From Maridesulfovibrio salexigens DSM 2638 (lineage in GTDB: Bacteria; Desulfobacterota; Desulfovibrionia; Desulfovibrionales; Desulfovibrionaceae), in NCBI RefSeq assembly GCF_000023445.1, contig NC_012881.1:2967501-3031500 (forward strand): a DNA stretch of 64,000 nt, in the 5' to 3' direction. The notes under the pieces are model-generated. The model did not search any database, was not told the DNA's origin, and was given only the letters and a program-made list of their open reading frames with translations. A program made the position numbers and the translations under genes. Positions 1 to 64,000 of the stretch are shown here, one piece after another (position 1 is the stretch's first letter; the number at the start of each line of letters is the position of its first letter).

Positions 1-278
1 AGTTGGCACATGCAACTTCCAAGGCTATGCGCGCTATCGGCTCAAAAAAAATACCAAATGAACAATCTCTCCATGACGCTTTGGTTGCTTCCCAAAAACG
101 CCTTGAAGCTCTGCGCAATGAAGGGGCAACCCGCAGATTCTACTTACAAAAAATGATTCAATTCTTTGCCTTCTACCATAGCGCTCAATTCATTTGCGAA
201 GACCTGCTCCGCTACACAAGGGAAAGAAAAAAAATCAACGCCCAAAAAGATAAAACTAATAAACACCAGCAAGACTAA
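1..278 (+). CDS. Hypothetical protein, 5' end outside the window (partial)
   Basis: An open frame is already running at the left edge and ends with a TAG/TAA-class stop at 278. No convincing start with a Shine-Dalgarno is visible inside the window, so this is probably the last 90 or so codons of a longer gene. The visible part is rich in charged residues and predicted to be helical, with a basic, Lys/Gln/Asp-rich tail. I do not recognise a family. It converges with the SYLF lipoprotein gene on the other strand and the two coding ends overlap by about 23 bp. Function unknown. Confidence 0.5.
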   Translation, partial: LAHATSKAMRAIGSKKIPNEQSLHDALVASQKRLEALRNEGATRRFYLQKMIQFFAFYHSAQFICEDLLRYTRERKKINAQKDKTNKHQQD

Positions 279-963
279 GTAGTAATTTATCTGCTTCCGG
301 CTTGTCATACTTATGAGTCAGAAGCAGATCACTTACGCTGACTTTCTTTCCGTAATATCTCTTATTGAAGTCATTACTGACCATGAATGCTCCTGTTCGG
401 GCGGTCATGCCACCATACGCTCCGGCCTGATCAACCAGTAGAACGATATTTCCTTCGACATCAAAAGTTCCGCGATTGCTGCGGTCGGCAGTATGCCCCA
501 CAGCCATATCCACGCCCAAAGAAAGGTCGATTTTACCGCCAAGAGCATCATCAAGGGCCTGATCATCCATAAGAAATACCAGCAGTGTTTTACCTTCAAC
601 CCCACCCTGCAAGCCGACATCAATCCCGGCCATATTAAAAAAAGCAGGACCGTTCCAAAACCCGGTATCATCCTTCGCACAAAGGACTCCCGGCCCTACT
701 TCCGCTCCCACCAAGAATGCGGCCTTGTACACATCCGGAAAGATGAACACTGCCCGTGACTCTTCAAGCAAATAATCAATATACGGCCAATTCTCTTTGG
801 ATCTCATTTGATTAAGAGCGCAAGCCGATGAATCGACAATACGCTGCATTGTTGTTGATGAATTGCTGATGCAGGGATTACCGACAAATTGTTTCACCGG
901 AGTACATGAACTTAATATTATGATTGTGAGTCCCAACAGGACTGCTGTTATATTCTTGTGCAT
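256..963 (-). CDS. SYLF/Ysc84-domain lipoprotein
   Basis: The protein of about 235 residues starts with a lipoprotein signal: a basic N-terminus, a hydrophobic core and a lipobox ending LSSC. The ATG at 963 is preferred because it places this signal at the N-terminus, while an upstream in-frame start would add 17 residues that spoil it. The body resembles SYLF (Ysc84-type) domains: a helical segment with an AVFIFPDVYKAAF-like motif, then glycine-rich stretches of the GAEVGPGVL and GLQGGVEG kind that form a small barrel. Family members are reported to bind lipids; the bacterial lipoproteins have no settled role. It should be anchored in a membrane facing the periplasm. It stands alone, divergent from the AraC gene at 1120. 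Confidence 0.75.
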   Translation of the reverse strand: MHKNITAVLLGLTIIILSSCTPVKQFVGNPCISNSSTTMQRIVDSSACALNQMRSKENWPYIDYLLEESRAVFIFPDVYKAAFLVGAEVGPGVLCAKDDTGFWNGPAFFNMAGIDVGLQGGVEGKTLLVFLMDDQALDDALGGKIDLSLGVDMAVGHTADRSNRGTFDVEGNIVLLVDQAGAYGGMTARTGAFMVSNDFNKRYYGKKVSVSDLLLTHKYDKPEADKLLLSLAGVY

Positions 964-1119
964 GCTGTAAACTAACCTGAGATGATTCAAATCAGCAACT
1001 GACATCGAGTCCAAATTTCTCTTCTTTTCAAGAAAATTGTCGAATGATAAAAAATGTCATGTCAAAGCATGCAAAACTTGTTTAGTAAATATTAACAAAA
1101 CACATTCAAGGAAGAATAA

Positions 1120-2013
1120 ATGTCTACCATATTGAAACCGTACAATGAAAGAATGATGGAGGTTCTGCTCTACATCCAGCGCAATCTGGACGGAGACTTA
1201 TCCCCGGAAACACTGGCTGAACTGGCTTGTTTTTCCGTTGCTCACTTTCATCGAATTTTCAAAGGCATGGTAGGTGAAAGCTTAAAGGAGCATGTCCGTA
1301 GATTACGTTTGGAACGTGCTTCATACCGGCTTTGCTATTCAAATACCACAGTCATGGAGATTGCCCTTGATGCCGGTTTTGAATCTCCTGAAACATTCAG
1401 CAGGGCATTCAAAAAAAGATTTCTGGTTTCGCCCAGCGATTTCAGGAACAACTCAAGAACCATGCTTGCGCTAGGAGGAGACGGAAAAATTCATTACCGT
1501 CCAGACCCAAACATTGAGAGCTTCGAGTTGGATTCCACACCGCATTCCTGCGAAGTTGAAATACGTACACGAGATGAAATTCAGGTAGTATTTATCCGCC
1601 ATGTGGGTCCGTATCCTAAGGTAACTAAAGCATGGGAAAAACTTTGTGGATGGGGTTTTGGAAAAGGTCTGTTTTCCGAAAAGACAGAATTTCTGGGACT
1701 CTCTTACGATGACCCGGACATTACCCCGGAAGGTAAAATCCGTTACGATGCTTGCTTTACTGTCAATGAGGAAGTTGAAACTCCTCCGGAAATGGGGCTT
1801 CAGGTTATCCCCGGCGGAAAGTATGCGGTTACTACTCACTACGGACCTTACGAAAAAATGCACGGCATATACCGTGAACTTTACGGTAAATGGTTACCCA
1901 GTAGCGGCTACCAACTGAAAAACACCATTCCGTCATTTGAAAAGTACATAAAAGTTCCACCGGATGTTCCGCCTGAGGAAGCGGTTACGGAGATCTGGCT
2001 GGCAGTTTATTAA
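1120..2013 (+). CDS. AraC-family regulator with GyrI-like effector-binding domain
   Basis: A 297-residue regulator. Residues about 8-106 form the double helix-turn-helix AraC/XylS DNA-binding domain (SVAHFHRIFKGMVGES and the second HTH ending ETFSRAFKKRF). Residues about 150-297 form a GyrI-like (SOUL/Rob-type) ligand-binding domain with the repeated HVGPYPK and HYGPYEK signatures. This is the Rob/BmrR style layout, in which the C-terminal domain binds a small hydrophobic or cationic ligand and controls transcription. An AAGGAAG Shine-Dalgarno precedes the ATG. The next gene (2038) encodes a stand-alone copy of the same GyrI-like domain, so the pair probably act together or share ligands. The specific ligand cannot be read from sequence. 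Confidence 0.85.
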   Translation: MSTILKPYNERMMEVLLYIQRNLDGDLSPETLAELACFSVAHFHRIFKGMVGESLKEHVRRLRLERASYRLCYSNTTVMEIALDAGFESPETFSRAFKKRFLVSPSDFRNNSRTMLALGGDGKIHYRPDPNIESFELDSTPHSCEVEIRTRDEIQVVFIRHVGPYPKVTKAWEKLCGWGFGKGLFSEKTEFLGLSYDDPDITPEGKIRYDACFTVNEEVETPPEMGLQVIPGGKYAVTTHYGPYEKMHGIYRELYGKWLPSSGYQLKNTIPSFEKYIKVPPDVPPEEAVTEIWLAVY

Positions 2014-2037
2014 TAATTAAAACAAGGAGCGCTAAAA

Positions 2038-2499
2038 ATGGACGTACAAATCTGGACCCTTGATCCTGCTAAAATGGCTTATGCCGAACATGTTGGACCT
2101 TATGAAGAGGTAGGAAAAGCATGGGAAAAACTTTGCGCATGGGCTGGCCCTAACGGTCATTTCAATGAGAAGACCAGATTCTATGGAGTTTACCACGATG
2201 ATCCGGGGCAGGTTCCTGCTGCAGAATTGCGCTCCGAAGCCTGCATTACTTTGGAAAACGAAGTGGAGGTTCCTGCCGGAATCAAACTTAAAAATTTTTC
2301 TGGCGGCAAATATGCAGTTACTGCACACCTTGGACCATACGAAAAACTCAAGGATTCCTGGACCGAATTCTACGAGAAATGGCTTCCCCAAAGCGGTGAA
2401 ACCCACGCGGAGGCCCCCTGCTACGAGCAGTATATGAACGATCCCAACAACACAAAACCCGAGCATCTTGTTACCATTTTGCTCATGCCTTTGAAGTAG
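2038..2499 (+). CDS. Stand-alone GyrI-like small-molecule-binding protein
   Basis: A 153-residue protein made of a single GyrI-like domain. It has the paired signatures HVGPYEEVGKAWEKL near residue 20 and HLGPYEKLKDSW near residue 100, and aligns along its length with the C-terminal half of the preceding AraC regulator, including the KAWEKLC-AW segment. It lacks any DNA-binding domain. The AGGAG Shine-Dalgarno lies in the 24-nt gap after the regulator gene, so the two are cotranscribed. Plausible roles are ligand sequestration or hydrolysis, as proposed for some GyrI-like proteins; this is inference. A strong terminator follows. Confidence 0.8.
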   Translation: MDVQIWTLDPAKMAYAEHVGPYEEVGKAWEKLCAWAGPNGHFNEKTRFYGVYHDDPGQVPAAELRSEACITLENEVEVPAGIKLKNFSGGKYAVTAHLGPYEKLKDSWTEFYEKWLPQSGETHAEAPCYEQYMNDPNNTKPEHLVTILLMPLK

Positions 2500-2510
2500 C
2501 ATACACGTAA

Positions 2511-2550
2511 AAAAGCCCCGCTTCCGTACAAACGGTTGCGGGGCGTTATC
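2511..2550 (+). terminator. Rho-independent terminator after the GyrI-like gene
   Basis: The arms GCCCCGC (2515-2521) and GCGGGGC (2538-2544) pair perfectly around a 16-nt loop, with A-rich sequence before and a T-containing stretch after. It lies between convergent genes and could serve both strands. Confidence 0.75.
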
Positions 2551-2564
2551 TTTATAGGGCTGAA

Positions 2565-3443
2565 TTAATATCCGACAATCATGACTTTATTTTCCAGCAT
2601 CATAGGAATCCAGAGCCTTTTCTCTTTCCGATCCAGATAAAAATCAGCAGGACCACCAAGTTTTTCTCCAAGATCAAGCGTGACACTCTCCCCTGTTTCT
2701 ACATCCTGCTTTATCAAAATACCTTCTTTTTTAAAGTCTACCCAGTCGGAAAAGACTATATTTCCCTCATGGTAAACCATTCCATCATAGAATCCATTTC
2801 GTGAACTGACTTTTTCAAAATAGAACTTGCCCTCATCAATATGCCCTTTACCAACAATTCCATTAGGCTGGTGGTCTTTTCCGAATGAGCAAAGATAAAC
2901 TGTTCCGGTCTTGGATTCGTAAGAAAGCCCATTAGGACCGAAAAGATCGGAATCACATTCAAGCTTGATAAAATCGGAATTCGTAGAAGTATTTAAAAGA
3001 TAGAGATTTCCGGTGTCCATAGCGGAAACAAGCAGCCTATCTTCGCCAATAGCAACAAGCCCGTTCAGAAATGAAGTACCTTCGCCGGAAAAATCAACAT
3101 CTGCCACTTGTTTTCCATCTGCCACAGAATAACCTTTGACCCGGTCAATATCAGCTACATAAAGAATATCGTTAAGTACGACCATTCCCTTGGGTGCGTT
3201 CAGCCCCTTAATAAACTTTCGCTCAATAACTTTTCCTTCATCAGAAAGTCGGGAGATATATCCATCTCCATCTTTATCCATTGGTTTAAGCTCTTCCCCC
3301 ACATTGGAAACATAGAAATAATGACCGTCAGAGGTCACACTTTCTGGGGATGAAAATCCGGTAACAATGGCTTTTTTTGTTGAGCAGGCAGCAAGCTGCA
3401 AGACCAGAAAAATACAAATTGCGACAATTGAATATTTACGCAT
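2565..3443 (-). CDS. Beta-propeller (SMP-30/NHL-like) lipoprotein
   Basis: A 292-residue lipoprotein whose signal peptide ends in the lipobox LAAC near residue 20. The mature part consists of repeated short blades with patterns such as SPESVTSDGHYFYVSN, GLNAPKGMVVLNDILYVAD, and GPNGLSYESKTGTVYLCSF. This is the layout of the SMP-30/gluconolactonase/NHL six-bladed propellers. It probably sits in the periplasm as a sugar-acid lactonase-like or binding protein; no catalytic metal set can be assigned with confidence. The AraC gene at 4386 lies just upstream on the same strand with a 61-nt gap, so it may be the regulator of this gene. Confidence 0.7.
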   Translation of the reverse strand: MRKYSIVAICIFLVLQLAACSTKKAIVTGFSSPESVTSDGHYFYVSNVGEELKPMDKDGDGYISRLSDEGKVIERKFIKGLNAPKGMVVLNDILYVADIDRVKGYSVADGKQVADVDFSGEGTSFLNGLVAIGEDRLLVSAMDTGNLYLLNTSTNSDFIKLECDSDLFGPNGLSYESKTGTVYLCSFGKDHQPNGIVGKGHIDEGKFYFEKVSSRNGFYDGMVYHEGNIVFSDWVDFKKEGILIKQDVETGESVTLDLGEKLGGPADFYLDRKEKRLWIPMMLENKVMIVGY

Positions 3444-3504
3444 AAACTTTCTCCTTGTTCTGTTTGAAGAAAAGCTAGCGTAAAGATTGTTCCATTACTT
3501 GCGT

Positions 3505-4386
3505 TTAAAGATCAGATTTTGCTGAATTCAGTTCAGCACGATATTCTCTGGGAGTGACTCCGTAATTCTTACGAAATAGAGTGCTGAAGTGGGACAAGCT
3601 TTCGTAGCCGGATTCATAGGAAATTTCTGTAATACTCTTGGCTGAATTCCGCAGAAGCTGCTCAGCCCAAGACATGCGGCGTTCACGAATCCAACGCGCG
3701 GGGGTGGTGTTAAACGTTTTTTTAAATTCACGTTTAAAGGAGGAAAGGCTTCGTCCAGATAATTCCGCCACAGTTTCAAGGCTGATATTTTTGTTAAAAT
3801 ACCGCTCCATGACTGCGGAGAGATCTCCCCTGCTACTGTTTCTACAAGCTACCAAGAAGCTGACAAACTCATCATTTCCTGATGCGGTATATATATAATG
3901 TAGCAGCTCGTTAACTTTCAGCCGCAGAAAATCATCATTTTTACCAAGCGGGGAATCAAATAACGAAAGCATGGAAGAGAGATAAATACTGACTTGCTCC
4001 GTAACCTTAATGCGAAAAGCAGATCGATCAGTAGAAGCTATTTGATTTTTTTCTGCGGAGAGCTGATCCACAAAATTACCAAGTATAGCGTCATCAAAGA
4101 AGAAAAGAACGGTGTCAAATGTCCCGCCATCTTCCGGAATCATCTCAGACATAAGATGACATCCCTTACGGCAGAAAAATGCTTCCCCCTTACGAATCAC
4201 CATATCGCCATCAGCAGAATGAATATACTTAGTACCCTCAAGAACAAAGACGAGGGAGTGTTGCGACACACAAACTTCGTGGCGGATTTTTGATTTTCTG
4301 CTTTGGAATTGCACAAAGGTAATTCCATCGACAGTGATATCTGCGAATTGAGGTGAGTTATGAATGAAACGCGGGATTGTAAGCAT
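3505..4386 (-). CDS. AraC-family transcriptional regulator (ExsA-like N-domain)
   Basis: A 293-residue regulator. The first 180 residues resemble the cupin-like sensing domain of AraC/ExsA-type proteins (HSLVFVLEGTKYIHSADGD then GEAFFCRKGCHL). Residues about 190-285 are the AraC HTH pair, with SLSSFKREFKKTFNTTPARW and SESLSHFSTLFRKNYGVTPREY-type motifs. It acts in the cytoplasm as a transcription factor. It reads toward the propeller lipoprotein gene and begins about 10 nt beyond the terminator of asnS, so asnS readthrough should be low. Ligand unknown. Confidence 0.85.
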   Translation of the reverse strand: MLTIPRFIHNSPQFADITVDGITFVQFQSRKSKIRHEVCVSQHSLVFVLEGTKYIHSADGDMVIRKGEAFFCRKGCHLMSEMIPEDGGTFDTVLFFFDDAILGNFVDQLSAEKNQIASTDRSAFRIKVTEQVSIYLSSMLSLFDSPLGKNDDFLRLKVNELLHYIYTASGNDEFVSFLVACRNSSRGDLSAVMERYFNKNISLETVAELSGRSLSSFKREFKKTFNTTPARWIRERRMSWAEQLLRNSAKSITEISYESGYESLSHFSTLFRKNYGVTPREYRAELNSAKSDL

Positions 4387-4389
4387 TAG

Positions 4390-4420
4390 AAAAAGAAAGG
4401 GCCGTACAAGACGGCCCTTT
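4390..4420 (-). terminator. Terminator of asnS
   Basis: A perfect 10-bp inverted repeat, AAAGGGCCGT (4396-4405) and ACGGCCCTTT (4411-4420), with a five-base loop. On the minus strand it is followed by a CTTTTTCT tract. It lies 12 nt beyond the asnS stop. Confidence 0.85.
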
Positions 4421-4432
4421 ATAATTTAATAA

Positions 4433-5824
4433 TTAGAATTCAAGATTCTTGGGAGTTCTGGGGAACGGGATAACGTCGCGGATATTGGTCACGCCGGTGA
4501 GCAACATCAGCATACGTTCGAAGCCCATACCGAATCCGGCATGAGGTGCGGAGCCGAAACGGCGGGAATCGAGATACCACCAGTAATCTTCGGACTCCAT
4601 TCCGGTTTCAGCAATTCTGCTTTCCAGAACATCAAGTCTTTCTTCACGCTGCGATCCGCCTACCAGTTCACCAATTCTGGGAACAAGCAGGTCCATGGCG
4701 GCAACGGTTTTACCATCGTCATTCATGCGCATGTAGAACGGCTTGATTTCTTTAGGGTAATCATAAACAATGACCGGCTTTTTGAAGTGCTTCTCTGTGA
4801 GATATCTTTCGTGCTCGGTCTGCAAATCCTGACCGTACTCAGGGTAATATTCAAATTTCTTAGCTTTCTTGCAACGCTGCAGCAAATTCACTGCGTCTTC
4901 GTAACGGATACGTTCAAAGTCGTTATCAAGAGTGTTGCGCAAGGTATCCATGAGAGTTTTGTCCACAAATTTTGCGAACAATTCGATATCGTCAGCACAC
5001 TTTTCAAGAACATGGTTGATCAAATACTTAACCATTTCTTCACCGAGATCCATATTATCATTAAGATCGGCGAAAGCTACTTCAGGTTCAACCATCCAAA
5101 ATTCAGCAGCATGGCGCGGGGTGTTGGATTTTTCTGCACGGAAAGTAGGACCGAAAGTGTAAACCTGTCCAAGGGAAAGAGCATACATTTCAGCATCGAG
5201 CTGACCGGAAACAGTCAGGTGTGATTCCTTGCCGAAGAAATCATTAGCTGCCTGATCTTCCTTTTTCATGCTAGAAAGAGCTGCATGGTCGAGGGAGGTA
5301 ACCCGGAACATTTCCCCTGCACCTTCACAGTCGGAGCCGGTAATGATCGGGGTATGTACGTAAAAGAACCCTTTATCGCGGAAATATTTATGAATCGCGT
5401 ATGAAAGTTCGGAGCGAATGCGGAACATAGCGCCGAATTTATTTGTGCGGGGGCGCAGATGAGCAATGGTTCTCAAGAACTCATCAGAATGACGTTTCTT
5501 CTGGAGCGGAAAAGTTTCGGGATCTGCAAAGCCGAGCATTTCAATAGACTTACCGCGAACTTCCCATTTCTGCCCCTTACCCGGAGATTCGACCAATTCA
5601 CCAAGAACACTGACTGATGCCCCGGTAGAAATTTTTTCAAGTTCGGCCTCGATTTCGGGGGTATGGTCGATAATTACCTGCACATTCTTCAAGCAGGAAC
5701 CGTCGTTAACCTCCAAGAATGAAAAGCCCTTATTGTCACGCTTGGTGCGGACCCAGCCTTTTACCAGGATTTCTGATGCAGCATTTTCCGCATTCAAGAT
5801 ATCTTTAACGCATGTTCTTCTCAT
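4433..5824 (-). CDS. asnS: Asparagine--tRNA ligase
   Basis: A 463-residue class IIb aminoacyl-tRNA synthetase that charges tRNA-Asn with asparagine using ATP. The N-terminal 115 residues are the OB-fold anticodon-binding domain ([23 protein letters not shown]). The catalytic domain carries class II motif 2 ([21 protein letters not shown]) and motif 3 ([15 protein letters not shown]) near the C-terminus. Length fits the bacterial AsnS family, and the AsnS-type HAAEF segment separates it from AspRS. The gene is monocistronic: a strong terminator follows, and the rubrerythrin gene upstream is divergent. Core metabolic gene with no sign of transfer. Confidence 0.97.
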
Positions 5825-5974
5825 AAATTGTCTCCAATCACTCGGTTTTGCGCCGATAATTGCGCTTCGCGTAAGATGTAGCTTCTAGACGTGTAAATTT
5901 CAACTAACTTGTGCATCATTAATATATAGATATTTTGAGCCAATATTTTTTTTAAAACTTTTTTCATTTTTTGC

Positions 5975-6003
5975 TTGCATTTCATAATAGGAATCGTTAC
6001 TAA
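5975..6003 (+). promoter_or_regulatory. Possible rubrerythrin promoter with Fur/PerR-like AT-rich spacer
   Basis: A TTGCAT hexamer (5975-5980) and TACTAA (5998-6003) are separated by 17 nt, and the spacer CATAATAGGAATCGTTAC looks like a degenerate Fur/PerR-family site. Rubrerythrin is a PerR target in Desulfovibrio, which is why the region was examined. The palindrome is poor, so the assignment is weak. Confidence 0.3.
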
Positions 6004-6076
6004 TTGTTTCAACGAAACGGAACAAAGATTTTTAACAATAAATTCACACCCAAATTGAAACACAAGGAGAATTCCA

Positions 6077-6574
6077 ATGAGCAAGACACTTGAAAACCTC
6101 AAAGCAGCATTTGCAGGCGAATCCCAGGCTAACCGTAAATACCTCGCTTTCGCAGAAAAAGCAGAAGCAGAAGGCAAACCCGGTGTAGCTAAACTTTTCC
6201 GTGCAGCTGCTGCCGCTGAAACCATTCACGCTCACGCACATCTTCGTCTTATGAAAGGCATCGGTACTACTGAAGAAAACCTCAAGCAGGCAATCGAAGG
6301 CGAAAGCTACGAATTCGAATCCATGTACCCCGAAATGATGGAAGATGCGAAAAATGAAGGTGAAAACGCAGTACTCCGCTACTTCGGTTTCGCTAACGAA
6401 GCAGAAAAAATCCACGCAAACCTCTACACTGAAGCTCTCAATGCAGAAGGTGATGTTTTCGCAGAAGCAGAATTCTACATCTGTTCCGTGTGTGGTCACA
6501 CCCAGAACGGTGAAGCCACCGAAAAATGTCCCATCTGTGGAGCAGCTCCCAAAGCATACCACAAAGTGGACTAA
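6077..6574 (+). CDS. rbr: Rubrerythrin
   Basis: A 165-residue non-haem iron peroxidase that reduces hydrogen peroxide in anaerobes. The N-terminal ferritin-like four-helix domain carries the diiron ligands in the helices containing GESQANRKY, AAETIHAHAH, and FANEAEKIHANLY. The C-terminal rubredoxin-like domain has two CxxC knuckles (CSVCGHT and CPICGAAP) for one Fe(Cys)4 site. It is shorter than the 191-residue D. vulgaris protein, in line with the compact rubrerythrin class. A clear AAGGAG site precedes the ATG. It is flanked by its own promoter region and a perfect terminator, so it is monocistronic. The protein is cytoplasmic. Confidence 0.96.
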   Translation: MSKTLENLKAAFAGESQANRKYLAFAEKAEAEGKPGVAKLFRAAAAAETIHAHAHLRLMKGIGTTEENLKQAIEGESYEFESMYPEMMEDAKNEGENAVLRYFGFANEAEKIHANLYTEALNAEGDVFAEAEFYICSVCGHTQNGEATEKCPICGAAPKAYHKVD

Positions 6575-6602
6575 ATCCACCTCCATATTTTGGATGAATA
6601 TC

Positions 6603-6637
6603 AGCCCCGCCTGTACTAGTACAGGCGGGGCTTTTTC
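6603..6637 (+). terminator. Terminator of rubrerythrin
   Basis: A 30-bp perfect palindrome (6603-6632) with arms that begin AGCCCCGCCTGTACT, followed directly by TTTTT. Very stable. Confidence 0.92.
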
Positions 6638-6784
6638 GTTCATTGTGATATGAAGACCTAGACTAATTCCATTGAATACCTATCTGTAATGCTGACACTG
6701 AAAACAGCCAAAACCGGACGGTTGCGCATCCGGGATTACTGCGCTATCTTCGCCTGTTCAAAATAGACTGCAAAGGGGATTTCA

Positions 6785-8812
6785 ATGGGATTCTTTTCGA
6801 AAGTAAAAAAATTGTGGAGTAGCCCGGAAGACAGGGCTGAACAAGCACTTAAAGATTATCTCGGCGATGATTATGAGCCGGAAGAAAAAGTAGAAGAACC
6901 GGAAGTAGAAGCTGAGCCGGACCAAGCACTCGAACCGGAACCTGCACCGGAACCCGAGCCTGTTGTTGAAACTGAGCCGGAAGTTGCGAAAGAAGTTGAA
7001 CCCGAGCAGGACACAGCCGAAGAAGCGCCTGTAGTAGAAGACCAGCCGGAAGAAATCGAAGATAAGACTGAAGCCCCGGTAGAAGAACCAGCTATCGAAG
7101 AGCCTGCCACTGAGCCAGAGGTTGTGGCAGAGCCTGAAATTTCATTTGAAGAACCTGCTCCAGAGCCGGAAATTGTTGAAGAAACTCCTGAATACGATCC
7201 TGAGCCGGAAGCAGTCAAGGAAACTCCTGTCGCCGAGCCGGAACCGGAAGAACTTCCTGTTACTGAGCCCGAAGCGGTTGAGGAAACTCCTGTAATTGAA
7301 ACTGAACCGGAGCCAGTAGAAGAGCCTGCTGTTGAGCCGGAAGTAGAAGAAACTCCCGCAGAAGAACCGGAACCGGAAAAGAAATCCAAATTTTCATTCC
7401 TTTTTGGAAACAAAAAATCTGAAGAGGAAACAAAAGAAGAGGCACCGGTTGCAGAAGTTGCTAAGCCGGTAACTTCTCAGGAACCTGTAGCAGCTGAAGC
7501 TGAAGAAGCACCTGCTGCCGAAAAAGCTCCAGAGCCTATAGTTGAAAAACCAGCCGGACCAACCATACTTGAGCCGGTCATGACTGCTGAAGCACAGCCC
7601 GCAGAAGATAAGCCGCAGTGGCAGATTGACCTGACCAAAGCACTGCAACAGGCAGAACCGCGCCTTTCCGTATGGTTAGGTCTGATTCTCGAAGACATTG
7701 AAGAGGCTGGAGATGATCTCTGGGATCGCCTCTCCTTCCTGCTCAGCGCTCTTGAAGCTCCCAAAGATGAAGCCGAAGATTTCATTTCCCGCTTCAAAGA
7801 CTGGCTCGAAGACATGGACTACGAGTATGTGGAAGATTTCCGCTCAGAACTCCAGTACCGTCTGGCCCTCGCCCTTGAACTTGAGGATGAGGAAGATGAG
7901 CGCAGCCGCTTGTTCATCAAGCTTTCCGAAGGTCTGAACAAGACCCGCGAGCAGATCACCAAGCGCATCGACTCCATGCTCTCCAGTCACACCGCCTTTG
8001 ATGATGATTTCTGGGAGGAATTCGAAGAAATCCTGATCATGGCTGATGTTGGATATGACGCATCTATGGAGCTTGTAGAACGCATGAAAGAGCGTATCCG
8101 CAAGGCTGGAGAAACCAACCCTGAAAATTTCAAAGACCTGCTGCGCGAAGAGCTGGATGAAATATTCAAGGTTCCCAAACGCATTAAAGCTTTCAACCCG
8201 CCGGAAGTTGTCATGATGATCGGCGTTAACGGTGTAGGTAAAACCACCACTATAGCTAAGCTGGCCCACCGCGCCCAGATGCAGGGCCGCAAAGTCCTCA
8301 TCGTTGCCGGTGATACTTTCCGCGCCGCAGCGATCGGCCAGCTGGAAGTATGGGCCCGTCGTGTCGGTGCCGGATTCTATGCCAAGGCAGAAGGTTCCGA
8401 CCCCGCAGCGGTTGCTTATGAAGCCATCGATTACGCTGTAAAGAACGGCTACGACCTCATGCTCCTCGATACTGCCGGACGTCTGCACAACAAGGCAAAC
8501 CTCATGGAAGAACTGCATAAAATCCGCAGGGTCCTCGGCAAGAAGCATGATGAAGCGCCGCACCGCAGTGTACTGGTCATCGATGCCACCACCGGACAGA
8601 ACGCCCTTTCCCAGACCAAGATATTCAATGAGGAAATCGGCGTTGATGAACTGATTCTGACCAAACTGGACGGCACAGCCAAAGGCGGCGTCATGATCGC
8701 CGTGACCATGCAGCACAAAATCCCCATCACCCACATCGGTCTGGGTGAAAAAATGGAAGATCTCAGGCCGTTTAACGGCGAAGACTTTGCCAAGGCATTG
8801 TTGCTGTCGTAG
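6785..8812 (+). CDS. ftsY: Signal recognition particle receptor FtsY with long acidic N-domain
   Basis: The SRP receptor GTPase that docks ribosome-SRP complexes at the inner membrane. The C-terminal ~300 residues hold the NG domain: N-domain helices, G1 GVNGVGKTTTIAKLA, the I-box DTFRAAA, G3 DTAGR, and G4 TKLDG, ending with the conserved GLGEKMEDLRPF. The first ~280 residues are almost entirely Glu/Pro/Val/Ala repeats (EPEPEP-type) with one Lys-rich island. This makes the protein 675 residues long against about 500 in E. coli. The acidic A-domain is known to vary among bacteria and to help membrane association. The N-terminal MGFFSKVKKLW could be a short amphipathic membrane anchor. An AAAGGGG Shine-Dalgarno precedes the ATG. 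Confidence 0.95.
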   Translation: MGFFSKVKKLWSSPEDRAEQALKDYLGDDYEPEEKVEEPEVEAEPDQALEPEPAPEPEPVVETEPEVAKEVEPEQDTAEEAPVVEDQPEEIEDKTEAPVEEPAIEEPATEPEVVAEPEISFEEPAPEPEIVEETPEYDPEPEAVKETPVAEPEPEELPVTEPEAVEETPVIETEPEPVEEPAVEPEVEETPAEEPEPEKKSKFSFLFGNKKSEEETKEEAPVAEVAKPVTSQEPVAAEAEEAPAAEKAPEPIVEKPAGPTILEPVMTAEAQPAEDKPQWQIDLTKALQQAEPRLSVWLGLILEDIEEAGDDLWDRLSFLLSALEAPKDEAEDFISRFKDWLEDMDYEYVEDFRSELQYRLALALELEDEEDERSRLFIKLSEGLNKTREQITKRIDSMLSSHTAFDDDFWEEFEEILIMADVGYDASMELVERMKERIRKAGETNPENFKDLLREELDEIFKVPKRIKAFNPPEVVMMIGVNGVGKTTTIAKLAHRAQMQGRKVLIVAGDTFRAAAIGQLEVWARRVGAGFYAKAEGSDPAAVAYEAIDYAVKNGYDLMLLDTAGRLHNKANLMEELHKIRRVLGKKHDEAPHRSVLVIDATTGQNALSQTKIFNEEIGVDELILTKLDGTAKGGVMIAVTMQHKIPITHIGLGEKMEDLRPFNGEDFAKALLLS

Positions 8813-8833
8813 GAATTAAAAGAATATAAAAAT

Positions 8834-8873
8834 AAAAATCCCGTCCGGCTTGTTGAGCTGGACGGGATTTTTA
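8834..8873 (+). terminator. Terminator of ftsY (bidirectional)
   Basis: Arms AAAAATCCCGTCC (8834-8846) and GGACGGGATTTTT (8860-8872) pair perfectly. The gene on the other side is convergent, so the A/T flanks let it work in both directions. Confidence 0.9.
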
Positions 8874-8917
8874 TTTGAATCTATTTCTTTCTACGCAGCT
8901 TACTGCTGAGCATCTGA

Positions 8918-9826
8918 CTATTTCCAACCAGTCTCACAAACCGCCTCAAACCCCGGCAAGACAATCTTACGATGATGCAGATACATCCTGTCCGCACTAT
9001 CCTCGCGACCATAAATAGGATCGCCCACTATGGGGAATCCCGCATGGGCGAGATGAGCCCTGATCTGGTGGCGGGCACCTTTGGCTATACGAACTTCTAG
9101 AAGCGAAGTTCCATCATCATATCTTTCAACTACCTCCGCACTGGACCAACGTTCTTCCGGAGCCTGATCATCAAGCACTTTGGTGCGTTTACGGTCGGCA
9201 GTATCAAGACTGTTCTTTACAACAAAAGGTCCTTCAGGAATGCCGTGCACTTTGGCGTGGTAAACTTTATCCACTGTGCCGGAATCCTCACATTCACGAA
9301 ATTCATTTTCCCGCTCTACTCCGAAAGCAATCAACAACATCCCTGAAGTAAGAAAATCCAAACGATTAGCAAGAATAGGCTCTTTACCGGGAAAAATACC
9401 GGAGAGACATTCTTCAACAGAAGACTCCGCACTTCCGGCAATTGCTGCTGAATGTAACCCTTCGGGTTTATACACGGTCCCGAATCCTTCCCCCTGTTTA
9501 ACCACCTTCACCTGCGATAAAATCTCAACAGCACAGGAGCGATCCTCAGCTTCCAGCAGCACAACTTCCGCACCGGGAAACATCTTTAATCCTGAACGGC
9601 AACTGCGGCCATTGACCATCACAAGACCGTTCTCTATCAACCGCCTGCGTTCACGCAATCCGCTGTCGGGCAGCAGCTTGAGCAAAAATTTATCCAAACG
9701 CAGACCGTCATCGCTATCACCAGCTATAATTCTGTCAATTTCATTCAATTGTTTATCTTCCGTTTCTGGTAGCTGATTACCGTTCCAATTCATTGAACGG
9801 GGTTTACGCTGCAAGGGAAACAGCAT
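8918..9826 (-). CDS. RluA-family pseudouridine synthase
   Basis: About 300 residues. An S4-like RNA-binding segment near residues 25-85 (DKFLLKLL, then RRRLIENGLVMVNGR) precedes the catalytic domain. The RluA motif II appears as ANRLDFLTSGMLL with the catalytic Asp; the usual RLDR-TSG Arg is Phe here. The C-terminal KGARHQIRAHLAHAGFPIVGDPIYG block is typical of RluA enzymes, which isomerise uridines in rRNA or tRNA. The target site cannot be read from sequence. The start is uncertain: ATG at 9826 has a weak GTGAG upstream; ATG at 9793 and TTG at 9844 are alternatives. Confidence 0.85.
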   Translation of the reverse strand: MLFPLQRKPRSMNWNGNQLPETEDKQLNEIDRIIAGDSDDGLRLDKFLLKLLPDSGLRERRRLIENGLVMVNGRSCRSGLKMFPGAEVVLLEAEDRSCAVEILSQVKVVKQGEGFGTVYKPEGLHSAAIAGSAESSVEECLSGIFPGKEPILANRLDFLTSGMLLIAFGVERENEFRECEDSGTVDKVYHAKVHGIPEGPFVVKNSLDTADRKRTKVLDDQAPEERWSSAEVVERYDDGTSLLEVRIAKGARHQIRAHLAHAGFPIVGDPIYGREDSADRMYLHHRKIVLPGFEAVCETGWK

Positions 9827-9940
9827 ACAACTCACTAAGCACAATGGAATTTGTTCAAGTGGCCGTTATTAAAGCAAGTACACACTTTTTAGCTGCCAAA
9901 TGACCTTCATCAACCTTTTCCCAAGATAGCAGGTTTTGCC

Positions 9941-10843
9941 GTGAATATTAAAGGATGTATTTTCGTCATCTGTGCCGCGATCATGTGGGGGCTGATCGGT
10001 CCCATCTCCAAATTCCCAATTGAACAGGGAGTAGCACCGCTTGAGAACGCCTTCTGGCGGGCTGTTTTCGCATGGATGCTCTTTGCTGTCCACGCCTGCC
10101 GCATCCGGGCTATCAAAATAGATATCAAAGACCTGCCACAAATCATCGGATTCGGTTTCGTAGGAGTAACCATATTTTACGGTTCCTACCAGCTGGCGGT
10201 GCAAGACGTGGGCGCGGCTCTGGCTTCGGTACTGCTCTACACTGCCCCGGCATGGGTAGCCTTCATGTCTTGGCTGTTGCTGGGCGAAAGAATGACTCCT
10301 ATCAAAATATCAGCCATGCTGATCACCATTTTCGGGGTTACCTGCGTATCTCTCGGGCCTCATATTTTCGGGACTGGAACCGAAATGTCCTTCACTTGGC
10401 CGGGTATCATTTTCGGACTCACTTCCGGATTCACATACGCGCTCTACTACATATACGGAAAAACCATCTTTGCCCGCTACACCACGCCGACAATATTTTT
10501 ATACGCCCTGCCCATCGGTGCACTTTGCCTGTTGCCATTCTTTGAGTTCACCCCGAAAACCGGGACTTCATGGATGAGTATCATCGCGCTGGCCTTGATT
10601 TGTACTTACGGAGCATATTCTATCTACTATGCCGGACTTAAATGGCTGGAACCAACCGCAGCCTCGGTTATCGCCACCATAGAACCGGTAATCGCCGCAG
10701 TGCTGGCATGGCTTTGGTGGAACGAAAGTTTCGACTGGACCGGATACATCGGCAGTGCTTTGATTATTTCTGCTGTGCTTATGATTGTCATGGAAAATAA
10801 AATTATTGAATTATTCTCGAGAAAAAGAAGCGAAGCCTATTAA
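9941..10843 (+). CDS. EamA/DMT-family inner-membrane transporter
   Basis: A 300-residue protein with about ten transmembrane helices arranged as two EamA repeats. Examples are AAIMWGLIGPISKFP at the start of repeat one and GFTYALYYIYGKTIF at the start of repeat two, each ending with the typical E(R/P)-rich segment (LLGERMTPIK; ATIEPVIAAVLAWLWWNE). The drug/metabolite transporter superfamily exports amino acids, nucleosides or drugs. The substrate is not predictable here. The GTG start is chosen because an AGCAGG site lies at the right distance. It runs in the same direction as addA, with only a palindromic spacer between them. Confidence 0.85.
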   Translation: MNIKGCIFVICAAIMWGLIGPISKFPIEQGVAPLENAFWRAVFAWMLFAVHACRIRAIKIDIKDLPQIIGFGFVGVTIFYGSYQLAVQDVGAALASVLLYTAPAWVAFMSWLLLGERMTPIKISAMLITIFGVTCVSLGPHIFGTGTEMSFTWPGIIFGLTSGFTYALYYIYGKTIFARYTTPTIFLYALPIGALCLLPFFEFTPKTGTSWMSIIALALICTYGAYSIYYAGLKWLEPTAASVIATIEPVIAAVLAWLWWNESFDWTGYIGSALIISAVLMIVMENKIIELFSRKRSEAY

Positions 10844-10857
10844 AAGGTTTTGGGATT

Positions 10858-10885
10858 CTTAAACCCTTTTGCAAAAGGGTTTAAG
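10858..10885 (+). repeat. 28-bp perfect palindrome (REP-like or attenuator) between eamA and addA
   Basis: Arms CTTAAACCCTTTT and AAAAGGGTTTAAG flank a central GC. It lies 15 nt past the transporter stop and 18 nt before the addA start. No T-run follows, so it is not a classical terminator. It may be a dispersed intergenic palindrome, an mRNA stabiliser or a partial attenuator. Confidence 0.75.
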
Positions 10886-10903
10886 CCGTCGGAGACAAAA
10901 CAA

Positions 10904-13900
10904 ATGCTAAAACAAGTTAAGGCTTCTGCCGGTTCCGGTAAGACATATGAACTTACCGGACGTTTTTTATCTCTCTTAGCCGGAGCACAGGAAGAAGATT
11001 CCGTCCCGGTCTGTAAAAGCTCACAGGGTAAAGGTTACTGCTGGCCTGAAATCATGGCTGTAACCTTCACCAACAAAGCTGCGGCAGAGATGAAGGAACG
11101 TGTGATTCGTTCCCTAAAAAACCGCGCTCTGGACATCGAAGGCGACGGTCTGGGAGCGGACTGGAAACCACTGGACGCCAAGAAACAACTCATCCCTATC
11201 CTGCAACGCTACAATCGCCTTAATATCCGCACTATTGATAGTTTGCTTAATCTGCTGGTGCGTATATTCGCCCTTGAATTGGGACTTAGCCCGGAATTTG
11301 AACTGCTCTTTGAGCCGCAGGCCTTATTCGAGCCGAACTTCAACAAATTTCTGGCCCAATGCGAAGAAGGCGACCTGCTGCGAAAGGAACTGCTGGACGA
11401 TGCTGTAGACAGCCTCGTGCTCAAGGAAGAAAAGCAAGGATTCTGGCTGGCCGAACAAATGCGCATGCGCCTCCTTTCCATCCTGACTCACGTTATCGAC
11501 CATCCGGCGGAAAGACTCACTGATCAGGAAGAGATCGCCGGACTACTGCAAATTGAATTTGATGCATTCCAGAAGGCTGTACGCGATTTATCAACACTCA
11601 TTGATGCAGATAAGCTTGCGGCCTCGGCGCACCTGAAAAAATATCTGGAGCATGCCGCAAAAATAGACTTCATGGACCTGCCCAAGGAATCGACAATGGT
11701 TGCCAAGGACAGCTTTGAAGATTGCGTTAATAAAAAATCCAAAGGCGACATCGGTTCCTACCATGAGAAAGTATACGCTGATTTAAAACAAGCCCATGAG
11801 ATATACCGCGACAAGGCGACTATCCTGCGCGGTGCATATGCACTGGCCCCGTTCGTACGCATTGTAGAGGAAATCCGGGCTGATATTATCGAATACCAGA
11901 CTCGCAACGGCATGCTGCTCAGTGCGGACCTGCCTAAAGTTGCAAGCTTCGTACTCCAAGGCGGAAGCGCATTGCCTGATGCATTCTGCCGCATGGGATC
12001 GCGCTTGCACCATCTGCTTGTTGACGAATTTCAGGACACCAGCCTTGCTCAATGGAACGCCATGATTCCGCTGGCTATCGAATGCCTCTCCAAACGGGGC
12101 AGCCTCTTTTACGTTGGTGATGTAAAGCAGGCCATTTACAGCTGGCGCGGAGGACGTTCCGAGCTATTCGATGAAGTGGGGCAGGACCCGGAACTGAGCG
12201 GGCTTTCCGAGTTCACCCCGGCAAATCTCGATTACAACTGGCGCAGCCTTGAACATGTCATCGGCTTCAACAATGAATTCTTTGATGCGCTGGCGGATTA
12301 TGATCTGGCAATGGACCTTGCGGAAAGGCTCTATCCCAACGGCCCGGAAGAACAGCAGATCGAACTTGCCCAGCGGATTTCCCATTCATTTGATAAAGCT
12401 TCCCAGCAACTGCCGCCGAATCAGGATCGCATAGGTGGATACGTGCGCCTCCAACGGGTTTTCGCTTCCAGCTCACAGGAGATTGTGGATGAAACACGCC
12501 GCAACTTCGACCTACTCATGGAAGAACTGATTCCCCGCCGCGAATACCGGGATATCTGCGTACTGGTCCGCTCCAACGGTCATGCACAGTTGGTCTGCGA
12601 CTGGCTGGTGGAAAAATCCATTCCGGTAATCACCGAGAACAGCCTCCAACTGGACCGCCACCCCATTGTGCGCCAGATGGTTTCCCTGCTCAAATTCCTT
12701 GATTACCCGCAGGACGACCTTGCATTTCTGGAATTCATCTGCGGACAGGAAATCTTCGGTCATATTTCAGATATCGAGCACGATGACCTTTTCAAATGGC
12801 TCGCCGAACGAGACAAAGGCCCGCTGCACCGCCGCTTTTCCGAGCAATATCCTGATTTCTGGAACACGCAAATTTCACCCTTCCTGCGCAAATCAGGGCT
12901 GATGACACCTTACGACCTTGCCAGCGAAATGGTCAGCCGCTTCAAACTCGTTGAAACCTATCCTCAGGATGAATTATACATCCGCCGTTTCCTTGAGGTG
13001 GTTCATCTTGCCGAAGAAAAACGCGGCACATCTCTGGCAGCTTTCCTTGATTTCTGGGAACTTTCTTCAGCCGAAGAAAAAGTGCCCCTGCCGGAGTCGG
13101 TCAACGCAGTACGCATCATGACCATCCATAAATCCAAGGGATTGGAATTCCCGGTTATCGTAGTGCCTTTCCATAACTGGTCCGTATCCGGACCGGACAC
13201 ATCTCTGGCTGATATTGAAATCGACGGACAAACCATGCTCACCCCCATGAGCAGCAGCTTGGGCGATATCTACTACGAAAACCGGACTCGCATGTTCAGT
13301 GAACAGCTCAACCTGCTCTATGTGGCATGGACCCGCGCCGGTCAGGAATTGTACGGCTTTCTGCCCTCGGAAAAAACTCGCGGGGTAAGTCCTGCATTGG
13401 CGGCTATTGAATTAATCCTTGAGGGCAAATTCAACGATCTCGGTATGCTTGAATATGGAATTACGCCTGAAGATACTCAGGTACTTCCCACCACGAATAA
13501 ACCGGAATATTCCTCTGAAGAGCCATGCGACGATTTCTGTGAAACTGATCCAGATGGACTACTTGAACCGGAACTCATGGGCTGGCTGCCGAGGCTACGC
13601 GTCTATCGCCACAACCTCGAGGATTATTCCTATGATGCCCGAATGCGCGGGGAACTGGCCCACAACGCCATGGAAAACCTGATTCTCACCGGAAATGACG
13701 AGGCCGATTGCCGCCGCAGCGCTGAAGCCGCCTTTGCCAAGTTTCCGGCAGTTACCGAGGAAGAAAACGTGCTGGTCCCGGAAGTAACTGACATGGCTCT
13801 CTGGGCCTTATCGGTCCCGGATATCCGCGCTGCAATAGAACGCGGCAGACCGGAAGTAGCCATTATGGATGCGCAAGGCGAAACCCATCGCGCTGACCTC

Positions 13901-14083
13901 CTGCTACTCGATGATAAACGGGCCTTGGTAGTGGAATACAAAACAGGACAGCCCTCCCCGGAAAACGAGAAGCAGGTCAAAAGATATTTGAAACTGCTAC
14001 GAGATATGTACGGTAACGAGAAGGAGTTGCGCGGTCTTCTCGTTTACTTGGATGGAAAATTTACACGGGAAGTTAATATTTAG
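10904..14083 (+). CDS. addA: AddA/RecB-like helicase-nuclease subunit
   Basis: A protein of about 1,060 residues that unwinds and processes double-strand DNA ends for recombination. UvrD-type SF1A motifs are present: Walker A ASAGSGKT within the first 15 residues, TFTNKAAAEMKERV, Walker B LLVDEFQDTS near residue 385, GDVKQAIYSWRGG, MTIHKSKGLEFPV, and LLYVAWTRA. The C-terminal PD-(D/E)XK nuclease is intact, with ELAHNAMENL, HRADLLLLD and VVEYKTGQP. An upstream TTG would extend the frame, but ATG 10904 is preferred: it has a GGAG site and places Walker A at the usual short distance from the N-terminus. Two nucleotides separate it from the partner gene addB. Confidence 0.9.
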   Translation: MLKQVKASAGSGKTYELTGRFLSLLAGAQEEDSVPVCKSSQGKGYCWPEIMAVTFTNKAAAEMKERVIRSLKNRALDIEGDGLGADWKPLDAKKQLIPILQRYNRLNIRTIDSLLNLLVRIFALELGLSPEFELLFEPQALFEPNFNKFLAQCEEGDLLRKELLDDAVDSLVLKEEKQGFWLAEQMRMRLLSILTHVIDHPAERLTDQEEIAGLLQIEFDAFQKAVRDLSTLIDADKLAASAHLKKYLEHAAKIDFMDLPKESTMVAKDSFEDCVNKKSKGDIGSYHEKVYADLKQAHEIYRDKATILRGAYALAPFVRIVEEIRADIIEYQTRNGMLLSADLPKVASFVLQGGSALPDAFCRMGSRLHHLLVDEFQDTSLAQWNAMIPLAIECLSKRGSLFYVGDVKQAIYSWRGGRSELFDEVGQDPELSGLSEFTPANLDYNWRSLEHVIGFNNEFFDALADYDLAMDLAERLYPNGPEEQQIELAQRISHSFDKASQQLPPNQDRIGGYVRLQRVFASSSQEIVDETRRNFDLLMEELIPRREYRDICVLVRSNGHAQLVCDWLVEKSIPVITENSLQLDRHPIVRQMVSLLKFLDYPQDDLAFLEFICGQEIFGHISDIEHDDLFKWLAERDKGPLHRRFSEQYPDFWNTQISPFLRKSGLMTPYDLASEMVSRFKLVETYPQDELYIRRFLEVVHLAEEKRGTSLAAFLDFWELSSAEEKVPLPESVNAVRIMTIHKSKGLEFPVIVVPFHNWSVSGPDTSLADIEIDGQTMLTPMSSSLGDIYYENRTRMFSEQLNLLYVAWTRAGQELYGFLPSEKTRGVSPALAAIELILEGKFNDLGMLEYGITPEDTQVLPTTNKPEYSSEEPCDDFCETDPDGLLEPELMGWLPRLRVYRHNLEDYSYDARMRGELAHNAMENLILTGNDEADCRRSAEAAFAKFPAVTEEENVLVPEVTDMALWALSVPDIRAAIERGRPEVAIMDAQGETHRADLLLLDDKRALVVEYKTGQPSPENEKQVKRYLKLLRDMYGNEKELRGLLVYLDGKFTREVNI

Positions 14084-14085
14084 TC

Positions 14086-16989
14086 ATGAATAATAAACCT
14101 ATCCAGATCATATCGTGGAAAGAAGATTTCATTGAGAATCTTGCCACAACTATAATTAATGATTCAGACGGCGACCTGAGCAAAGTTACGGTCATCGTTC
14201 CGCACCATCGTCCGGCCCGATATCTTAAGAAAGCTCTCGCGGCATCGGAACAATTGCCCAAGCCATGTATTCTACCTGAGATTTATTCATTTTCAGACTT
14301 TGTGTCTTCGCTGATCCCCAAACTTACTGCCGAATTTCCACGCAAGATAGGTAAACTGGATCAGGTCGGACTGCTCTTCAACATCATTGAAAAACTGCGC
14401 AACGAATCCACAGGCATGCTTGCAAAAATGCCTACGGATTTACAATTGTTCTTCCCGTGGGGCACCAGACTGGCATCCCTGCTGGAGGATCTACTTCGTC
14501 AGGATATCAAACCGCGCAACTTGACCATGCTGCAAGGCGAAGTGCTGGAATGGGCAGCCGCACTGCTGGAAGAGTTGGAAATAATTTTCGTGCGCTACAT
14601 GGAAGAACTGGAAAAGCGCGGCTGGACCACTTCGGGACTGGAAAACCGTACGCTCGTAGAGAATTTCAACGGACTTGATGACATCCTTAAAGACCGTCAG
14701 CTTTACCTTGCCGGATTCTACGGGGTCAGCGGTGTGGAAGACATGTTCTTCCGATATCTCTGGGACAATCTGGGATTGCAGGTCATCTGGCATAGTGATC
14801 CCGGGCTTGCCGCAGGTCGCAAAGGCCACTTTGCAGTGCGTGAACATCGACTTTGGCTACAGAACTGGAAAGCTGAAGCAGTATCAGATCATTCTGCAAA
14901 TGGAAGCTGCCAACTACCGGAACTGAAATTCTTCGAAGGCTTCGACCGTCACTCCCAGCTTTCTGCCATGCGTGAGGAACTCTGCTCGCAAAAGGTAGAA
15001 GGATGCGCCGTGGTCCTGCCGGACACGTCTTTGCTCCTGCCCGTAATGCATCATTTGCCTGAACAGGACATCAACATCAGTATGGGCTATCCACTGGAGC
15101 GCTCCGCTCTGAACGGACTGGTGGAAGCCGTCCTCAAATTGCAGGAGAACCGCAACGGGCGAACCTTTTACTGGAAAGACATTCTGGCCTTGATCCGCCA
15201 CCCGTACTTGAAAATGCTGGAAGTAAACGGCGATCAGCCTCTGCGAACCATCTTCCACCAATGGGAAAATGCACTGCGTCATGGCGCACCCTACGCTGAT
15301 GTGACCGATTTCGTTCCGGTGTACAGTGACGATAACGGCAATCTCGTCGATAACCCGGAAACCACAGAAGAACTGCGTTCCGAAGCAGTGCAGATCTGCA
15401 TTGACGGATTTAAGGATATCGAGACCCTTTCCGAACTGGCAGACAGTCTGCAAGCCATGTCTGAAATGCTCCGCCAGCGCGGTGGCACCCTTTGGAATCG
15501 TTATCTTCTGGACTCCGAATGTTTGTTCCGATTGATGAATGAAGTTATTCCCGAACTGCGCGAAAGCTCCATCAGTAATGAAATCTTCGGACAGTCACTC
15601 TGCTTTTCCATTTTCAGGCAGCTACTGTCATCGCAACGCGTATCCTTTGAACCGGACCCCATCTCCGGCATGCAGGTGCTTGGTATGCTTGAAAGCCGTC
15701 TGCTCAACTTCAAGCGTACTTTCATCCTTGATACCGTAGATGAGAAGCTTCCCGGCACCGATCCTTACGATCCCCTGCTCCCCGACCAATTGCGCCATCT
15801 ACTGGACCTGCCCGATTCTAGGGAAAGGGAATCTGTCGCGACCTACAACTTTTACCGTTTGATCATGGGCAGCGAAGAATCCTGCATCTTTTACCAGAGC
15901 GGCGTGCAGCCCGGATTACTCGATTCCAAATCAATCCGTTCCCGGTTTGTGGAGCAGTTGCTTTGGGAAATTGAGCAGCAACGCAAGGAAATCATCACTC
16001 CGGGCGAGGAGTTCCCTCTCAAGGCAGTCAATTTTCCGGTAGGGGCAATTGTTAATAATCCGGCGGCCATTCCTAAAGAACCGTTGCAGGATAAACTGGA
16101 AAACCTGCTCAAATTCAAAGGGCTGTCGCCTTCGGCAATTGATTGCTACGTAGGCTGTCCCAAACTTTTCTTCTTCCGTTATCTCTCTAATGTACGCGAA
16201 AGTGTAACGGTAGATCAGGACGGTGACCGCGCCGGATTCGGTGATCTGATCCACTCAGTGCTCAAGGACTTTCTTGAACCGCACCTGAATAAAGAGATAT
16301 GCGGCAAGGATCTAGACGCGCAGGCATTGCAGGATTTATTCATGCTCCGACTGGAAAGGGATTCGCTCTATCCCAACCTCGCCTATGATATAAAAAAATC
16401 CCTTGAGCAGGCTGGCAAAAACAGGCTGGCCTTGTTTCTCAAAAGCCTAAAGCCTACCAAAATAGTTGAGCTGGAATCTGACTCACAAGCCGAACTTGAA
16501 ATGGATGATTTCAGCGTCAGGATTCATGGCCGTGTTGACCGGGTCGATGAACGGGCTGGTGAACGTTACGTGCTGGACTACAAGACCGGACGGCTGCACC
16601 TGCCCCGCAAATCCTTCTGGGAAGATGAAAACATCTGGGGTCCGCTGCTCGATGATCCGCAAGCTATCTACCATGACGGCACACCTTTTCTTGAGATGAT
16701 CAAAAATTCAGCGGACAGCCTGCAACTTCCCCTTTATCTGCTGATGGACCATCACACTTCCGGGGAACTGCCAAGGCAGGCGGCACTGGTGGAATTAGTC
16801 ACCGATGGACGGGAAATGGGATTATTCGACTCCAAAACCGGGGATGAAGAGCGCGAAGAGATAATTGAAACCAAAATTCCGGCCCTGACTAAGGTAATCA
16901 TCAACAATATGCTGCAAGAGGATAGTTTCAAACCCATTCGTTCCAATATGTGCCAATGGTGTGCATACCGTGAGGCCTGCGGAAGCTGA
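14086..16989 (+). CDS. addB: AddB-like iron-sulfur nuclease subunit
   Basis: A 967-residue partner of AddA. The N-terminal half resembles a helicase fold without a recognisable Walker A (VTVIVPHHRPARYLKKAL at the usual position), as expected when the subunit is structural. The C-terminal nuclease has the conserved His in FGDLIHSVLKDF and the catalytic RYVLDYKTG. Four cysteines flank the nuclease: one in the CYVGC segment near residue 686 and three in CQWCAYREACG at the very end. This is the arrangement that holds the 4Fe-4S cluster in AddB-type nucleases. It starts 2 nt after addA, so translation is coupled. With AddA it should form the end-processing machine in place of RecBCD. Confidence 0.85.
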   Translation: MNNKPIQIISWKEDFIENLATTIINDSDGDLSKVTVIVPHHRPARYLKKALAASEQLPKPCILPEIYSFSDFVSSLIPKLTAEFPRKIGKLDQVGLLFNIIEKLRNESTGMLAKMPTDLQLFFPWGTRLASLLEDLLRQDIKPRNLTMLQGEVLEWAAALLEELEIIFVRYMEELEKRGWTTSGLENRTLVENFNGLDDILKDRQLYLAGFYGVSGVEDMFFRYLWDNLGLQVIWHSDPGLAAGRKGHFAVREHRLWLQNWKAEAVSDHSANGSCQLPELKFFEGFDRHSQLSAMREELCSQKVEGCAVVLPDTSLLLPVMHHLPEQDINISMGYPLERSALNGLVEAVLKLQENRNGRTFYWKDILALIRHPYLKMLEVNGDQPLRTIFHQWENALRHGAPYADVTDFVPVYSDDNGNLVDNPETTEELRSEAVQICIDGFKDIETLSELADSLQAMSEMLRQRGGTLWNRYLLDSECLFRLMNEVIPELRESSISNEIFGQSLCFSIFRQLLSSQRVSFEPDPISGMQVLGMLESRLLNFKRTFILDTVDEKLPGTDPYDPLLPDQLRHLLDLPDSRERESVATYNFYRLIMGSEESCIFYQSGVQPGLLDSKSIRSRFVEQLLWEIEQQRKEIITPGEEFPLKAVNFPVGAIVNNPAAIPKEPLQDKLENLLKFKGLSPSAIDCYVGCPKLFFFRYLSNVRESVTVDQDGDRAGFGDLIHSVLKDFLEPHLNKEICGKDLDAQALQDLFMLRLERDSLYPNLAYDIKKSLEQAGKNRLALFLKSLKPTKIVELESDSQAELEMDDFSVRIHGRVDRVDERAGERYVLDYKTGRLHLPRKSFWEDENIWGPLLDDPQAIYHDGTPFLEMIKNSADSLQLPLYLLMDHHTSGELPRQAALVELVTDGREMGLFDSKTGDEEREEIIETKIPALTKVIINNMLQEDSFKPIRSNMCQWCAYREACGS

Positions 16990-17073
16990 TATCTCTGCAT
17001 TTTAATGGTTTGACATTAGCAGTTCTCTGTTGAAGACTATGCCCTTAATAATAAAAAGAAGAGGAATACAAAT

Positions 17074-18264
17074 ATGAAGACTGCTGAAATCATGATTTGC
17101 GGAGCTGGAATTGTAGGTCTTACTGTAGCACGGGAGCTAATTTCCAGAGGATATAAGGATATCCTGATCATTGATAAAGAATCTGAGATTGCAAAGCACG
17201 CTTCAGGACGTAATAGCGGAGTGCTGCATGCCGGAATCTACTATGCTCCGGGCAGTCTGCGTGCCGTATCCTGTCTTTCCGGCAACTTCCGGATGAAAGA
17301 GTATTGCCGAGAAAAAGGGTTACCTCTGCTGGAAACAGGCAAGGTAATCGTAGCCCGCAATGAATCCGAACTGGCCACCCTCCATGAGCTATACAACCGG
17401 GCAACCGCCAATGGAGCTAAGGTCGAAATTATTGATAAACAGCGTCTTGCAGAGATAGAACCTAATGCAAAAACCACCAAAGAAGCGTTGTTTTCACATT
17501 ACACTGCTGTAGTAGACCCGCGTGCAGTAATGCAGTCTCTGTACAATGATCTTCAATCAAGCGGTAAAGTATCCTTTATGCTCGGCACTAAGTTTATTAC
17601 TGCAAAAAGTAATAACAACATAGTTACCGACAAAGGGGAGATCAGCTGCGGCCTCTTCATAAACGCAGCCGGAGCTTACAGCGATCAGGTGGCACGCCCC
17701 TTCGGATTTGGTGAAGGTTACCAGCTCATCCCCTTCAAAGGCATCTACAAAAAATTAAAGAAAGAAAAAGCCCACACCATCAAAGGCAGCATCTATCCGG
17801 TCCCTAACATTAAGAACCCCTTCCTCGGTATTCACTTCACTCGCGGTGCAAGCGGCGATGTATATTTGGGTCCCACCGCCATTCCCGCATTTGGACGCGA
17901 AAACTACGGCATCCTGAGCGGGCTGGACAAAGAAGCATTCGACATAATGCTCCGTGATGCCATTCTTTTTTTTAAAAACCCAAAATTTCGCTCTGTTGCA
18001 TTCGAAGAACCTCGTAAGTACTTTTTCAAATGTTTCTTTAACGATGCTAAAGAGTTGGTCAAAGAACTTTCCCCAAGCGACATTGAAAGCACTCCTAAAG
18101 TGGGTATTCGCCCGCAATTGGTTGACCTGAAACGTAATGAACTTGTCATGGACTTTTTAGTGGAAAGTGATAAAAAGAGTGTGCACGTACTGAACGCTAT
18201 TTCACCAGCCTTCACCAGCTCCATGTACTTTGCTGAAATGATTGTGGAGAATTACATACACTAG
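17074..18264 (+). CDS. lhgO: L-2-hydroxyglutarate oxidase
   Basis: A 396-residue FAD-dependent oxidase of the DAO/GlpO fold. It oxidises L-2-hydroxyglutarate to 2-oxoglutarate, a repair step for a by-product of central metabolism. The N-terminal dinucleotide-binding motif GAGIVGLTVARELISRG is followed by KHASGRNSGVLHAGIYY, which is diagnostic for LhgO/YgaF. The C-terminal half has VGIRPQLVD and the final SPAFTSSMYFAEMI segment. A GAGGA Shine-Dalgarno precedes the ATG. It is a single-gene unit with its own short terminator. Electrons in anaerobes probably go to the quinone pool or another carrier; this is inference. Confidence 0.9.
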   Translation: MKTAEIMICGAGIVGLTVARELISRGYKDILIIDKESEIAKHASGRNSGVLHAGIYYAPGSLRAVSCLSGNFRMKEYCREKGLPLLETGKVIVARNESELATLHELYNRATANGAKVEIIDKQRLAEIEPNAKTTKEALFSHYTAVVDPRAVMQSLYNDLQSSGKVSFMLGTKFITAKSNNNIVTDKGEISCGLFINAAGAYSDQVARPFGFGEGYQLIPFKGIYKKLKKEKAHTIKGSIYPVPNIKNPFLGIHFTRGASGDVYLGPTAIPAFGRENYGILSGLDKEAFDIMLRDAILFFKNPKFRSVAFEEPRKYFFKCFFNDAKELVKELSPSDIESTPKVGIRPQLVDLKRNELVMDFLVESDKKSVHVLNAISPAFTSSMYFAEMIVENYIH

Positions 18265-18280
18265 AGAATGTATGTTTTTT
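18254..18280 (+). terminator. Short terminator overlapping the end of lhgO
   Basis: Arms ACATACA (18254-18260) and TGTATGT (18269-18275) enclose the stop codon in the loop, and TTTTTT follows. Seven base pairs, AT-rich, so moderate strength. Confidence 0.55.
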
Positions 18281-18386
18281 GCATTGTAAAAACCACATTT
18301 ATACATTGCGCCACCAAGCTGTAACAGTCAAAAAGAACTTGACTTTAAGCCTCATACAGGAAAAAACTTTTCTCGGACTTCAAAGT

Positions 18387-18479
18387 TGCCTCTAAACAAT
18401 AAATACACCGATGTATGTATCTTTCAGATACCTGCCACAAAGTGTTTTTGCTGACAGTATTGTTTAAAATTCAGAGGCA
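18387..18479 (+). promoter_or_regulatory. Candidate structured mRNA leader of the nitronate monooxygenase-like gene
   Basis: TGCCTCT plus AAACAATA (18387-18401) can pair with TATTGTTT and AGAGGCA (18458-18479), with a 7-nt bulge in the right arm. Inside it a 5-bp hairpin ATACA-CCGA-TGTAT is visible (18403-18416). It ends 35 nt before the start codon. I do not recognise a known riboswitch class. Confidence 0.35.
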
Positions 18480-18514
18480 GCTCTTAAATATACAAGTCAT
18501 AGGAGAACTTTAGT

Positions 18515-19594
18515 ATGAATCTTCCTCAGCTTAAGATTGGTGATCTGGTAGCAAAGGTTCCCGTCATTCAGGGCGGCATGGGAGTGGGAATTTCCCTTTC
18601 CGGCCTTGCTTCCGCAGTTGCCAAAGAAGGCGGCATCGGCGTTATCGCTGCTGCAATGATCGGCCTTACCAACAAGAACGGCGGTAAGGATCACGCAAAA
18701 GCACACATCGACACTCTGGCCGAAGAAATTCGCAAGGCCAAGGAAATGACCTCCGGCATCCTCGGTGTAAACATCATGGTTGCCCTGTCCAACTTTGCGG
18801 ACATGGTCAGCACTTCTGTAAAAGAAGGTGCAGACGTTATCTTTTCCGGTGCCGGACTGCCCCTCGACCTGCCCAAATACCTGCACGACGGAGCAAAGAC
18901 CAAGCTGGTCCCCATTGTTTCCTCCGGTCGCGCAGCTTCCATTATCTGCAAGAAATGGATTTCCAAATTCGACTACCTGCCTGATGCATTCGTAGTTGAA
19001 GGCCCCATGGCAGGCGGACACCTCGGCTTCAAGCGTGAACAGCTTAACGATCCCAAATTCGCCCTCGAAAGCATTCTTCCCGAAGTCATCAAGGCTGTTA
19101 AGCCCTTCGAAGAAAAAGCTGGCCGCACCATCCCGGTTATCGCTGCCGGCGGTGTTTATTCCGGAGAGGACATCAGCAAGTACATCAATATGGGTGCTGC
19201 CGGAGTCCAGATGGGAACCCGTTTTGTTGCCACCCACGAGTGCGATGCTGACGAAGAATTCAAACAGGCTTACGTAAATTCCACCAAAGAAGACATGGCT
19301 ATCATCCAGAGTCCCGTAGGACTCCCCGGCAGGGCAGTAAACAACGACTTCCTGCAAGCGGTAACCGATGGCAAAAAGTCTCCTTTCAAATGCCCGTTCC
19401 ATTGCATCAAGAGCTGCAAAGTAGAGGAAAGCCCCTACTGCATTGCCTCCGCCCTGATCAATGCGCAGCGCGGTAAGCTGAAAAACGGTTTTGCCTTTGC
19501 AGGCTCCAATGCTTGGAGAACTGAAAAGATCATCTCCGTTAAGCAGCTCATCTCAGATCTCAAATCTGAATTCGATCGCGCAGTCGCACGCTAA
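18515..19594 (+). CDS. Nitronate monooxygenase / FabK-family flavoprotein with C-terminal cysteine cluster
   Basis: A 359-residue TIM-barrel flavoprotein of the NPD/FabK family. It shows the N-terminal QGGMGVGISLSGLASAV phosphate-contacting segment, the EGPMAGGHLGF central motif, and IPVIAAGGVYSGEDI plus GAAGVQMGTRF for FMN phosphate binding. Family members oxidise nitronates or reduce enoyl-ACP, so the exact substrate is open. A cysteine cluster near residue 290 (CPFHCIKSC then PYC) could bind an Fe-S centre. I recall similar motifs in anaerobe members of the family, but this is unproven. An AGGAG site precedes the ATG. The gene has a long leader and a strong terminator. Confidence 0.8.
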   Translation: MNLPQLKIGDLVAKVPVIQGGMGVGISLSGLASAVAKEGGIGVIAAAMIGLTNKNGGKDHAKAHIDTLAEEIRKAKEMTSGILGVNIMVALSNFADMVSTSVKEGADVIFSGAGLPLDLPKYLHDGAKTKLVPIVSSGRAASIICKKWISKFDYLPDAFVVEGPMAGGHLGFKREQLNDPKFALESILPEVIKAVKPFEEKAGRTIPVIAAGGVYSGEDISKYINMGAAGVQMGTRFVATHECDADEEFKQAYVNSTKEDMAIIQSPVGLPGRAVNNDFLQAVTDGKKSPFKCPFHCIKSCKVEESPYCIASALINAQRGKLKNGFAFAGSNAWRTEKIISVKQLISDLKSEFDRAVAR

Positions 19595-19617
19595 GCTGAT
19601 TTCTCCATACGATAATA

Positions 19618-19652
19618 AAAAGGGCGTTTCGCATTTTGCGAAACGCCCTTTT
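19618..19652 (+). terminator. Bidirectional terminator between convergent genes
   Basis: Arms AAAAGGGCGTTTCGC (19618-19632) and GCGAAACGCCCTTTT (19638-19652) pair perfectly with a five-base loop, between the flavoprotein gene and the minus-strand coiled-coil gene. Confidence 0.92.
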
Positions 19653-19670
19653 CATATTATGACTAAAAAT

Positions 19671-20198
19671 TTACTTCTTCTCAGCCGCTTTCTTATCTTC
19701 CTGTTTAGGCTCTTCTTTAGGGGCTGTTTCTTTCTTGGGTGCAGCCTTTTTGGGAGCTGCTTTCTTTGCCGTAGGCTTCTTGCGCTTGGTGATTAAAGAT
19801 TCCAGCTTTTCCGCTGCAGCCTGAGTTTCGTTGGATTCGCCTAAATAATGCATCTCGCCCTGAGGGGATATCCAGTGCCATCCTTCGGGCTTCTTAAGCA
19901 CCCGGGCCCCCTTTGAATCAAGATAGTCCTTGAACGATGCCTTCTCGAGGCTCTCATCAATCTGCACGGTAAGCTTGCGGTTCTCAGCCATAACCTGAGT
20001 GTGGCGGAAAATTTCAAAAGCACTGTGCACCAGATCAAAGGCCGGATCTTCGATCTCACTTTTCTTGGAGGACAGCTCTTTCTCAAGCTGGGCCAGATCC
20101 TTTTTCAGGCTGCGAATTTCGAACAAGGCATCCTTACGGGCTTCTTCACTCTTGTCGTTGATTGCATTAGTTACTGCCGCCGCGGTCTGTTTTTTCAT
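19671..20198 (-). CDS. Coiled-coil protein with Lys/Ala/Pro-rich tail
   Basis: A 175-residue hypothetical protein. Residues about 15-45 are a heptad-rich coiled coil (EIRSLKKDLAQLEKEL), and the middle has a compact region with KPEGWHWISPQGEMHYLG. The last 40 residues are a disordered basic/acidic tail built of AAPKK and KEE units, like histone H1 or DNA-binding tails. ATG at 20198 has a TGGAGGAG site just upstream; the TTG one codon earlier is rejected. I do not recognise a family. It lies downstream of xerC on the same strand and might share its transcript. A nucleoid- or nucleic-acid-associated role is only a guess. Confidence 0.6.
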   Translation of the reverse strand: MKKQTAAAVTNAINDKSEEARKDALFEIRSLKKDLAQLEKELSSKKSEIEDPAFDLVHSAFEIFRHTQVMAENRKLTVQIDESLEKASFKDYLDSKGARVLKKPEGWHWISPQGEMHYLGESNETQAAAEKLESLITKRKKPTAKKAAPKKAAPKKETAPKEEPKQEDKKAAEKK

Positions 20199-20256
20199 CA
20201 AACTCCTCCAAAAATTGTTAAGTTAACTTTTGCTTAACACACTCATTTACAAATAT

Positions 20257-21216
20257 CTATTCCTTTTTATCCTCACCTGAATCCGGCGACTGGTTCCCAG
20301 CCAACGGATGAGCCTTATCATAAACATTCATGATCTGTTGCAAATTCAAATGGGTGTAACGCTGTGTAGTGCTCAAATGCTCATGCCCCAGAAGCTCCTG
20401 CACCGACCGCATATCAGCTCCTGATTGCAGCATATGCGAGGCAAAACTGTGTCTGAGCATGTGCGGATGCACTCCTTCGTGCAGTCCGGCACCCTCGGCC
20501 ATACGGGCCAGAATACGGTTAACCTGCCTGCGATTGATACGCCCGCCACGGTTTCCCACAAATAAAGCCTGCTCCTCAAGGGCAGGCCCCAGCTCAGCAC
20601 GAACCGCCAGATAATCATTAACAGCCTTGCAAGCCGCATCACTCAGCGGGGAAAGCCGTTCCTTATTTCCCTTACCGGAAACACGAACCACACCACTGGA
20701 AGTATCTATATCGAATAGGTCAAGGGTAATAGCTTCACTGACACGCAACCCGGAACCATATAGCATCTCAGCCAGAGCCAGATCACGCTTATCTGCAGGT
20801 TCATCCCCCACATGAGCATCCATCAAATTCACGGCCTGATCCACGTTCAAGGAACGGGGATGGCGAATTTCCTGCTTGGGGTTCCTGATCCCAACCATAG
20901 GATCATTCTGGATGAACCGATGCTTGGTCATATACTTAAAAAATGAACGCAAAGAGGAAAGTTTGCGCGACATAGTCGACTTTGCCAGCCGCTGACCATG
21001 CAGCTTAGCCAGAAAAGCACGAACTAAGTCAGAAGTAATTTTCTCAGGAACGGCGAGAGTCTTTTTACGGGTCTCCAGAAATTCTTCAAACTGCGAGATG
21101 TCCTTTGCATAAGAACGCAGAGTGGCAGCGGAGGACCTCTTCTCCACATCCAGATAAGTCATGAAAACCTGAACAGGCTCTGGAAGATTATTTATTGTTC
21201 CTGCGGTCGAGGACAT
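20257..21216 (-). CDS. xerC: Tyrosine recombinase XerC
   Basis: A 319-residue site-specific recombinase that resolves chromosome dimers at dif with XerD. The N-terminal SAM-like core-binding domain (FMTYLDVEKRSSAATLRSYAKDI) is followed by the catalytic domain with the full set: Arg in GSGLRVSEA, Lys in GKGNKER, HMLRHSFA, LLGHEHL and the Tyr nucleophile in TTQRYTHLN. Length and motif spacing fit XerC/D rather than an element-borne integrase. The start overlaps the end of the GGDEF gene by 29 bp, so it is in the same transcript. It is unrelated to the two island recombinases in this window. Confidence 0.9.
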   Translation of the reverse strand: MSSTAGTINNLPEPVQVFMTYLDVEKRSSAATLRSYAKDISQFEEFLETRKKTLAVPEKITSDLVRAFLAKLHGQRLAKSTMSRKLSSLRSFFKYMTKHRFIQNDPMVGIRNPKQEIRHPRSLNVDQAVNLMDAHVGDEPADKRDLALAEMLYGSGLRVSEAITLDLFDIDTSSGVVRVSGKGNKERLSPLSDAACKAVNDYLAVRAELGPALEEQALFVGNRGGRINRRQVNRILARMAEGAGLHEGVHPHMLRHSFASHMLQSGADMRSVQELLGHEHLSTTQRYTHLNLQQIMNVYDKAHPLAGNQSPDSGEDKKE

Positions 21217-22180
21217 AGCTGCTCTTGGGGTTTTCTTTAGCTTTCTTCTTCAGGGCCATTGCAATGGCAGAAGCTTCACCAAAGTGCTTCATTTTGCCGT
21301 TGATATTAAAAACAACTGCGATGGAAATTGCCATCAAAGGAAAAGTCTGAGTGTTGCCCTGACGGTCCTTGGAGACAATAGATTTGCGCTGGCGGTCTTC
21401 CATGTCATAGAAATTAGGCACAATACCGTCGAACGAAAAAATTATGCGCTGGCAGACTTCTTCAATTATATCCGGGGAAGTAATGACAACAAAATCATCT
21501 CCACCTACATGCCCCACAAAAGTCTGCTCTCCGGCGAAGCTCTTAACCGTGTTGACGATAATTCGCGCGCTCATCATCAGGACTTCATCACCACGGGAAA
21601 AGCCGTACTTATCGTTAAAGGACTTGAAATAATCAAGGTCGCAATAGGCAAGCGCAAAATCCTGCTTGCGGTCAATCAGACTTTGAATCTTCTGAATAAT
21701 GGAAGTGTTGCCCGGAAGCTTGGACAAGGGGTTGGCATCAAGAGCACGAAGTGCGCGACAAAGAGTAAGGTTCACCCTTTCTCTGACAACAGGCAGAAAA
21801 AAAGGCCGAACCAGAAAATCGTCAACCTCAACTTTGTTCCAATCCCATGAATGCTGAAGATCGGTATCATCCAGGCAGATGATTACCGGAAGCTGACGAT
21901 AGACGTTTTCGCTTTTAACCAGACGGGCCAGTTCCTGAGCCGGAACATCTTCTACTCTGCTGTCCACAATGAGCAGGTCCGGCGGATCATTGAAAAGATG
22001 CTCTACCGCCCCACGGGCAGCGGTATAGCAAGTAAATTCCAACACTTCCTTGGGCCAGATTTCAAATAACAGGTCGCGCAGGGAATTATCAGGTGAAACC
22101 AGAATGGCCGTATGTTTTGCCAGCCCCAACAGGCCGTGATCCTTATTCTTGTCCATAACGAACCGTTTAACATCAACCAT
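21188..22180 (-). CDS. GGDEF-domain protein with receiver-like N-domain
   Basis: A 330-residue protein. Residues about 20-145 look like a CheY-type receiver (DLLIVDSRV holds a candidate phospho-Asp; DDFLVRPF stands where the conserved KP would be). The acidic pocket near the N-terminus is lost, since SPDN replaces the DD pair, so phosphorylation is doubtful. Residues about 155-325 are a GGDEF domain with FALAYCDLDYFKSFND and the active loop as GGDDF rather than GGDEF. It is probably a diguanylate cyclase or a c-di-GMP-related signalling protein. No EAL domain is present. The gene overlaps xerC at its end. Confidence 0.8.
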   Translation of the reverse strand: MVDVKRFVMDKNKDHGLLGLAKHTAILVSPDNSLRDLLFEIWPKEVLEFTCYTAARGAVEHLFNDPPDLLIVDSRVEDVPAQELARLVKSENVYRQLPVIICLDDTDLQHSWDWNKVEVDDFLVRPFFLPVVRERVNLTLCRALRALDANPLSKLPGNTSIIQKIQSLIDRKQDFALAYCDLDYFKSFNDKYGFSRGDEVLMMSARIIVNTVKSFAGEQTFVGHVGGDDFVVITSPDIIEEVCQRIIFSFDGIVPNFYDMEDRQRKSIVSKDRQGNTQTFPLMAISIAVVFNINGKMKHFGEASAIAMALKKKAKENPKSSYVLDRRNNK

Positions 22181-22244
22181 TGGAAAACGTCAAAGCTCAA
22201 GCGGACCACGTTCCGTAAAATTACAAAAAAAATAATAGATAGAT

Positions 22245-23084
22245 CTAGAAAGTCAGATCGGATATTTCCATAAACTTATCAGAGACTTCATCCATAACCG
22301 GTTCAAGGTCTTTCATTTTCAGCTTCAAAATCTTCATGGCCGCAGGCTTGAAGTACGCAATCTGGTCATCTCCGCCATTTCCGTATTCAAAAAGGCGGAC
22401 CATAAAATCACCGACATGAACCACTGCGGCTGTTTGCTGGTAATGCTGCGCCCGATCAGGATGATGGTGATAAGTCATGGCTTCACGCACATTGGGCGGA
22501 AGGTGCCAGTGTCTGGCCAGCCAAGCGTTAATGCGGTCATGACCGAACCCGAGAATATGGCGCTCAGCCTCGTAGTAGGTAAGGTCCTTTTCCTTCACTG
22601 TCATGCGTACTGCTTCATTAAGCTCCGGCAGCTGCACAGCGGTCACAACCTTACCGAGATCGTGAAGCAGACCAGCCACAGTGAACTCTTCCGGGTCTTC
22701 GAATCCTGCAGCCTTGGCAATGGCACCACTGGCCATAGCGCAACCGAGGCTATGTTCCCAAAGCCCGGACATCGCCTGCTGGATCATATCAAAGACAGAA
22801 GTAGAAATAATAATGCCGCGAATAACGTTCAGGCCGAGCAACACAAGGGCATGCTGAATGGTGGTGATTCTTCCCGGAAAGCCGTAAATTGGTGAGTTAA
22901 CCATTTTAAGGACTTTTGCAGAAAGCACCTGATCCTGTGAAATAACTTTAGCGACTTGCTCAGTTGAAGAGTTGGGGTCATCTACAAGCTTGGTGACCTC
23001 ATCAAGAACGGAAGGCAGGGTCGGAAGGTCGGAAGTAGAAAGAATCTGACCCTTCACGCTGGTTTTAAGATCCTGATCGGCCAT
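22245..23084 (-). CDS. HDOD-domain signalling protein
   Basis: A 279-residue protein with an HDOD domain from about residue 15 to 215: LPTLPSVLDEVTKLV, the SPIYGFPGRITTIQHALVLLG block, then an HD-like VAGLLHDLGKVV and a second histidine-rich stretch AMTYHHHPD. HDOD proteins act in signal transduction and motility control, usually without nuclease activity. It starts immediately after the stop of the small upstream gene, so the two form a unit. The neighbouring GGDEF gene suggests a shared cyclic-di-GMP theme, which is inference. Confidence 0.85.
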   Translation of the reverse strand: MADQDLKTSVKGQILSTSDLPTLPSVLDEVTKLVDDPNSSTEQVAKVISQDQVLSAKVLKMVNSPIYGFPGRITTIQHALVLLGLNVIRGIIISTSVFDMIQQAMSGLWEHSLGCAMASGAIAKAAGFEDPEEFTVAGLLHDLGKVVTAVQLPELNEAVRMTVKEKDLTYYEAERHILGFGHDRINAWLARHWHLPPNVREAMTYHHHPDRAQHYQQTAAVVHVGDFMVRLFEYGNGGDDQIAYFKPAAMKILKLKMKDLEPVMDEVSDKFMEISDLTF

Positions 23085-23495
23085 CTATGCACCCTCTCCA
23101 TTTGCTGCTGCCTCTTCTGCTGCAGCGGCTTCAGCTGCGGCCTGTTCTTCTGCCAGTCTTTCCGCTTCCTCTTCGGCCTTTTGAGCGGCAGCCTTTAGAT
23201 CGAAATATTCCTTAAAAAAACCTTTAACCCGAAACATCCACTTGTCTTTGGCATATCTGCGGAAAAGGTGGTCGAGTCGTTCCGACTTCTTGGACCATGA
23301 GGAGTCGTTGTTGTCACCCAAATTAACGGGATTACCTTTAACTACAATACGCTCAACGTCCATGGACTCCAGTTTCTGGATAATCCCTTCGGTAAGCTCC
23401 AGCCCTTCGGCAAGAACAACCATACCGTTATCGCGGGTTACTGGCTTGGCAAGCTTCATGCCCGGAGCCGCAAGTTTAACCGGAATTTTCTGCAT
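23085..23495 (-). CDS. Small protein paired with the HDOD protein
   Basis: A 136-residue protein. The N-terminal 55 residues (KLAAPGMKLAKPVTRDNGMVVLAEGLELTEGIIQKL) resemble the beta-rich segment found before HD-GYP domains in c-di-GMP phosphodiesterases. A positively charged middle and an Ala/Glu-rich helical tail (AAEEAAA) follow. No catalytic residues are seen. Its stop abuts the HDOD start with no gap, so the two proteins are likely partners. Function not known. Confidence 0.65.
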   Translation of the reverse strand: MQKIPVKLAAPGMKLAKPVTRDNGMVVLAEGLELTEGIIQKLESMDVERIVVKGNPVNLGDNNDSSWSKKSERLDHLFRRYAKDKWMFRVKGFFKEYFDLKAAAQKAEEEAERLAEEQAAAEAAAAEEAAANGEGA

Positions 23496-23539
23496 CAGTC
23501 GGACTTCTCCTAATAAAATTCAAAAACACCCGCCCCATA

Positions 23540-24748
23540 TTAACACCGAAGATCATAATACATGCCGGGAAAGCGCACAACCATTCCGTTGACCTCCATG
23601 CCCAGTATGACAGCACCCGCCACGGAGACATCAAATCCCGCCGCACGGGCGATTTCATCAATATGCAGCTTCCCGCCACTTTTAAGGGCTTTGGCTATGT
23701 CATATTCCGGCGGTTCAAGAGAATCAATATCGAAAGCCGGGACAGCAGGCTCGTTTTTAGCAGGATCCTCAGCCTTTGGAGAACTGCTTTTATCATCCCT
23801 TTTAACCGGGAGCTTGCGCTCAGCACCTGCAACGGATTTCTGCCCGGAAATATCCTCAATATCAAGGGCATGCCTGATGTTCATTAATACATCATCGGCG
23901 GTTTCCACAAGAGCCGCACCCTCTTTAATTAATTTCAAGCATCCGGCAAAACTTTTGTCTCCACTGGGACCGGGCATAGCCATTACTTCCCTGCCCTGCT
24001 CTCCTGCAAGACGGGCAGTAACAAGACTGCCGCTGGCAATCTCAGCCTCCACCACAACAACACCTATGCTTAATCCACTGATCAGACGATTTCGAAAAGG
24101 GAAATTTCGGGCAAAAGGCTTTGTTCCGGGAGGAAATTCAGAAATGATCAGACCGGACTCCAGCACCCTCCTACGCAACCAGTCACTATCCGGCGGATAG
24201 GAATCCACATCAAGCCCGGTACCAAGTACTGCGATTGTTGAACCGACACCGTGCAACGCCGCTTCATGGGCGCAAGAATCGATACCTTTTGCAAACCCTG
24301 AAGTTATAGTGAGACCGCTTTTGGAAAGATCGGCTGCAAGCCTTGAAGCATATTCCATCCCCAGTCGCCCACTGTTACGCGAACCTACAATGCCCACAGA
24401 AGGATTGGAGAGAAGTTTCGGATCACCGAAATAGTATAGACAGGTCGGAGGATCAGCTAATTCTTTAAGCAGATCAGGAAAGAGAGGATGAGTCCATGGC
24501 AGAATTCCGAATTCGAGGCGCATAGCCTCGCGGTATTCTTTTTCCGCTTTTGGACGCCATTCTTCGTTTTGCGCAGCCTTGGAACTCTTTTCAGAAGCAA
24601 GCTTAAGAGAGTGCCAATTTACCGCGTCTTTAAGGCCATCGTAGGCTGTGGGATAATGCCTGAGGATCGGCCCCCAGGATTTAGGTCCAAGCCCCGGCGT
24701 ATAGCGCAGGGCCAGACATGCAAAATATTCTTCCTGAAGGGAACTCAC
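23540..24748 (-). CDS. dprA: DNA-processing protein DprA
   Basis: A 402-residue DprA/Smf protein that loads RecA on incoming single-stranded DNA during natural transformation and is widespread in non-competent bacteria too. The central Rossmann-like domain shows GSRNSGRLGMEYASRLA, SGFAKGIDSCAHEAAL, TIAVLGTGLDVDSYPP, and EFPPGTKPFARNFPFRNRLI. After a disordered linker, residues about 345-400 form the winged-helix DML1-like tail (GGKLHIDEIARAAGFDV). The GTG start has only a weak Shine-Dalgarno. It is followed by the HDOD pair and preceded by a lipoprotein gene on the same strand. Confidence 0.92.
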   Translation of the reverse strand: MSSLQEEYFACLALRYTPGLGPKSWGPILRHYPTAYDGLKDAVNWHSLKLASEKSSKAAQNEEWRPKAEKEYREAMRLEFGILPWTHPLFPDLLKELADPPTCLYYFGDPKLLSNPSVGIVGSRNSGRLGMEYASRLAADLSKSGLTITSGFAKGIDSCAHEAALHGVGSTIAVLGTGLDVDSYPPDSDWLRRRVLESGLIISEFPPGTKPFARNFPFRNRLISGLSIGVVVVEAEIASGSLVTARLAGEQGREVMAMPGPSGDKSFAGCLKLIKEGAALVETADDVLMNIRHALDIEDISGQKSVAGAERKLPVKRDDKSSSPKAEDPAKNEPAVPAFDIDSLEPPEYDIAKALKSGGKLHIDEIARAAGFDVSVAGAVILGMEVNGMVVRFPGMYYDLRC

Positions 24749-24769
24749 CTACGGACGCCGTTGAAGATA

Positions 24770-25621
24770 CTAACCTTCGATTGCACGCAGACGTTCCCTG
24801 CCTATTTTGGCGGGAGCAGACTTTGGATAATCTTCAATCAAAGTGCGCAGGTAGAAAACAGCGTTTTCACGATCGCCAAGCTTATCATAGGCCAAACCGA
24901 TCTTGAGCATAGCATCGGGAACCTTGGTTGCCTTGGGAAAACGTCTGCTCACTTCCTTGAATTTGAGGATGGACTGGGCAAAACTTTTTTCGGAGTAATA
25001 TGTCTCACCAATCCAATAAAGAGCATTCGGGGCAAGCTTGGAAGAGGGATTCTGAGCAAGGTATTGCTCCAGCAGGCCACGGGCTTTCACGGGATTATCG
25101 TTCATCACCAGCCGCACACCTTCCTGATACAGAGCATCTCCGCTCAGAGAGGAGACAGGCTTAGGAGCAGCCTTAGCGGGATCGACCTGAGCTGCTCCAG
25201 CAGCTGCGGAGGCTTCACCGGGAACAACCATCCAAGGTTTTTCTTCGCTGCTGCTATTGCCACCCATGACAACTTCTTCAGTCACAACGGCTTCCTCAGC
25301 AGGAATTTCCTGTTCGACCTTCATAGTCATCATCTTTTGCTGATTTTCCTTAAGCTCGGCAAGAGTGCTGTCCATCTCGGTCATACGCTCCTGCAACTTT
25401 TCAATTTGAGCAGTAGTGTCTTTGTGATTGCTTTCAATCAGATCATTCTGTTGGCGCAGTCCTTCCTTGAAATGTAAGAAATTTTCTTCAAGGCTTTTAA
25501 GGCGCCACTCTTCGCTTCCGCCCCATGCGGGTTTCACAGGCTCTTCAGGCTGCTTTGCCGCAAAACATCCGCTGACAACGAAGGCCAGAACAACAATAAG
25601 AAGGATTCGTAAGTACTGCAT
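24770..25621 (-). CDS. CpoB/YbgF-like cell-division coordinator lipoprotein
   Basis: About 283 residues. ATG 25621 is chosen because a GGAG site lies 8 nt upstream and it places the lipobox VSGC at residue 19; the longer frame would bury the signal. A coiled coil (residues about 45-95, repeated IEKLQERMTEMDSTL) precedes a TPR domain at the C-terminus (YQEGVRLVMNDNPVKARGLLEQYL, then the NALYWIGETYYSEKSFAQSI type repeats). This is the layout of CpoB (YbgF), which works with Tol-Pal at the division site. No tol or pal genes are present in the window, so assignment is by domain only. Confidence 0.8.
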   Translation of the reverse strand: MQYLRILLIVVLAFVVSGCFAAKQPEEPVKPAWGGSEEWRLKSLEENFLHFKEGLRQQNDLIESNHKDTTAQIEKLQERMTEMDSTLAELKENQQKMMTMKVEQEIPAEEAVVTEEVVMGGNSSSEEKPWMVVPGEASAAAGAAQVDPAKAAPKPVSSLSGDALYQEGVRLVMNDNPVKARGLLEQYLAQNPSSKLAPNALYWIGETYYSEKSFAQSILKFKEVSRRFPKATKVPDAMLKIGLAYDKLGDRENAVFYLRTLIEDYPKSAPAKIGRERLRAIEG

Positions 25622-25828
25622 CAAATATTCTCCGAAAGACATGTTGAATCTAACTGGTGAATTTGGTTCAAGTTTCAACGAAATTAAAGTAGGCCACTTA
25701 ATTAGATTTGGCAAGCATATCTAACCTTTTACATAATGGACAGCCCCTACCCTTGCGTCCTGTGCAAATTTAGGGCAAAAAGTGCACACAAAAGAAGTCT
25801 TTAAAACCCTTATTTTAGGAAAGCAAAT

Positions 25829-26806
25829 ATGAACATCCCCATGGAACCCATTCGGCTCACGGCAATGATGAGTGCCCAGATGCTGCCTAAAGCTCTGGTG
25901 GACTTTGCCACGCTTGCGGCTATCGGTGCCCCGATCATGGCTGTGATCCTTGAAATTACGGCCAAGGCACGCAAAAAGATTTTTTACGACAAACTTGCTC
26001 AGCAGGTCACAGCACTGACCTTGGTTCTTTACCTGCTCTTTACGATCTGCCTCGGAAGCGCTGCCGCTTTTTTCAGCCGCCAAATGCCATGGCTTAAGGA
26101 TTGGTTTATTAACCCGGCTTCCCCGGTAATGATGTTTTACATCACTCTGGGAATCGCTCTGGCTGGCCTACTTCCTTATAAATACAGCTGGAAGAAACTC
26201 AAAAAAAGCAAGCCCCTGCATATCGTGCTCGGAACAGTTGGCGCGCTTGGCGGAGTTGCCTCCATCCATGTTGCCACAGTGATCATGCAGAAATTTTTCA
26301 CTTTGCAGATCGAAAGCCCAACTCCTGCGGTTCCGGCAGTTCCCTTTTACACACATTTCCAGCAGATTCCCGGTAAAGCAGGTCTTTGCCTGGCAGGAAT
26401 CTACCTGATCATGGCCCTTGCCTTTGCTGCTACAGCCGCCGGTCTTTACCTTGTGCTGCGCCGCAACAAAGACGACTTCGGCCGCGATTACTACAAATTC
26501 ACTCTTCCGGTGGTTGCACGCTGGGCATTATTTCCCTCCCTGCTGCAGCTGGCTGCTTCAGCCGGTGTAATCTACTACATCTGCGGTCCCAATATTGCCA
26601 CTTTGTATCAGAACCTGCCTGTAGCCATCAGCTTCGGTACCTCCCTGCTACTGACCATTATCTGCTGCGCAATATGGATAGTTACATGGAGAAGCGAAAC
26701 CCCAATGCGCCACAAGATCGGACTCGGCCTTGCTCCGCTTCTGGTCATCCTCGCCCATGCGACACTCATGGCAGGAACTATGAGTTTATATCTGAGCCTG
26801 TCTTAA
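25829..26806 (+). CDS. Polytopic membrane protein, unknown
   Basis: A 325-residue protein with about eight predicted transmembrane helices (for example LTLVLYLLFTICLGSAAAFF and GLCLAGIYLIMALAFAATAA). There is one large periplasmic or cytoplasmic loop with Pro-rich PTPAVPAVPF near residue 170. I do not recognise a family; it could belong to cytochrome- or respiration-associated membrane proteins, but no haem or metal motifs stand out. An AGGAAA site precedes the ATG. The gene is monocistronic with a strong terminator and convergent to cheA. Confidence 0.6.
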   Translation: MNIPMEPIRLTAMMSAQMLPKALVDFATLAAIGAPIMAVILEITAKARKKIFYDKLAQQVTALTLVLYLLFTICLGSAAAFFSRQMPWLKDWFINPASPVMMFYITLGIALAGLLPYKYSWKKLKKSKPLHIVLGTVGALGGVASIHVATVIMQKFFTLQIESPTPAVPAVPFYTHFQQIPGKAGLCLAGIYLIMALAFAATAAGLYLVLRRNKDDFGRDYYKFTLPVVARWALFPSLLQLAASAGVIYYICGPNIATLYQNLPVAISFGTSLLLTIICCAIWIVTWRSETPMRHKIGLGLAPLLVILAHATLMAGTMSLYLSLS

Positions 26807-26824
26807 AGCGGCCAATATACAAAC

Positions 26825-26861
26825 AAAAAAGGCTTCTTCGTTAATCGTAGAAGCCTTTTTT
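26825..26861 (+). terminator. Terminator of the membrane-protein gene
   Basis: AAAAAAGGCTTCT (26825-26837) pairs with AGAAGCCTTTTTT (26849-26861). Rho-independent, T-run included. Confidence 0.85.
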
Positions 26862-26868
26862 ATTGCTC

Positions 26869-26905
26869 ATAAAAATCCCCCTGAAGCACAAGCATCAGGG
26901 GGATT
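26869..26905 (-). terminator. Terminator of the chemotaxis operon
   Basis: AATCCCCCTGA (26874-26884) pairs with TCAGGGGGATT (26895-26905). On the minus strand a TTTTTA tract follows. It sits 26 nt beyond the cheA stop. Confidence 0.85.
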
Positions 26906-26930
26906 AACTTTTATCTTGTGTAACTGAAGG

Positions 26931-29900
26931 CTACTGGATACTGCCGCTCTTAACTGTTGCCATGCTGTAGATCTCATGGGGATCAAGGATAAGAACAACG
27001 CTACCGTCACCCATAATAGTTGCACCTGAAACGCCTTTGAGATCAAAGCCGTTGAGGTAGTTACCAAGGGGCTTAATAACGATTTCCTGACGTTCCAGCA
27101 GTCTGTCTACAACCAGCCCGAGTCGGCGGTCATTGTCATGGACAATAACAACAGGCAGAACCTCACGTTCAGGATCGCTGACAGGCTGCTCAAGCAGTTC
27201 AGCAAGCTCGGCAATACCAAGCACCTCGCCACGCAGGGTAACGGCTTTACGGTTGTTGACCTCAGTAAGTCTTTCCGCCTCAATCTTGGTGGTTTCAGAA
27301 ACCGCATCAAGAGGAATGGCGTAGTTTGCACCGTTAATCTGAACCATAAGCGCATCAATAATCGCCAGGGTCAGCGGCAGGGTCAGGGTAAACTTGGACC
27401 CCTTGCCTACTTCGGAAGAAATGTGGACGCTACCTTTAAGGTCTTTGATGTTGTTACGTACAACATCCATTCCCACACCTCGACCGGAAATGTCAGTAAC
27501 CTTTTCTGCGGAGGAAAAACCCGGAGCAAAAATAAGTTCAATGGCTTCGCGGTCATCAAGGTTGCGGGCTTCTTCCGGAGAAATAACCCCCTTCTTGATG
27601 GCGACGTTACGCATCTTTTCAGGATCAATTCCGCGACCATCATCCTCAACCTCAATGGCAACAGAGTTACCCTTGTGATAAGCACGCAACCAGACATGCC
27701 CCTGAGGAGTCTTTCCGTTAGCGATACGCTCTTCTTCAGGTTCAAGGCCATGGTCTACAGAGTTCCTGATCAGGTGAACGAGAGGATCGCCGATTTCTTC
27801 GACAACACTCTTATCGAGTTCAGTCTCTTCGCCTTCGGTTATCAACTCGACCCGCTTACCGCTCTTACGGCTGAGGTCGCGAACCAAACGCGGGAATCTC
27901 GAAAATACAGTCTGAACCGCGACCATGCGGACCTTCATGATAGTGTCCTGCAGGTCGTCAGAAATTCTGGACAAAGCGTATGTTGTCTCGGTCAGCTGCT
28001 GGGCAACGACCGGAACTTCAAGGTGACCTTCCTCAAGACCACGGGCCAGCATGGTGTAGCGGCCCCTGCTGATGATAAGCTCACCAATAAGGTTCATGAG
28101 ATGATCAAGCTTCTGGTGGTCAACCCTGATAGTAGACATAGCCTTGGGCTTGGAACTCTTGACCGGTGCCCCGGCAGCAGGTTTCGCTGCGGGCTTGGCT
28201 GCAGGCTTAGCTGCGGGCTTAGCTGCGGGCTTGGGCGCGGGCTTAGCTGCGGCTTTAGGGGTGGCTTCCGCTTTAGGCGCAAGCTTCGGTTCCGACTTAG
28301 GCTCAGGCTTAGGTTCAGGTTTAGGCTCAGGCTTAGGTTCAGGTTTAGGCTCAGGCTTCGGTTCTGGCTTAGGCTCAGGCTTCGGTTCTGGCTTAGGCTC
28401 AGGCTTCGGTTCTGGCTTAGGCTCAGGCTTCGGTTCTGGCTTCGGTTCTGGCTTAGGCTCTGGCTTAGGCTCTGGCTTGGACTCAGCAGGAGTCTCTGCT
28501 CCGCCTTTAAGATCACTCACAGCAGAATCAATCATTTCGGAAATAATTCCACATTCCTGACGCAGCAAGTCAAGCATCAACTCAAAATCCATGTCAGAGG
28601 AGCGAGCCTGATCTACAAGTCCTGCGGTTCTCTCTGCGTATTCCCGCAAGTCGTCAAAGCCCATGTAACCACCAGAATTCTGAATGGAAACAAGGCTTCT
28701 GTAGAGTCCATCAATATAATCTTTTTGGCTGGCATCTTCGCCCAAAGTTTTCAGGGCCAATTCAATATTATCGACCTGTTGATGGACGGTCTGTTCAAAA
28801 ATAGCAATATCTTCCGGATCCAGTCCTTCTTCTGTCGGTTCCAGCTCAACTTCAGGCTCAGGTTCAACTTCTGCTTCTTCAACAACTTCATCTTCTTCTG
28901 GAAGATCAGCGGTAACGACCTCGCCCTTTTCAACCGCTTCCTGAAGCGGCGAAACGAGCTGATCAATATCCAAAGGTTGAACATCACCTGTTTTCGGGGA
29001 TACGTGAGCAATCAGCGACTCAATACCATCAACGACAGCTAAAAGCAGATCAATCATGGTACGGGTAGCTGCAACTTCCCCTTTTCGAACCTTATTCAGC
29101 AGGGTCTCGGCTTCATGGGTGAGCGAATTAAGCTCGCGGAAACCAATAATACCGCTATTGCCTTTAAGGTTATGGAAATATCTGAATATATCGTTGATGA
29201 GGTCGTCATTGCCTTCAGGGTCCTGCTCAAGCTCAAGCAGCCCGTTAGTTAGATTCTCGATGATTTCATGGGCTTCTTCGAGAAAATCGGCCAGATGACC
29301 TTCCCCTACAGTTGTCAACTTATAGGGCTCGGCTTCCTCATTAACAATGGCTACAAACTGAAAAGCCTGCTTGCGTCCTGGCTCTGGCATATTGGACTCC
29401 TGCTCGATTTGGGTCTCCGGCAAATCTGTCTCAACTTCAATAATTTCTTCAACCGGTTCAGGTTCCGGATCTACTTCTTCCAGAACTGGTTCCGGTTCGG
29501 GTTCCGGTTCGGGTGCAACCTCCTCCGCAGGGGAGGTGGAAGGTTCCGGGGTTTCTCCGGCCATGATGGCATCGATCCTTTCAATAGTAATTGAAGTATC
29601 AACTTCACCTTCATTGCCGAGTTCATCCAGATTATCGATCAACTGACGCAACAAATCGGTGGCAGCAAGAATTACATCCATAATTTCCGATGTAACCCCG
29701 ATCTCTCCTTTCCGAAGTTCGTCAAGAATATTTTCCGCCCTATGGGCGAGGCCATTGATGATATTCAGCCCCAAAAAGCCCGAAGCCCCCTTGAGGGAGT
29801 GCATTGGCCTGAATATTTCATTCAGAAGATCAAGGTTCTCGGGATTATTCTCAAGCTCAAGCAGGTTGGGCTCAATAGTTTCGAGATGCTCTTTAGCTTC

Positions 29901-29948
29901 AATAATGAAATCCGCAAAAATTTCAGGATCCATGAAATCCTGGCTCAT
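26931..29948 (-). CDS. cheA: Chemotaxis histidine kinase CheA with three Hpt domains
   Basis: A 1,005-residue CheA. Two intact Hpt domains carry the phospho-His at residues 50 (MHSLKG) and 259 (FHNLKG). A third Hpt-like domain (residues about 376-478) has Val where the His should be and Gln for the Lys, so it cannot be phosphorylated. Residues about 489-555 are a Pro-Glu-Pro-Lys tandem repeat, then PAAK repeats, then the dimerisation, HATPase ([29 protein letters not shown]) and CheW-like domains. It phosphorylates the CheY and CheB in this operon. AGGGG precedes the ATG. It is the last gene of a seven-gene operon. Confidence 0.95.
28288..28486 (-). repeat. Tandem Pro-Glu-Pro-Lys coding repeat inside cheA
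   Basis: About 200 bp of degenerate 12- and 24-bp units (GGCTTAGGCTCA variants on the plus strand) encoding roughly sixteen PEPK units between the Hpt and dimerisation parts of CheA. It is likely a long extended linker and prone to slippage. Confidence 0.85.
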
Positions 29949-30035
29949 CTAGAGACCCCTTCTTAAAAGTTCTTCTGCAGTGGTCAGTTGCAGTCAAGTC
30001 CGGAAACAGTCTTCGTAGACTGCGCCGCTATTACA

Positions 30036-30404
30036 TTATCCGAGAAGCATTTTAATATTCTTAACCATCTTTTCAGGCTGGGCAGGCTTAACCATATAAA
30101 GGTTGGCTCCCAGACTCAGGCCGGTCTGAATATCTTTTTCCTGACCTTCAGTCGAGAGCACAATAATGGGGATATCTTTATATGCATCCTGCTCGCGAAC
30201 TGTTTTAATGTAAGTAAACCCGTCCATTCTCGGCATATTTACATCGGAAATAATTAGATCAACTTTGTCCAGACTGTAAAGCTTTTCAAGGCCGTCTAAG
30301 CCGTCTTCCGCGGTAGTTACCTTGAACCCTTCTTTTTTCATGATGAAGGCGACGAGGTTCCTTACAGTCTTTGAATCGTCCACTATCAGAATATGTTTAG
30401 GCAT
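30036..30404 (-). CDS. cheY: CheY-like response regulator
   Basis: A 122-residue single receiver. The acidic pair is in ILIVDDSKT, the phospho-Asp in DLIISDVNMP, the conserved Thr/Ser in IIVLSTEG and Lys in MVKPAQP. ATG 30404 is preferred to an upstream codon: a GGAGAGGG site precedes it and the resulting N-terminus MPKHILIVDD is standard. The start overlaps the end of cheW by 8 bp. It should take phosphate from CheA and act on the flagellar motor or another output. Confidence 0.92.
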   Translation of the reverse strand: MPKHILIVDDSKTVRNLVAFIMKKEGFKVTTAEDGLDGLEKLYSLDKVDLIISDVNMPRMDGFTYIKTVREQDAYKDIPIIVLSTEGQEKDIQTGLSLGANLYMVKPAQPEKMVKNIKMLLG

Positions 30405-31095
30405 TTCCCTCTCCTTCACTCTTTAAAATTTGTTCTACCAGTCGATCCACGGAAAGAATGTTGACCAGTTTTTCACCATTTTTGTAGAGGCCAAGCAAAA
30501 AATCAGAACTCACACCCACTTCTGATTCCACTCCCCAAACCAGATCCTTCTTATATGCACGGTACATTGTTCTAACCGCACTGATGGCCAACCCGATCTG
30601 CAATCCTTTATGTCTGCAAATAACGACAAATTTATCCTGTACGCCCATTCCGTCATGCAGCAGATGCCTCAAATCAAGAACCGGGGTAACCCGTCCCCTG
30701 AGGTTGATGATCCCCTGCATAAAACGCGGAGCAGCGGGTAGCAACGTCACAGGAATTTTTTTAACAACTTCCTGAATGACCATGATCGGCAAACCATATT
30801 CCCGGTCTCCGACAACAAAACTGACGAGCTGGATTTCATCCTCTTCCTTGAGCTTCTCCTCAAAGTCAGCGGAGCTTCCTTCTCCCCCGTAATCATCGAC
30901 CGGGCCGGAACCTAATCCGGGAATGGCAGCGCCACCACGGGGTTCAACCCGATCCAGACTGTTAAACGCAGCCTGCCCGCCAATGCCCATATATTTATCC
31001 ATGAAAGCTTGTTCGGCATCAGTATATCCGCCGTCCTGCTTTTCTTCACTGGGCAGGTTCACGTTTTCAACAAAATATTCTTCAGGCGTTTTCAT
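30397..31095 (-). CDS. cheW: CheW-domain coupling protein with long N-terminal extension (possible ParP analogue)
   Basis: A 232-residue protein. The CheW domain starts near residue 85 (EIQLVSFVVGDREYGLPIMVIQEV, then RFMQGIINLRGRVTPVLDLR). The first 85 residues are a non-canonical, partly disordered extension with AEQAFMDKYMGIGG and Gly/Pro stretches. Ordinary CheW lacks such an extension. In Vibrio a CheW-like protein (ParP) links a ParA-type ATPase to the array. A parA gene lies directly upstream here and overlaps by 14 bp, so a ParP-like role is a reasonable inference, not a demonstrated one. Confidence 0.85.
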   Translation of the reverse strand: MKTPEEYFVENVNLPSEEKQDGGYTDAEQAFMDKYMGIGGQAAFNSLDRVEPRGGAAIPGLGSGPVDDYGGEGSSADFEEKLKEEDEIQLVSFVVGDREYGLPIMVIQEVVKKIPVTLLPAAPRFMQGIINLRGRVTPVLDLRHLLHDGMGVQDKFVVICRHKGLQIGLAISAVRTMYRAYKKDLVWGVESEVGVSSDFLLGLYKNGEKLVNILSVDRLVEQILKSEGEGNA

Positions 31096-31900
31096 TTCTG
31101 ACTATCTCTCTTGCCAACTGCATATATTCCTGAGCGCCACGCGTTTTAGGATCAACATCAAAAATAATCCTACCGCTGGCGCAGGCCTCTCTGAACTTGG
31201 TATCCATGTGGATAACGGTACTGAAAACCTTATCGCCCAACTTTCTCCTGATCAGATTCAAAATCTTCCTGCATGCCCCGGCCCTACCGTCATACATAGT
31301 AGGCAAAGCCCTGAACTTAACAGGACTGGGAAGCACCTTATTTAAAATCTTGATCGTATCAAAGAGCAAACGGATACCATAAAGAGCTAAAAAGTCAGTC
31401 TGAATAGGGATCAGAACAATGTCCGCTGCCACAATGGCGTTAACCAGCAGCACTCCCACATGGGGCGGACAGTCAATGAGTATGTAGTCGTAATACTCTT
31501 TAACCTCATCCAATGAATTGGAGAGGACCATGCCCTTATTCTTTCTGTCTTTAAGGTCAACCTCCAGTTCCGATAAACGAATGCTGGCCGGAACAAAGTC
31601 AAATCCCACCCATTCGCGTTTTTTGACTATCTTGCCCCAGAGACTCTTAAAATCCGCATCATCAAAAAACAGATCATGAGCCGAGGTTGTGACGGTTTCA
31701 GGGAAGTAAGACATATGGACCGAGGCATTCGCATGGGGATCAAGATCAATGACCAGTACTTTTTTCCCTTCCCTGGTCAAAGCCTCCCCAAGAGTCAGAG
31801 CCGTGGTCGTTTTGCCTACACCTCCCTTTTGGTTGGCGATGGCATAAACCTTCGCCAATGATGCAGCCCCGTCCGACTGCTTAATATTAATGTTTTCCAT
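31082..31900 (-). CDS. ParA-family ATPase of the chemotaxis operon
   Basis: A 272-residue MinD/ParA ATPase. It has the deviant Walker A KGGVGKTTTALTLGEAL, the switch I DLDPHANAS, Walker B YILIDCPPHVG and the IPIQTDFLALYG segment. ParA proteins on chemotaxis operons (ParC/PpfA) position chemosensory arrays and help their inheritance at division. No parB gene or parS-like site is seen here, which fits the chemotaxis type rather than chromosome segregation. It overlaps the CheW gene by 14 bp. Cytoplasmic, nucleoid- or pole-associated. Confidence 0.9.
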   Translation of the reverse strand: MENINIKQSDGAASLAKVYAIANQKGGVGKTTTALTLGEALTREGKKVLVIDLDPHANASVHMSYFPETVTTSAHDLFFDDADFKSLWGKIVKKREWVGFDFVPASIRLSELEVDLKDRKNKGMVLSNSLDEVKEYYDYILIDCPPHVGVLLVNAIVAADIVLIPIQTDFLALYGIRLLFDTIKILNKVLPSPVKFRALPTMYDGRAGACRKILNLIRRKLGDKVFSTVIHMDTKFREACASGRIIFDVDPKTRGAQEYMQLAREIVRNENA

Positions 31901-31941
31901 ATCAGCCCGCAGATTTATATAAATTTAACCGCAGACCGGTA

Positions 31942-32820
31942 TTATTCCAGCTTCTGGTAAATAATCGCACCCGGATGGTGTACCGGCTTGAATGCTCTGG
32001 TGATATTATGCAGAGATTCAGAATGACCGATAATCAAATACCCGCCGGGAACAAGGTTATCGTAATAAGCATTGATAACCTTTTTCTTCATGGCTTCATC
32101 AAAATAGATGATAACGTTTCGGCAGAATACAATTTCCGACCTTTCAACACGTCTGACCTGCATGCGGTCACTAAGGTTGATCTGGCCGAAGCTGACCAAC
32201 TGTTTAACGTTTGGTTTTACCTTGTACTGCTTGCCGTCCTTATCAAAATATTTAGCTATGATCTCCTTGGGGGTAGTACGCAACGAATATTCACTGTAAA
32301 CAGCACGGCGCGCGGACTTAAGGACCCTTTCAGAGAGGTCGTTCGCTGTAATTTTGACATCCCAGCTGCTAAGCTCGGGACCAAGAACGTCATGAATGAT
32401 CATGGACAGGGTGTAAGGTTCTTCACCGGTAGAACAACCGGCGGACCAGATACGCAGCCGCTTACGCCTTTTCTTGCGCAGTTCATCCAGAACAGCAGGT
32501 AATACCTTGGTCTGGAAAACCTTCAGCTGGGGCGGGTTGCGATAAAAACTGGTCTCGTTGGTAGTGATTACCTCGAAGAGCTTGTTCAACTCTGCCTTTT
32601 TACCCGGATCATACTGCAGGTAATAATAGTACTCGCCAAAGTTCTTGAGATTAAGTTCCTTCAAGCGATTGGCAAGACGGTTTTCAAGCAGATATTTACG
32701 GTTACCCGCAATAAAGATACCTGCCTGATCATAAATGAAATCACGGAGCTGAGTGAACTCCAAATCAGAGATTTTCAGCTCTTTCCGCAGCGATATTGTC
32801 TTTGAAAACAGAGAAGACAT
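31942..32820 (-). CDS. cheR: Chemotaxis protein methyltransferase CheR
   Basis: A 292-residue SAM-dependent methyltransferase that methylates glutamates on chemoreceptors. The N-terminal helical CheR domain (FTQLRDFIYDQAGIFIAGNRKYLLENRL) is followed by the Rossmann SAM-binding domain: RIWSAGCSTGEEPYTLSM, ANDLSERVLKSARRAVYSE, and VFCRNVIIYFDEAMKKKV. A GGAG site lies at the end of the HEAT gene just before the ATG. Balanced by CheB in the same operon. No receptor gene is in the window. Confidence 0.95.
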   Translation of the reverse strand: MSSLFSKTISLRKELKISDLEFTQLRDFIYDQAGIFIAGNRKYLLENRLANRLKELNLKNFGEYYYYLQYDPGKKAELNKLFEVITTNETSFYRNPPQLKVFQTKVLPAVLDELRKKRRKRLRIWSAGCSTGEEPYTLSMIIHDVLGPELSSWDVKITANDLSERVLKSARRAVYSEYSLRTTPKEIIAKYFDKDGKQYKVKPNVKQLVSFGQINLSDRMQVRRVERSEIVFCRNVIIYFDEAMKKKVINAYYDNLVPGGYLIIGHSESLHNITRAFKPVHHPGAIIYQKLE

Positions 32821-34749
32821 CTAGTCTCCTTCTCCTTGCTCTTCCTGAATTCTCAAAATGGCCTCTTCGGCGGCCTGAATAACCTCGGGATCGGAGTCGG
32901 AATTGGACGCTTCCAGAAGAGCCTGAAACGCCATAGTTCCGCCAATGGCGCCTAATACTTCAATCACCTTAAGGACCACAAGTTTATGTGGAGAATCCAA
33001 CATTGTTATAAGTTGAGGCAGTGCACTTTCTTCACGATGCTCCCCGAGAGCTTCTGCAGCTCTGATCTGTACCCAGTCATCATCATCCTGAAGGGCCTGA
33101 ATAATATAGGGTATGACTTGTTCTGTGTAGCAGCTTCCCAGAAGCTCAATAACAGTCAAGCGAACATCGCGATTTTCATCATGAAGTCTTGAAAAAATGA
33201 GTGACATACTTTCGGAATCAGCAGAGCAGTCATGCAAAGCTTCGAGAGCAATCTTCCTGATATCAGGGACTTCATCCTCTAGAGCAATCTTGATGTGTTC
33301 AAGGTTACCATGAGCATCAATCTGCCCCATGGCAAACACGGCCATCAGCCTTTCGATAGGCTCATCGCTGTTGAACAATTCAACAAATCGCCGATTTACA
33401 TCCTCGCCGCCAATGGCAACGCAGGCATTGAGGGCTGCTTCCTTAACATCATCATAAGAGTGAGTAAGCAACCCGAAAATAGCGTCAATTGCATCAACAT
33501 CCTTAAGCTTACCGCCAAGGAAATTGATAGCAGACTTGAGCATAGAACCGTCCTGCTCGTTTTCAAGAACATTTTCAAAGAACGCCTTGGCTTCCTCACC
33601 GGCATTACCGACAAGAGCTTCAAGAATTCCCCGTTTAATGTCCCGGTCTCCATTTCCAAAAGCCTCCATAAGGACCTTTGAAACTTCAGGACCTTCCAGA
33701 TTTGAAAGGATCTGGATAACAATTGCCGCCTTTTTAAAATTACCACTGTTTACAGCAGCAACCAAAGCCTCGTTAAGGCCTATATTTGAAAGATCACCAA
33801 TTATTACAGCAAGACGATCGCGGTCGCGGTCAGGATCAAGTTCGCTGGCAAGATTAAGCACTTCTTCGGTGGCTTTTTCACCACCAACGTACCCCAGACC
33901 GGAGATAGCAGCATCCTGCACATCTTCGTCTTCATCTTTTAAGGCCACCAGCATATATTCGCGGAGTTTTTCCCGCTCACTTGCAGAAAGAAGCTTGAGG
34001 GACTTACCGCCGAGAATGCTGACAATCGCCTTAACGATTTTATTGCGTAAAGCGGTAGGACTATTATCCAGATGCCTGAGCAGCATGGTCACAGCCTTAA
34101 TATTACCAACCTCACCAAGAGCATCCACAATCATGGAGGCCACAAGATCGGAACTGGTATTCAAAGCCTTGACTAACGCATCTACAGAGCTGGAATGCTT
34201 GATTTTTGCAAGAGCTTCAATAACAGCATACTGTACCCACTCGTCATCCTGCATGGCCTTGTTCAGGCAGCGGGCTGCAGCGGGGTTGGCAAGATCGCCA
34301 AGGCTTACTGCAGCCTGATAGCGGACATTGACCTCAGGATCTTTGAGCAGGGCATCGCATAGGGGTTCCACAGCCATAAAACTGTTGGTAGACCCCAAAA
34401 TATCAGTAGCGAAAATTCTGATATCAGGATCATCGTCATGGACCAGCTCCACGAGGGAGGCAAAATCCTGCGCACCTACTTCACGCAGAATATCCATGGA
34501 AAGGTTCCTGACCGGGGCATCATCTGATCTAAGCAGGGGTACAACAGCCTGAACAGCTCCCTTGCCGCCGATGTTCCGTAGAGCATGGTCGGCGGCTTCC
34601 TGCAATCCCAGATGGCTGGTCTTCAAAAGATCGGCCAGCAGAGGAACGGCATCTGCACATTTCAACTCCCCAGCCTGAAACGCGGCCTCACGGACGACTT
34701 CATTATCGTCACTTTTCAGTTCTTCAAGAACCTTGGAACAATCCGTCAT
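32821..34749 (-). CDS. HEAT-repeat protein of the chemotaxis operon
   Basis: A 642-residue protein made almost entirely of HEAT/PBS-lyase-type helical repeats of about 30 residues (for example SVDALVKALNTSSDLVASMIVDALGEVG and AVQAVVPLLRSDDAPVRNLSMDILREVG). It has no signal peptide or transmembrane helix and no catalytic motif. Such solenoids are protein-interaction scaffolds. It is placed between cheB and cheR and its stop abuts cheR, so it likely binds a Che component or receptor. I recall HEAT proteins in Desulfovibrio che operons, but not a defined function. Confidence 0.85.
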   Translation of the reverse strand: MTDCSKVLEELKSDDNEVVREAAFQAGELKCADAVPLLADLLKTSHLGLQEAADHALRNIGGKGAVQAVVPLLRSDDAPVRNLSMDILREVGAQDFASLVELVHDDDPDIRIFATDILGSTNSFMAVEPLCDALLKDPEVNVRYQAAVSLGDLANPAAARCLNKAMQDDEWVQYAVIEALAKIKHSSSVDALVKALNTSSDLVASMIVDALGEVGNIKAVTMLLRHLDNSPTALRNKIVKAIVSILGGKSLKLLSASEREKLREYMLVALKDEDEDVQDAAISGLGYVGGEKATEEVLNLASELDPDRDRDRLAVIIGDLSNIGLNEALVAAVNSGNFKKAAIVIQILSNLEGPEVSKVLMEAFGNGDRDIKRGILEALVGNAGEEAKAFFENVLENEQDGSMLKSAINFLGGKLKDVDAIDAIFGLLTHSYDDVKEAALNACVAIGGEDVNRRFVELFNSDEPIERLMAVFAMGQIDAHGNLEHIKIALEDEVPDIRKIALEALHDCSADSESMSLIFSRLHDENRDVRLTVIELLGSCYTEQVIPYIIQALQDDDDWVQIRAAEALGEHREESALPQLITMLDSPHKLVVLKVIEVLGAIGGTMAFQALLEASNSDSDPEVIQAAEEAILRIQEEQGEGD

Positions 34750-34809
34750 TTCAAGTCCCCATTTTGTTTAAATCCGTAAGACATCTCACGGTTGCGTCTT
34801 TAAAAAAAA

Positions 34810-35859
34810 TTACAGGTAAAGATTATTGATGATAGCATTTGCCATATCGTCAATATCTACGATCTCATCTGCAAGCCCGTCATCAACGATAGCTTTCGGC
34901 ATACCGTAAACAACACAGGAGGAATCGCTCTGCGCAATGGCCCTGCCGCCCTTGCTTTTGAGCTCCCTGATTCCATCGCGACCATCGTTACCCATTCCTG
35001 TCAGGATGACTCCGAGAGCTCTGCGTCCGACAGCCTTGGCAACCGAAGAGACAAGCACGTTTGCAGAAGGCTTATAGAGGGCTTCTTTGGGTTCGGGTGT
35101 TACAACCAGATCGATTCTGCTGACCTTCTGGTCAATCACCAGATGTGAACCGCCGGGAGCAACAAATGCATGACCGGGCAAAAGCCTGTCTCCGGTCTCA
35201 GCTTCTTTGACTTTAATCTGGCTGACTCCGTTAAGACGGTTAGCAAAAGGTCCGGTAAAGGCCTTCGGCATGTGCTGAGCGATAACGATACCAGCCGGGA
35301 AATCTTTTGGTAGAGAAGATAAAATTTTCTGAACCGCCGGCGGTCCACCGGTGGAAACACCGATAACGACCACATCGCGCTTAGCCCTGCCGCGCGGAGT
35401 CCGAACCGGAACAGCAGGCTTGCGAGCGGCAGCGGCTGTGCGCAAACGAGGCACAGGGCGCATCTTTCGTCTGGCAACAGACTTAACCTTGGAGATCAGG
35501 TCATTTTCAATTTTTACAATGTCGAGGGAAACTTTTGACAGCTGTTTGGGAATAAAATCAACAGCACCAAGGTCCATAGCTTTAAGGGTGGCCTCGGCAC
35601 CTTCCGTGGTCAGGGAACTGACCATGAGTACCGGACGAGGCATCTCCATCATGATATGCCTTAGCGCGGTCAGACCGTCCATCTTGGGCATTTCAATATC
35701 GAGGGTAACCACATCCGGATTATGCTTCCGGATAACCCTTAAGCCTTCCTCCCCGTCACGCGCAGTGGCTACCACCTTGATGCCGGGATCCTTCTGCAAC
35801 ATGGTGCTTATAGCTTTACGCATGAAAGCGGAATCATCTACAACTACGACATTTATCAC
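34810..35859 (-). CDS. cheB: Chemotaxis protein-glutamate methylesterase CheB
   Basis: A 349-residue protein with an N-terminal receiver (VVVVDDSAFMRKA, VTLDIEMPKMDGLTAL, FIPKQ) and a C-terminal methylesterase/deamidase domain. The catalytic triad is visible as Ser in GVSTGGPPAVQ, His in AQHMPKAFTG, and Asp in GMGNDGRDG. It demethylates receptor glutamates when phosphorylated by CheA. The GTG start has an AAGGAG site at the right distance. It is the first gene of the operon; about 350 bp of AT-rich sequence upstream should hold the promoter. Confidence 0.95.
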   Translation of the reverse strand: MINVVVVDDSAFMRKAISTMLQKDPGIKVVATARDGEEGLRVIRKHNPDVVTLDIEMPKMDGLTALRHIMMEMPRPVLMVSSLTTEGAEATLKAMDLGAVDFIPKQLSKVSLDIVKIENDLISKVKSVARRKMRPVPRLRTAAAARKPAVPVRTPRGRAKRDVVVIGVSTGGPPAVQKILSSLPKDFPAGIVIAQHMPKAFTGPFANRLNGVSQIKVKEAETGDRLLPGHAFVAPGGSHLVIDQKVSRIDLVVTPEPKEALYKPSANVLVSSVAKAVGRRALGVILTGMGNDGRDGIRELKSKGGRAIAQSDSSCVVYGMPKAIVDDGLADEIVDIDDMANAIINNLYL

Positions 35860-36169
35860 TAACCCGATCTCCTTTCTCTACGGCGTCTACTCAGCTCAGT
35901 CTTTAACAGTTTGTATACAAAGACGATTTTTCGAATTAACCCAGCCGTTCAAATAAAAGTGAACCGCAACCGTAGATAAAACTTGTCACATATGAGTATT
36001 TTTGTCCAACAAACTCCCTGAATTTCACTAAAAAATCATACAAATCGATTTTTAGTACAGATTTTAATACTCACACTTTTATCACTTTAAAACATTGGAA
36101 GTTTATGTGCAAGAATATAAAAATTCATGTGCAATCTTTTTGAAATTATTTTTTTTCTTAATTTTTTCC
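35860..36169. other. AT-rich intergenic region upstream of cheB and the tRNA gene
   Basis: About 310 bp without a credible gene. It must contain the promoter of the chemotaxis operon (minus strand). I looked for a sigma-54 or sigma-28 type element on the minus strand and saw no convincing one. Confidence 0.5.
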
Positions 36170-36198
36170 TTGCCAAGCATCTCAGGATTCGATAGATA
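36170..36198 (+). promoter_or_regulatory. Probable promoter of tRNA-Pro
   Basis: TTGCCA (36170-36175) and TAGATA (36193-36198) with a 17-nt spacer place the start of transcription a few bases before the tRNA. The -35 matches five of six positions, the -10 is poor. Confidence 0.4.
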
Positions 36199-36211
36199 CC
36201 CAATCTCACGA

Positions 36212-36288
36212 CGGGATGTGGCTCAGTCTGGTAGAGCGCTGCGTTCGGGACGCAGAGACCGGAGGTTCAAATCCTCTCATCCCGACCA
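36212..36288 (+). tRNA. tRNA-Pro (anticodon CGG)
   Basis: A 77-nt cloverleaf. The acceptor stem CGGGATG (36212-36218) pairs with CATCCCG (36278-36284), followed by ACCA. The anticodon arm CTGCG-TTCGGGA-CGCAG gives anticodon CGG. The T-loop is GTTCAAATC with a five-bp stem on each side. It reads CCG codons. The 3' half from 36239 belongs to the 61-bp repeat that bounds the island, so integration restored a complete tRNA. Confidence 0.95.
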
Positions 36289-36299
36289 GATAATTCAAG
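36239..36299 (+). repeat. attL: 61-bp direct repeat covering the tRNA-Pro 3' half
   Basis: Identical to 56657-56717 for 61 bases, from the CTGCG of the anticodon stem to TTCAAG beyond the CCA end. Flanking bases differ on both sides. This is the core attachment site left by integration of the element. Confidence 0.92.
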
Positions 36300-36331
36300 G
36301 GTTTACGAAGCAAGCTTCGTAAACCCTTTTA
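36297..36331 (+). terminator. Terminator of tRNA-Pro, supplied by the island
   Basis: AAGGGTTTACGAAG (36297-36310) pairs with CTTCGTAAACCCTT (36315-36328), then TT and A. It differs from the hairpin that follows the repeat at attR, so the island brought its own terminator for the tRNA. Confidence 0.8.
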
Positions 36332-36362
36332 TTTTTGCTAACCTATTGCTAACAGGTAGCGC
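36331..36362 (+). repeat. Left copy of the paired island-end repeat (integrase arm-site candidate)
   Basis: A 24-bp stretch that contains TTGCTAAC twice in tandem (36335-36353), then GG and TAGCGC. The same 24 bases, followed by AC and TAGCGC, recur in the same orientation at 56499-56530. Position just inside each end fits arm-type binding sites for the integrase. Confidence 0.75.
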
Positions 36363-36403
36363 GAAAAAATAAGAATCAAACGTCTGACCAATTAAGCAAA
36401 AAT

Positions 36404-37282
36404 TTAATTTTCTTGCATTCCTTCCATACCGTCAGTCTGAACCTGCTTCAAAGTCTTTCCGTCTTCATCCTTCCAGCAGATACGACCATTCGAGCTTCTG
36501 CCAAGAATTACACCAGCGGCAGTGCTCGGAGACGTAAAAACATAATCCGCCGTGAACAGATACTTACCGTCATTCTCGGCAAGAACTCCCTTGTTCTGCA
36601 AATCCTTACGCAAGGTCACAAGATATTCATGGATAGACGGAACTTCTTTAAGAACGCACTCGGAACCATTCTGGACCACAAAGCCTTTGCTGGACTCATA
36701 CCCCTGTGCCTTGATCCCCTTGGCCTTGATCTTGAAGAAATGTCTTTCATCTGCTTCGCCTTGCTCAGGGACTTCAAAGACGGAAAGCCCTACCAACGGG
36801 AACACACTCAGCATATCCTGAATAAAGCTATCCATATCCGCCACATCAGCTTCTGCCAGATTCGGCTGACTGGAACTATTCGAATTGTCCAGATTGCACT
36901 GTCGGGCTTCTTTAGCCATCTGGATCAAACGGCTTTCAAGGTATTTGACGTGCGCTTTATTCAAGCTGCTATTGCTGGTCACAAAGAAAGCCCCCCAATT
37001 CCAGAAGTCTTTCTTGGCATAATGACTATCAATACGCGGCCGCACAGGATCGCCTTCACCTATGTACACAGTCGGAAGGCTGCTATCTTCGGAAGATCCG
37101 ACTAGCACATACACTCCGGTCCTTTGAAACTCATCCCGTTTCAGAGCCGACTTATAGCCAGTACGGGTGAATACAACTCCAACGCCTGTCCAGTTCGACT
37201 TTTCAATAATCCGCAAGCCGTCAGGATCACCATCTGGCAAGAACATTTTTATGGAATATGGGGATGAGTTCTGTGCAGACAT
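36404..37282 (-). CDS. GIY-YIG nuclease-fold protein with DUF4357-like C-terminus
   Basis: A 292-residue protein. The N-terminal half resembles a GIY-YIG fold (GVYVLVGSSEDSSLPTVYIGEGD, then the Arg in RIDSH and a late ESRLIQMAKEA glutamate). The C-terminal ~70 residues (FTADYVFTSPSTAAGVILGRSSNGRICWK) match what I know as DUF4357. Such genes are common partners of type I restriction operons. ATG 37282 is one nucleotide from the hsdR stop and has GAGG before it; an upstream frame extension is rejected. Its role is unknown; DNA cleavage and repair have both been suggested for relatives. It is the last gene before attL. Confidence 0.75.
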   Translation of the reverse strand: MSAQNSSPYSIKMFLPDGDPDGLRIIEKSNWTGVGVVFTRTGYKSALKRDEFQRTGVYVLVGSSEDSSLPTVYIGEGDPVRPRIDSHYAKKDFWNWGAFFVTSNSSLNKAHVKYLESRLIQMAKEARQCNLDNSNSSSQPNLAEADVADMDSFIQDMLSVFPLVGLSVFEVPEQGEADERHFFKIKAKGIKAQGYESSKGFVVQNGSECVLKEVPSIHEYLVTLRKDLQNKGVLAENDGKYLFTADYVFTSPSTAAGVILGRSSNGRICWKDEDGKTLKQVQTDGMEGMQEN

Positions 37283-37283
37283 A

Positions 37284-40200
37284 TTAACTTTCCTCACTCC
37301 ACTCATCCGCCAGTTCTTCAGCCTGCGACAAGACCTTCTCTACGGCTTCTTTCTGTGCATCCGGCGGATACTTGTATCTCTTAAGTATACGGCGAACCAG
37401 ATTTCTCATTTTAGCGCGTACAGACTCTTTATGCTGCCAATCCACGGTAACGCTGTTTCTTAACTTCTGCGTCAACTCACGGGCGATGGCTTTAAGCACC
37501 TCATCACCCAAGTCACGAACAGCAGACTCGTTTAGCTCAAGCGCATCATAGAATGCTATTTCTGACGAATTCAGCCCCAGCTTTTCTCCGCGCTTAAGGG
37601 CTTCGTTCAGCTCTTTAGCCAGCTGTATCATTTCTTCAATGACCTGAGCTGTCTCAATGGCCCTGTTACGATATTTTGTAAGTGACGCTTTAAGCCTCTC
37701 TGAGAACTTCTTACGCTGTGTTTCGTTTCTGCGGGACTTTGAATGGACCTCGTCATTAATCAACTTTTGTAGCAGCTCAACGGCAAGATTGCGGTGCTCC
37801 ATATGACGCACGTCTTCCAGAAACTCATCTGATAAAATCGAGATGTCAGGCTTATCAAGTCCAGCCAAAGCGAAAATATCGTCCACACCTTCAGGAACAA
37901 CTGCCTTTGCCAGCAATTGATTCAGAACAGCTTCCTTTTCCTGCTGCGACAACTTCTTCTTCGGCTTAGTGGCCTTGGAGATAAACATCTTCACGGCCTG
38001 AAAGAACGTGATCTCATCCCGAAACGCCACAGCTTCGTCTAGAGTGCCACATAGGGCCTGTGCGCGTGTCATGGCGACCACGACATCAAAAAACTCTTTC
38101 TTGCGGTTCTCGTTGGCAACTACATAATCAGCGGCAGACGGCAGTAGTTCCACGGCCTTGGTGGCATACTCCGAATAGTCGAACTCATGGAAAATATCAC
38201 GGGCGACCTGCAACTTCTCTTTCAAAATAAACAAAGCCTCGGTCACATCAATTGTCGGCCTACCACCACGCCCACCGCTATTTGTGTAAGTATGAAGCGC
38301 ATTTTTAAGCTCACTTGCAATGCCTATATAGTCTACAACCAATCCACCCGGCTTACCCTTGAACACGCGGTTAACACGAGCGATGGCCTGCATCAGGTTG
38401 TGAGCCTTCATGGGCTTATCGATGTACATGGTATGGGCGCACGGAGCATCAAACCCAGTCAGCCACATATCACGGATAATTACTATTTTTAACGGATCGG
38501 CAGGATCTTTAAACCGCTTCTCAAGTGCCTTTTTCTGCTGCTTGCTATAACTGTGATTCTGCATAGATTCAGGATCAGCAGCATTCGAGGTCATAATAAT
38601 TCTTATGCCTCCGTCCGCAGGATCATAAGTGCCGTCACTCATCTTTGATCCGGTCCATTCAGGACGAATAGCTGTTAGCGCATCAAACATCTTCACGCAG
38701 ATTTCACGGCTCATGCAGACAATCATGGCCTTGCCGTCGATGACCTGCAACCGTGCTTCAAAATGCTGCACCAAATCTTCTGCAATCTGCTTAAGCCTTG
38801 GCTCAGAACCGACAAGCTTCGCAAGTGCTGCCCAACGCCCCTTGGTACGTTCAGCCTGTGCGCTTTCCTCATCTTCGGTTAGCTCATCAACTGTATCATC
38901 GATGACTGGCAGCTCTTCCTTGTTCAGATCCAGCTTTGCCAGCCGACTTTCATAGAACAGCGGAACAGTAGCCCCGTCCTGCTGGGCCTGTTCGATATCA
39001 TAGATACTGACGTACTCACCAAATACCGCCTGCGTATCCTTATCTTCCAGCGAAACCGGGGTTCCGGTAAATCCGGTAAAAGTCGCATTCGGAAGCGCAT
39101 CCCGGATATGCTGAGCATACCCAACAGTGAAAGCTCCCTTCTTCTCGTCGAGCTTAGACTGGAAGCCATATTGCGAACGGTGGCACTCATCAGCAATAAC
39201 AATAATATTGCGCCGATCCGACAAAGCGGGAAATACAGTTTCACCGTCACTGAGTGAAAATTTCTGGATCGTGGTAAAAATTATCCCGCCGGACTGCCGC
39301 TCATTAAGCACCTTTCGCAGCGATGTGCGGTCTTCCACCTGTACAGGGGTATCGCTCAACAGGTCTCCGGCCTTACAAAAAGTCTCGTAAAGCTGACCAT
39401 CCAGATCGTTCCTGTCGGTCACCACCACTAAGGTTGGGTTAGTAAGCTCAGGATGGCGGATCAGCTTTCCGGCAAGGCAACACATAGAAATCGACTTTCC
39501 CGATCCCTGAGTGTGCCAGATGACGCCCCCGCGCCCTCGCTGTTCATCCGATGCCGCAGCAGATGACGCCTGAACAATTGCCTCCACCGCATGACGCACC
39601 CCGTGGAACTGGTGGTATCCGGCAATCTTCTTAATTGTGCTGGTATCATCCGACTCAAACAGAACAAAATCGCGCACATATTCAAGAAACAGCTTCCGGT
39701 CAAAAAAGCCTTCGACAACGTTTTTAAGCTCATATTCAAATGAAGGGCGATCATCCTCTGATTTACGGTAACGCCACGGCAGAAACCATTCACGGCTTGC
39801 GGTCAGCGAACCTACACGTGCCTTGATCCCGTCAGATGCAATCAAAGCCTCGTTGAACATGGCGAGGTCCGGCAGCTCATGCCTATAGGTCTGCAACTGA
39901 TTGAAAGCTTCATCCACACCGACGGAATCATCAACCGGAGATTTCAGCTCAATCACAGCCAACGGCAAGCCATTCACATACACAATCAAATCAGGTCGCC
40001 GTTTATCCTTGGTGCCCTGCAAAGTCAGTTGATCCACAACCCAGAATATATTGTTCTGCCATTCCTGAAAATCAATCAGAAAAGCCTTATCAGCTATGGT
40101 CTCGCCATCTCTTTTGTACGACACATCCAGACCGTTGCGTAGCAAGCGGTGGAACAATTGGTTGGCTTTAACTGATACAGGATGGGAAAGGGTTGTAAGC

Positions 40201-40415
40201 TGGTGGATAACATCATCAACCGCCGAGGAAGGAAGCTGTGGGTTGATGCAGGAGACGGCAGAACGAAGGGGGGATAGAAGCAGCACATCATCAAAACTGG
40301 ACCGCTCACCGCTGCCGTCGGATTCCGGGTTCAGGTCCGGGCCGTGGTGATTTTCGTATCCTTCATCCTCAAACCAGCTTATGGCTAGCTTTTCCAGTGC
40401 GGCTTCATTGATCAT
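37284..40415 (-). CDS. hsdR: Type I restriction endonuclease subunit R
   Basis: A 1,043-residue motor and nuclease subunit. The N-terminal PD-(D/E)XK domain shows RRPDLIVYVNGLPLAVIELKSP. SF2 helicase motifs follow: Walker A HTQGSGKSISMCC, DEAD-box variant DECHRSQ, TGFTGTP, and the motif VI region QAIARVNRVF. The C-terminus is the helical part used in type I complexes to dock on the methyltransferase, ending in DWQHKESVRAKMRNL. The protein translocates and cuts DNA lacking the modification. The ATG overlaps the stop of the FRG gene by one base (TAATG), so it is translationally coupled to it. Confidence 0.95.
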   Translation of the reverse strand: MINEAALEKLAISWFEDEGYENHHGPDLNPESDGSGERSSFDDVLLLSPLRSAVSCINPQLPSSAVDDVIHQLTTLSHPVSVKANQLFHRLLRNGLDVSYKRDGETIADKAFLIDFQEWQNNIFWVVDQLTLQGTKDKRRPDLIVYVNGLPLAVIELKSPVDDSVGVDEAFNQLQTYRHELPDLAMFNEALIASDGIKARVGSLTASREWFLPWRYRKSEDDRPSFEYELKNVVEGFFDRKLFLEYVRDFVLFESDDTSTIKKIAGYHQFHGVRHAVEAIVQASSAAASDEQRGRGGVIWHTQGSGKSISMCCLAGKLIRHPELTNPTLVVVTDRNDLDGQLYETFCKAGDLLSDTPVQVEDRTSLRKVLNERQSGGIIFTTIQKFSLSDGETVFPALSDRRNIIVIADECHRSQYGFQSKLDEKKGAFTVGYAQHIRDALPNATFTGFTGTPVSLEDKDTQAVFGEYVSIYDIEQAQQDGATVPLFYESRLAKLDLNKEELPVIDDTVDELTEDEESAQAERTKGRWAALAKLVGSEPRLKQIAEDLVQHFEARLQVIDGKAMIVCMSREICVKMFDALTAIRPEWTGSKMSDGTYDPADGGIRIIMTSNAADPESMQNHSYSKQQKKALEKRFKDPADPLKIVIIRDMWLTGFDAPCAHTMYIDKPMKAHNLMQAIARVNRVFKGKPGGLVVDYIGIASELKNALHTYTNSGGRGGRPTIDVTEALFILKEKLQVARDIFHEFDYSEYATKAVELLPSAADYVVANENRKKEFFDVVVAMTRAQALCGTLDEAVAFRDEITFFQAVKMFISKATKPKKKLSQQEKEAVLNQLLAKAVVPEGVDDIFALAGLDKPDISILSDEFLEDVRHMEHRNLAVELLQKLINDEVHSKSRRNETQRKKFSERLKASLTKYRNRAIETAQVIEEMIQLAKELNEALKRGEKLGLNSSEIAFYDALELNESAVRDLGDEVLKAIARELTQKLRNSVTVDWQHKESVRAKMRNLVRRILKRYKYPPDAQKEAVEKVLSQAEELADEWSEES

Positions 40416-41662
40416 TATTGTTCTTCCTTGTTCTCGTCTTCTCGGATCATGACATCGACAATTTGTTCAACAACAGGAGTTCTATACTCTTCAGGAACAT
40501 TGTGATTTCGTAGCATGGTACGGGTAATGTTTTTAAATCGAGCATGGACAGAATCTTTGTGCTGCCAATCAGTAACTTTATACTCTTCAAGCGTATTGGA
40601 AAGTTTTTCGGCTAAATCTTCGATCTGTTCCACAGTATAGTATCCAACCCCCAAAATACTCTGAATCAACAACGATCGAACAGCTGCTGCTTCCTGCCCA
40701 ACAGGTTCATTTGTAATAGGATCAACGGGATACTTTATAACCGGGACAACAAAATCTGAAGCGTTAGAAATTGGCTCCGGCCTTATGATCGTAGCTTCAT
40801 CTATAAGCAAGTTACAGTATTCTGAAGCTCCGATGAGATCAGGAAATAGACTTCCATGATGGACGTTCATCCGTCTTAAATGCTTAACACATGCCTGCTG
40901 ATTCTCATTTTTAATATAAACCTTGCAAATATACTTAGCCAATGCATCTGGCTCTTCATCTGGACTTAGCCCTGAATATGGATGTCCATTAACCATGAAA
41001 TCTTCAGCAGTAATAACTTCAGTCAGCTTATTTTCAATTGTCGCATCATCAGGGGAAAAAGTGAAAAGGCCAGCCTGATTAACAAGCCTGCCGTGATCGT
41101 CCTTCTTCGGTTCAAGTACTCGAATATCGGGGACATCATCGTCATCTTCGATAAACGTTTTATTCAGGATGTAGACTGCCCTGTACGGGTTATCTGTTTC
41201 AGACGACGAATCCTGCTTTGAAAAGGCAAAGAATAAGGCGACATACGGTGAATACGTCCAATCAAGCAAAGGCGTTTTCAAGCCGTAATGCTGACCGATT
41301 GCCCATAATTCATCCTCTTCTTCGACGATATTACTATCCAGCAATCGTCCCCTTGCTGCTTTTTTAAATGCTTCAAACTGTCGACTTTTCAAATCTTGAG
41401 TAACAATCCCATTGCCACTATTACGAGCAAGGGAAGGGGTTAATCCCCAACTATACCTTCTTTGACCACGAAAGATATATTCCACACTGGAATCATTGAA
41501 AAAATCAGTTGAGACAAATGGAGTAAAATCTTCCCAACTCTCAAGGCGAACGACCGGAATTCTTCCACTAATCTTGTCAGCAGTAATCTCAAATTTGATC
41601 TCTGTACCCGGTTTCCAAACAGGAATTTCATTGCCCGGTTTTCTATCGAAGTAGTCACTCAT
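40415..41662 (-). CDS. FRG-domain protein with HsdR-like C-terminal module
   Basis: A 415-residue protein inserted between hsdS and hsdR. The FRG domain (named for its conserved residues) starts near residue 60: VEYIFRGQRRYSWGLTPSLAR, then QHYGLKTPLLDWTYSPYVALFFA. FRG domains occur in putative defence loci and have no proven activity. The last ~65 residues (VEQIEDLAEKLSNTL, then DWQHKDSVHARFKNI) align with the C-terminus of the adjacent HsdR. Each gene junction overlaps by one base (TGATG, TAATG) and a GGAGG site precedes the start, so its synthesis is tied to the restriction subunits. I infer that it docks on the HsdM-HsdS core. Confidence 0.8.
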   Translation of the reverse strand: MSDYFDRKPGNEIPVWKPGTEIKFEITADKISGRIPVVRLESWEDFTPFVSTDFFNDSSVEYIFRGQRRYSWGLTPSLARNSGNGIVTQDLKSRQFEAFKKAARGRLLDSNIVEEEDELWAIGQHYGLKTPLLDWTYSPYVALFFAFSKQDSSSETDNPYRAVYILNKTFIEDDDDVPDIRVLEPKKDDHGRLVNQAGLFTFSPDDATIENKLTEVITAEDFMVNGHPYSGLSPDEEPDALAKYICKVYIKNENQQACVKHLRRMNVHHGSLFPDLIGASEYCNLLIDEATIIRPEPISNASDFVVPVIKYPVDPITNEPVGQEAAAVRSLLIQSILGVGYYTVEQIEDLAEKLSNTLEEYKVTDWQHKDSVHARFKNITRTMLRNHNVPEEYRTPVVEQIVDVMIREDENKEEQ

Positions 41663-42909
41663 CAGAGTTCAGCCTCCAGTTTCCTCTCAACTTCTGCCAC
41701 TGAGAGTTCGCCTGAAATCAAATTTGGGAGCAGAGTGTCGCGAAGAGATGTCAAAGTTTGTCTTTCCTTCAAATTTGACACTATCTTCCTATATAGCGGT
41801 GATATAGCAGATTCAAATTTATTAAGTACCAACTCCTCAGGCACAATTATAGAAATGGGCTTAAAATTCTTTTTACTAATCTCTTGAAAAGTCGAACCGT
41901 TTGCATTGCTTTTAATAGTCTCCATATTCTCCTTACACCAGAAAAGCATATACATGCAGTTCAAGGACTTACTACATTCCATGGCTATAAAACCTTGATT
42001 AACGGCTGTATCAATTTCAGCAATAGCCAAGTAGCCAACAGGAGCTCTGGAGGACATGAGAAGGGTTCCCTTAGGCAATAATTTCGAACTAATTCTGTTT
42101 ACACCTTCCTCGGTAATCTTACGCGCTGTATCAAGCAAGACAGGTGATTCTAAAGCAGACAAGTCCTTAGGTGTAGCCCAACAAAAACTCCCACCGTCCC
42201 AGAACAGAGGGTTCTTTGTGCTGGGTGTTGCACCGCCCTTCACGATGACTTCTTTTCCAACCTCAGAGACTCGCCACCCCCTTGGAATCTCTCCCAACCC
42301 CGAAGGCTCAAACGAATCAGGAAACAAAGCCGCTGTCTCAGCATCCATCCCCACAGGCTGTTCGCCCCTCGCTTTAGCTTTGACCGGATCAAAATCCACA
42401 AACCAGCTTTTGAAGATAGCCTGTGCCATTGCTTCGAGGGTTTCGTTCATGCGGCGGTTTAGGTCTATTTTTTCGTCTATGGTGCCGAGAATATGAGCTA
42501 TCGCTTGCTGGGTTTTGAGGGGGGGAATTCGTATCTTTGTTGGATGGACAAAATTCCTATTGAGGGAAGGCTGAGCACTTCCAGAGTTGTAGCGTTTGAA
42601 ATCAAACTGCTTCAAAAAATAATATGCAAACCGAGGATGATTACCACGGAAATCCTTCACATACAGCGCCGTATTAAGTGGCCAAAAATCTATATCACTA
42701 TACGTCACGACACCAATCGAAGCCCCACTTCGCCCAACAGTGATTCCTGGCCCAGCCACTTTGGATTCATTATGATATCCCGTCACTCCAGAAGATCCAA
42801 GGATGGGAATGTCTCCAACTCGTCGTTGAGACTGCGGTAAGTCAATACCACGCTGCAATAAAACAAGGTTCTCAAAAATAGTATCCCGCCATTTTCTCTG
42901 CTTACTCAT
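41662..42909 (-). CDS. hsdS: Type I restriction specificity subunit S
   Basis: About 415 residues with two target-recognition domains separated by conserved helical spacers (QQAIAHILGTIDEKIDLNRRMNETLEAMAQAIFKSWFVDFDPV near residue 155, and LKERQTLTSLRDTLLPNLISGEL at the end). These set the two halves of a bipartite recognition site. The full-length ordinary arrangement has no sign of truncation. ATG 42909 is chosen over an upstream ATG: it gives the normal MSKQRKW N-terminus and overlaps the hsdM end by 8 bp. It is followed by the FRG gene with a one-base overlap. Recognition sequence is not predictable by eye. Confidence 0.93.
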   Translation of the reverse strand: MSKQRKWRDTIFENLVLLQRGIDLPQSQRRVGDIPILGSSGVTGYHNESKVAGPGITVGRSGASIGVVTYSDIDFWPLNTALYVKDFRGNHPRFAYYFLKQFDFKRYNSGSAQPSLNRNFVHPTKIRIPPLKTQQAIAHILGTIDEKIDLNRRMNETLEAMAQAIFKSWFVDFDPVKAKARGEQPVGMDAETAALFPDSFEPSGLGEIPRGWRVSEVGKEVIVKGGATPSTKNPLFWDGGSFCWATPKDLSALESPVLLDTARKITEEGVNRISSKLLPKGTLLMSSRAPVGYLAIAEIDTAVNQGFIAMECSKSLNCMYMLFWCKENMETIKSNANGSTFQEISKKNFKPISIIVPEELVLNKFESAISPLYRKIVSNLKERQTLTSLRDTLLPNLISGELSVAEVERKLEAEL

Positions 42910-44548
42910 CCCCAAACCCCAAAATCGCCAAATTCTCACGAATAAGCTTGTCCAAACGCTCGCCTTCTCTCATCTGCTCATAAAGACTAGTACTCAACTC
43001 GCCCATCTTCTCTTCAAACGGAGGCCCATTATCCTCAATCTCTTCAGCCCCAACGTACCGACCGGGCGTAAGCACATAGTCATGTTTGCGGATATCATCC
43101 AAAGTTACAGCAGCACAGAAGCCGGGAACATCTTCATACTTAACGGCGGACTTTTCACCCACCTGCCAACTAAGCAAGGTATGGGCTATACGCTGGATGT
43201 CCTTCTCTGGATGAAAATCCCTCAAGACACGATCAAGCATGTACCCACAATTGCGAGCATCGATGAACAAAACCTCACCTGTACGATTACGGAGGTCTTC
43301 GATGTTCTGACCGTTGGACTTATCCTTATTCAGAAACCAGATACAGGCCGGAATCTGAGTGTTAGTAAAAAGCTGGCCCGGAAGAGCAACAATACATTCG
43401 ACCAAATCATCTTCAATAATTTTGCGCCTGATATCACCTTCACCGCTTGTTGCTGACGACATGGAACCATTCGCCAGCAACAATCCCATCTTACCTTTAG
43501 GGCTAAGATGATGAATCATGTGCTGCATCCACGCGAAGTTAGCGTTGTTATCTGGTGGCAAGCCATATTTCCAGCGCACATCGTTAGCAAGACTATCCGC
43601 CCCCCAACCTTTGAGGTTGAACGGAGGGTTCGCCATAATGTAGTCGAAACGCATAGTTCCATGCTGGTCGTTGGTAAAAGTATCGGCAGGCTCTTTACCA
43701 AAGTCATACTCAATACCTCGGATAGCCATATTCATTGCTGCCAGTCTCCAAGTGGTGGGGTTGGACTCCTGACCGTAAATAGCCAGATCCGCAGGTCTGT
43801 GCGTGTGGGTTTCAACAAACTCTTCACTGGAAACAAAGAAACCACCGGAACCGCAAGCAGGGTCATAAATTCGCCCTTTATAAGGACGCAACATTTCGGT
43901 GATCAGGTTAACAATGGACTTCGGCGTATAATACTGTCCACCTTTCTTACCTTCCGCAGCAGCGAACTCGCCAAGAAAATATTCGTACACATGCCCAAGG
44001 ATATCCTTCGACTTAAGCGATTCATGCTCAAACGGGATGCTGTTGATAAGATCCATTACTTCAGAGAGCTTTCCGTCCGGAACTTCAAGTCTGGCGTAAT
44101 CCTTGTTTAGTACGTTTTTGAGTACTGGGTTCTCCTTCTCAACGGCAGTCATAGCATCATCGATAAGCGCACCAACGCTTTTGAATGTCTTATCTCCCCA
44201 CGGTAAGGGTTCACCGGGATTCAGTTTCGCGCAATCCATAAGATTTACCCATCTACCGGACTCAGGAACCCAGAAAACATTCTCTTCGACGTAATAATCC
44301 CGCTCTTCGATTTCCTCCATAGGATCTTCATCGTCCTCAAGGAAATACTCATGATCCGGGTTGGTAAAATTCTTCAGCAGTTCGTACTTTCTCTGTTCAA
44401 AGCTGTCGCCGACATACTTCAAAAACACTAAACCTAGCACAACGTGCTTATAAACAGCAGCATCAAGGGAAGGAAGCAGCTTGCAGGCCGCATCCCAGAG
44501 TCGTTTATCGAGGTCTTTAAAAAACTTATGTTGTTCGGCAGTGGTCAT
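42902..44548 (-). CDS. hsdM: Type I restriction DNA methyltransferase subunit M
   Basis: A 548-residue N6-adenine methyltransferase that, with HsdS, protects host DNA and forms the core of the restriction complex. The N-terminal helical domain (LWDAACKLLPSLDAAVYKHVVLGLVFLKYV) is followed by the SAM motif I YDPACGSGGFFVS near residue 225 and motif IV NPPFNLKGWG near residue 310. First gene of the hsdM-hsdS-FRG-hsdR-GIY-YIG operon. The promoter lies in the 435-bp intergenic region to its right; a 13-bp palindrome is visible 22-35 nt upstream of the start. Confidence 0.95.
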   Translation of the reverse strand: MTTAEQHKFFKDLDKRLWDAACKLLPSLDAAVYKHVVLGLVFLKYVGDSFEQRKYELLKNFTNPDHEYFLEDDEDPMEEIEERDYYVEENVFWVPESGRWVNLMDCAKLNPGEPLPWGDKTFKSVGALIDDAMTAVEKENPVLKNVLNKDYARLEVPDGKLSEVMDLINSIPFEHESLKSKDILGHVYEYFLGEFAAAEGKKGGQYYTPKSIVNLITEMLRPYKGRIYDPACGSGGFFVSSEEFVETHTHRPADLAIYGQESNPTTWRLAAMNMAIRGIEYDFGKEPADTFTNDQHGTMRFDYIMANPPFNLKGWGADSLANDVRWKYGLPPDNNANFAWMQHMIHHLSPKGKMGLLLANGSMSSATSGEGDIRRKIIEDDLVECIVALPGQLFTNTQIPACIWFLNKDKSNGQNIEDLRNRTGEVLFIDARNCGYMLDRVLRDFHPEKDIQRIAHTLLSWQVGEKSAVKYEDVPGFCAAVTLDDIRKHDYVLTPGRYVGAEEIEDNGPPFEEKMGELSTSLYEQMREGERLDKLIRENLAILGFGDE

Positions 44549-44570
44549 TATTTACCTATTTTCTTTGATT

Positions 44571-44583
44571 TCATAATTTATGA
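44571..44583 (-). promoter_or_regulatory. Palindrome TCATAATTTATGA upstream of hsdM
   Basis: A perfect TCATAA-T-TTATGA inverted repeat at the position of the hsdM promoter. It may be an operator for the restriction operon. No dedicated controller gene is visible, so the assignment is weak. Confidence 0.35.
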
Positions 44584-44765
44584 TGATTAGGCACAGATTC
44601 GATTCCAAGGTTCTATGACAAAACCATTAAAAAATATCAAACTAAATGCGGGATTACGATTATCAGATGGAGGCCGCAAATGCCATCGGAAAATTTCTAT
44701 AAAAGATGAAAACCTATCTACTCAACAAAGCGACATGCGAAGCGTCGCCTCCGTCTCGGTTTTAA

Positions 44766-44803
44766 ATGTTCGCGCAACCTGAATATTCAGGTTGCGCGAA
44801 CAT
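44766..44803. repeat. 38-bp perfect palindrome between the divergent hsdM and recombinase genes
   Basis: Two 19-base arms, beginning ATGTTCGCGCAACC, are perfectly complementary without a loop. There is no T-run, and neither flanking gene ends here since both transcribe away, so it is not a terminator. It may be a recombination site, an operator or a REP-like element. Confidence 0.85.
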
Positions 44804-44804
44804 A

Positions 44805-44893
44805 GGGATTTCATATTGATTTGGTGCTTTTTGTGTGAGAAAATTGGCTTTGCAATTTTGGCGCAAAAAAGGCCGAAATCAATATGAAATCCC
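44805..44893. repeat. 89-bp hairpin with 18-bp perfect outer stem
   Basis: GGGATTTCATATTGATTT (44805-44822) pairs perfectly with its complement at 44876-44893. A second stem, AAAATTG (44840-44846) with CAATTTT (44853-44859), lies inside. Two smaller hairpins follow at about 44900-44960. This resembles a MITE- or REP-type structured unit, or a folded RNA. Confidence 0.75.
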
Positions 44894-44983
44894 CACACTC
44901 CTCTCACCCCGAAGGAAAGGGGAGAGGAAGCTCTGTAACGCAGTGAAAGAGCATAGGTGAGGGGGTATATTTAGGAGTTAGTC

Positions 44984-46057
44984 ATGAACTTTGATTATGC
45001 TGTTGAACTAAGCGAAAAAATAACTTCAAAAAGACGTTCTCCACGAACTTTGACAGACTATCGGAGAGCAATAAAACTTCTAGAAAATCACACTCCCCAA
45101 GAATATCGTTCACTTTCGGCTTTTAAGAAAGGCACCCCTATTTCCAAAAGTCGATATAGACTTCTAAAGGCAGCCTACCAATTCGGATGTGCTGAGAGAC
45201 TCCTTTCATACTTAAAACAAGCAGAGGAACTTTCAAATGCTGGCGACTTTGCTTATGGAAACGCGCTTAAAGCTAAAGCATACATAGAGAGTGCACGCCT
45301 TTTAAAACAAGCCCCTGATTATGAACGCCAAAGATTCAGGCAAAAACTTGGGGCAGCCCACCCTGCTGTAGCAACAGAAATTTCTTCTAAGAAGCACAGC
45401 AAACGTAGATTTGTAGGAAAACTTAATAAAGAATTTCCAGATAGAGAATGGCAATTTAAAATATTAGAAGAACTGCCTGACCATCATACCTTCTCGTATA
45501 CTCTTTTAGCTCTGACAGGCCTTCGCCCATCAGAACTTCAAAATGGCGTTTCACTCAAAAACATTGATGGATTCCTACACGTGAAAATTGAAGGAGCCAA
45601 AATTACGAACTTTGCTGGCCAACCATGGCGAGAAATGGTTTTCAATCCGAAACAAGATGAATTCGCGTATATGGTTTATGAGTCTGTACAAGCCGCAGGA
45701 GGGTCAGACATATGGCTACAGCCTTATTCTCAACAAGCACTACGGAAAAGCCATAGCAAAGCAGTGGAGAAAGCTCTTGGTAGCAAATGGAAGAATAAAG
45801 TAAGCCTCTATACTCATAGACATGCGCTGTCAGCAGATCTCAAGGCTGCGGGATATAATCCAGAAAAGATAGCCCTGGCCATGGGGCATTCATCAGATCG
45901 CTCACAGGCATATTATGGTATGGCCAAACAGGCGACCGGTCATACTGGCCGTGGATTAGTTGAGGTAAAGGCAGCTAGGAAAGTAAAATTGAATGAGCCT
46001 GTTGGGCAACGAATGACCAGAACGTCACTCTCTTTTGATTCCGGAAACGGTCGATAA
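44984..46057 (+). CDS. Tyrosine site-specific recombinase, second in the island
   Basis: A 357-residue recombinase. The catalytic domain has the box I Arg in LLALTGLRPSELQNG, box II as YTHRHALSADL with Tyr in place of the first His, GHSSDRS, and a nucleophile Tyr in QAYYG. The N-terminal 170 residues are diverged, with a SYLKQAEELSNAG-type helical part. The C-terminal tail is basic and about 40 residues long. TAGGAG precedes the ATG. It is divergent from hsdM and sits beside a 38-bp palindrome and long hairpins. It differs clearly from the integrase at the right end of the island, and its target is unknown. Confidence 0.8.
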   Translation: MNFDYAVELSEKITSKRRSPRTLTDYRRAIKLLENHTPQEYRSLSAFKKGTPISKSRYRLLKAAYQFGCAERLLSYLKQAEELSNAGDFAYGNALKAKAYIESARLLKQAPDYERQRFRQKLGAAHPAVATEISSKKHSKRRFVGKLNKEFPDREWQFKILEELPDHHTFSYTLLALTGLRPSELQNGVSLKNIDGFLHVKIEGAKITNFAGQPWREMVFNPKQDEFAYMVYESVQAAGGSDIWLQPYSQQALRKSHSKAVEKALGSKWKNKVSLYTHRHALSADLKAAGYNPEKIALAMGHSSDRSQAYYGMAKQATGHTGRGLVEVKAARKVKLNEPVGQRMTRTSLSFDSGNGR

Positions 46058-46309
46058 ATTAAGATTTATTGTGGACTAAGTGATTTATTACACTCCATTT
46101 CTGCCAGGAGTCTCCAAGGCAAACCTTTACCCTAAGTACAAACAGCTCAGACACGCTCAAACACTACCAGATATTTTCTCACTCATTATAAGTAGCAAGA
46201 AAACAAATTTACCATAAAAGCACAATTCATAATTTCCATAACGACCATTCAGTCACATCCAAAACTATCTAGCCAACACTTTTATACCGCATTACTATCA
46301 CATTACGTA
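46058..46309. other. AT-rich intergenic stretch without a recognised gene
   Basis: About 250 bp. I see no terminator hairpin of note and no credible coding frame; the promoter of the phosphorelay operon lies at the right end. Confidence 0.5.
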
Positions 46310-46336
46310 TTGCAATAATCAAACTATTGATATAAT
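46310..46336 (+). promoter_or_regulatory. Candidate promoter of the phosphorelay operon
   Basis: A perfect TATAAT (46331-46336) with TTGCAA (46310-46315) 15 nt upstream, 28 nt before the start codon. The -10 is good, the spacing is short. Confidence 0.45.
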
Positions 46337-46363
46337 TACCTACTCCTAAGAACAGGAGAGGTG

Positions 46364-48556
46364 ATGGATTATACGACACTTGCCCCAAATGATAGGCTAG
46401 TATCAGGCCGAGTTGTACAAAAGGATATTGGCGTTTTTCATATAAAGTTGAACCCCAACAGTATAAGAGCTGATTCCGCAAGAATAAGTAGTGACAACTG
46501 TCCAGACAATTTTTGTATAGATGAACTAAAAATTGGGCAAGAAGTCACAGTATTTTTACTATCCCCCAAATTAAATTCAGGAGGGCTGTGGTACGCAAGC
46601 CTACTCCTAGCAGTTGAAGACAATCCATGGTTTACAAACATAGTCAAACGAGGAGAAATTGTTGGTGGAACTGTTGTAAACTATCATGGATATAAAACTG
46701 CAATAATAAGACTTGACCATCCATATACCGGACTAGAAGCACGCTTAGATATTAAAGATATTCCAAATTTTGGCACCGATATTTCCGATTTTTTATTAAT
46801 TGGAGACCTAGTTAAAGGGAAAATATGCGAAATAGACATTGGTAATATCCTAATAAAAATAAGTGTGAATGAGCTGTTGGAGGAATTAGAAGATAAGGAG
46901 CTAGAATATAGAGAAAAGATGTTAAATGAGTCCGATAGGACAGAGCATCTCCCTCAGCCTGCACAAAACAAAGATGATGCCATCACCTCAGATGACACAA
47001 AAACATTAAAAGACTGTTCTGTATTAATTATCGATGACGACCACGATTTTACAAGAGAATTGATGCTATGGCTCAAAAGTCTAGGCGCTACTTCTATGAT
47101 ATGCAGAACACCTGAAGACGTAAAACTAAGACTGAACAAACATTCTTTTTCTCACATATTACTCGACTATCAGTTAGACCAAAGTCCTTATTTCAAACAA
47201 ATCAGATCATTTCTTAAAAACATTCCTATACCTGTCAGCATAATGACAGCAGTAGCATACACAGACATAAAAAGCGAAAAACTAAATTCTTGGGGGTACT
47301 TACAAAAACCACTTTCATGCGACAATCTAATGAATTGGCTAGTATCTGGCGAGCAACCCGAATACTCGGACTCACAAGTATTTGACCCAATATGGAAAAA
47401 TAGTACACGGACCGATGAAGTTCTTTGCAAAGTAAACCGTTTTTTGGGTGAACTGTGTGAAGATATTGGAAGCTGCGCTGCCTTATGGTGTGTTGAAGAA
47501 TGGAAAAGGAAATTCTCTATTCGAGCATGGTTCAACTTACTTAGAGAGGACATGCTAATGTTACAACCATCATGCCAACACACAGCTATTCGAACTGCAA
47601 CTTCTTCAGGGACGCCTATAGCTTTGCCTCTATACAAATCTGGGGCACTGGAGAAATGTGCGCCCAAAGAAGCAAAGCACGTTCTTGCCTGGCCATTGGA
47701 AGTCGACGGAAAAACCGATAGATGCATCGTTTGTTATAGCAAAAAAGAATTTTCGAAAACACAAATTTCAAAAATTCAACACAACCAATCCAGAATGTTA
47801 GACCTAGTTGATTGGTTGCAATTGACAAGATATTTAGATGAAACTGAAACATTTGCTGCAATGGGACGGGTCGCTGCAAGTAGTTTGCATGAAATTAGAG
47901 GTGTTGCATCGCCAATTGTACAAAGTTCCGTCAGACTGAGAGCAAAGGCAAAACGCATTAGTTCATTATCAAAAACAGAGATAATGGAATTACAAGAAGA
48001 TCTCAGAATGCTTGCTGTCAGCGCGAAAACTCTTGAACGAACAGCAAAAGCCAATTTGGCCCACATTCAACTTGAAAGACGAGAAAAATTTAGAGCGAGA
48101 ACCAACATTAAGCGAGTAATTAAATTAATAAAATCATCTGCTCTAGAAAAAGAAATAAGAATTATCACTGAACTTCCTAATACAAATCTAACCACAAGCA
48201 TAGCTCCAACACCAATTGAGCAGCCCCTATTAAACATCCTGACAAATGCTATTGACCACCTTGATAAAGATTGTTGGGGAACAATAACGGTTACAGTTGA
48301 ATTTCATTTCGAAGATGATCCCCAAAGGCCTTTACATATCTATATTGAAGATAATGGACCAGGAATCAAGAGTGACACTAGAGAAAATTTATTTACTGCA
48401 CGTAGTAGCACTCGCGGCATTGATGGAGTTGGACTGGGGCTCTACCTATCCCGCAACCTACTGCGATCTATTGGCGGAGACCTTCTGCTTGTTAAATCAA
48501 TTAGGTGGATTGGTACAACCTTTTGTATGAAAGTTCCTGTGAAAATTAATTCCTAA
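46364..48556 (+). CDS. S1-like/receiver/histidine-kinase hybrid (gene 1 of the phosphorelay)
   Basis: A protein of about 730 residues. Residues about 8-175 look like two S1/OB-type segments (GRVVQKDIGVFHIKL; GEIVGGTVVNYHGYKTAII then GDLVKGKICEIDIGNILIKI). A receiver follows at about 217-330 with the full set: IIDDDHDF, phospho-Asp in HILLDYQLD, Thr in IMTAVAY, Lys in LQKPLS. Then come a GAF-like region, an H-box SLHEIRGVASPI, and an intact HATPase (NILTNAIDHL, EDNGPGI, DGVGLGLYLSR). Thus it should be an active kinase. No transmembrane segment, so it senses an intracellular signal. ATG 46364 is preferred to the GTG one codon before; AGGAG fits. Confidence 0.8.
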   Translation: MDYTTLAPNDRLVSGRVVQKDIGVFHIKLNPNSIRADSARISSDNCPDNFCIDELKIGQEVTVFLLSPKLNSGGLWYASLLLAVEDNPWFTNIVKRGEIVGGTVVNYHGYKTAIIRLDHPYTGLEARLDIKDIPNFGTDISDFLLIGDLVKGKICEIDIGNILIKISVNELLEELEDKELEYREKMLNESDRTEHLPQPAQNKDDAITSDDTKTLKDCSVLIIDDDHDFTRELMLWLKSLGATSMICRTPEDVKLRLNKHSFSHILLDYQLDQSPYFKQIRSFLKNIPIPVSIMTAVAYTDIKSEKLNSWGYLQKPLSCDNLMNWLVSGEQPEYSDSQVFDPIWKNSTRTDEVLCKVNRFLGELCEDIGSCAALWCVEEWKRKFSIRAWFNLLREDMLMLQPSCQHTAIRTATSSGTPIALPLYKSGALEKCAPKEAKHVLAWPLEVDGKTDRCIVCYSKKEFSKTQISKIQHNQSRMLDLVDWLQLTRYLDETETFAAMGRVAASSLHEIRGVASPIVQSSVRLRAKAKRISSLSKTEIMELQEDLRMLAVSAKTLERTAKANLAHIQLERREKFRARTNIKRVIKLIKSSALEKEIRIITELPNTNLTTSIAPTPIEQPLLNILTNAIDHLDKDCWGTITVTVEFHFEDDPQRPLHIYIEDNGPGIKSDTRENLFTARSSTRGIDGVGLGLYLSRNLLRSIGGDLLLVKSIRWIGTTFCMKVPVKINS

Positions 48557-48566
48557 GGAAGAAGCC

Positions 48567-51038
48567 ATGAGCAATCAAAAAATAGACATAATTATTATTG
48601 ATGACGACATTCAATTCCGTCAACAGATGGCAAAATACTTCCAAGATCATTACGGATTAACAGTTAGACATCCACAAATATGGAAATATGATAGAATAAG
48701 CGAGTATCTAATCAACAATCCCAGCTGCGTATTACTACTAGATGAATTCCTGGGAGAAAAAAATGGAGTTCCAATTTCTGCATTAAGTTTATTGAAAAAC
48801 ATTAAAAGGACCAATTCATTTGATAAGATAAAAAACAAAATATGGATAATTACTGGAAATTCATCACCTGCAATTAACAAGCTACAAAGAATCACGAGTA
48901 ATGTGCAAAACAAATGGTTAGCAAAGCCAACAACATTCGAACAAATTCTTCTATTTATTAAAAGTGATGGAGAGGAAATAGAAGGCATTGTCCCTCCTGA
49001 CCTGGACGACAACAATACATGCTATAGAATTATTAATGACGAGAATGAAGTAATTTATACAAACAACTGGAATGGACCATTTAATAAACCAGATCCAACA
49101 CATCTTTCTGCAGGACGCAACCCTAACAGAATAAAAAGCGTAACTATCGAAAGAGAATTTTGGGGAACATGCCCTCTGTCAGGTGAGGTTGGAGCTTTTA
49201 CAATAAATCAAATTCCTGCCAAAAAAAAAGGGTTTTACATTCAATCTGTTGTTGATTCAAAAAGCAAGCCGAATGATCAACGAAAATTTTTTATTATTAA
49301 TTTTTTAAGGTCATTAGCTGAATATGGTTTCCCACGAGGACGCTACTACGACCTAAGAGATGTGTCTGGCTCACAAGGAACAATAACACTACGCTACTGC
49401 AACCACAAAGAAACAACCGTACCTGCCCCATGGCAAGCTCTAAACGGTTCTTTACTAGAAGTGGTTAAAAATTTTGAAGGAAAAGACGCTAACGATAACA
49501 AATTGATCTACAGTATACTGCCGCAAAACCAGCTAAACGATGTAGATTACTTTGATAAAATCATTGACAGCAAGGGAGTACAAGACTGGCTACTAATCCC
49601 TTTTCTAAAAAAAGATTCTACGAATATGACCTTTAAAGTTAAGGGACTCTTTGTTTTTGATCGAAAAAGCATAGCACGCCCCACAAAGGTAGAAACAAAT
49701 ACTGAAAAAGACACAAATATTGACGACACACAGGTACAAAAAATTGCCCCCCTCTTCAGACCTGTGTTCAAAGACTTACGTGATCTTGAAGAAAAAAATC
49801 ACCGCAAAGATTTAATGAAAAGATGGGAACGCATTAGAGACGCTTTAGACGCCCTTGCCCCAATTCAGGAAGCAAAGTATTTTTTCCAGACATATGTCAA
49901 GCTTGCTTGCGAAATGTCTAAAGCTGAAAAAGGAATTTTGATTGTCAAATGGGGACAGATGCCTATTGTGACTATTGTGGCAATTAATGAACAAGTTGAA
50001 TGTTTATCTTTTTTTGAAAAGTGCAGACTTCCTGAGAAATCTAATTGCAATTTCCCTTTCCATTGGAGTGACACAGTTGACGGAAATCCCGAAAAACCAT
50101 TCTCTGGCATAACTATCGAAGACTTAACTAAAGTAACTAAATATGGTCTCGGAGGCGATACCAATAGAGACCATCTAGAACGTGGAGTTGAATGTTTAAA
50201 CAAAATTGGATCTTCAATTACAATCCCACATAAGATAAACGAACAAACAATAGCCTGCTTGATACTTCTACACGATGAAGTATACGCTTTCAGCGAAAAA
50301 CTTTCTTCCATCTCACGAGATTTTGCAGCAGTTGTTACCCCACAACTTCAATTTTTAATTTCTAGATATAACAAAAAAATGTGGCAGCACAGTTTAGTGC
50401 ATGAAATTGGTGGCTGTTTATGGGGAGCAAAAACGCCTATTGACGTGCGAGCCAAGCACAACCCAGAAGAATACTCAGCACCTTTAATGTTTTTACAGCA
50501 TGGCCATGATTTATGCCAAAACTTTCTTGACTTGCATAAAAATATAAGGATCAACACTTCCAAAAAATTTCTGCTACATGAAGCAATCGATGATTGTTTT
50601 AAGCTATATTTACCGCTTTCTAAAGGGCACAAGCAAAACATACATTACTGTTCAAGATACAAAGAACTTGGCTCTATTTCACTTCATGGCAAAGAATATT
50701 TTTACCGAATCCTAAGGGTCTTGATCCATAACGCTATAAAATTTGGAGGAACAGAAGCAACTATTGATGTTCAAATAATACTGAATCAAAAAACAGCAGA
50801 GGTTATTATCAACAACCCTGGGCAAATGTCAGAGGAAGAAAATCAACTTAAATTTCAATCACATATTATCCCTAGAAACAAGTCTGGAAATGTCGGAGCA
50901 CACGTAGGTCTTTCATTTGCCAAGCATCTTGTTGAAATGTGTGGTGGAATAGTTAGCGTTGAAAACACAAAAAACAAAAGAGTACAAGCGAGGGTAACAT
51001 GGCCACTTCAATTAGAAGTCACATCAAAGGCAAATTAA
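48567..51038 (+). CDS. Receiver/GAF/degenerate-kinase hybrid (gene 2 of the phosphorelay)
   Basis: An 823-residue protein. The N-terminal receiver (IIIIDDDIQF, LLLDEFLG, IITGNSS, LAKPTT) is intact. An unassigned region of about 250 residues follows, then a GAF-like domain (residues about 430-600) and an H-box in QHSLVHEIGG. The C-terminal HATPase keeps the N-box (LIHNAIKFGG), but the DNGPG motif is NNPGQ and the GxGxGL motif is GAHVGL, so ATP binding is doubtful. It may act as a phosphotransfer or phosphatase hub rather than a kinase. It starts 10 nt after gene 1; its last 40 bp overlap gene 3. No membrane segment. Confidence 0.75.
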   Translation: MSNQKIDIIIIDDDIQFRQQMAKYFQDHYGLTVRHPQIWKYDRISEYLINNPSCVLLLDEFLGEKNGVPISALSLLKNIKRTNSFDKIKNKIWIITGNSSPAINKLQRITSNVQNKWLAKPTTFEQILLFIKSDGEEIEGIVPPDLDDNNTCYRIINDENEVIYTNNWNGPFNKPDPTHLSAGRNPNRIKSVTIEREFWGTCPLSGEVGAFTINQIPAKKKGFYIQSVVDSKSKPNDQRKFFIINFLRSLAEYGFPRGRYYDLRDVSGSQGTITLRYCNHKETTVPAPWQALNGSLLEVVKNFEGKDANDNKLIYSILPQNQLNDVDYFDKIIDSKGVQDWLLIPFLKKDSTNMTFKVKGLFVFDRKSIARPTKVETNTEKDTNIDDTQVQKIAPLFRPVFKDLRDLEEKNHRKDLMKRWERIRDALDALAPIQEAKYFFQTYVKLACEMSKAEKGILIVKWGQMPIVTIVAINEQVECLSFFEKCRLPEKSNCNFPFHWSDTVDGNPEKPFSGITIEDLTKVTKYGLGGDTNRDHLERGVECLNKIGSSITIPHKINEQTIACLILLHDEVYAFSEKLSSISRDFAAVVTPQLQFLISRYNKKMWQHSLVHEIGGCLWGAKTPIDVRAKHNPEEYSAPLMFLQHGHDLCQNFLDLHKNIRINTSKKFLLHEAIDDCFKLYLPLSKGHKQNIHYCSRYKELGSISLHGKEYFYRILRVLIHNAIKFGGTEATIDVQIILNQKTAEVIINNPGQMSEEENQLKFQSHIIPRNKSGNVGAHVGLSFAKHLVEMCGGIVSVENTKNKRVQARVTWPLQLEVTSKAN

Positions 51039-51469
51039 AGGGCAAACATATACTTTTAGCTGACGATGAAGTTTTAACTACCGCTGAATATGAAAATGCC
51101 TTAATTGAAGCAGGTTGCAAACTAACAAGAGTAAAGTCTATCGAAGAGGCTTATCAAAGCATCAACAAAAACAAAAACAACATTGATTTTATAATTCTTG
51201 ACTTAGACCTGCATACTGTTCCTACTGAATTAAAGAATTATATCCTTGAAATGGGGGATAATTGCACGACGAACAAAGCACAAGTACTAGGGCTATATCT
51301 GTGTGAGTCAAAAATAAACATTAGTTACTGCTACTATTCCGTTGTGGCAAATTCATATTGGAGAAACAAATTTGAAAAGGATGTAAATGTCTATGACAAA
51401 TTTGACCTTGCACCGATCGACCTTGTCGAAAAAATATATGAAACCTATGTAGATCAGGACAAGAAATGA
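50999..51469 (+). CDS. Stand-alone receiver protein (gene 3 of the phosphorelay)
   Basis: A 156-residue receiver. The acidic pocket is ILLADDEVL and the phospho-Asp is in FIILDLDLHT. The Thr/Ser position is in YYSVVANSY and the conserved Lys is in YDKFDLAP, without the usual Lys-Pro pair. A basic N-terminal extension of 17 residues (SIRSHIKGKLKGKH) precedes it. No output domain. The ATG lies 40 bp inside gene 2, in another frame, behind a GAGGG site, so translation is coupled. Its stop overlaps the start of gene 4 by four bases. It likely carries phosphate from gene 1 or 2 to gene 4. Confidence 0.75.
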   Translation: MATSIRSHIKGKLKGKHILLADDEVLTTAEYENALIEAGCKLTRVKSIEEAYQSINKNKNNIDFIILDLDLHTVPTELKNYILEMGDNCTTNKAQVLGLYLCESKINISYCYYSVVANSYWRNKFEKDVNVYDKFDLAPIDLVEKIYETYVDQDKK

Positions 51470-52200
51470 TACTTTTTAACAGTGAAGCACTTACAATTGG
51501 GTTAGCGTTCTTCCTACTTTTTATTGGAGTCCAAGTTCACAAGTCTACAGGAGAGGGAAAAATTCCTCTTCATACATCTTCCGAAAACAAATTAATTATA
51601 AGTTTATTTAAAACATACAACATTATATATAAAATATCTCAACAAAACCCATGTAAAAGTCTATTCACAGCCGTACTATATGCTCTAGCTATTTCATTAT
51701 CTTTTGATCCAATCAAAAATATATTTAGTAACACAGGACAAGGAGGAGCCTTTCAAAATGCTATTGGCATTTTTGCTCTTGTATTGACATTCTTATCAGG
51801 GGTTGCAATTGTATCAGCCCGAGATGCACTAAAAGACATATACAAGTCTAAAACATTGGACAAAAAGATAGCTAAAGTAGAAAGAATGCTATTAGTTGTT
51901 CGCAAAAATAGAAGACTTGCTAAGTACTTAACAATGTACACACGTGAACTTTTAGCCCCTAATGAACAAAGAAATAGAAAAAAATTACTAACATTAGAAA
52001 TGATAATTGGTTTCTATGAAGAAATGACTGAACACTGTCCTCTAGACCACAAGATACAAACACTTTGCAATTGTCCTCAAGGCCGAACAATGCTCGACAG
52101 AAGCGATTGGGAAATAATTAAAGCTTTACCTAATTTTTATCGGCAATATCCAAATTACAGTAACATGGCTATACAGCTATATAGTCACCGCCCTAATTAA
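51466..52200 (+). CDS. Three-helix membrane protein, candidate effector (gene 4 of the phosphorelay)
   Basis: A 244-residue protein with predicted transmembrane helices near residues 8-24 (LTIGLAFFLLFIGVQV), 62-80 (SLFTAVLYALAISLSF) and 98-118 (IGIFALVLTFLSGVAIV). A cytoplasmic helical tail of about 120 residues is rich in Lys/Arg/Glu (KKIAKVERMLLVVRKNRR). I recognise no enzymatic motif. The ATGA overlap with the receiver gene ties its expression to it. Small membrane proteins at the end of bacterial defence operons often disrupt the envelope after activation; this is an analogy, not seen here. It could also be a membrane anchor for the relay. Confidence 0.7.
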   Translation: MILFNSEALTIGLAFFLLFIGVQVHKSTGEGKIPLHTSSENKLIISLFKTYNIIYKISQQNPCKSLFTAVLYALAISLSFDPIKNIFSNTGQGGAFQNAIGIFALVLTFLSGVAIVSARDALKDIYKSKTLDKKIAKVERMLLVVRKNRRLAKYLTMYTRELLAPNEQRNRKKLLTLEMIIGFYEEMTEHCPLDHKIQTLCNCPQGRTMLDRSDWEIIKALPNFYRQYPNYSNMAIQLYSHRPN

Positions 52201-52511
52201 TTTTGAACAACAATAGTAACGGGAAAAACATAGATGTTCATTACATGTAGTAATCTGCTTATTTTAAAATTCACCTTAAGTACAAGAATTCCAAATTGAT
52301 ATGAAATTTATCTTTGAAATAGAACAGGCTTTCCCTTAGTATTGAAATACTAAAGAACAATCAAAACAGGGTAACGTGTTCAACGAGAACCACAAGTCTA
52401 GTTGCGGTCGAATACCACTTGCAACTATGCTTATGGGAAAGAACTCTGAAACGATAAGGTCCAAAGTTTAAACTAAACTGACAATTTCGGTCCCATCAAA
52501 AAGGCGGACTG
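52201..52511. other. Intergenic stretch between the membrane-protein gene and the Fic fragment
   Basis: About 310 bp. A weak hairpin TAGTAT-TGAA-ATACTA lies near 52338-52353, without a T-run. A short plus-strand frame ends near 52471 but has no start with a good Shine-Dalgarno. No RNA family recognised. Confidence 0.45.
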
Positions 52512-52946
52512 TCAGATCAAGTATGAACCACTACACTTGAATTGAATAAAATTAACAATATCTTTCAAGTTACTCTCTACTCTATATTCCCCCACTCCCT
52601 TACTGATAAAAAGCTCTGAATGCATGCTGCGAATCAAATCTACTGACAATTCATCCCCAGACTCTAGCTTGGACAATCCTAAATTCAATACCCTGATATA
52701 ATTTGCAGCCATAATTAAGTCAGCGTCATACTTTGACACATCGCACACCTCATAACCAAGCAAATCATCCAAAGTAATATTGCAGTTATCTAACATAAAA
52801 GAAAAAAGTGTCTCCTTCTTCATTAATAAAGGATAAATACTCTTGAAATTATATGAAAGAAAGAGACTTTCAAGCTGACCTAAACAGAATGTTGCTTCAA
52901 ACAATTTATTGATCAAATTCTTTTCGTATTGAATATCAAGAATCAA
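52512..52946 (-). pseudogene. Truncated Fic-family protein (N-terminal Fic_N-like part only)
   Basis: A 144-residue frame. Residues about 75-130 resemble the Fic_N region that precedes the Fic domain: AANYIRVLNLGLSKLESGDELSVDLIRSMHSELF followed by GVGEYRVESNLK, the place of the usual PGEFR. The catalytic HPFxxGNGR loop is absent: the frame stops about 20 residues later, and the sequence beyond gives no Fic continuation I can see in any frame. A full Fic protein transfers AMP to targets. Here only a remnant, or a shortened regulatory form, is left. An inverted repeat-rich region lies upstream. Confidence 0.65.
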
Positions 52947-53016
52947 TGCTTTAACACCCTCCTCTCCTAGACATGAAATTGTATTAATCTCAGTTAACTT
53001 TATTCTAATTATATAT

Positions 53017-53082
53017 CCTTAATTAAATTTTGCTCATTTTTTTTTAATAAGAAAAATCTTTATTAAAAAAATTTAATTAAGG
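53017..53082. repeat. AT-rich inverted repeat with AAATTTAATTAAG half-sites
   Basis: CCTTAATTAAATTT (53017-53030) and AAATTTAATTAAGG (53069-53082) are perfect 14-base arms, and TTTAATAA / TTATTAAA pair inside. The same 13-mer recurs beside the alpA start at 54415-54427. Confidence 0.75.
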
Positions 53083-53133
53083 TCACTACTAGCATGTAGC
53101 ATAGTTCATTTATGGCCCTAACTAAAAGTATTA

Positions 53134-53159
53134 ATGGGATGACATCGCTGTCATCCCAT
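53134..53159 (-). terminator. Probable terminator after the replication-like gene
   Basis: An 11-bp perfect stem, ATGGGATGACA / TGTCATCCCAT, with a TCGC loop. It is about 100 nt downstream of the minus-strand gene; the following T-run is weak. Confidence 0.6.
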
Positions 53160-53260
53160 CATTTAACTTGTTCCTCACGAAACAATAAATGTCAGCCTCT
53201 TCAGAACCCCTCTCTATTCCACAAATTGTTTTAATAAAACAGAAAGGATACTCCGATATT

Positions 53261-54172
53261 TCAACGCCTTGTCTCCATATACTTATGTATATATTCGATT
53301 GGTATCTGAACATCTCTGATCATTAGGTGAGTTCCCTGAAATTGCGTAATAACTGAGCTAAACTTTTCAGCTCCATCTCTAAGGATCAACTCAGACAGCC
53401 ACTTATCCCAATCAGCGTAGGTATATCCGGAACTAAGTTTGCTTTCCTCAGCTTCCTTCTTAAGAACCTCAAGATCGCCATTCCCTCTTCTAAACCTCTC
53501 CCTTACGGCAAATGCCCACTTTGCAGGTTTATCTTTAACCTGCGCAACGGACCAAATCATGTCTTCTATTTCTTGAGACAATTCACCTGAACAGATTGGA
53601 GCACAACAACCATCACTTTTTGTTCTGGTTGTTCGAGGCCTGTTTGGGTCTTTTGGTATAGTAGGAACAATAGACTGGTCTGCTAGGCCCTTTGTTCCAC
53701 TTTGGGCGGCCCTACCACCCTCTTTAACTGGCCCCAACGGCAGGTTCAAAAATATTGAATGAAATAATAATAAATAGGAACAACTTCGTTGCCTTTCTGG
53801 TTTCCTTTTCAAAACAAAACCTTTCTGCTCGAGACCCGAAAGAGCTTTCCTAACAGTACGCTCATCAATCCCAGCACGTGTTGCAATTTTATATTGAGCA
53901 GGAAAACACTTGCCGTCATATCCAGCAAAAAGAGCCAGCTCACGCCAAACAGACCTTTCAGAATGCGTCAGCAATTTCTGCTGGCGAATAAAGTCAATTA
54001 TCGTTGCCCCAAAGTCTCTTAATGGCACAAAAACAAAACATGTCTGCGCTTGCTTTTTGGGTAGGGATGAAGGAAAGTGGATTAAATTACCATCAACATG
54101 TAGTTGATGCTTCTTGGGAGTTAGATCTTGCTTGGCGGCTTTTCTAACTCCCATATTTTTTTTTACGATCAC
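53261..54172 (-). CDS. HTH replication-initiator-like protein of the island
   Basis: About 303 residues. Residues about 60-140 form a winged helix of the kind used by plasmid and island replication or DnaD-like proteins (LTHSERSVWRELALFAGYDG, then AGIDERTVRKALSGLEQKGFV). A disordered Arg/Ser/Thr linker and a helical C-terminal domain (EEIEDMIWSV-like, WAFAVRERFRRG) follow. GTG 54172 is the favoured start: an AGGAGG site, lying in the end of the alpA gene, sits nine bases upstream. ATG 54154 has no such site. It is translated downstream of the excisionase-like gene. Replication or maintenance of the excised island is inferred, not shown. Confidence 0.6.
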   Translation of the reverse strand: MIVKKNMGVRKAAKQDLTPKKHQLHVDGNLIHFPSSLPKKQAQTCFVFVPLRDFGATIIDFIRQQKLLTHSERSVWRELALFAGYDGKCFPAQYKIATRAGIDERTVRKALSGLEQKGFVLKRKPERQRSCSYLLLFHSIFLNLPLGPVKEGGRAAQSGTKGLADQSIVPTIPKDPNRPRTTRTKSDGCCAPICSGELSQEIEDMIWSVAQVKDKPAKWAFAVRERFRRGNGDLEVLKKEAEESKLSSGYTYADWDKWLSELILRDGAEKFSSVITQFQGTHLMIRDVQIPIEYIHKYMETRR

Positions 54173-54174
54173 AA

Positions 54175-54399
54175 TTAACACCCTCCTCTTACGCTCTGCA
54201 GCCCATAATTGTCATAAGAGTCGGTAGTTTCAACTTTGGCAGACTCGACGAACATCCGTAAGTCACTAACTTCATACATAACCCGCCGACCTATTTTGGA
54301 ATAGCGCGGCCCCTTCCCATGACACCGCCAGACCTCTAATGTTCCTGGTCTGAGTCCTAAAAACAAAGCTGCTTCAACCGTATTAATTAGTTTTGACAT
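54175..54399 (-). CDS. AlpA-like excisionase / MerR-type HTH protein
   Basis: A 74-residue protein with a winged HTH of the AlpA/excisionase type: VEAALFLGLRPGTLEVWRCHGKGPRYSKIGRRVMYEVSDLRMFV. Such proteins direct excision of an integrated element, often also acting as transcriptional activators of int. It has a perfect AAGGAGG site. Immediately upstream lie two AAATTTA(A/T)TTAAG 13-mers that are good candidates for its own binding. It sits between the integrase block and the replication-like gene, the usual place in small integrative elements. Confidence 0.85.
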   Translation of the reverse strand: MSKLINTVEAALFLGLRPGTLEVWRCHGKGPRYSKIGRRVMYEVSDLRMFVESAKVETTDSYDNYGLQSVRGGC

Positions 54400-54414
54400 T
54401 TATAATCCTCCTTA

Positions 54415-54450
54415 AAATTTAATTAAGCTGGATCATAAAATTTATTTAAG
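54415..54450. promoter_or_regulatory. Tandem 13-mers at the alpA promoter (operator candidate)
   Basis: AAATTTAATTAAG (54415-54427) and the one-mismatch copy AAATTTATTTAAG (54438-54450) are 23 bp apart, two helical turns, in the same orientation. The same motif occurs as an inverted pair at 53017-53082. They may bind AlpA or the replication-like protein. Confidence 0.6.
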
Positions 54451-54517
54451 TTCAGTCTACAATATTCTGAATTATTGAAGTCTCAGAAAACACTTCCTAG
54501 CTTATCAGGACAAAAAA

Positions 54518-54544
54518 AAACTAGCCTTCAAAAAAGGCTAGTTT
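54518..54544 (-). terminator. Terminator of the hypothetical gene at 54567
   Basis: AAACTAGCCTT (54518-54528) pairs with AAGGCTAGTTT (54534-54544). On the minus strand a TTTTTTTTG tract follows. Confidence 0.8.
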
Positions 54545-54566
54545 AAAAAACAAAACTACAATTGAC

Positions 54567-55295
54567 CTACACAAGAACAATTCTCCAAGCTTTATCGGGG
54601 TCAATTAACTTCCTTCGCGATCGTTTATATACCACCCCTCTTTCCACAGCTTCCGAATAATACTGATTAACAACTGAAACAAATCCTACTAATCCATTCT
54701 TGAGACATGATTTACGATCTTTAGGAACCAGCGTATCTAATGCCATATAATCTTTTCCACGTTTAGTAACTTCGAAATTCAATAAAGCTGCCCACCAATG
54801 AGCAACAATTTTTCTAGGGCGCCAAATGTTATTAACAATATTCTTTACATCCCCACCGTATTCTCCAATCATTTCTATATCGTTTGCTCTTGATATTATA
54901 TCTGAAGCTGCTTCAGAAATGCCCATATTCTCATACATGACACGTTGGAAAATCATACCTGCAATTCTGCCTTTTTGAATTGCAGAATCAAGAAAATTAT
55001 CTGGAATGATATTTTTACTTTCAGGAAAGACAAACAAAGTAAAATTTTCCCATGTCCCGTACATGTCTTCAGCAAGAGTCATAAGCACACCGTCTATGTA
55101 CCGTTCTTTATACTCACATTGTTCAATTAAAAACGGCACTGCCTTCAATAAACACCTAGCCCTATAGTGCCCTAAACGCGTCAAATCTTCGGGACTAGGG
55201 AAAAGCATAATGGAACTTAAGTCTACTGACATTATAAAATTAAGCCCGGGATCATCCTGAATCAACTGATCATGGACTAATGGGAAATTAGGCAT
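54567..55295 (-). CDS. Hypothetical protein between integrase and AlpA genes
   Basis: A 242-residue protein I do not recognise. It begins with a hydrophobic-acidic stretch, contains several charged helices (ISEAASDIISRANDIEMIGEYGG) and a tryptophan-rich patch (NIWRPRKIVAHWWAALLN), and ends with a basic segment SRRKLIDPDKAW. No signal peptide or transmembrane helix. It is downstream of the integrase gene on the same strand with a short gap and has its own terminator. Its position suggests a mobility- or regulation-related role, without further evidence. Confidence 0.55.
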   Translation of the reverse strand: MPNFPLVHDQLIQDDPGLNFIMSVDLSSIMLFPSPEDLTRLGHYRARCLLKAVPFLIEQCEYKERYIDGVLMTLAEDMYGTWENFTLFVFPESKNIIPDNFLDSAIQKGRIAGMIFQRVMYENMGISEAASDIISRANDIEMIGEYGGDVKNIVNNIWRPRKIVAHWWAALLNFEVTKRGKDYMALDTLVPKDRKSCLKNGLVGFVSVVNQYYSEAVERGVVYKRSRRKLIDPDKAWRIVLV

Positions 55296-55324
55296 TTACG
55301 TCTCCCTTTTCTTTAAGTACAATT

Positions 55325-56470
55325 TTATCCACACAACAACTCAGCGGCTCGATTGCTGGCTTGCTTCTTAGTATCTGGCAAAAACTGCCCATACCGCTTT
55401 GTCATGGATGAATCTTTATGGGTCAACAATTCACCAATCATATCAAGCGAAAATTCACCAGAATTCGCCAGAGTCACGGCAAAATGGTGTCTCAATCCAT
55501 GAAAAATTCGGAATTCTCTCGGAAGAATAGCCTTTTTCTTGATCCTATTAGCTGCTGAACAATTTACTCTCATCGCACCTTTCTTGCCGGGAAAGACAAA
55601 CTCAGACTCAGGAAAAGTCTCATTTTTCCACTGAATTTGATCAAGCAACAAATCCGTAACAACGCCATTCATTGGAATCGAAACACTCTTTCCGCCCTTG
55701 GGAGCGCGTAAGAAAATTAGCGACTGCTGAAAATCACAATCTCTATCTTCAAGTTTAAAGATTTCACCTCTCCGCATACCAGTGAACATCGCAATTTTAA
55801 GCATTCGGCACACATCACGAGAGGGCCACTCTTCAAGCACTTTAAGAAAACGCTTCAACTGATCCGAGGTAAGATATTCGACAACTTCATTATCTCGTCG
55901 GGGCATCTGGATAGTAAATCCCAACTGTTCGCACAGACCGTTCTTTGAACCAAAATTGATTATACGGCGGGTGATCTCAAGACCTCCCCATATAGAAGCA
56001 GCAGACATGCCATCCATTTTCTTTTTGATACGCTCCATATCAAGCTGGCATAAATTCCTAACTGGCCTTGAACCTATCACTGGGGAAACATGGTTATCAT
56101 AGCGACCTTTGTCTATTTTGGCCCCCTGTGAAGACTCACCGCGCACCTTGAAATATTCATCGGCAATATCATCCAATCTGATATTGGCCTTGAGATCTGC
56201 CTCGCGCAACTCTTTGTGCGTTTTGACGGCTTCACCATGCCTAGCCTTCTTAAGTCGATCAGAACGAATATCCGAGGCAATCTGTGGGGTGTATTTTTCA
56301 GACTTCCAACCTACTTTCTCCCACTTAAGTTTGCCATCGATACGATAAGCAACGTGGTAGCAAACGTCCGGCTTTCCCTGATAACGCTTTTGCTGGCTTT
56401 CATAAGAATAAACACCGGGCCACCTATTCTTGTTCACTAATTTTTTTCGGCTCGATTTAGCTTTGCTCAT
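55325..56470 (-). CDS. int: Tyrosine integrase of the island
   Basis: About 381 residues. The N-terminal arm-binding domain (GVYSYESQQKRYQGK) and SAM-like core-binding domain (ANIRLDDIADEYF) precede the catalytic domain: Arg in AMFTGMRRGEIF, Lys in APKGGKS, HGLRHHFAV, LLTHKDSS and the Tyr in MTKRYGQFL. ATG 56470 with AAAAGG upstream is preferred to a TTG that would add 24 residues. The paired end repeat (56499-56530) lies just upstream, so the integrase may bind its own promoter. It is adjacent to attR and oriented like typical tRNA-site integrases. Confidence 0.92.
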   Translation of the reverse strand: MSKAKSSRKKLVNKNRWPGVYSYESQQKRYQGKPDVCYHVAYRIDGKLKWEKVGWKSEKYTPQIASDIRSDRLKKARHGEAVKTHKELREADLKANIRLDDIADEYFKVRGESSQGAKIDKGRYDNHVSPVIGSRPVRNLCQLDMERIKKKMDGMSAASIWGGLEITRRIINFGSKNGLCEQLGFTIQMPRRDNEVVEYLTSDQLKRFLKVLEEWPSRDVCRMLKIAMFTGMRRGEIFKLEDRDCDFQQSLIFLRAPKGGKSVSIPMNGVVTDLLLDQIQWKNETFPESEFVFPGKKGAMRVNCSAANRIKKKAILPREFRIFHGLRHHFAVTLANSGEFSLDMIGELLTHKDSSMTKRYGQFLPDTKKQASNRAAELLCG

Positions 56471-56498
56471 ATTGACCTTTTCAAATAATTGGAGGCTA

Positions 56499-56530
56499 AT
56501 TTTTGCTAACCTATTGCTAACAACTAGCGC
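56499..56530 (+). repeat. Right copy of the island-end repeat
   Basis: Contains the same 24 bp as 36331-36354, with TTGCTAAC repeated (56503-56521), then AC and TAGCGC. It lies just upstream of the integrase start and is separated from attR by about 130 bp. Confidence 0.75.
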
Positions 56531-56656
56531 AAATTTGACCAATTTCTTTCGAAGTCAATAAAACTCATTTTTTTATTTCTGTCAATTTTAATCAATAATT
56601 TCAAAGTCTTTAAAGTCACATAAAAGAAAATAAAATTCAGTCAAAAGTAATCAATC

Positions 56657-56717
56657 CTGCGTTCGGGACGCAGAGACCGGAGGTTCAAATCCTCTCATCC
56701 CGACCAGATAATTCAAG
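56657..56717 (+). repeat. attR: 61-bp repeat of the tRNA-Pro 3' half
   Basis: Identical to 36239-36299. It starts mid-anticodon stem and lacks the 5' half of the tRNA, so it is not a functional tRNA gene. It marks the right end of the island. Confidence 0.92.
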
Positions 56718-56747
56718 CCCCTTACGATTAATCGTAAGGGGCTTTTA
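56715..56747 (+). terminator. Original tRNA-Pro terminator, now stranded at attR
   Basis: AAGCCCCTTACGAT (56715-56728) pairs with ATCGTAAGGGGCTT (56731-56744), then TTA. Before integration it would have followed the tRNA gene. Confidence 0.8.
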
Positions 56748-56766
56748 TTTTTTGAAGTAAAAAAAT

Positions 56767-56800
56767 TACCCCCCGCATTTTTTATTGCGAGGGGTTTTTC
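56767..56800 (-). terminator. Terminator of the KAP NTPase gene
   Basis: ACCCCCCGCA pairs with TGCGAGGGGT with one mismatch; loop of T-rich bases; T-run on the minus strand. It lies just beyond the KAP stop. Confidence 0.65.
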
Positions 56801-56811
56801 ATACAAGAAAA

Positions 56812-58497
56812 CTAAACCGAATTATTCGATAATTTAGTTATCCTATTAAATCTCCATTCCCCAAGCTCATCCTTAAGCTCAACAAAAGCTCTGGTTATTT
56901 TTTCACGAAGCTCAACAAAGGCATCAGATTGAGAGTGACTTCTTGCAAACTGGATCGATATTTTAACAAATTCAGGATCTTCTTGAAACCATTTCCTCAG
57001 TAACTCAACTCTCACTCCATCAAAATATTTATCGTCAAAGTCTCCCCAACTTCTCGCGCTTTGGACCTCTTTTAAACGCTCTTTAAATAAACTAAGTGTA
57101 TAAAGATCATTAATTTTATTACCAAATTCTGCTTCATAATATTCCTTAACCTTAATATCTGATGCACAAATAGAACTAATAGTCTCACAGTACTTAAACT
57201 TCCTCGCTGACTCCACCCCATCTATCTCACAAACTCTATCCCTAATATAATCCATTTTAAATTGCCGAAAGAGCGTATCTGCATCATCAGAAAACTCTTT
57301 AAACACAGAAAACAAATAATTAATATTTTCAAAGGATGTATACTCAAATATATTATAACCAACACCGTTTATGGCACTAGTCAATTCTTCAATAAACTCT
57401 TCCGCCGACTTAGACAAATCAAATGTATATTGATCCAATATATCGAACACTTGCCTATATTTAATTTCTTTTTCTTTCTCAAGCTCTCGCTCACTTAGAA
57501 GGCTTTCAAACTTAACTAAATCTAAAAGAGAAGTATGAATAAATTCCCACAAAAAATTGTGCCACGCAAAATGCTCTGAAACCCTAGTTCCATAAGCATA
57601 AGCGTATTCTTTTACCATAGATTGACTAAATTCTTCTTCTGCATTCATATTTTGAAGCTCAAAGTAAGACAACTTACTTAATCCTTCATATCCTAAGCCA
57701 CAGTATACAATCGTTAACAATGAAATATTGTATGCTATATAACTTGAACGCCAATCATTACATGGCCCGATCATTTGTGAGACAAAACTAACATTCCTAA
57801 CTGCTTTCTTTACAGTTCGTAGATTATTTCTATGGTATAGCCCAAATGCTTCTTGGATTCCTATTTTATATTTATTTTCAACCTTATTTAACAATTTATC
57901 AATAATATCTTCCTGCGAAGGATTATACTTAAACTCACAATCTACTACTTTTTCACTATATTGAGAGTACCAGCCTCCTTCATCCCTTAAATTTTCTTCG
58001 TCCATAATAAGTATTACTGTTGAGCCAAATCTTTCCTTCAAATTAGACACAAAACCCATAATTTCAGAATAGCTCAATTCATCAGACTTACGTTCAAAAT
58101 CATCTATGCAAATGGTTAAACCAGACAAACTATTCTTTTTAAACAGAGATAAAGTATTACCTAGAATACCTGTGCCAATAGTAAATCCACCAAACTCACC
58201 AGCATCGCCACTAATGCTAGTTTTAATATTTTTCAGAACACCAGAAATTTTATCTATATATTCATTTCTTGAAAAAGCTTGAAATAATATATTATTTTGC
58301 AACGACTCAAAATTTCTATGCCCAAACAATGAGACATAAACAAATCGCTCTTGTTCCTTTTCATCAAAATCATTTTCAACAAAGTCATTCCAAAAATACG
58401 TCTTCCCACATCCCCACTCACCTTTCAGAACAATCACCTGAGCATTATCTGCATCAACTAAGGCTTTAAGTTGCTTTTTATATTCATTTATTGTCAT
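56812..58497 (-). CDS. KAP-type P-loop NTPase
   Basis: A 561-residue protein with Walker A VLKGEWGCGKTYFW near residue 20-33 and Walker B LTICIDDFER near residue 130. A second acidic loop (IMDEENLRD) and a long helical C-terminal part without known motifs follow. This is the KAP/STAND-like NTPase layout; no transmembrane pair is evident, unlike some KAP proteins. Many such NTPases lie in defence islands. The gene is much more AT-rich than the permease next to it, which points to transfer. It lies just outside attR and has an AAAGGA site before the ATG. Confidence 0.75.
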   Translation of the reverse strand: MTINEYKKQLKALVDADNAQVIVLKGEWGCGKTYFWNDFVENDFDEKEQERFVYVSLFGHRNFESLQNNILFQAFSRNEYIDKISGVLKNIKTSISGDAGEFGGFTIGTGILGNTLSLFKKNSLSGLTICIDDFERKSDELSYSEIMGFVSNLKERFGSTVILIMDEENLRDEGGWYSQYSEKVVDCEFKYNPSQEDIIDKLLNKVENKYKIGIQEAFGLYHRNNLRTVKKAVRNVSFVSQMIGPCNDWRSSYIAYNISLLTIVYCGLGYEGLSKLSYFELQNMNAEEEFSQSMVKEYAYAYGTRVSEHFAWHNFLWEFIHTSLLDLVKFESLLSERELEKEKEIKYRQVFDILDQYTFDLSKSAEEFIEELTSAINGVGYNIFEYTSFENINYLFSVFKEFSDDADTLFRQFKMDYIRDRVCEIDGVESARKFKYCETISSICASDIKVKEYYEAEFGNKINDLYTLSLFKERLKEVQSARSWGDFDDKYFDGVRVELLRKWFQEDPEFVKISIQFARSHSQSDAFVELREKITRAFVELKDELGEWRFNRITKLSNNSV

Positions 58498-58509
58498 AGT
58501 TTTATCCTT

Positions 58510-59607
58510 TCATTCCCCCTGCCCCATCACCCATTGGCGATAAAGAGCAAGAGCCATACAGGTCAGCGGCAGGGCCATTACCAGCCCGAGGAAGCCGAGC
58601 AACTGTCCCCAGATGGAGAGCGACAATAGGATCATCCAAGGGGACAATCCCATGCTTTCACCTTGCAAACGCGGGACAAGCACTGCGTCCTGTAGCACCT
58701 GAACGACAGCAAAGACTACGCCTACCCCGCCCAAAGCCAGCCAGAAATTACCTCCAGTTGCCAGTGCATTAATTGCCGCCAGCAGGAAGGCCGGGATTAA
58801 TCCGGCTATCTGAAGATACGGAACCATATTCAGCAGTCCGATAAGCATTCCGAGAAGGATCGCCAGCGGTAATTTAATGATCAAGAATCCCAGCGAGAAC
58901 AAGCAACCGATGATCAGTGCAATTAGAGCTTGCGTGCGAAAATAACGGTTGGTGACGTTGGTGAAATCATCTACGAAGGATGCTACCCGCTCGCGGTATC
59001 TGGAAGGAATCTGCTCCCTCCATTTGCCGAGCTTATCGTAATCAGTAAGCAGGAACACAAGATAAAGAAAGATCACAAACAATCCGGCCAGCATACCAAG
59101 AGTGTGCGCCGACCCGCTTACAATATTCCAAATTCCGGGCAAGGCTTTCTGGGCCGAGACCTTGAGCATATCCGTAAGGCCTGACTCTGTAAGAAACGAC
59201 CGCACATCTTCCTGCTTAGCCAGATCTACTATTGTATGCCAGAGGTCCTCTGGAATATATTCAGCCGCCCTTTGCGCTACAGCAGAATCATTGACCATTC
59301 TTGCCAGCATTACCCCGGTTTGTTTCATTTCAATCCCGACAGTACGCACCGTCATCCAAAAAATCTTGACCAGCGGAACCAGTAAGGTCAGAAGGGTAAG
59401 CAATACAGCAGCTGTACGGTTCTTAATATATCGACCGACAAAATTAACCAGCGGGTTCAGCAGGTAAGCAAGAGTCAAAGCTACCGCAAAAGGAACCAGT
59501 ACCGCGCTCAAGGTATTCAGCAGGGTGATTGCAACCCAAATGAATCCCGCAATAAGCAGCAAACGCACTACGCGGTCAAAAGTATAAGGGGTATTATCGT
59601 TGATCAT
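58510..59607 (-). CDS. AI-2E family permease
   Basis: A 365-residue AI-2E/PerM-type membrane protein with about eight transmembrane helices. Conserved parts are VPFAVALTLAYLLNPLV near the N-terminus and the C-terminal block ending GFLGLVMALPLTCMAL. The family includes TqsA, a proposed autoinducer-2 exporter, and sodium-proton antiporters, so the substrate is open. TTAGGAG precedes the ATG. It is followed by KAP and preceded by the FUSC pair on the same strand with short gaps. Confidence 0.85.
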   Translation of the reverse strand: MINDNTPYTFDRVVRLLLIAGFIWVAITLLNTLSAVLVPFAVALTLAYLLNPLVNFVGRYIKNRTAAVLLTLLTLLVPLVKIFWMTVRTVGIEMKQTGVMLARMVNDSAVAQRAAEYIPEDLWHTIVDLAKQEDVRSFLTESGLTDMLKVSAQKALPGIWNIVSGSAHTLGMLAGLFVIFLYLVFLLTDYDKLGKWREQIPSRYRERVASFVDDFTNVTNRYFRTQALIALIIGCLFSLGFLIIKLPLAILLGMLIGLLNMVPYLQIAGLIPAFLLAAINALATGGNFWLALGGVGVVFAVVQVLQDAVLVPRLQGESMGLSPWMILLSLSIWGQLLGFLGLVMALPLTCMALALYRQWVMGQGE

Positions 59608-59616
59608 AAAAATCTC

Positions 59617-60711
59617 CTAATTACTATCCCGCCCGTAGCGCAGGTCATGCATTCGTTTTCCGGCTCTGCGGATTTCACCGCCAAGGGCACGAATGTTCCA
59701 GATGAATGCAGAAATATTGTTACGCCGCTCAAGAGGTACGTCTTCAAAGTCACCCCTGACACGGGCATCCCCGACGGCCCCCATGAAGTTATCGATAGCC
59801 TTATCAAAATCAGGCTCCTCAGGGCAATCCTCAGGATTCAGAGAATAACATTCAAGCCATTCATAATACTTAGTTGTTGCGCCTAGCACCTCGGACATTC
59901 CGTCTGCAATGGACGGCAACGGACCTCCGTATCCCCGGCGGATAATGGTCGACATGGTCATAAGCAGACTGTGCATTCGAGTGAAAGTGCGGATCAGGCG
60001 AGTCAATTCACTCCGCTGCCAACCCTGCAATCCCGGTTCTGCCGCTGCCTCGCGAAAGGACTCTGCGCAGGTGTCGAGCATGTTGGAAGCTTCAATTCGG
60101 GTCTCAACAATTCTGGCCTCAGTTATTCCGCCGTGCAGATATGATTCGGAAAGAATCTTAAAATGCGTGGACTGCAATTCAACCAGATTAGCCATTTTCG
60201 CACGTAGATTTTTACGGGCCATATTAGGCCAGACCCCGAAGGAAGCAGCAATACCTATAACTACGCCCAGAACAGTATCCAGAATGCGCTCCAGCCCGAA
60301 CTGCCAGCCGTCAGTAAAGAGTACTCCCAGCAAAAGGATTACCCCCACAGTCAAGGAGCAGGAAAATACGGTATAGCTGAAGACTCTCACTAGAATCATC
60401 AGAAAAAAGGAAAGAACAATCAATCCCGCAAGAACGGGGGTACCCGGCTCAAGAAACAGAATGCCAACCCCGATAGCAGCACCAATGACTGTACCCCAAA
60501 GCCGCTTCCAGCCGATACGCAATGTCCCGCCAACTGAAGGACGCATGATCACAATCACACTGATAGGCAGCCAGACCGCATGGCGAAGTTCCAGAAAACG
60601 GGCGGCAACAATGGCAAAGGTAATTGCCGCCGCAGCCTTAAGAGCATGACGGAAAGGCACTGAATCCCAGCGGAATTCCTTTTTCAGGGTAGCAAGAGCA
60701 TCAGCGAACAC
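59617..60711 (-). CDS. FUSC-family inner-membrane protein, half-size (second of a pair)
   Basis: A 364-residue protein with four to six N-terminal transmembrane helices (RHALKAAAAITFAIVAARFLELRHAVWLPISVIVIM, typical FUSC opening) and a cytoplasmic helical C-terminal domain. Relatives include YccS, AaeB and aromatic-acid or fusaric-acid resistance exporters, which are usually 650-700 residues. Here two half-size genes lie next to each other, overlapping by 11 bp. The GTG start has a GGAGG site within the end of the partner gene. The two probably assemble together. Confidence 0.8.
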   Translation of the reverse strand: MFADALATLKKEFRWDSVPFRHALKAAAAITFAIVAARFLELRHAVWLPISVIVIMRPSVGGTLRIGWKRLWGTVIGAAIGVGILFLEPGTPVLAGLIVLSFFLMILVRVFSYTVFSCSLTVGVILLLGVLFTDGWQFGLERILDTVLGVVIGIAASFGVWPNMARKNLRAKMANLVELQSTHFKILSESYLHGGITEARIVETRIEASNMLDTCAESFREAAAEPGLQGWQRSELTRLIRTFTRMHSLLMTMSTIIRRGYGGPLPSIADGMSEVLGATTKYYEWLECYSLNPEDCPEEPDFDKAIDNFMGAVGDARVRGDFEDVPLERRNNISAFIWNIRALGGEIRRAGKRMHDLRYGRDSN

Positions 60712-61807
60712 TGCAGGCCCCTCCTTTGCAGCAGAGTTTGCTCATTTCAGCGAACTCCATGCTCAGGTTACGCAGCCCGTAGATGGCTCCCCAAGCTTCG
60801 AGAAATTCATTACGCAAACCGTCGTCACGCTTGTAGGCACCCAGTCGAAGCAATTCACTTTCAAGATCAGCAATACCTTCGTCAATACCTCGCAGATCAA
60901 CCTCTCCCCTGCCAGTGGACAGGTTTGCCGCCAGCACGTCAAAAGCCACGGAACTGCGCCCTGCAATATCGCTGAATTTAAAACGCATATCCTTGAAAAC
61001 AGGACTGTGTTCGGCAAACTGGCGACTATTGGACAACCCTACAACGGCCTCAATCATCCGCACCAGCAATGCGTACAAAGCAGACGGGCCCTCATAGCTA
61101 CCCAATTCCTTGACCGGGTCCACATTAATAGCTTCCATGAATCTACGATAACGGCGCACGGATTCTACAGACCGCTCATGAATTTCAGCAATCTCTTTTA
61201 AATCATCCTTGCTGCCTGTAGATGAGGCCACGGCGCGGAAGTAATCACCGATATCAGTCAAAGCAACAGCCCCGGCGCGAGTAAGAACTTTTTCCGGTTT
61301 CATGGGCCAGAGGTAAAAAATAAATAGATAAGAAACAGTAGCACCAAAAAGCACCGCTCCTGACCGTTCCATCCCCACCAGAAACGTATCCGGAGAGGTT
61401 AAAGCCAGCAGGTTAACGATAAGTGTGCCGATGGCAGCAGTTGCGGCTGCCACTCCTAAAACCGGAGCAAAAAATACAGCAAAGGCCAGCGCAAAAAGAT
61501 ACACTTCCAACAATAAGGAATAATTACCGACAACGGTTGAGACAGGCACAAGACACATTACCGCAAGAGCCAAACAGCGGGCCACAGCCTTACGCTTGGC
61601 AAGGGTGCTACCTGCACGAAACACAACCACTACCATGGAGCCGTAAACCGACCATTGCAGGAACTTTGTGCTCATGCCCACCAGATAAGCCAGCAGCAAT
61701 GCCACAAGGCAGGCACAAATAGATTTTGCCGCGTACTTGGTCATGAACAGACCCGGATCAACCGGCCTGATGAAGATTCTGTAAAACTCTGAGATTATTT
61801 TATGCAT
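60701..61807 (-). CDS. FUSC-family inner-membrane protein, half-size (first of a pair)
   Basis: About 368 residues. The N-terminal part has several transmembrane helices (AAKSICACLVALLLAYLVGMSTKFLQWSVYGSMVVVVFRA), the rest is a cytoplasmic helical domain. The overall layout matches the FUSC partner at 59617, with which it overlaps by 11 bp. ATG 61807 with GGAGG close upstream is preferred to an upstream codon that would add 13 residues. It could form a hetero-oligomeric exporter with the next gene. Substrate unknown. Confidence 0.8.
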   Translation of the reverse strand: MHKIISEFYRIFIRPVDPGLFMTKYAAKSICACLVALLLAYLVGMSTKFLQWSVYGSMVVVVFRAGSTLAKRKAVARCLALAVMCLVPVSTVVGNYSLLLEVYLFALAFAVFFAPVLGVAAATAAIGTLIVNLLALTSPDTFLVGMERSGAVLFGATVSYLFIFYLWPMKPEKVLTRAGAVALTDIGDYFRAVASSTGSKDDLKEIAEIHERSVESVRRYRRFMEAINVDPVKELGSYEGPSALYALLVRMIEAVVGLSNSRQFAEHSPVFKDMRFKFSDIAGRSSVAFDVLAANLSTGRGEVDLRGIDEGIADLESELLRLGAYKRDDGLRNEFLEAWGAIYGLRNLSMEFAEMSKLCCKGGACSVR

Positions 61808-61885
61808 TTGCCTCCGGCGGCCCTCTACTTTTATTATGCTCCGCATATAACGCGGCGAGGCTTCATAATAAAGTAATATTTTTTA

Positions 61886-62407
61886 CTACTTGGCTGCCAG
61901 CTTAATTATCTCGCGGCAAAATGCGGGCAGGTCGTCCGGTTTGCGTGATGAAACCTGATTACGATCAACTACGACCTCTTCATTTACCCATTTAGCCCCT
62001 GCATTCTCAAGATCGTCCTTTATTCCGGGGGTGGAGGTGCATTTGTAGCCTTTCATAATTTTGGCAGAGATAGGAATCCAGCCGCCATGACATATATGAG
62101 CTACAACCTTGCCAGCCTCATGGATTTCTCGGGTCAACTCCAGCACCTTAGGATCGCGGCGCAATTTATCAGGAGCAAAACCGCCTGCTATGACCAGCAA
62201 ATCAAAATCATCTGCATTCATATCATCGATAGCTGCTGTAGATTTGAAAGGATAACCATTCTTGCCGGTATAGACCTCACCGTATTCCGGTCCGGCAACA
62301 ACCACTTCAGCACCTTCCTCAATCAAGCGATAGTACGGGTAAAGAAGTTCCATATCCTCAAAAACATTATCTATAAACATCAGGACACGCTGGCCGTTCA
62401 ATTTCAT
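61886..62407 (-). CDS. DJ-1/PfpI-family protein
   Basis: A 173-residue protein with the flavodoxin-like DJ-1 fold: RVLMFIDNVFEDMEL at the N-terminus carrying the acid residue, and the nucleophile Cys in VAHICHGGWI, with a His in the same loop. Proteases or glyoxalase/deglycase activities have been reported in the family; the exact role is unsettled. An AAGGAG site precedes the ATG. Cytoplasmic, single-gene. Confidence 0.88.
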   Translation of the reverse strand: MKLNGQRVLMFIDNVFEDMELLYPYYRLIEEGAEVVVAGPEYGEVYTGKNGYPFKSTAAIDDMNADDFDLLVIAGGFAPDKLRRDPKVLELTREIHEAGKVVAHICHGGWIPISAKIMKGYKCTSTPGIKDDLENAGAKWVNEEVVVDRNQVSSRKPDDLPAFCREIIKLAAK

Positions 62408-62472
62408 GAGATGCTCCTTATGGTTTAATTTTTAAAATTGAATATCATCAGATACCATAAAATTGCACAAAA

Positions 62473-62508
62473 AAAGACCGCAATATTGTGGAAGATATTA
62501 CGATCTTT
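62473..62508 (-). terminator. Terminator of the rhodanese gene
   Basis: AAAGACCGCAATAT pairs with ATATTACGATCTTT, two G-U pairs included. T-rich on the minus-strand exit side. Confidence 0.6.
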
Positions 62509-62543
62509 ATCTGAATTTTAAACGTTTAAAAGAACTTTTATCT

Positions 62544-62954
62544 TTAAAGTAATTCAAGCGGCCTGTTTTTTATATTCCACGCATCCATTCCACCTTTCAG
62601 AATAAGAACGTCCTTATGCCCCTGCGCACCCAGTTTACGTGCTGCCAGCTGACAGACAAACCCGAAGTAACAAACCACAACCAACTGCCTGTCACGCTCA
62701 ATTTCCGGACAATCATTTTCAAATAAAGTAATTGGGTAGCTAACAGCTCCGGGGATATGTCCGAATTTACAATATGTATCCTCAAGCCTGCAATCAACTA
62801 TTGTCAGCTGCTTTTCTGAATTGAGCAAATCTTCCAACTCAGATGAATCAATCACTCCATAAGTCTGCTTTCTGAACTTTGAAACCACATATTTACGGGT
62901 CAGTTTCCACCACCCTTTATTCGGTAATTCCTGCTTATTCCAAACCAATTTCAT
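62544..62954 (-). CDS. Single-domain rhodanese-like protein
   Basis: A protein of about 136 residues with one rhodanese domain: VIDSSELEDLLNSEKQLTIVDCRLEDTYCKFGHIPGAVSYP, then the active loop VVVCYFGFVCQLAARKLG with a catalytic-Cys position in CYFGFVC. It may move sulfane sulfur or act as a sulfur-carrier adaptor. ATG 62954 has GAGG before it; the longer frame is rejected. The divergent tetR gene and a palindrome between them suggest regulation by that TetR protein. Confidence 0.8.
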   Translation of the reverse strand: MKLVWNKQELPNKGWWKLTRKYVVSKFRKQTYGVIDSSELEDLLNSEKQLTIVDCRLEDTYCKFGHIPGAVSYPITLFENDCPEIERDRQLVVVCYFGFVCQLAARKLGAQGHKDVLILKGGMDAWNIKNRPLELL

Positions 62955-63062
62955 AACTATCCTCGTTTTCGTTGACTGATTTAAACATTTGATGAACCCT
63001 TTCACTAAACAAGGGCCACTCTATTGCTGAAATCGTCGAAAACAAGAAACAAACAACCGAAC

Positions 63063-63082
63063 TTTGTCCCGCTTGGGACAAA
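63063..63082. promoter_or_regulatory. Perfect palindrome, operator candidate for the TetR regulator
   Basis: TTTGTCCC-GCTT-GGGACAAA, two 8-base arms with a four-base spacer. It lies in the divergent region between the rhodanese and tetR genes, 32 nt before the tetR start. TetR-type dimers bind such sites. Confidence 0.65.
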
Positions 63083-63114
63083 ATTAAATATTTGCCCCGC
63101 TAAAGAGCAAAAAA

Positions 63115-63702
63115 ATGACCAATATAAAAGGTAAAAGACAGTCAGAGCGCAGCCGCAAGCAGATCAAAGAAGCTTTGCAGAAGTTGCTTCGGAGTAAAAG
63201 CTACGGAGAAATTTCAGTCGGAGAAATTGTTGAACAGGCAGATGTAGGACGTTCTACTTTTTATCGCCATTTCAAAAGCAAAGCAGACGTGATGGTCGAT
63301 CTTCACGGAGACATGTTCGCAAAGATCTTTGAAGAATTGCATTCGCCGGAAGACTGGCTTGCAGGACATTCAGCAAAAATAATATGTAAGATGTTCGATA
63401 CCCACCTGAACTCCCAAGCCACTAAAACCTCCATTGCCGGTAATATTGGTGCCGATCTCGATTACATCATGCGTGGAGTTGTCAGTTTATTGGGTAAGAG
63501 CATTCAAACAGGTCTTGAAAAGACATTCGCCAACACATCATCCAGCGTCCCATTCCCGGTGACTGCCAGCAGCATTGCAGGAATTTACGGAATGACCTTC
63601 ATGACATGGAAAGGGACATTCCCGGAGATTTCAGGCGAGGAACTGGCCGACCATGTGCAGCGCTTAATAGGAGCAGTTATACGGGAAAGTGTAGCAGAAT
63701 AA
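63115..63702 (+). CDS. TetR/AcrR-family regulator
   Basis: A 195-residue repressor. The N-terminal HTH (SRKQIKEALQKLLRSKSYGEISVGEIVEQADVGRSTFYRHFKSKADVM) is canonical for TetR. The C-terminal ligand domain is not assigned to a ligand. The divergent rhodanese gene and the palindrome at 63063 suggest that it represses itself and the rhodanese. The Shine-Dalgarno is weak. A terminator follows. Confidence 0.88.
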   Translation: MTNIKGKRQSERSRKQIKEALQKLLRSKSYGEISVGEIVEQADVGRSTFYRHFKSKADVMVDLHGDMFAKIFEELHSPEDWLAGHSAKIICKMFDTHLNSQATKTSIAGNIGADLDYIMRGVVSLLGKSIQTGLEKTFANTSSSVPFPVTASSIAGIYGMTFMTWKGTFPEISGEELADHVQRLIGAVIRESVAE

Positions 63703-63704
63703 AG

Positions 63705-63733
63705 AATCCCCCGACTCAAAGAGCCGGGGGATT
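63705..63733 (+). terminator. Terminator of tetR
   Basis: AATCCCCCGACTC (63705-63717) pairs with GAGCCGGGGGATT (63721-63733) with one mismatch, then T-rich sequence. Confidence 0.8.
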
Positions 63734-63764
63734 TATTTTATACACTATGCAGATTGAACCCAAA

Positions 63765-64000
63765 TTAGAGTAACTTATCCATAAATTCCTTGATTCGCGG
63801 GTGCTGACTCTCAGCAGAGAAGAATTCTGCGGGAGCTCCCTTAGCGACAAAATCCCCGGTCTCCATGAAGATTACGGTATCGGCAACTTCACGGGCGAAA
63901 CCCATGTTGTGGGTAACGATAACCATGGTCATGCCATCGTCAGCCAGAGAACGGATGGTATCAAACACTTCACCGACCAGTTCCGGGTCGAGAGCGGAAG
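63765..64000 (-). CDS. Polar amino-acid ABC transporter ATPase, C-terminal part (runs off the window)
   Basis: The frame is open to the right edge of the window. The visible part includes SALDPELVGEVFDTIRSLADDG (end of Walker B and D-loop) and the H-loop VTHNMGFAREVAD, then the GlnQ-type tail IFMETGDFVAKGAPAEFF and HPRIKEF. This is the ATP-hydrolysing subunit of a glutamine/polar amino-acid importer; permease and binding-protein genes should lie beyond the window. Substrate not resolvable from this part. Confidence 0.9.
   Translation of the reverse strand, partial: SALDPELVGEVFDTIRSLADDGMTMVIVTHNMGFAREVADTVIFMETGDFVAKGAPAEFFSAESQHPRIKEFMDKLL

Follow-up and report, generated by a model that had tools for sequence, protein, structure and literature searches.

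Phosphotransfer is a main currency of bacterial regulation, and few immune systems are known to use it, Detocs being one. The locus studied here raises the question of whether four adjoining signalling genes, carried on an island in Maridesulfovibrio salexigens DSM 2638, form a single phosphorelay and whether that relay serves in defence. The genes, designated A to D, occupy positions 46364-52200 of the window, by which we mean the whole 64,000-nucleotide stretch that was analysed (contig NC_012881.1, positions 2,967,501 to 3,031,500). We consider it highly probable that A, B, C and D make up one functional phosphorelay unit; the cassette is probably an undescribed one, and perhaps a system of defence against viruses.

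The four-gene operon

All four genes lie on the forward strand and touch or overlap. Gene A (46364-48556) encodes 730 aa with an S1-like region, a receiver, an unassigned middle part that is GAF-like and a histidine kinase; gene B (48567-51038) encodes 823 aa with a receiver, a GAF-like region and a histidine kinase with a variant ATP site; gene C (50999-51469) encodes a lone receiver of 156 aa, in which the phospho-Asp (Asp68) is followed by an insert; and gene D (51466-52200) encodes a predicted three-segment membrane protein of 244 aa. The initial annotation had described the genes as tightly coupled and the coordinates agree, as 10 nt separate A from B, while B and C overlap by 40 nt and C and D by 4 nt. 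The ATG of gene A at 46364, from which the residues of A are numbered, is preceded by GGAGAGGTG, and an in-frame GTG is found at 46361. The GC content is 0.33-0.38 across genes A-D, compared with 0.45 for the whole window. Scans of 46000-52600 for consensus promoters and terminators returned 18 and 6 sites, respectively, against 21.3 and 4.5 in shuffled sequences; since these counts are close to those of the shuffles, no claim is made on transcription signals of the operon.

Domain composition of the encoded proteins

Protein A carries the H-box histidine together with the N, G1 and G2 boxes by which a histidine kinase is recognized. Its HATPase_c domain (48209-48544, Pfam E 5e-16) has canonical boxes, supported by residue comparison; His509 (47888-47890) in the H-box is the predicted phospho-histidine, and the receiver (47021-47335, Asp268) was matched at E 1e-5, below the Pfam cut-off. 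The histidine of the H-box and the D, D, D and K of the receiver are kept in A', the homologue of A at a second locus described below. The S1-like region consists of two segments. The second (46649-46873) scored 7.7 bits full-length against the S1 HMM, where the best of 2000 shuffles reached 7.0, and the first (46388-46567), weak by itself, scored 4.3 bits, no better than shuffles. When aligned to S1 by hhalign, the first and second segments gave E values of 3.5e-4 and 0.0055 with probabilities of 37% and 7%, compared with E 0.65 and 0.71 for the controls. Pfam S1 had no match in A itself at E up to 1, and a comparison with the structure of general stress protein 13 gave a weak match (E 0.18). 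The relatives of A add to this, as the matching region of A' scores 26.2 bits against a curated Pfam S1 cut-off of 22, and in two other loci (L066, L067) the match of A extends over two adjacent S1 repeats in a protein that has five. The S1 assignment, marginal when judged from A alone, is thus firmer through its relatives.

Like A, protein B combines a receiver (48588-48950, Asp59; weak Pfam match, E 0.035) with an HATPase_c domain (50700-51011, E 2e-8), and in its homologue B' a GAF_2 match of 26.2 bits (E 1e-5) falls slightly under the 28.6 cut-off. B retains an N box and His612 (50400-50402), the predicted phospho-histidine, whose LVHEI motif is kept in B' as are D12, D13, D59 and K120 of the receiver. 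The G1 box (N750, G752) has Asn instead of Asp and the G2 box reads GxHxGL. The kinase had been called degenerate at the outset, and its ATP site is indeed non-canonical; decay is unproven, and as the same departures occur identically in B' they suggest a specialised site rather than a decayed one. A profile search of the PDB with B returned generic receivers and kinases only.

Protein C was recognized as a receiver at E 5e-5, below the Pfam cut-off, and a PDB profile search returned generic receivers only. It also matched the PADLOC model PDC-M60B at E 5e-4; membership of PDC-M60 was rejected, as the model matches 23 places in the genome of M. salexigens without C being among them, and also finds matches in 11 of the 14 control genomes. 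Receiver domains are abundant in this genome, with 131 matches.

In protein D no Pfam family exceeded its curated cut-off, and a PDB profile search gave nothing useful. Three hydrophobic segments (51469-51525, 51658-51714 and 51760-51816) were predicted by hydropathy, with peaks of 2.02, 1.57 and 2.39, the middle one just below the 1.6 line; the corresponding peaks in D' are 1.46, 2.35 and 2.35, and the three-segment layout is common to both proteins. No receiver was matched in D (Pfam E up to 1) or in D' (E up to 0.5). A PADLOC match of D' to a CorA-like protein was weak (E 0.0013) and no identification was drawn from it.

With PADLOC 2.0.0 neither A nor B nor D gave a match up to E 1, and NCBIfam and PHROGs recognized only kinase and receiver families in the cassette proteins. 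The domain reading first given to the four proteins is supported by Pfam together with the relatives A' and B'. A DNA-binding output domain above the Pfam cut-off is absent from all eight proteins, A-D and A'-D', which favours a direct protein target for the relay.

The island and its neighbouring genes

The cassette lies within an island of 20.4 kb, and the proposal that this island integrated at a tRNA gene was borne out by exact 61-bp tRNA-Pro repeats at its two ends and by an integrase. The left att repeat (36239-36299, forward strand) overlaps the 3' part of tRNA-Pro(CGG) at 36212-36288, and comparison of repeats placed the exact right copy at 56657-56717 on the same strand. The tyrosine integrase gene (55325-56542) is on the reverse strand (Pfam Phage_integrase, E 1e-24). 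Also on the reverse strand are a DUF4357 gene that is the PADLOC candidate PDC-S14 (36404-37306) and, as had been reported for the neighbourhood, a type I restriction-modification (R-M) operon at 37284-44548, in which HsdR, an FRG-domain gene (PDC-S15), HsdS and HsdM were identified by Pfam and PADLOC. The island further holds a second recombinase-like gene, a Fic_N fragment and small phage-type genes.

A second copy of the cassette

Residues 1-214 of A served as the query against 395 genomes of the phylum, and 39 genomes matched at E up to 0.01, including that of M. salexigens. In one genome of another family (G402) the match reached E 2e-11 with 30% identity over residues 16-192 and sat in an open frame of 755 aa. 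The surrounding 20 kb (L074) encodes, on one strand and in the order of A-B-C-D, the four proteins A' (9831-12083, 750 aa), B' (7393-9834, 813 aa), C' (6938-7417, 159 aa) and D' (6082-6945, 287 aa), whose genes overlap by 4, 25 and 8 nt. The initial annotation had taken absence of co-conservation outside the island as an argument against its proposal; in G402 all four genes co-occur.

A, B and C have 30%, 25% and 33% identity to their counterparts (205 of 689, 195 of 765 and 49 of 148 aligned pairs), and D aligns weakly (57 of 208). BLASTP, run as one comparison each, gave E values of 3e-71 for A, 2e-28 for B, 1e-12 for C and 0.004 for D, and Smith-Waterman scores stood at z = 100.8, 47.0, 16.7 and 4.5 relative to 300 shuffles. 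The D-D' score of 64 compares with a shuffle maximum of 61, and when D and D' were aligned with unrelated membrane proteins, one of six comparisons reached 50 (a transporter with D'). As these scores are marginal and the support comes partly from gene position, we grade the homology of D and D' as probable.

Many of the catalytic and phospho-site positions that were compared are identical in the two cassettes. In A these are D224, D225, D268 and K315 of the receiver, H509, E510, N624 and N628 of the kinase, D663, G665 and G667 of the G1 box and G688, G690 and G692 of the G2 box; in B they are D12, D13, D59, K120, H612, E613 and N722, and also N750, G752, G777, H779 and G781; in C they are D22, D23, D68, S114, K134 and F135. 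The receiver Thr of A and that of B are each Ser in A' and B'. Judged from these alignments, the phosphate chemistry of the cassette is under constraint. The same order, the overlaps and the kept phospho-sites in G402 suggest that the cassette is a conserved, horizontally transferred unit and not a set of chance neighbours; the evidence for it comes from two loci in one phylum.

The L074 cassette has a GC content of 0.29-0.36, compared with 0.56-0.57 in the 10-11 kb flanking it on each side, where the open reading frames, read by eye, look like unrelated housekeeping genes and none was recognized as an integrase. Immediately upstream, in the same orientation, come an open reading frame of 236 aa with no family assigned, an HsdM-HsdS fusion and HsdR, so that type I R-M genes adjoin the cassette in both loci. 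Repeats flanking the L074 cassette were considered as insertion ends and not accepted as proven ones, since they belong to a repeat family with six copies in the 20-kb stretch. Two 300-nt copies of this repeat, 13.2 kb apart, are 99% alike.

Searches for further relatives

Besides M. salexigens and G402, 37 genomes matched the S1-like region of A, and eight of these loci were inspected. Six were rejected as cassettes since their proteins have five or six S1 repeats, and the other two (L070, L071) gave no blastp match. Searches of plasmids and phages by tblastn with B, with residues 1-548 of A and with C, and of plasmids with D, found no relatives, as did scans for peptide patterns in viral_contigs (8/8) and genome_contigs (2/2). 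The DNA of the operon had no blastn match in plasmids and, among 17 genomes of the genus, matched only its own genome. The middle of B found one chance match in plasmids at E up to 10, its own genome alone among 345 genomes of the phylum, and six short matches (E 0.03-0.09) besides its own among 288 genomes of the family. D matched its own genome alone among 395. Longer queries matched widely: full B in 71 of 199 family genomes, own included, where nearly every match was confined to the kinase domain; residues 1-599 of A in 144 of 247 class genomes, with those listed matching almost all through the receiver; and A' in 1268 plasmid records, none covering more than 80% of the query and, among the 30 listed, all through the kinase part.

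These negative results are weak, because queries with B and D missed the cassette-bearing G402. By handle number G402 was among the 345 genomes that were searched with the middle of B, and it was among the 395 searched with D if these were the same draw as in the S1-region search, which was the sole query that found it. The homologue searches lack the sensitivity needed to exclude relatives with 25% identity.

Comparison with known systems

In Detocs the effector domain of DtcC is joined to the receiver. In the sections of the sources drawn on here, Detocs is a system of three genes, the kinase DtcA, the buffer DtcB and the response regulator DtcC (PMC11728103), which are packed into one operon, are proposed to have a post-translational output and are found in defence islands (PMC11728103; PMC11249213). 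With Detocs so described, the cassette shares a histidine kinase and a receiver-only protein (here C and C') in a compact operon, and it differs in having four genes and two kinase-like proteins in both loci, an S1-type sensor region in A and a membrane protein D that is not fused to a receiver. By layout, then, the cassette is not Detocs, a distinction drawn from descriptions of the systems rather than from their protein sequences; a difference in layout, including the second kinase-like protein, had been noted at first.

Like ordinary hybrid histidine kinases and phosphorelays, A has an HATPase domain, an H-box and a receiver with canonical residues. In contrast to these, its receiver is N-terminal to the kinase and it has an S1-type region, and the cassette is a conserved four-gene mobile set without a DNA-binding regulator. 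Classical two-component transcriptional control is marked by a response regulator with a DNA-binding output, and the cassette has none. S1-like OB and receiver domains were listed among the components of NTP-dependent conflict systems in the portion of PMC7159879 used here, which reports finding no histidine kinase domain among the vWA-associated effectors; as described there, those systems differ from the cassette in being built around other core components. HATPase and REC stand among the domains of predicted defence systems in a figure legend of PMC13092281, and these systems may overlap with the cassette. No S1-receiver-kinase relay with a membrane effector was described in the titles and opening abstracts of the papers listed, and no PADLOC model matched the cassette specifically.

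Proposed function and alternatives

We infer the signal, the direction of phosphate flow and the role of D as an effector as follows. Through its S1-type region A would respond to a signal inside the cell, of which RNA or the state of transcription or translation is the most likely, and would autophosphorylate on His509. The phosphate would travel by way of receivers and phospho-histidines in A and in the hub B (Asp59, His612) to Asp68 of C, which would act directly on D without a transcription step, and D would disturb or gate the inner membrane. Such a relay would most likely act to limit phages or other DNA that invades the cell, perhaps through abortive infection. A role in defence is suggested by the mobile setting and by the R-M neighbours in both loci; since R-M genes are common in islands, such neighbours are weak evidence of it. 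That the cassette is a phosphorelay with an S1 sensor at its start and a membrane effector at its end, and that it has a defence role, is, in our judgement, a proposition evenly poised between right and wrong, and a point against it is that D could be a sensor. A more specific form, a new immune relay in which the S1 kinase detects infection through RNA, the hub with its variant ATP site gates the phosphate and the lone receiver switches on the membrane effector, all post-translationally, is put forward tentatively and falls somewhat short of probable. If true, phosphotransfer would be wired to defence in a second way, by a conserved relay of four parts that has an RNA-type sensor and ends at the membrane. 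With a second locus the idea can be tested, because the conserved residues, the order and the partners are now defined.

The four genes might also be an ordinary signalling cassette of a mobile element, sensing stress or the state of the envelope for the fitness or maintenance of the island rather than blocking phage, with D as a membrane sensor or a regulated channel. Every part is a standard two-component part, no domain of a toxin or an enzyme was recognised in D and the host, with its 131 receiver matches, is rich in signalling; nevertheless, R-M genes stand beside the cassette at both loci and neither copy has a gene for a DNA-binding output above the Pfam cut-off, and we regard this explanation as unlikely. 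The recurrence of type I R-M genes would also be expected if the relay controlled or guarded the adjoining restriction system, acting for example when restriction fails or is inhibited, and in L074 these genes are on the same strand directly upstream. In the island, however, the R-M operon runs opposite to the cassette and a recombinase gene separates the two, and the layouts differ, with HsdM and HsdS separate in one locus and fused in the other, so that a guarding role appears quite improbable. That the genes are chance neighbours which happen to be signalling genes would fit the many searches that found no relatives, but it is contradicted for A, B and C by a genome of another family in which the order and the overlapping arrangement recur at 25-33% identity, leaving D as the weakest member, and we give this explanation hardly any credence.

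Use of the integration site in the genus

The genes that flank the island (34810-35859 and 58510-59607) have matches in all 16 other genomes of the genus that were searched, and in 10 of these the best copies of both lie, by their printed coordinates, no more than 7 kb apart. A tRNA-Pro is present in eight of the 10 stretches. Two genomes (G117, G179) have about 0.5 kb between the flank genes with the tRNA present, which is the empty state, and two more (G007, G074) have about 0.3 kb, in which the tRNA was not found. In the other six, 1.9-6.9 kb between the flank genes is filled by other genes, and att is present in one or two additional copies in two of these filled stretches (L056, L058). 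Given these varied contents and extra att copies, the tRNA-Pro site is used repeatedly. Two of five open reading frames tested from the genus stretches match PADLOC models, one PDC-S31 (E 2e-22) and the other, weakly, mad8 (E 2e-6).

The recombinase-like gene that lies between HsdM and the four-gene phosphorelay operon (44984-46057, + strand) has relatives in 23 plasmid records, and in 18 of the 20 records listed these are carried by tiny plasmids of 2.3-3.6 kb. Upstream of the gene are a perfect palindrome of 38 nt (44766-44803) and an inverted repeat of 28 nt (44805-44893); together with this repeat region (44766-44893), the gene may represent a captured mini-element. In two relatives from the genus the number of att copies at the tRNA-Pro site is three (L058) and two (L056), a pattern that looks like a stacking of small islets.

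Within the type I restriction-modification operon of the island, the product of an FRG-domain gene (40415-41662, - strand) and HsdR have C-termini that match a common family, T1RH-like_C. The island also contains a 144-aa ORF (52512-52946, - strand) with a Fic N-terminal domain as its only domain, in which no catalytic Fic domain was found with Pfam and which is possibly a remnant. Immediately beyond the right att repeat is an AT-rich KAP-family NTPase gene (56812-58497, - strand; GC 0.326) that matched the PADLOC candidate PDC-S49 (E 1e-24).

In L074, the stretch from another family that carries a homologous cassette (A'-D'), a 236-aa ORF (12290-13000, - strand) without a match in Pfam or PADLOC is located between an HsdM-HsdS fusion and A'; judged by eye only, it has a HEPN-like look.
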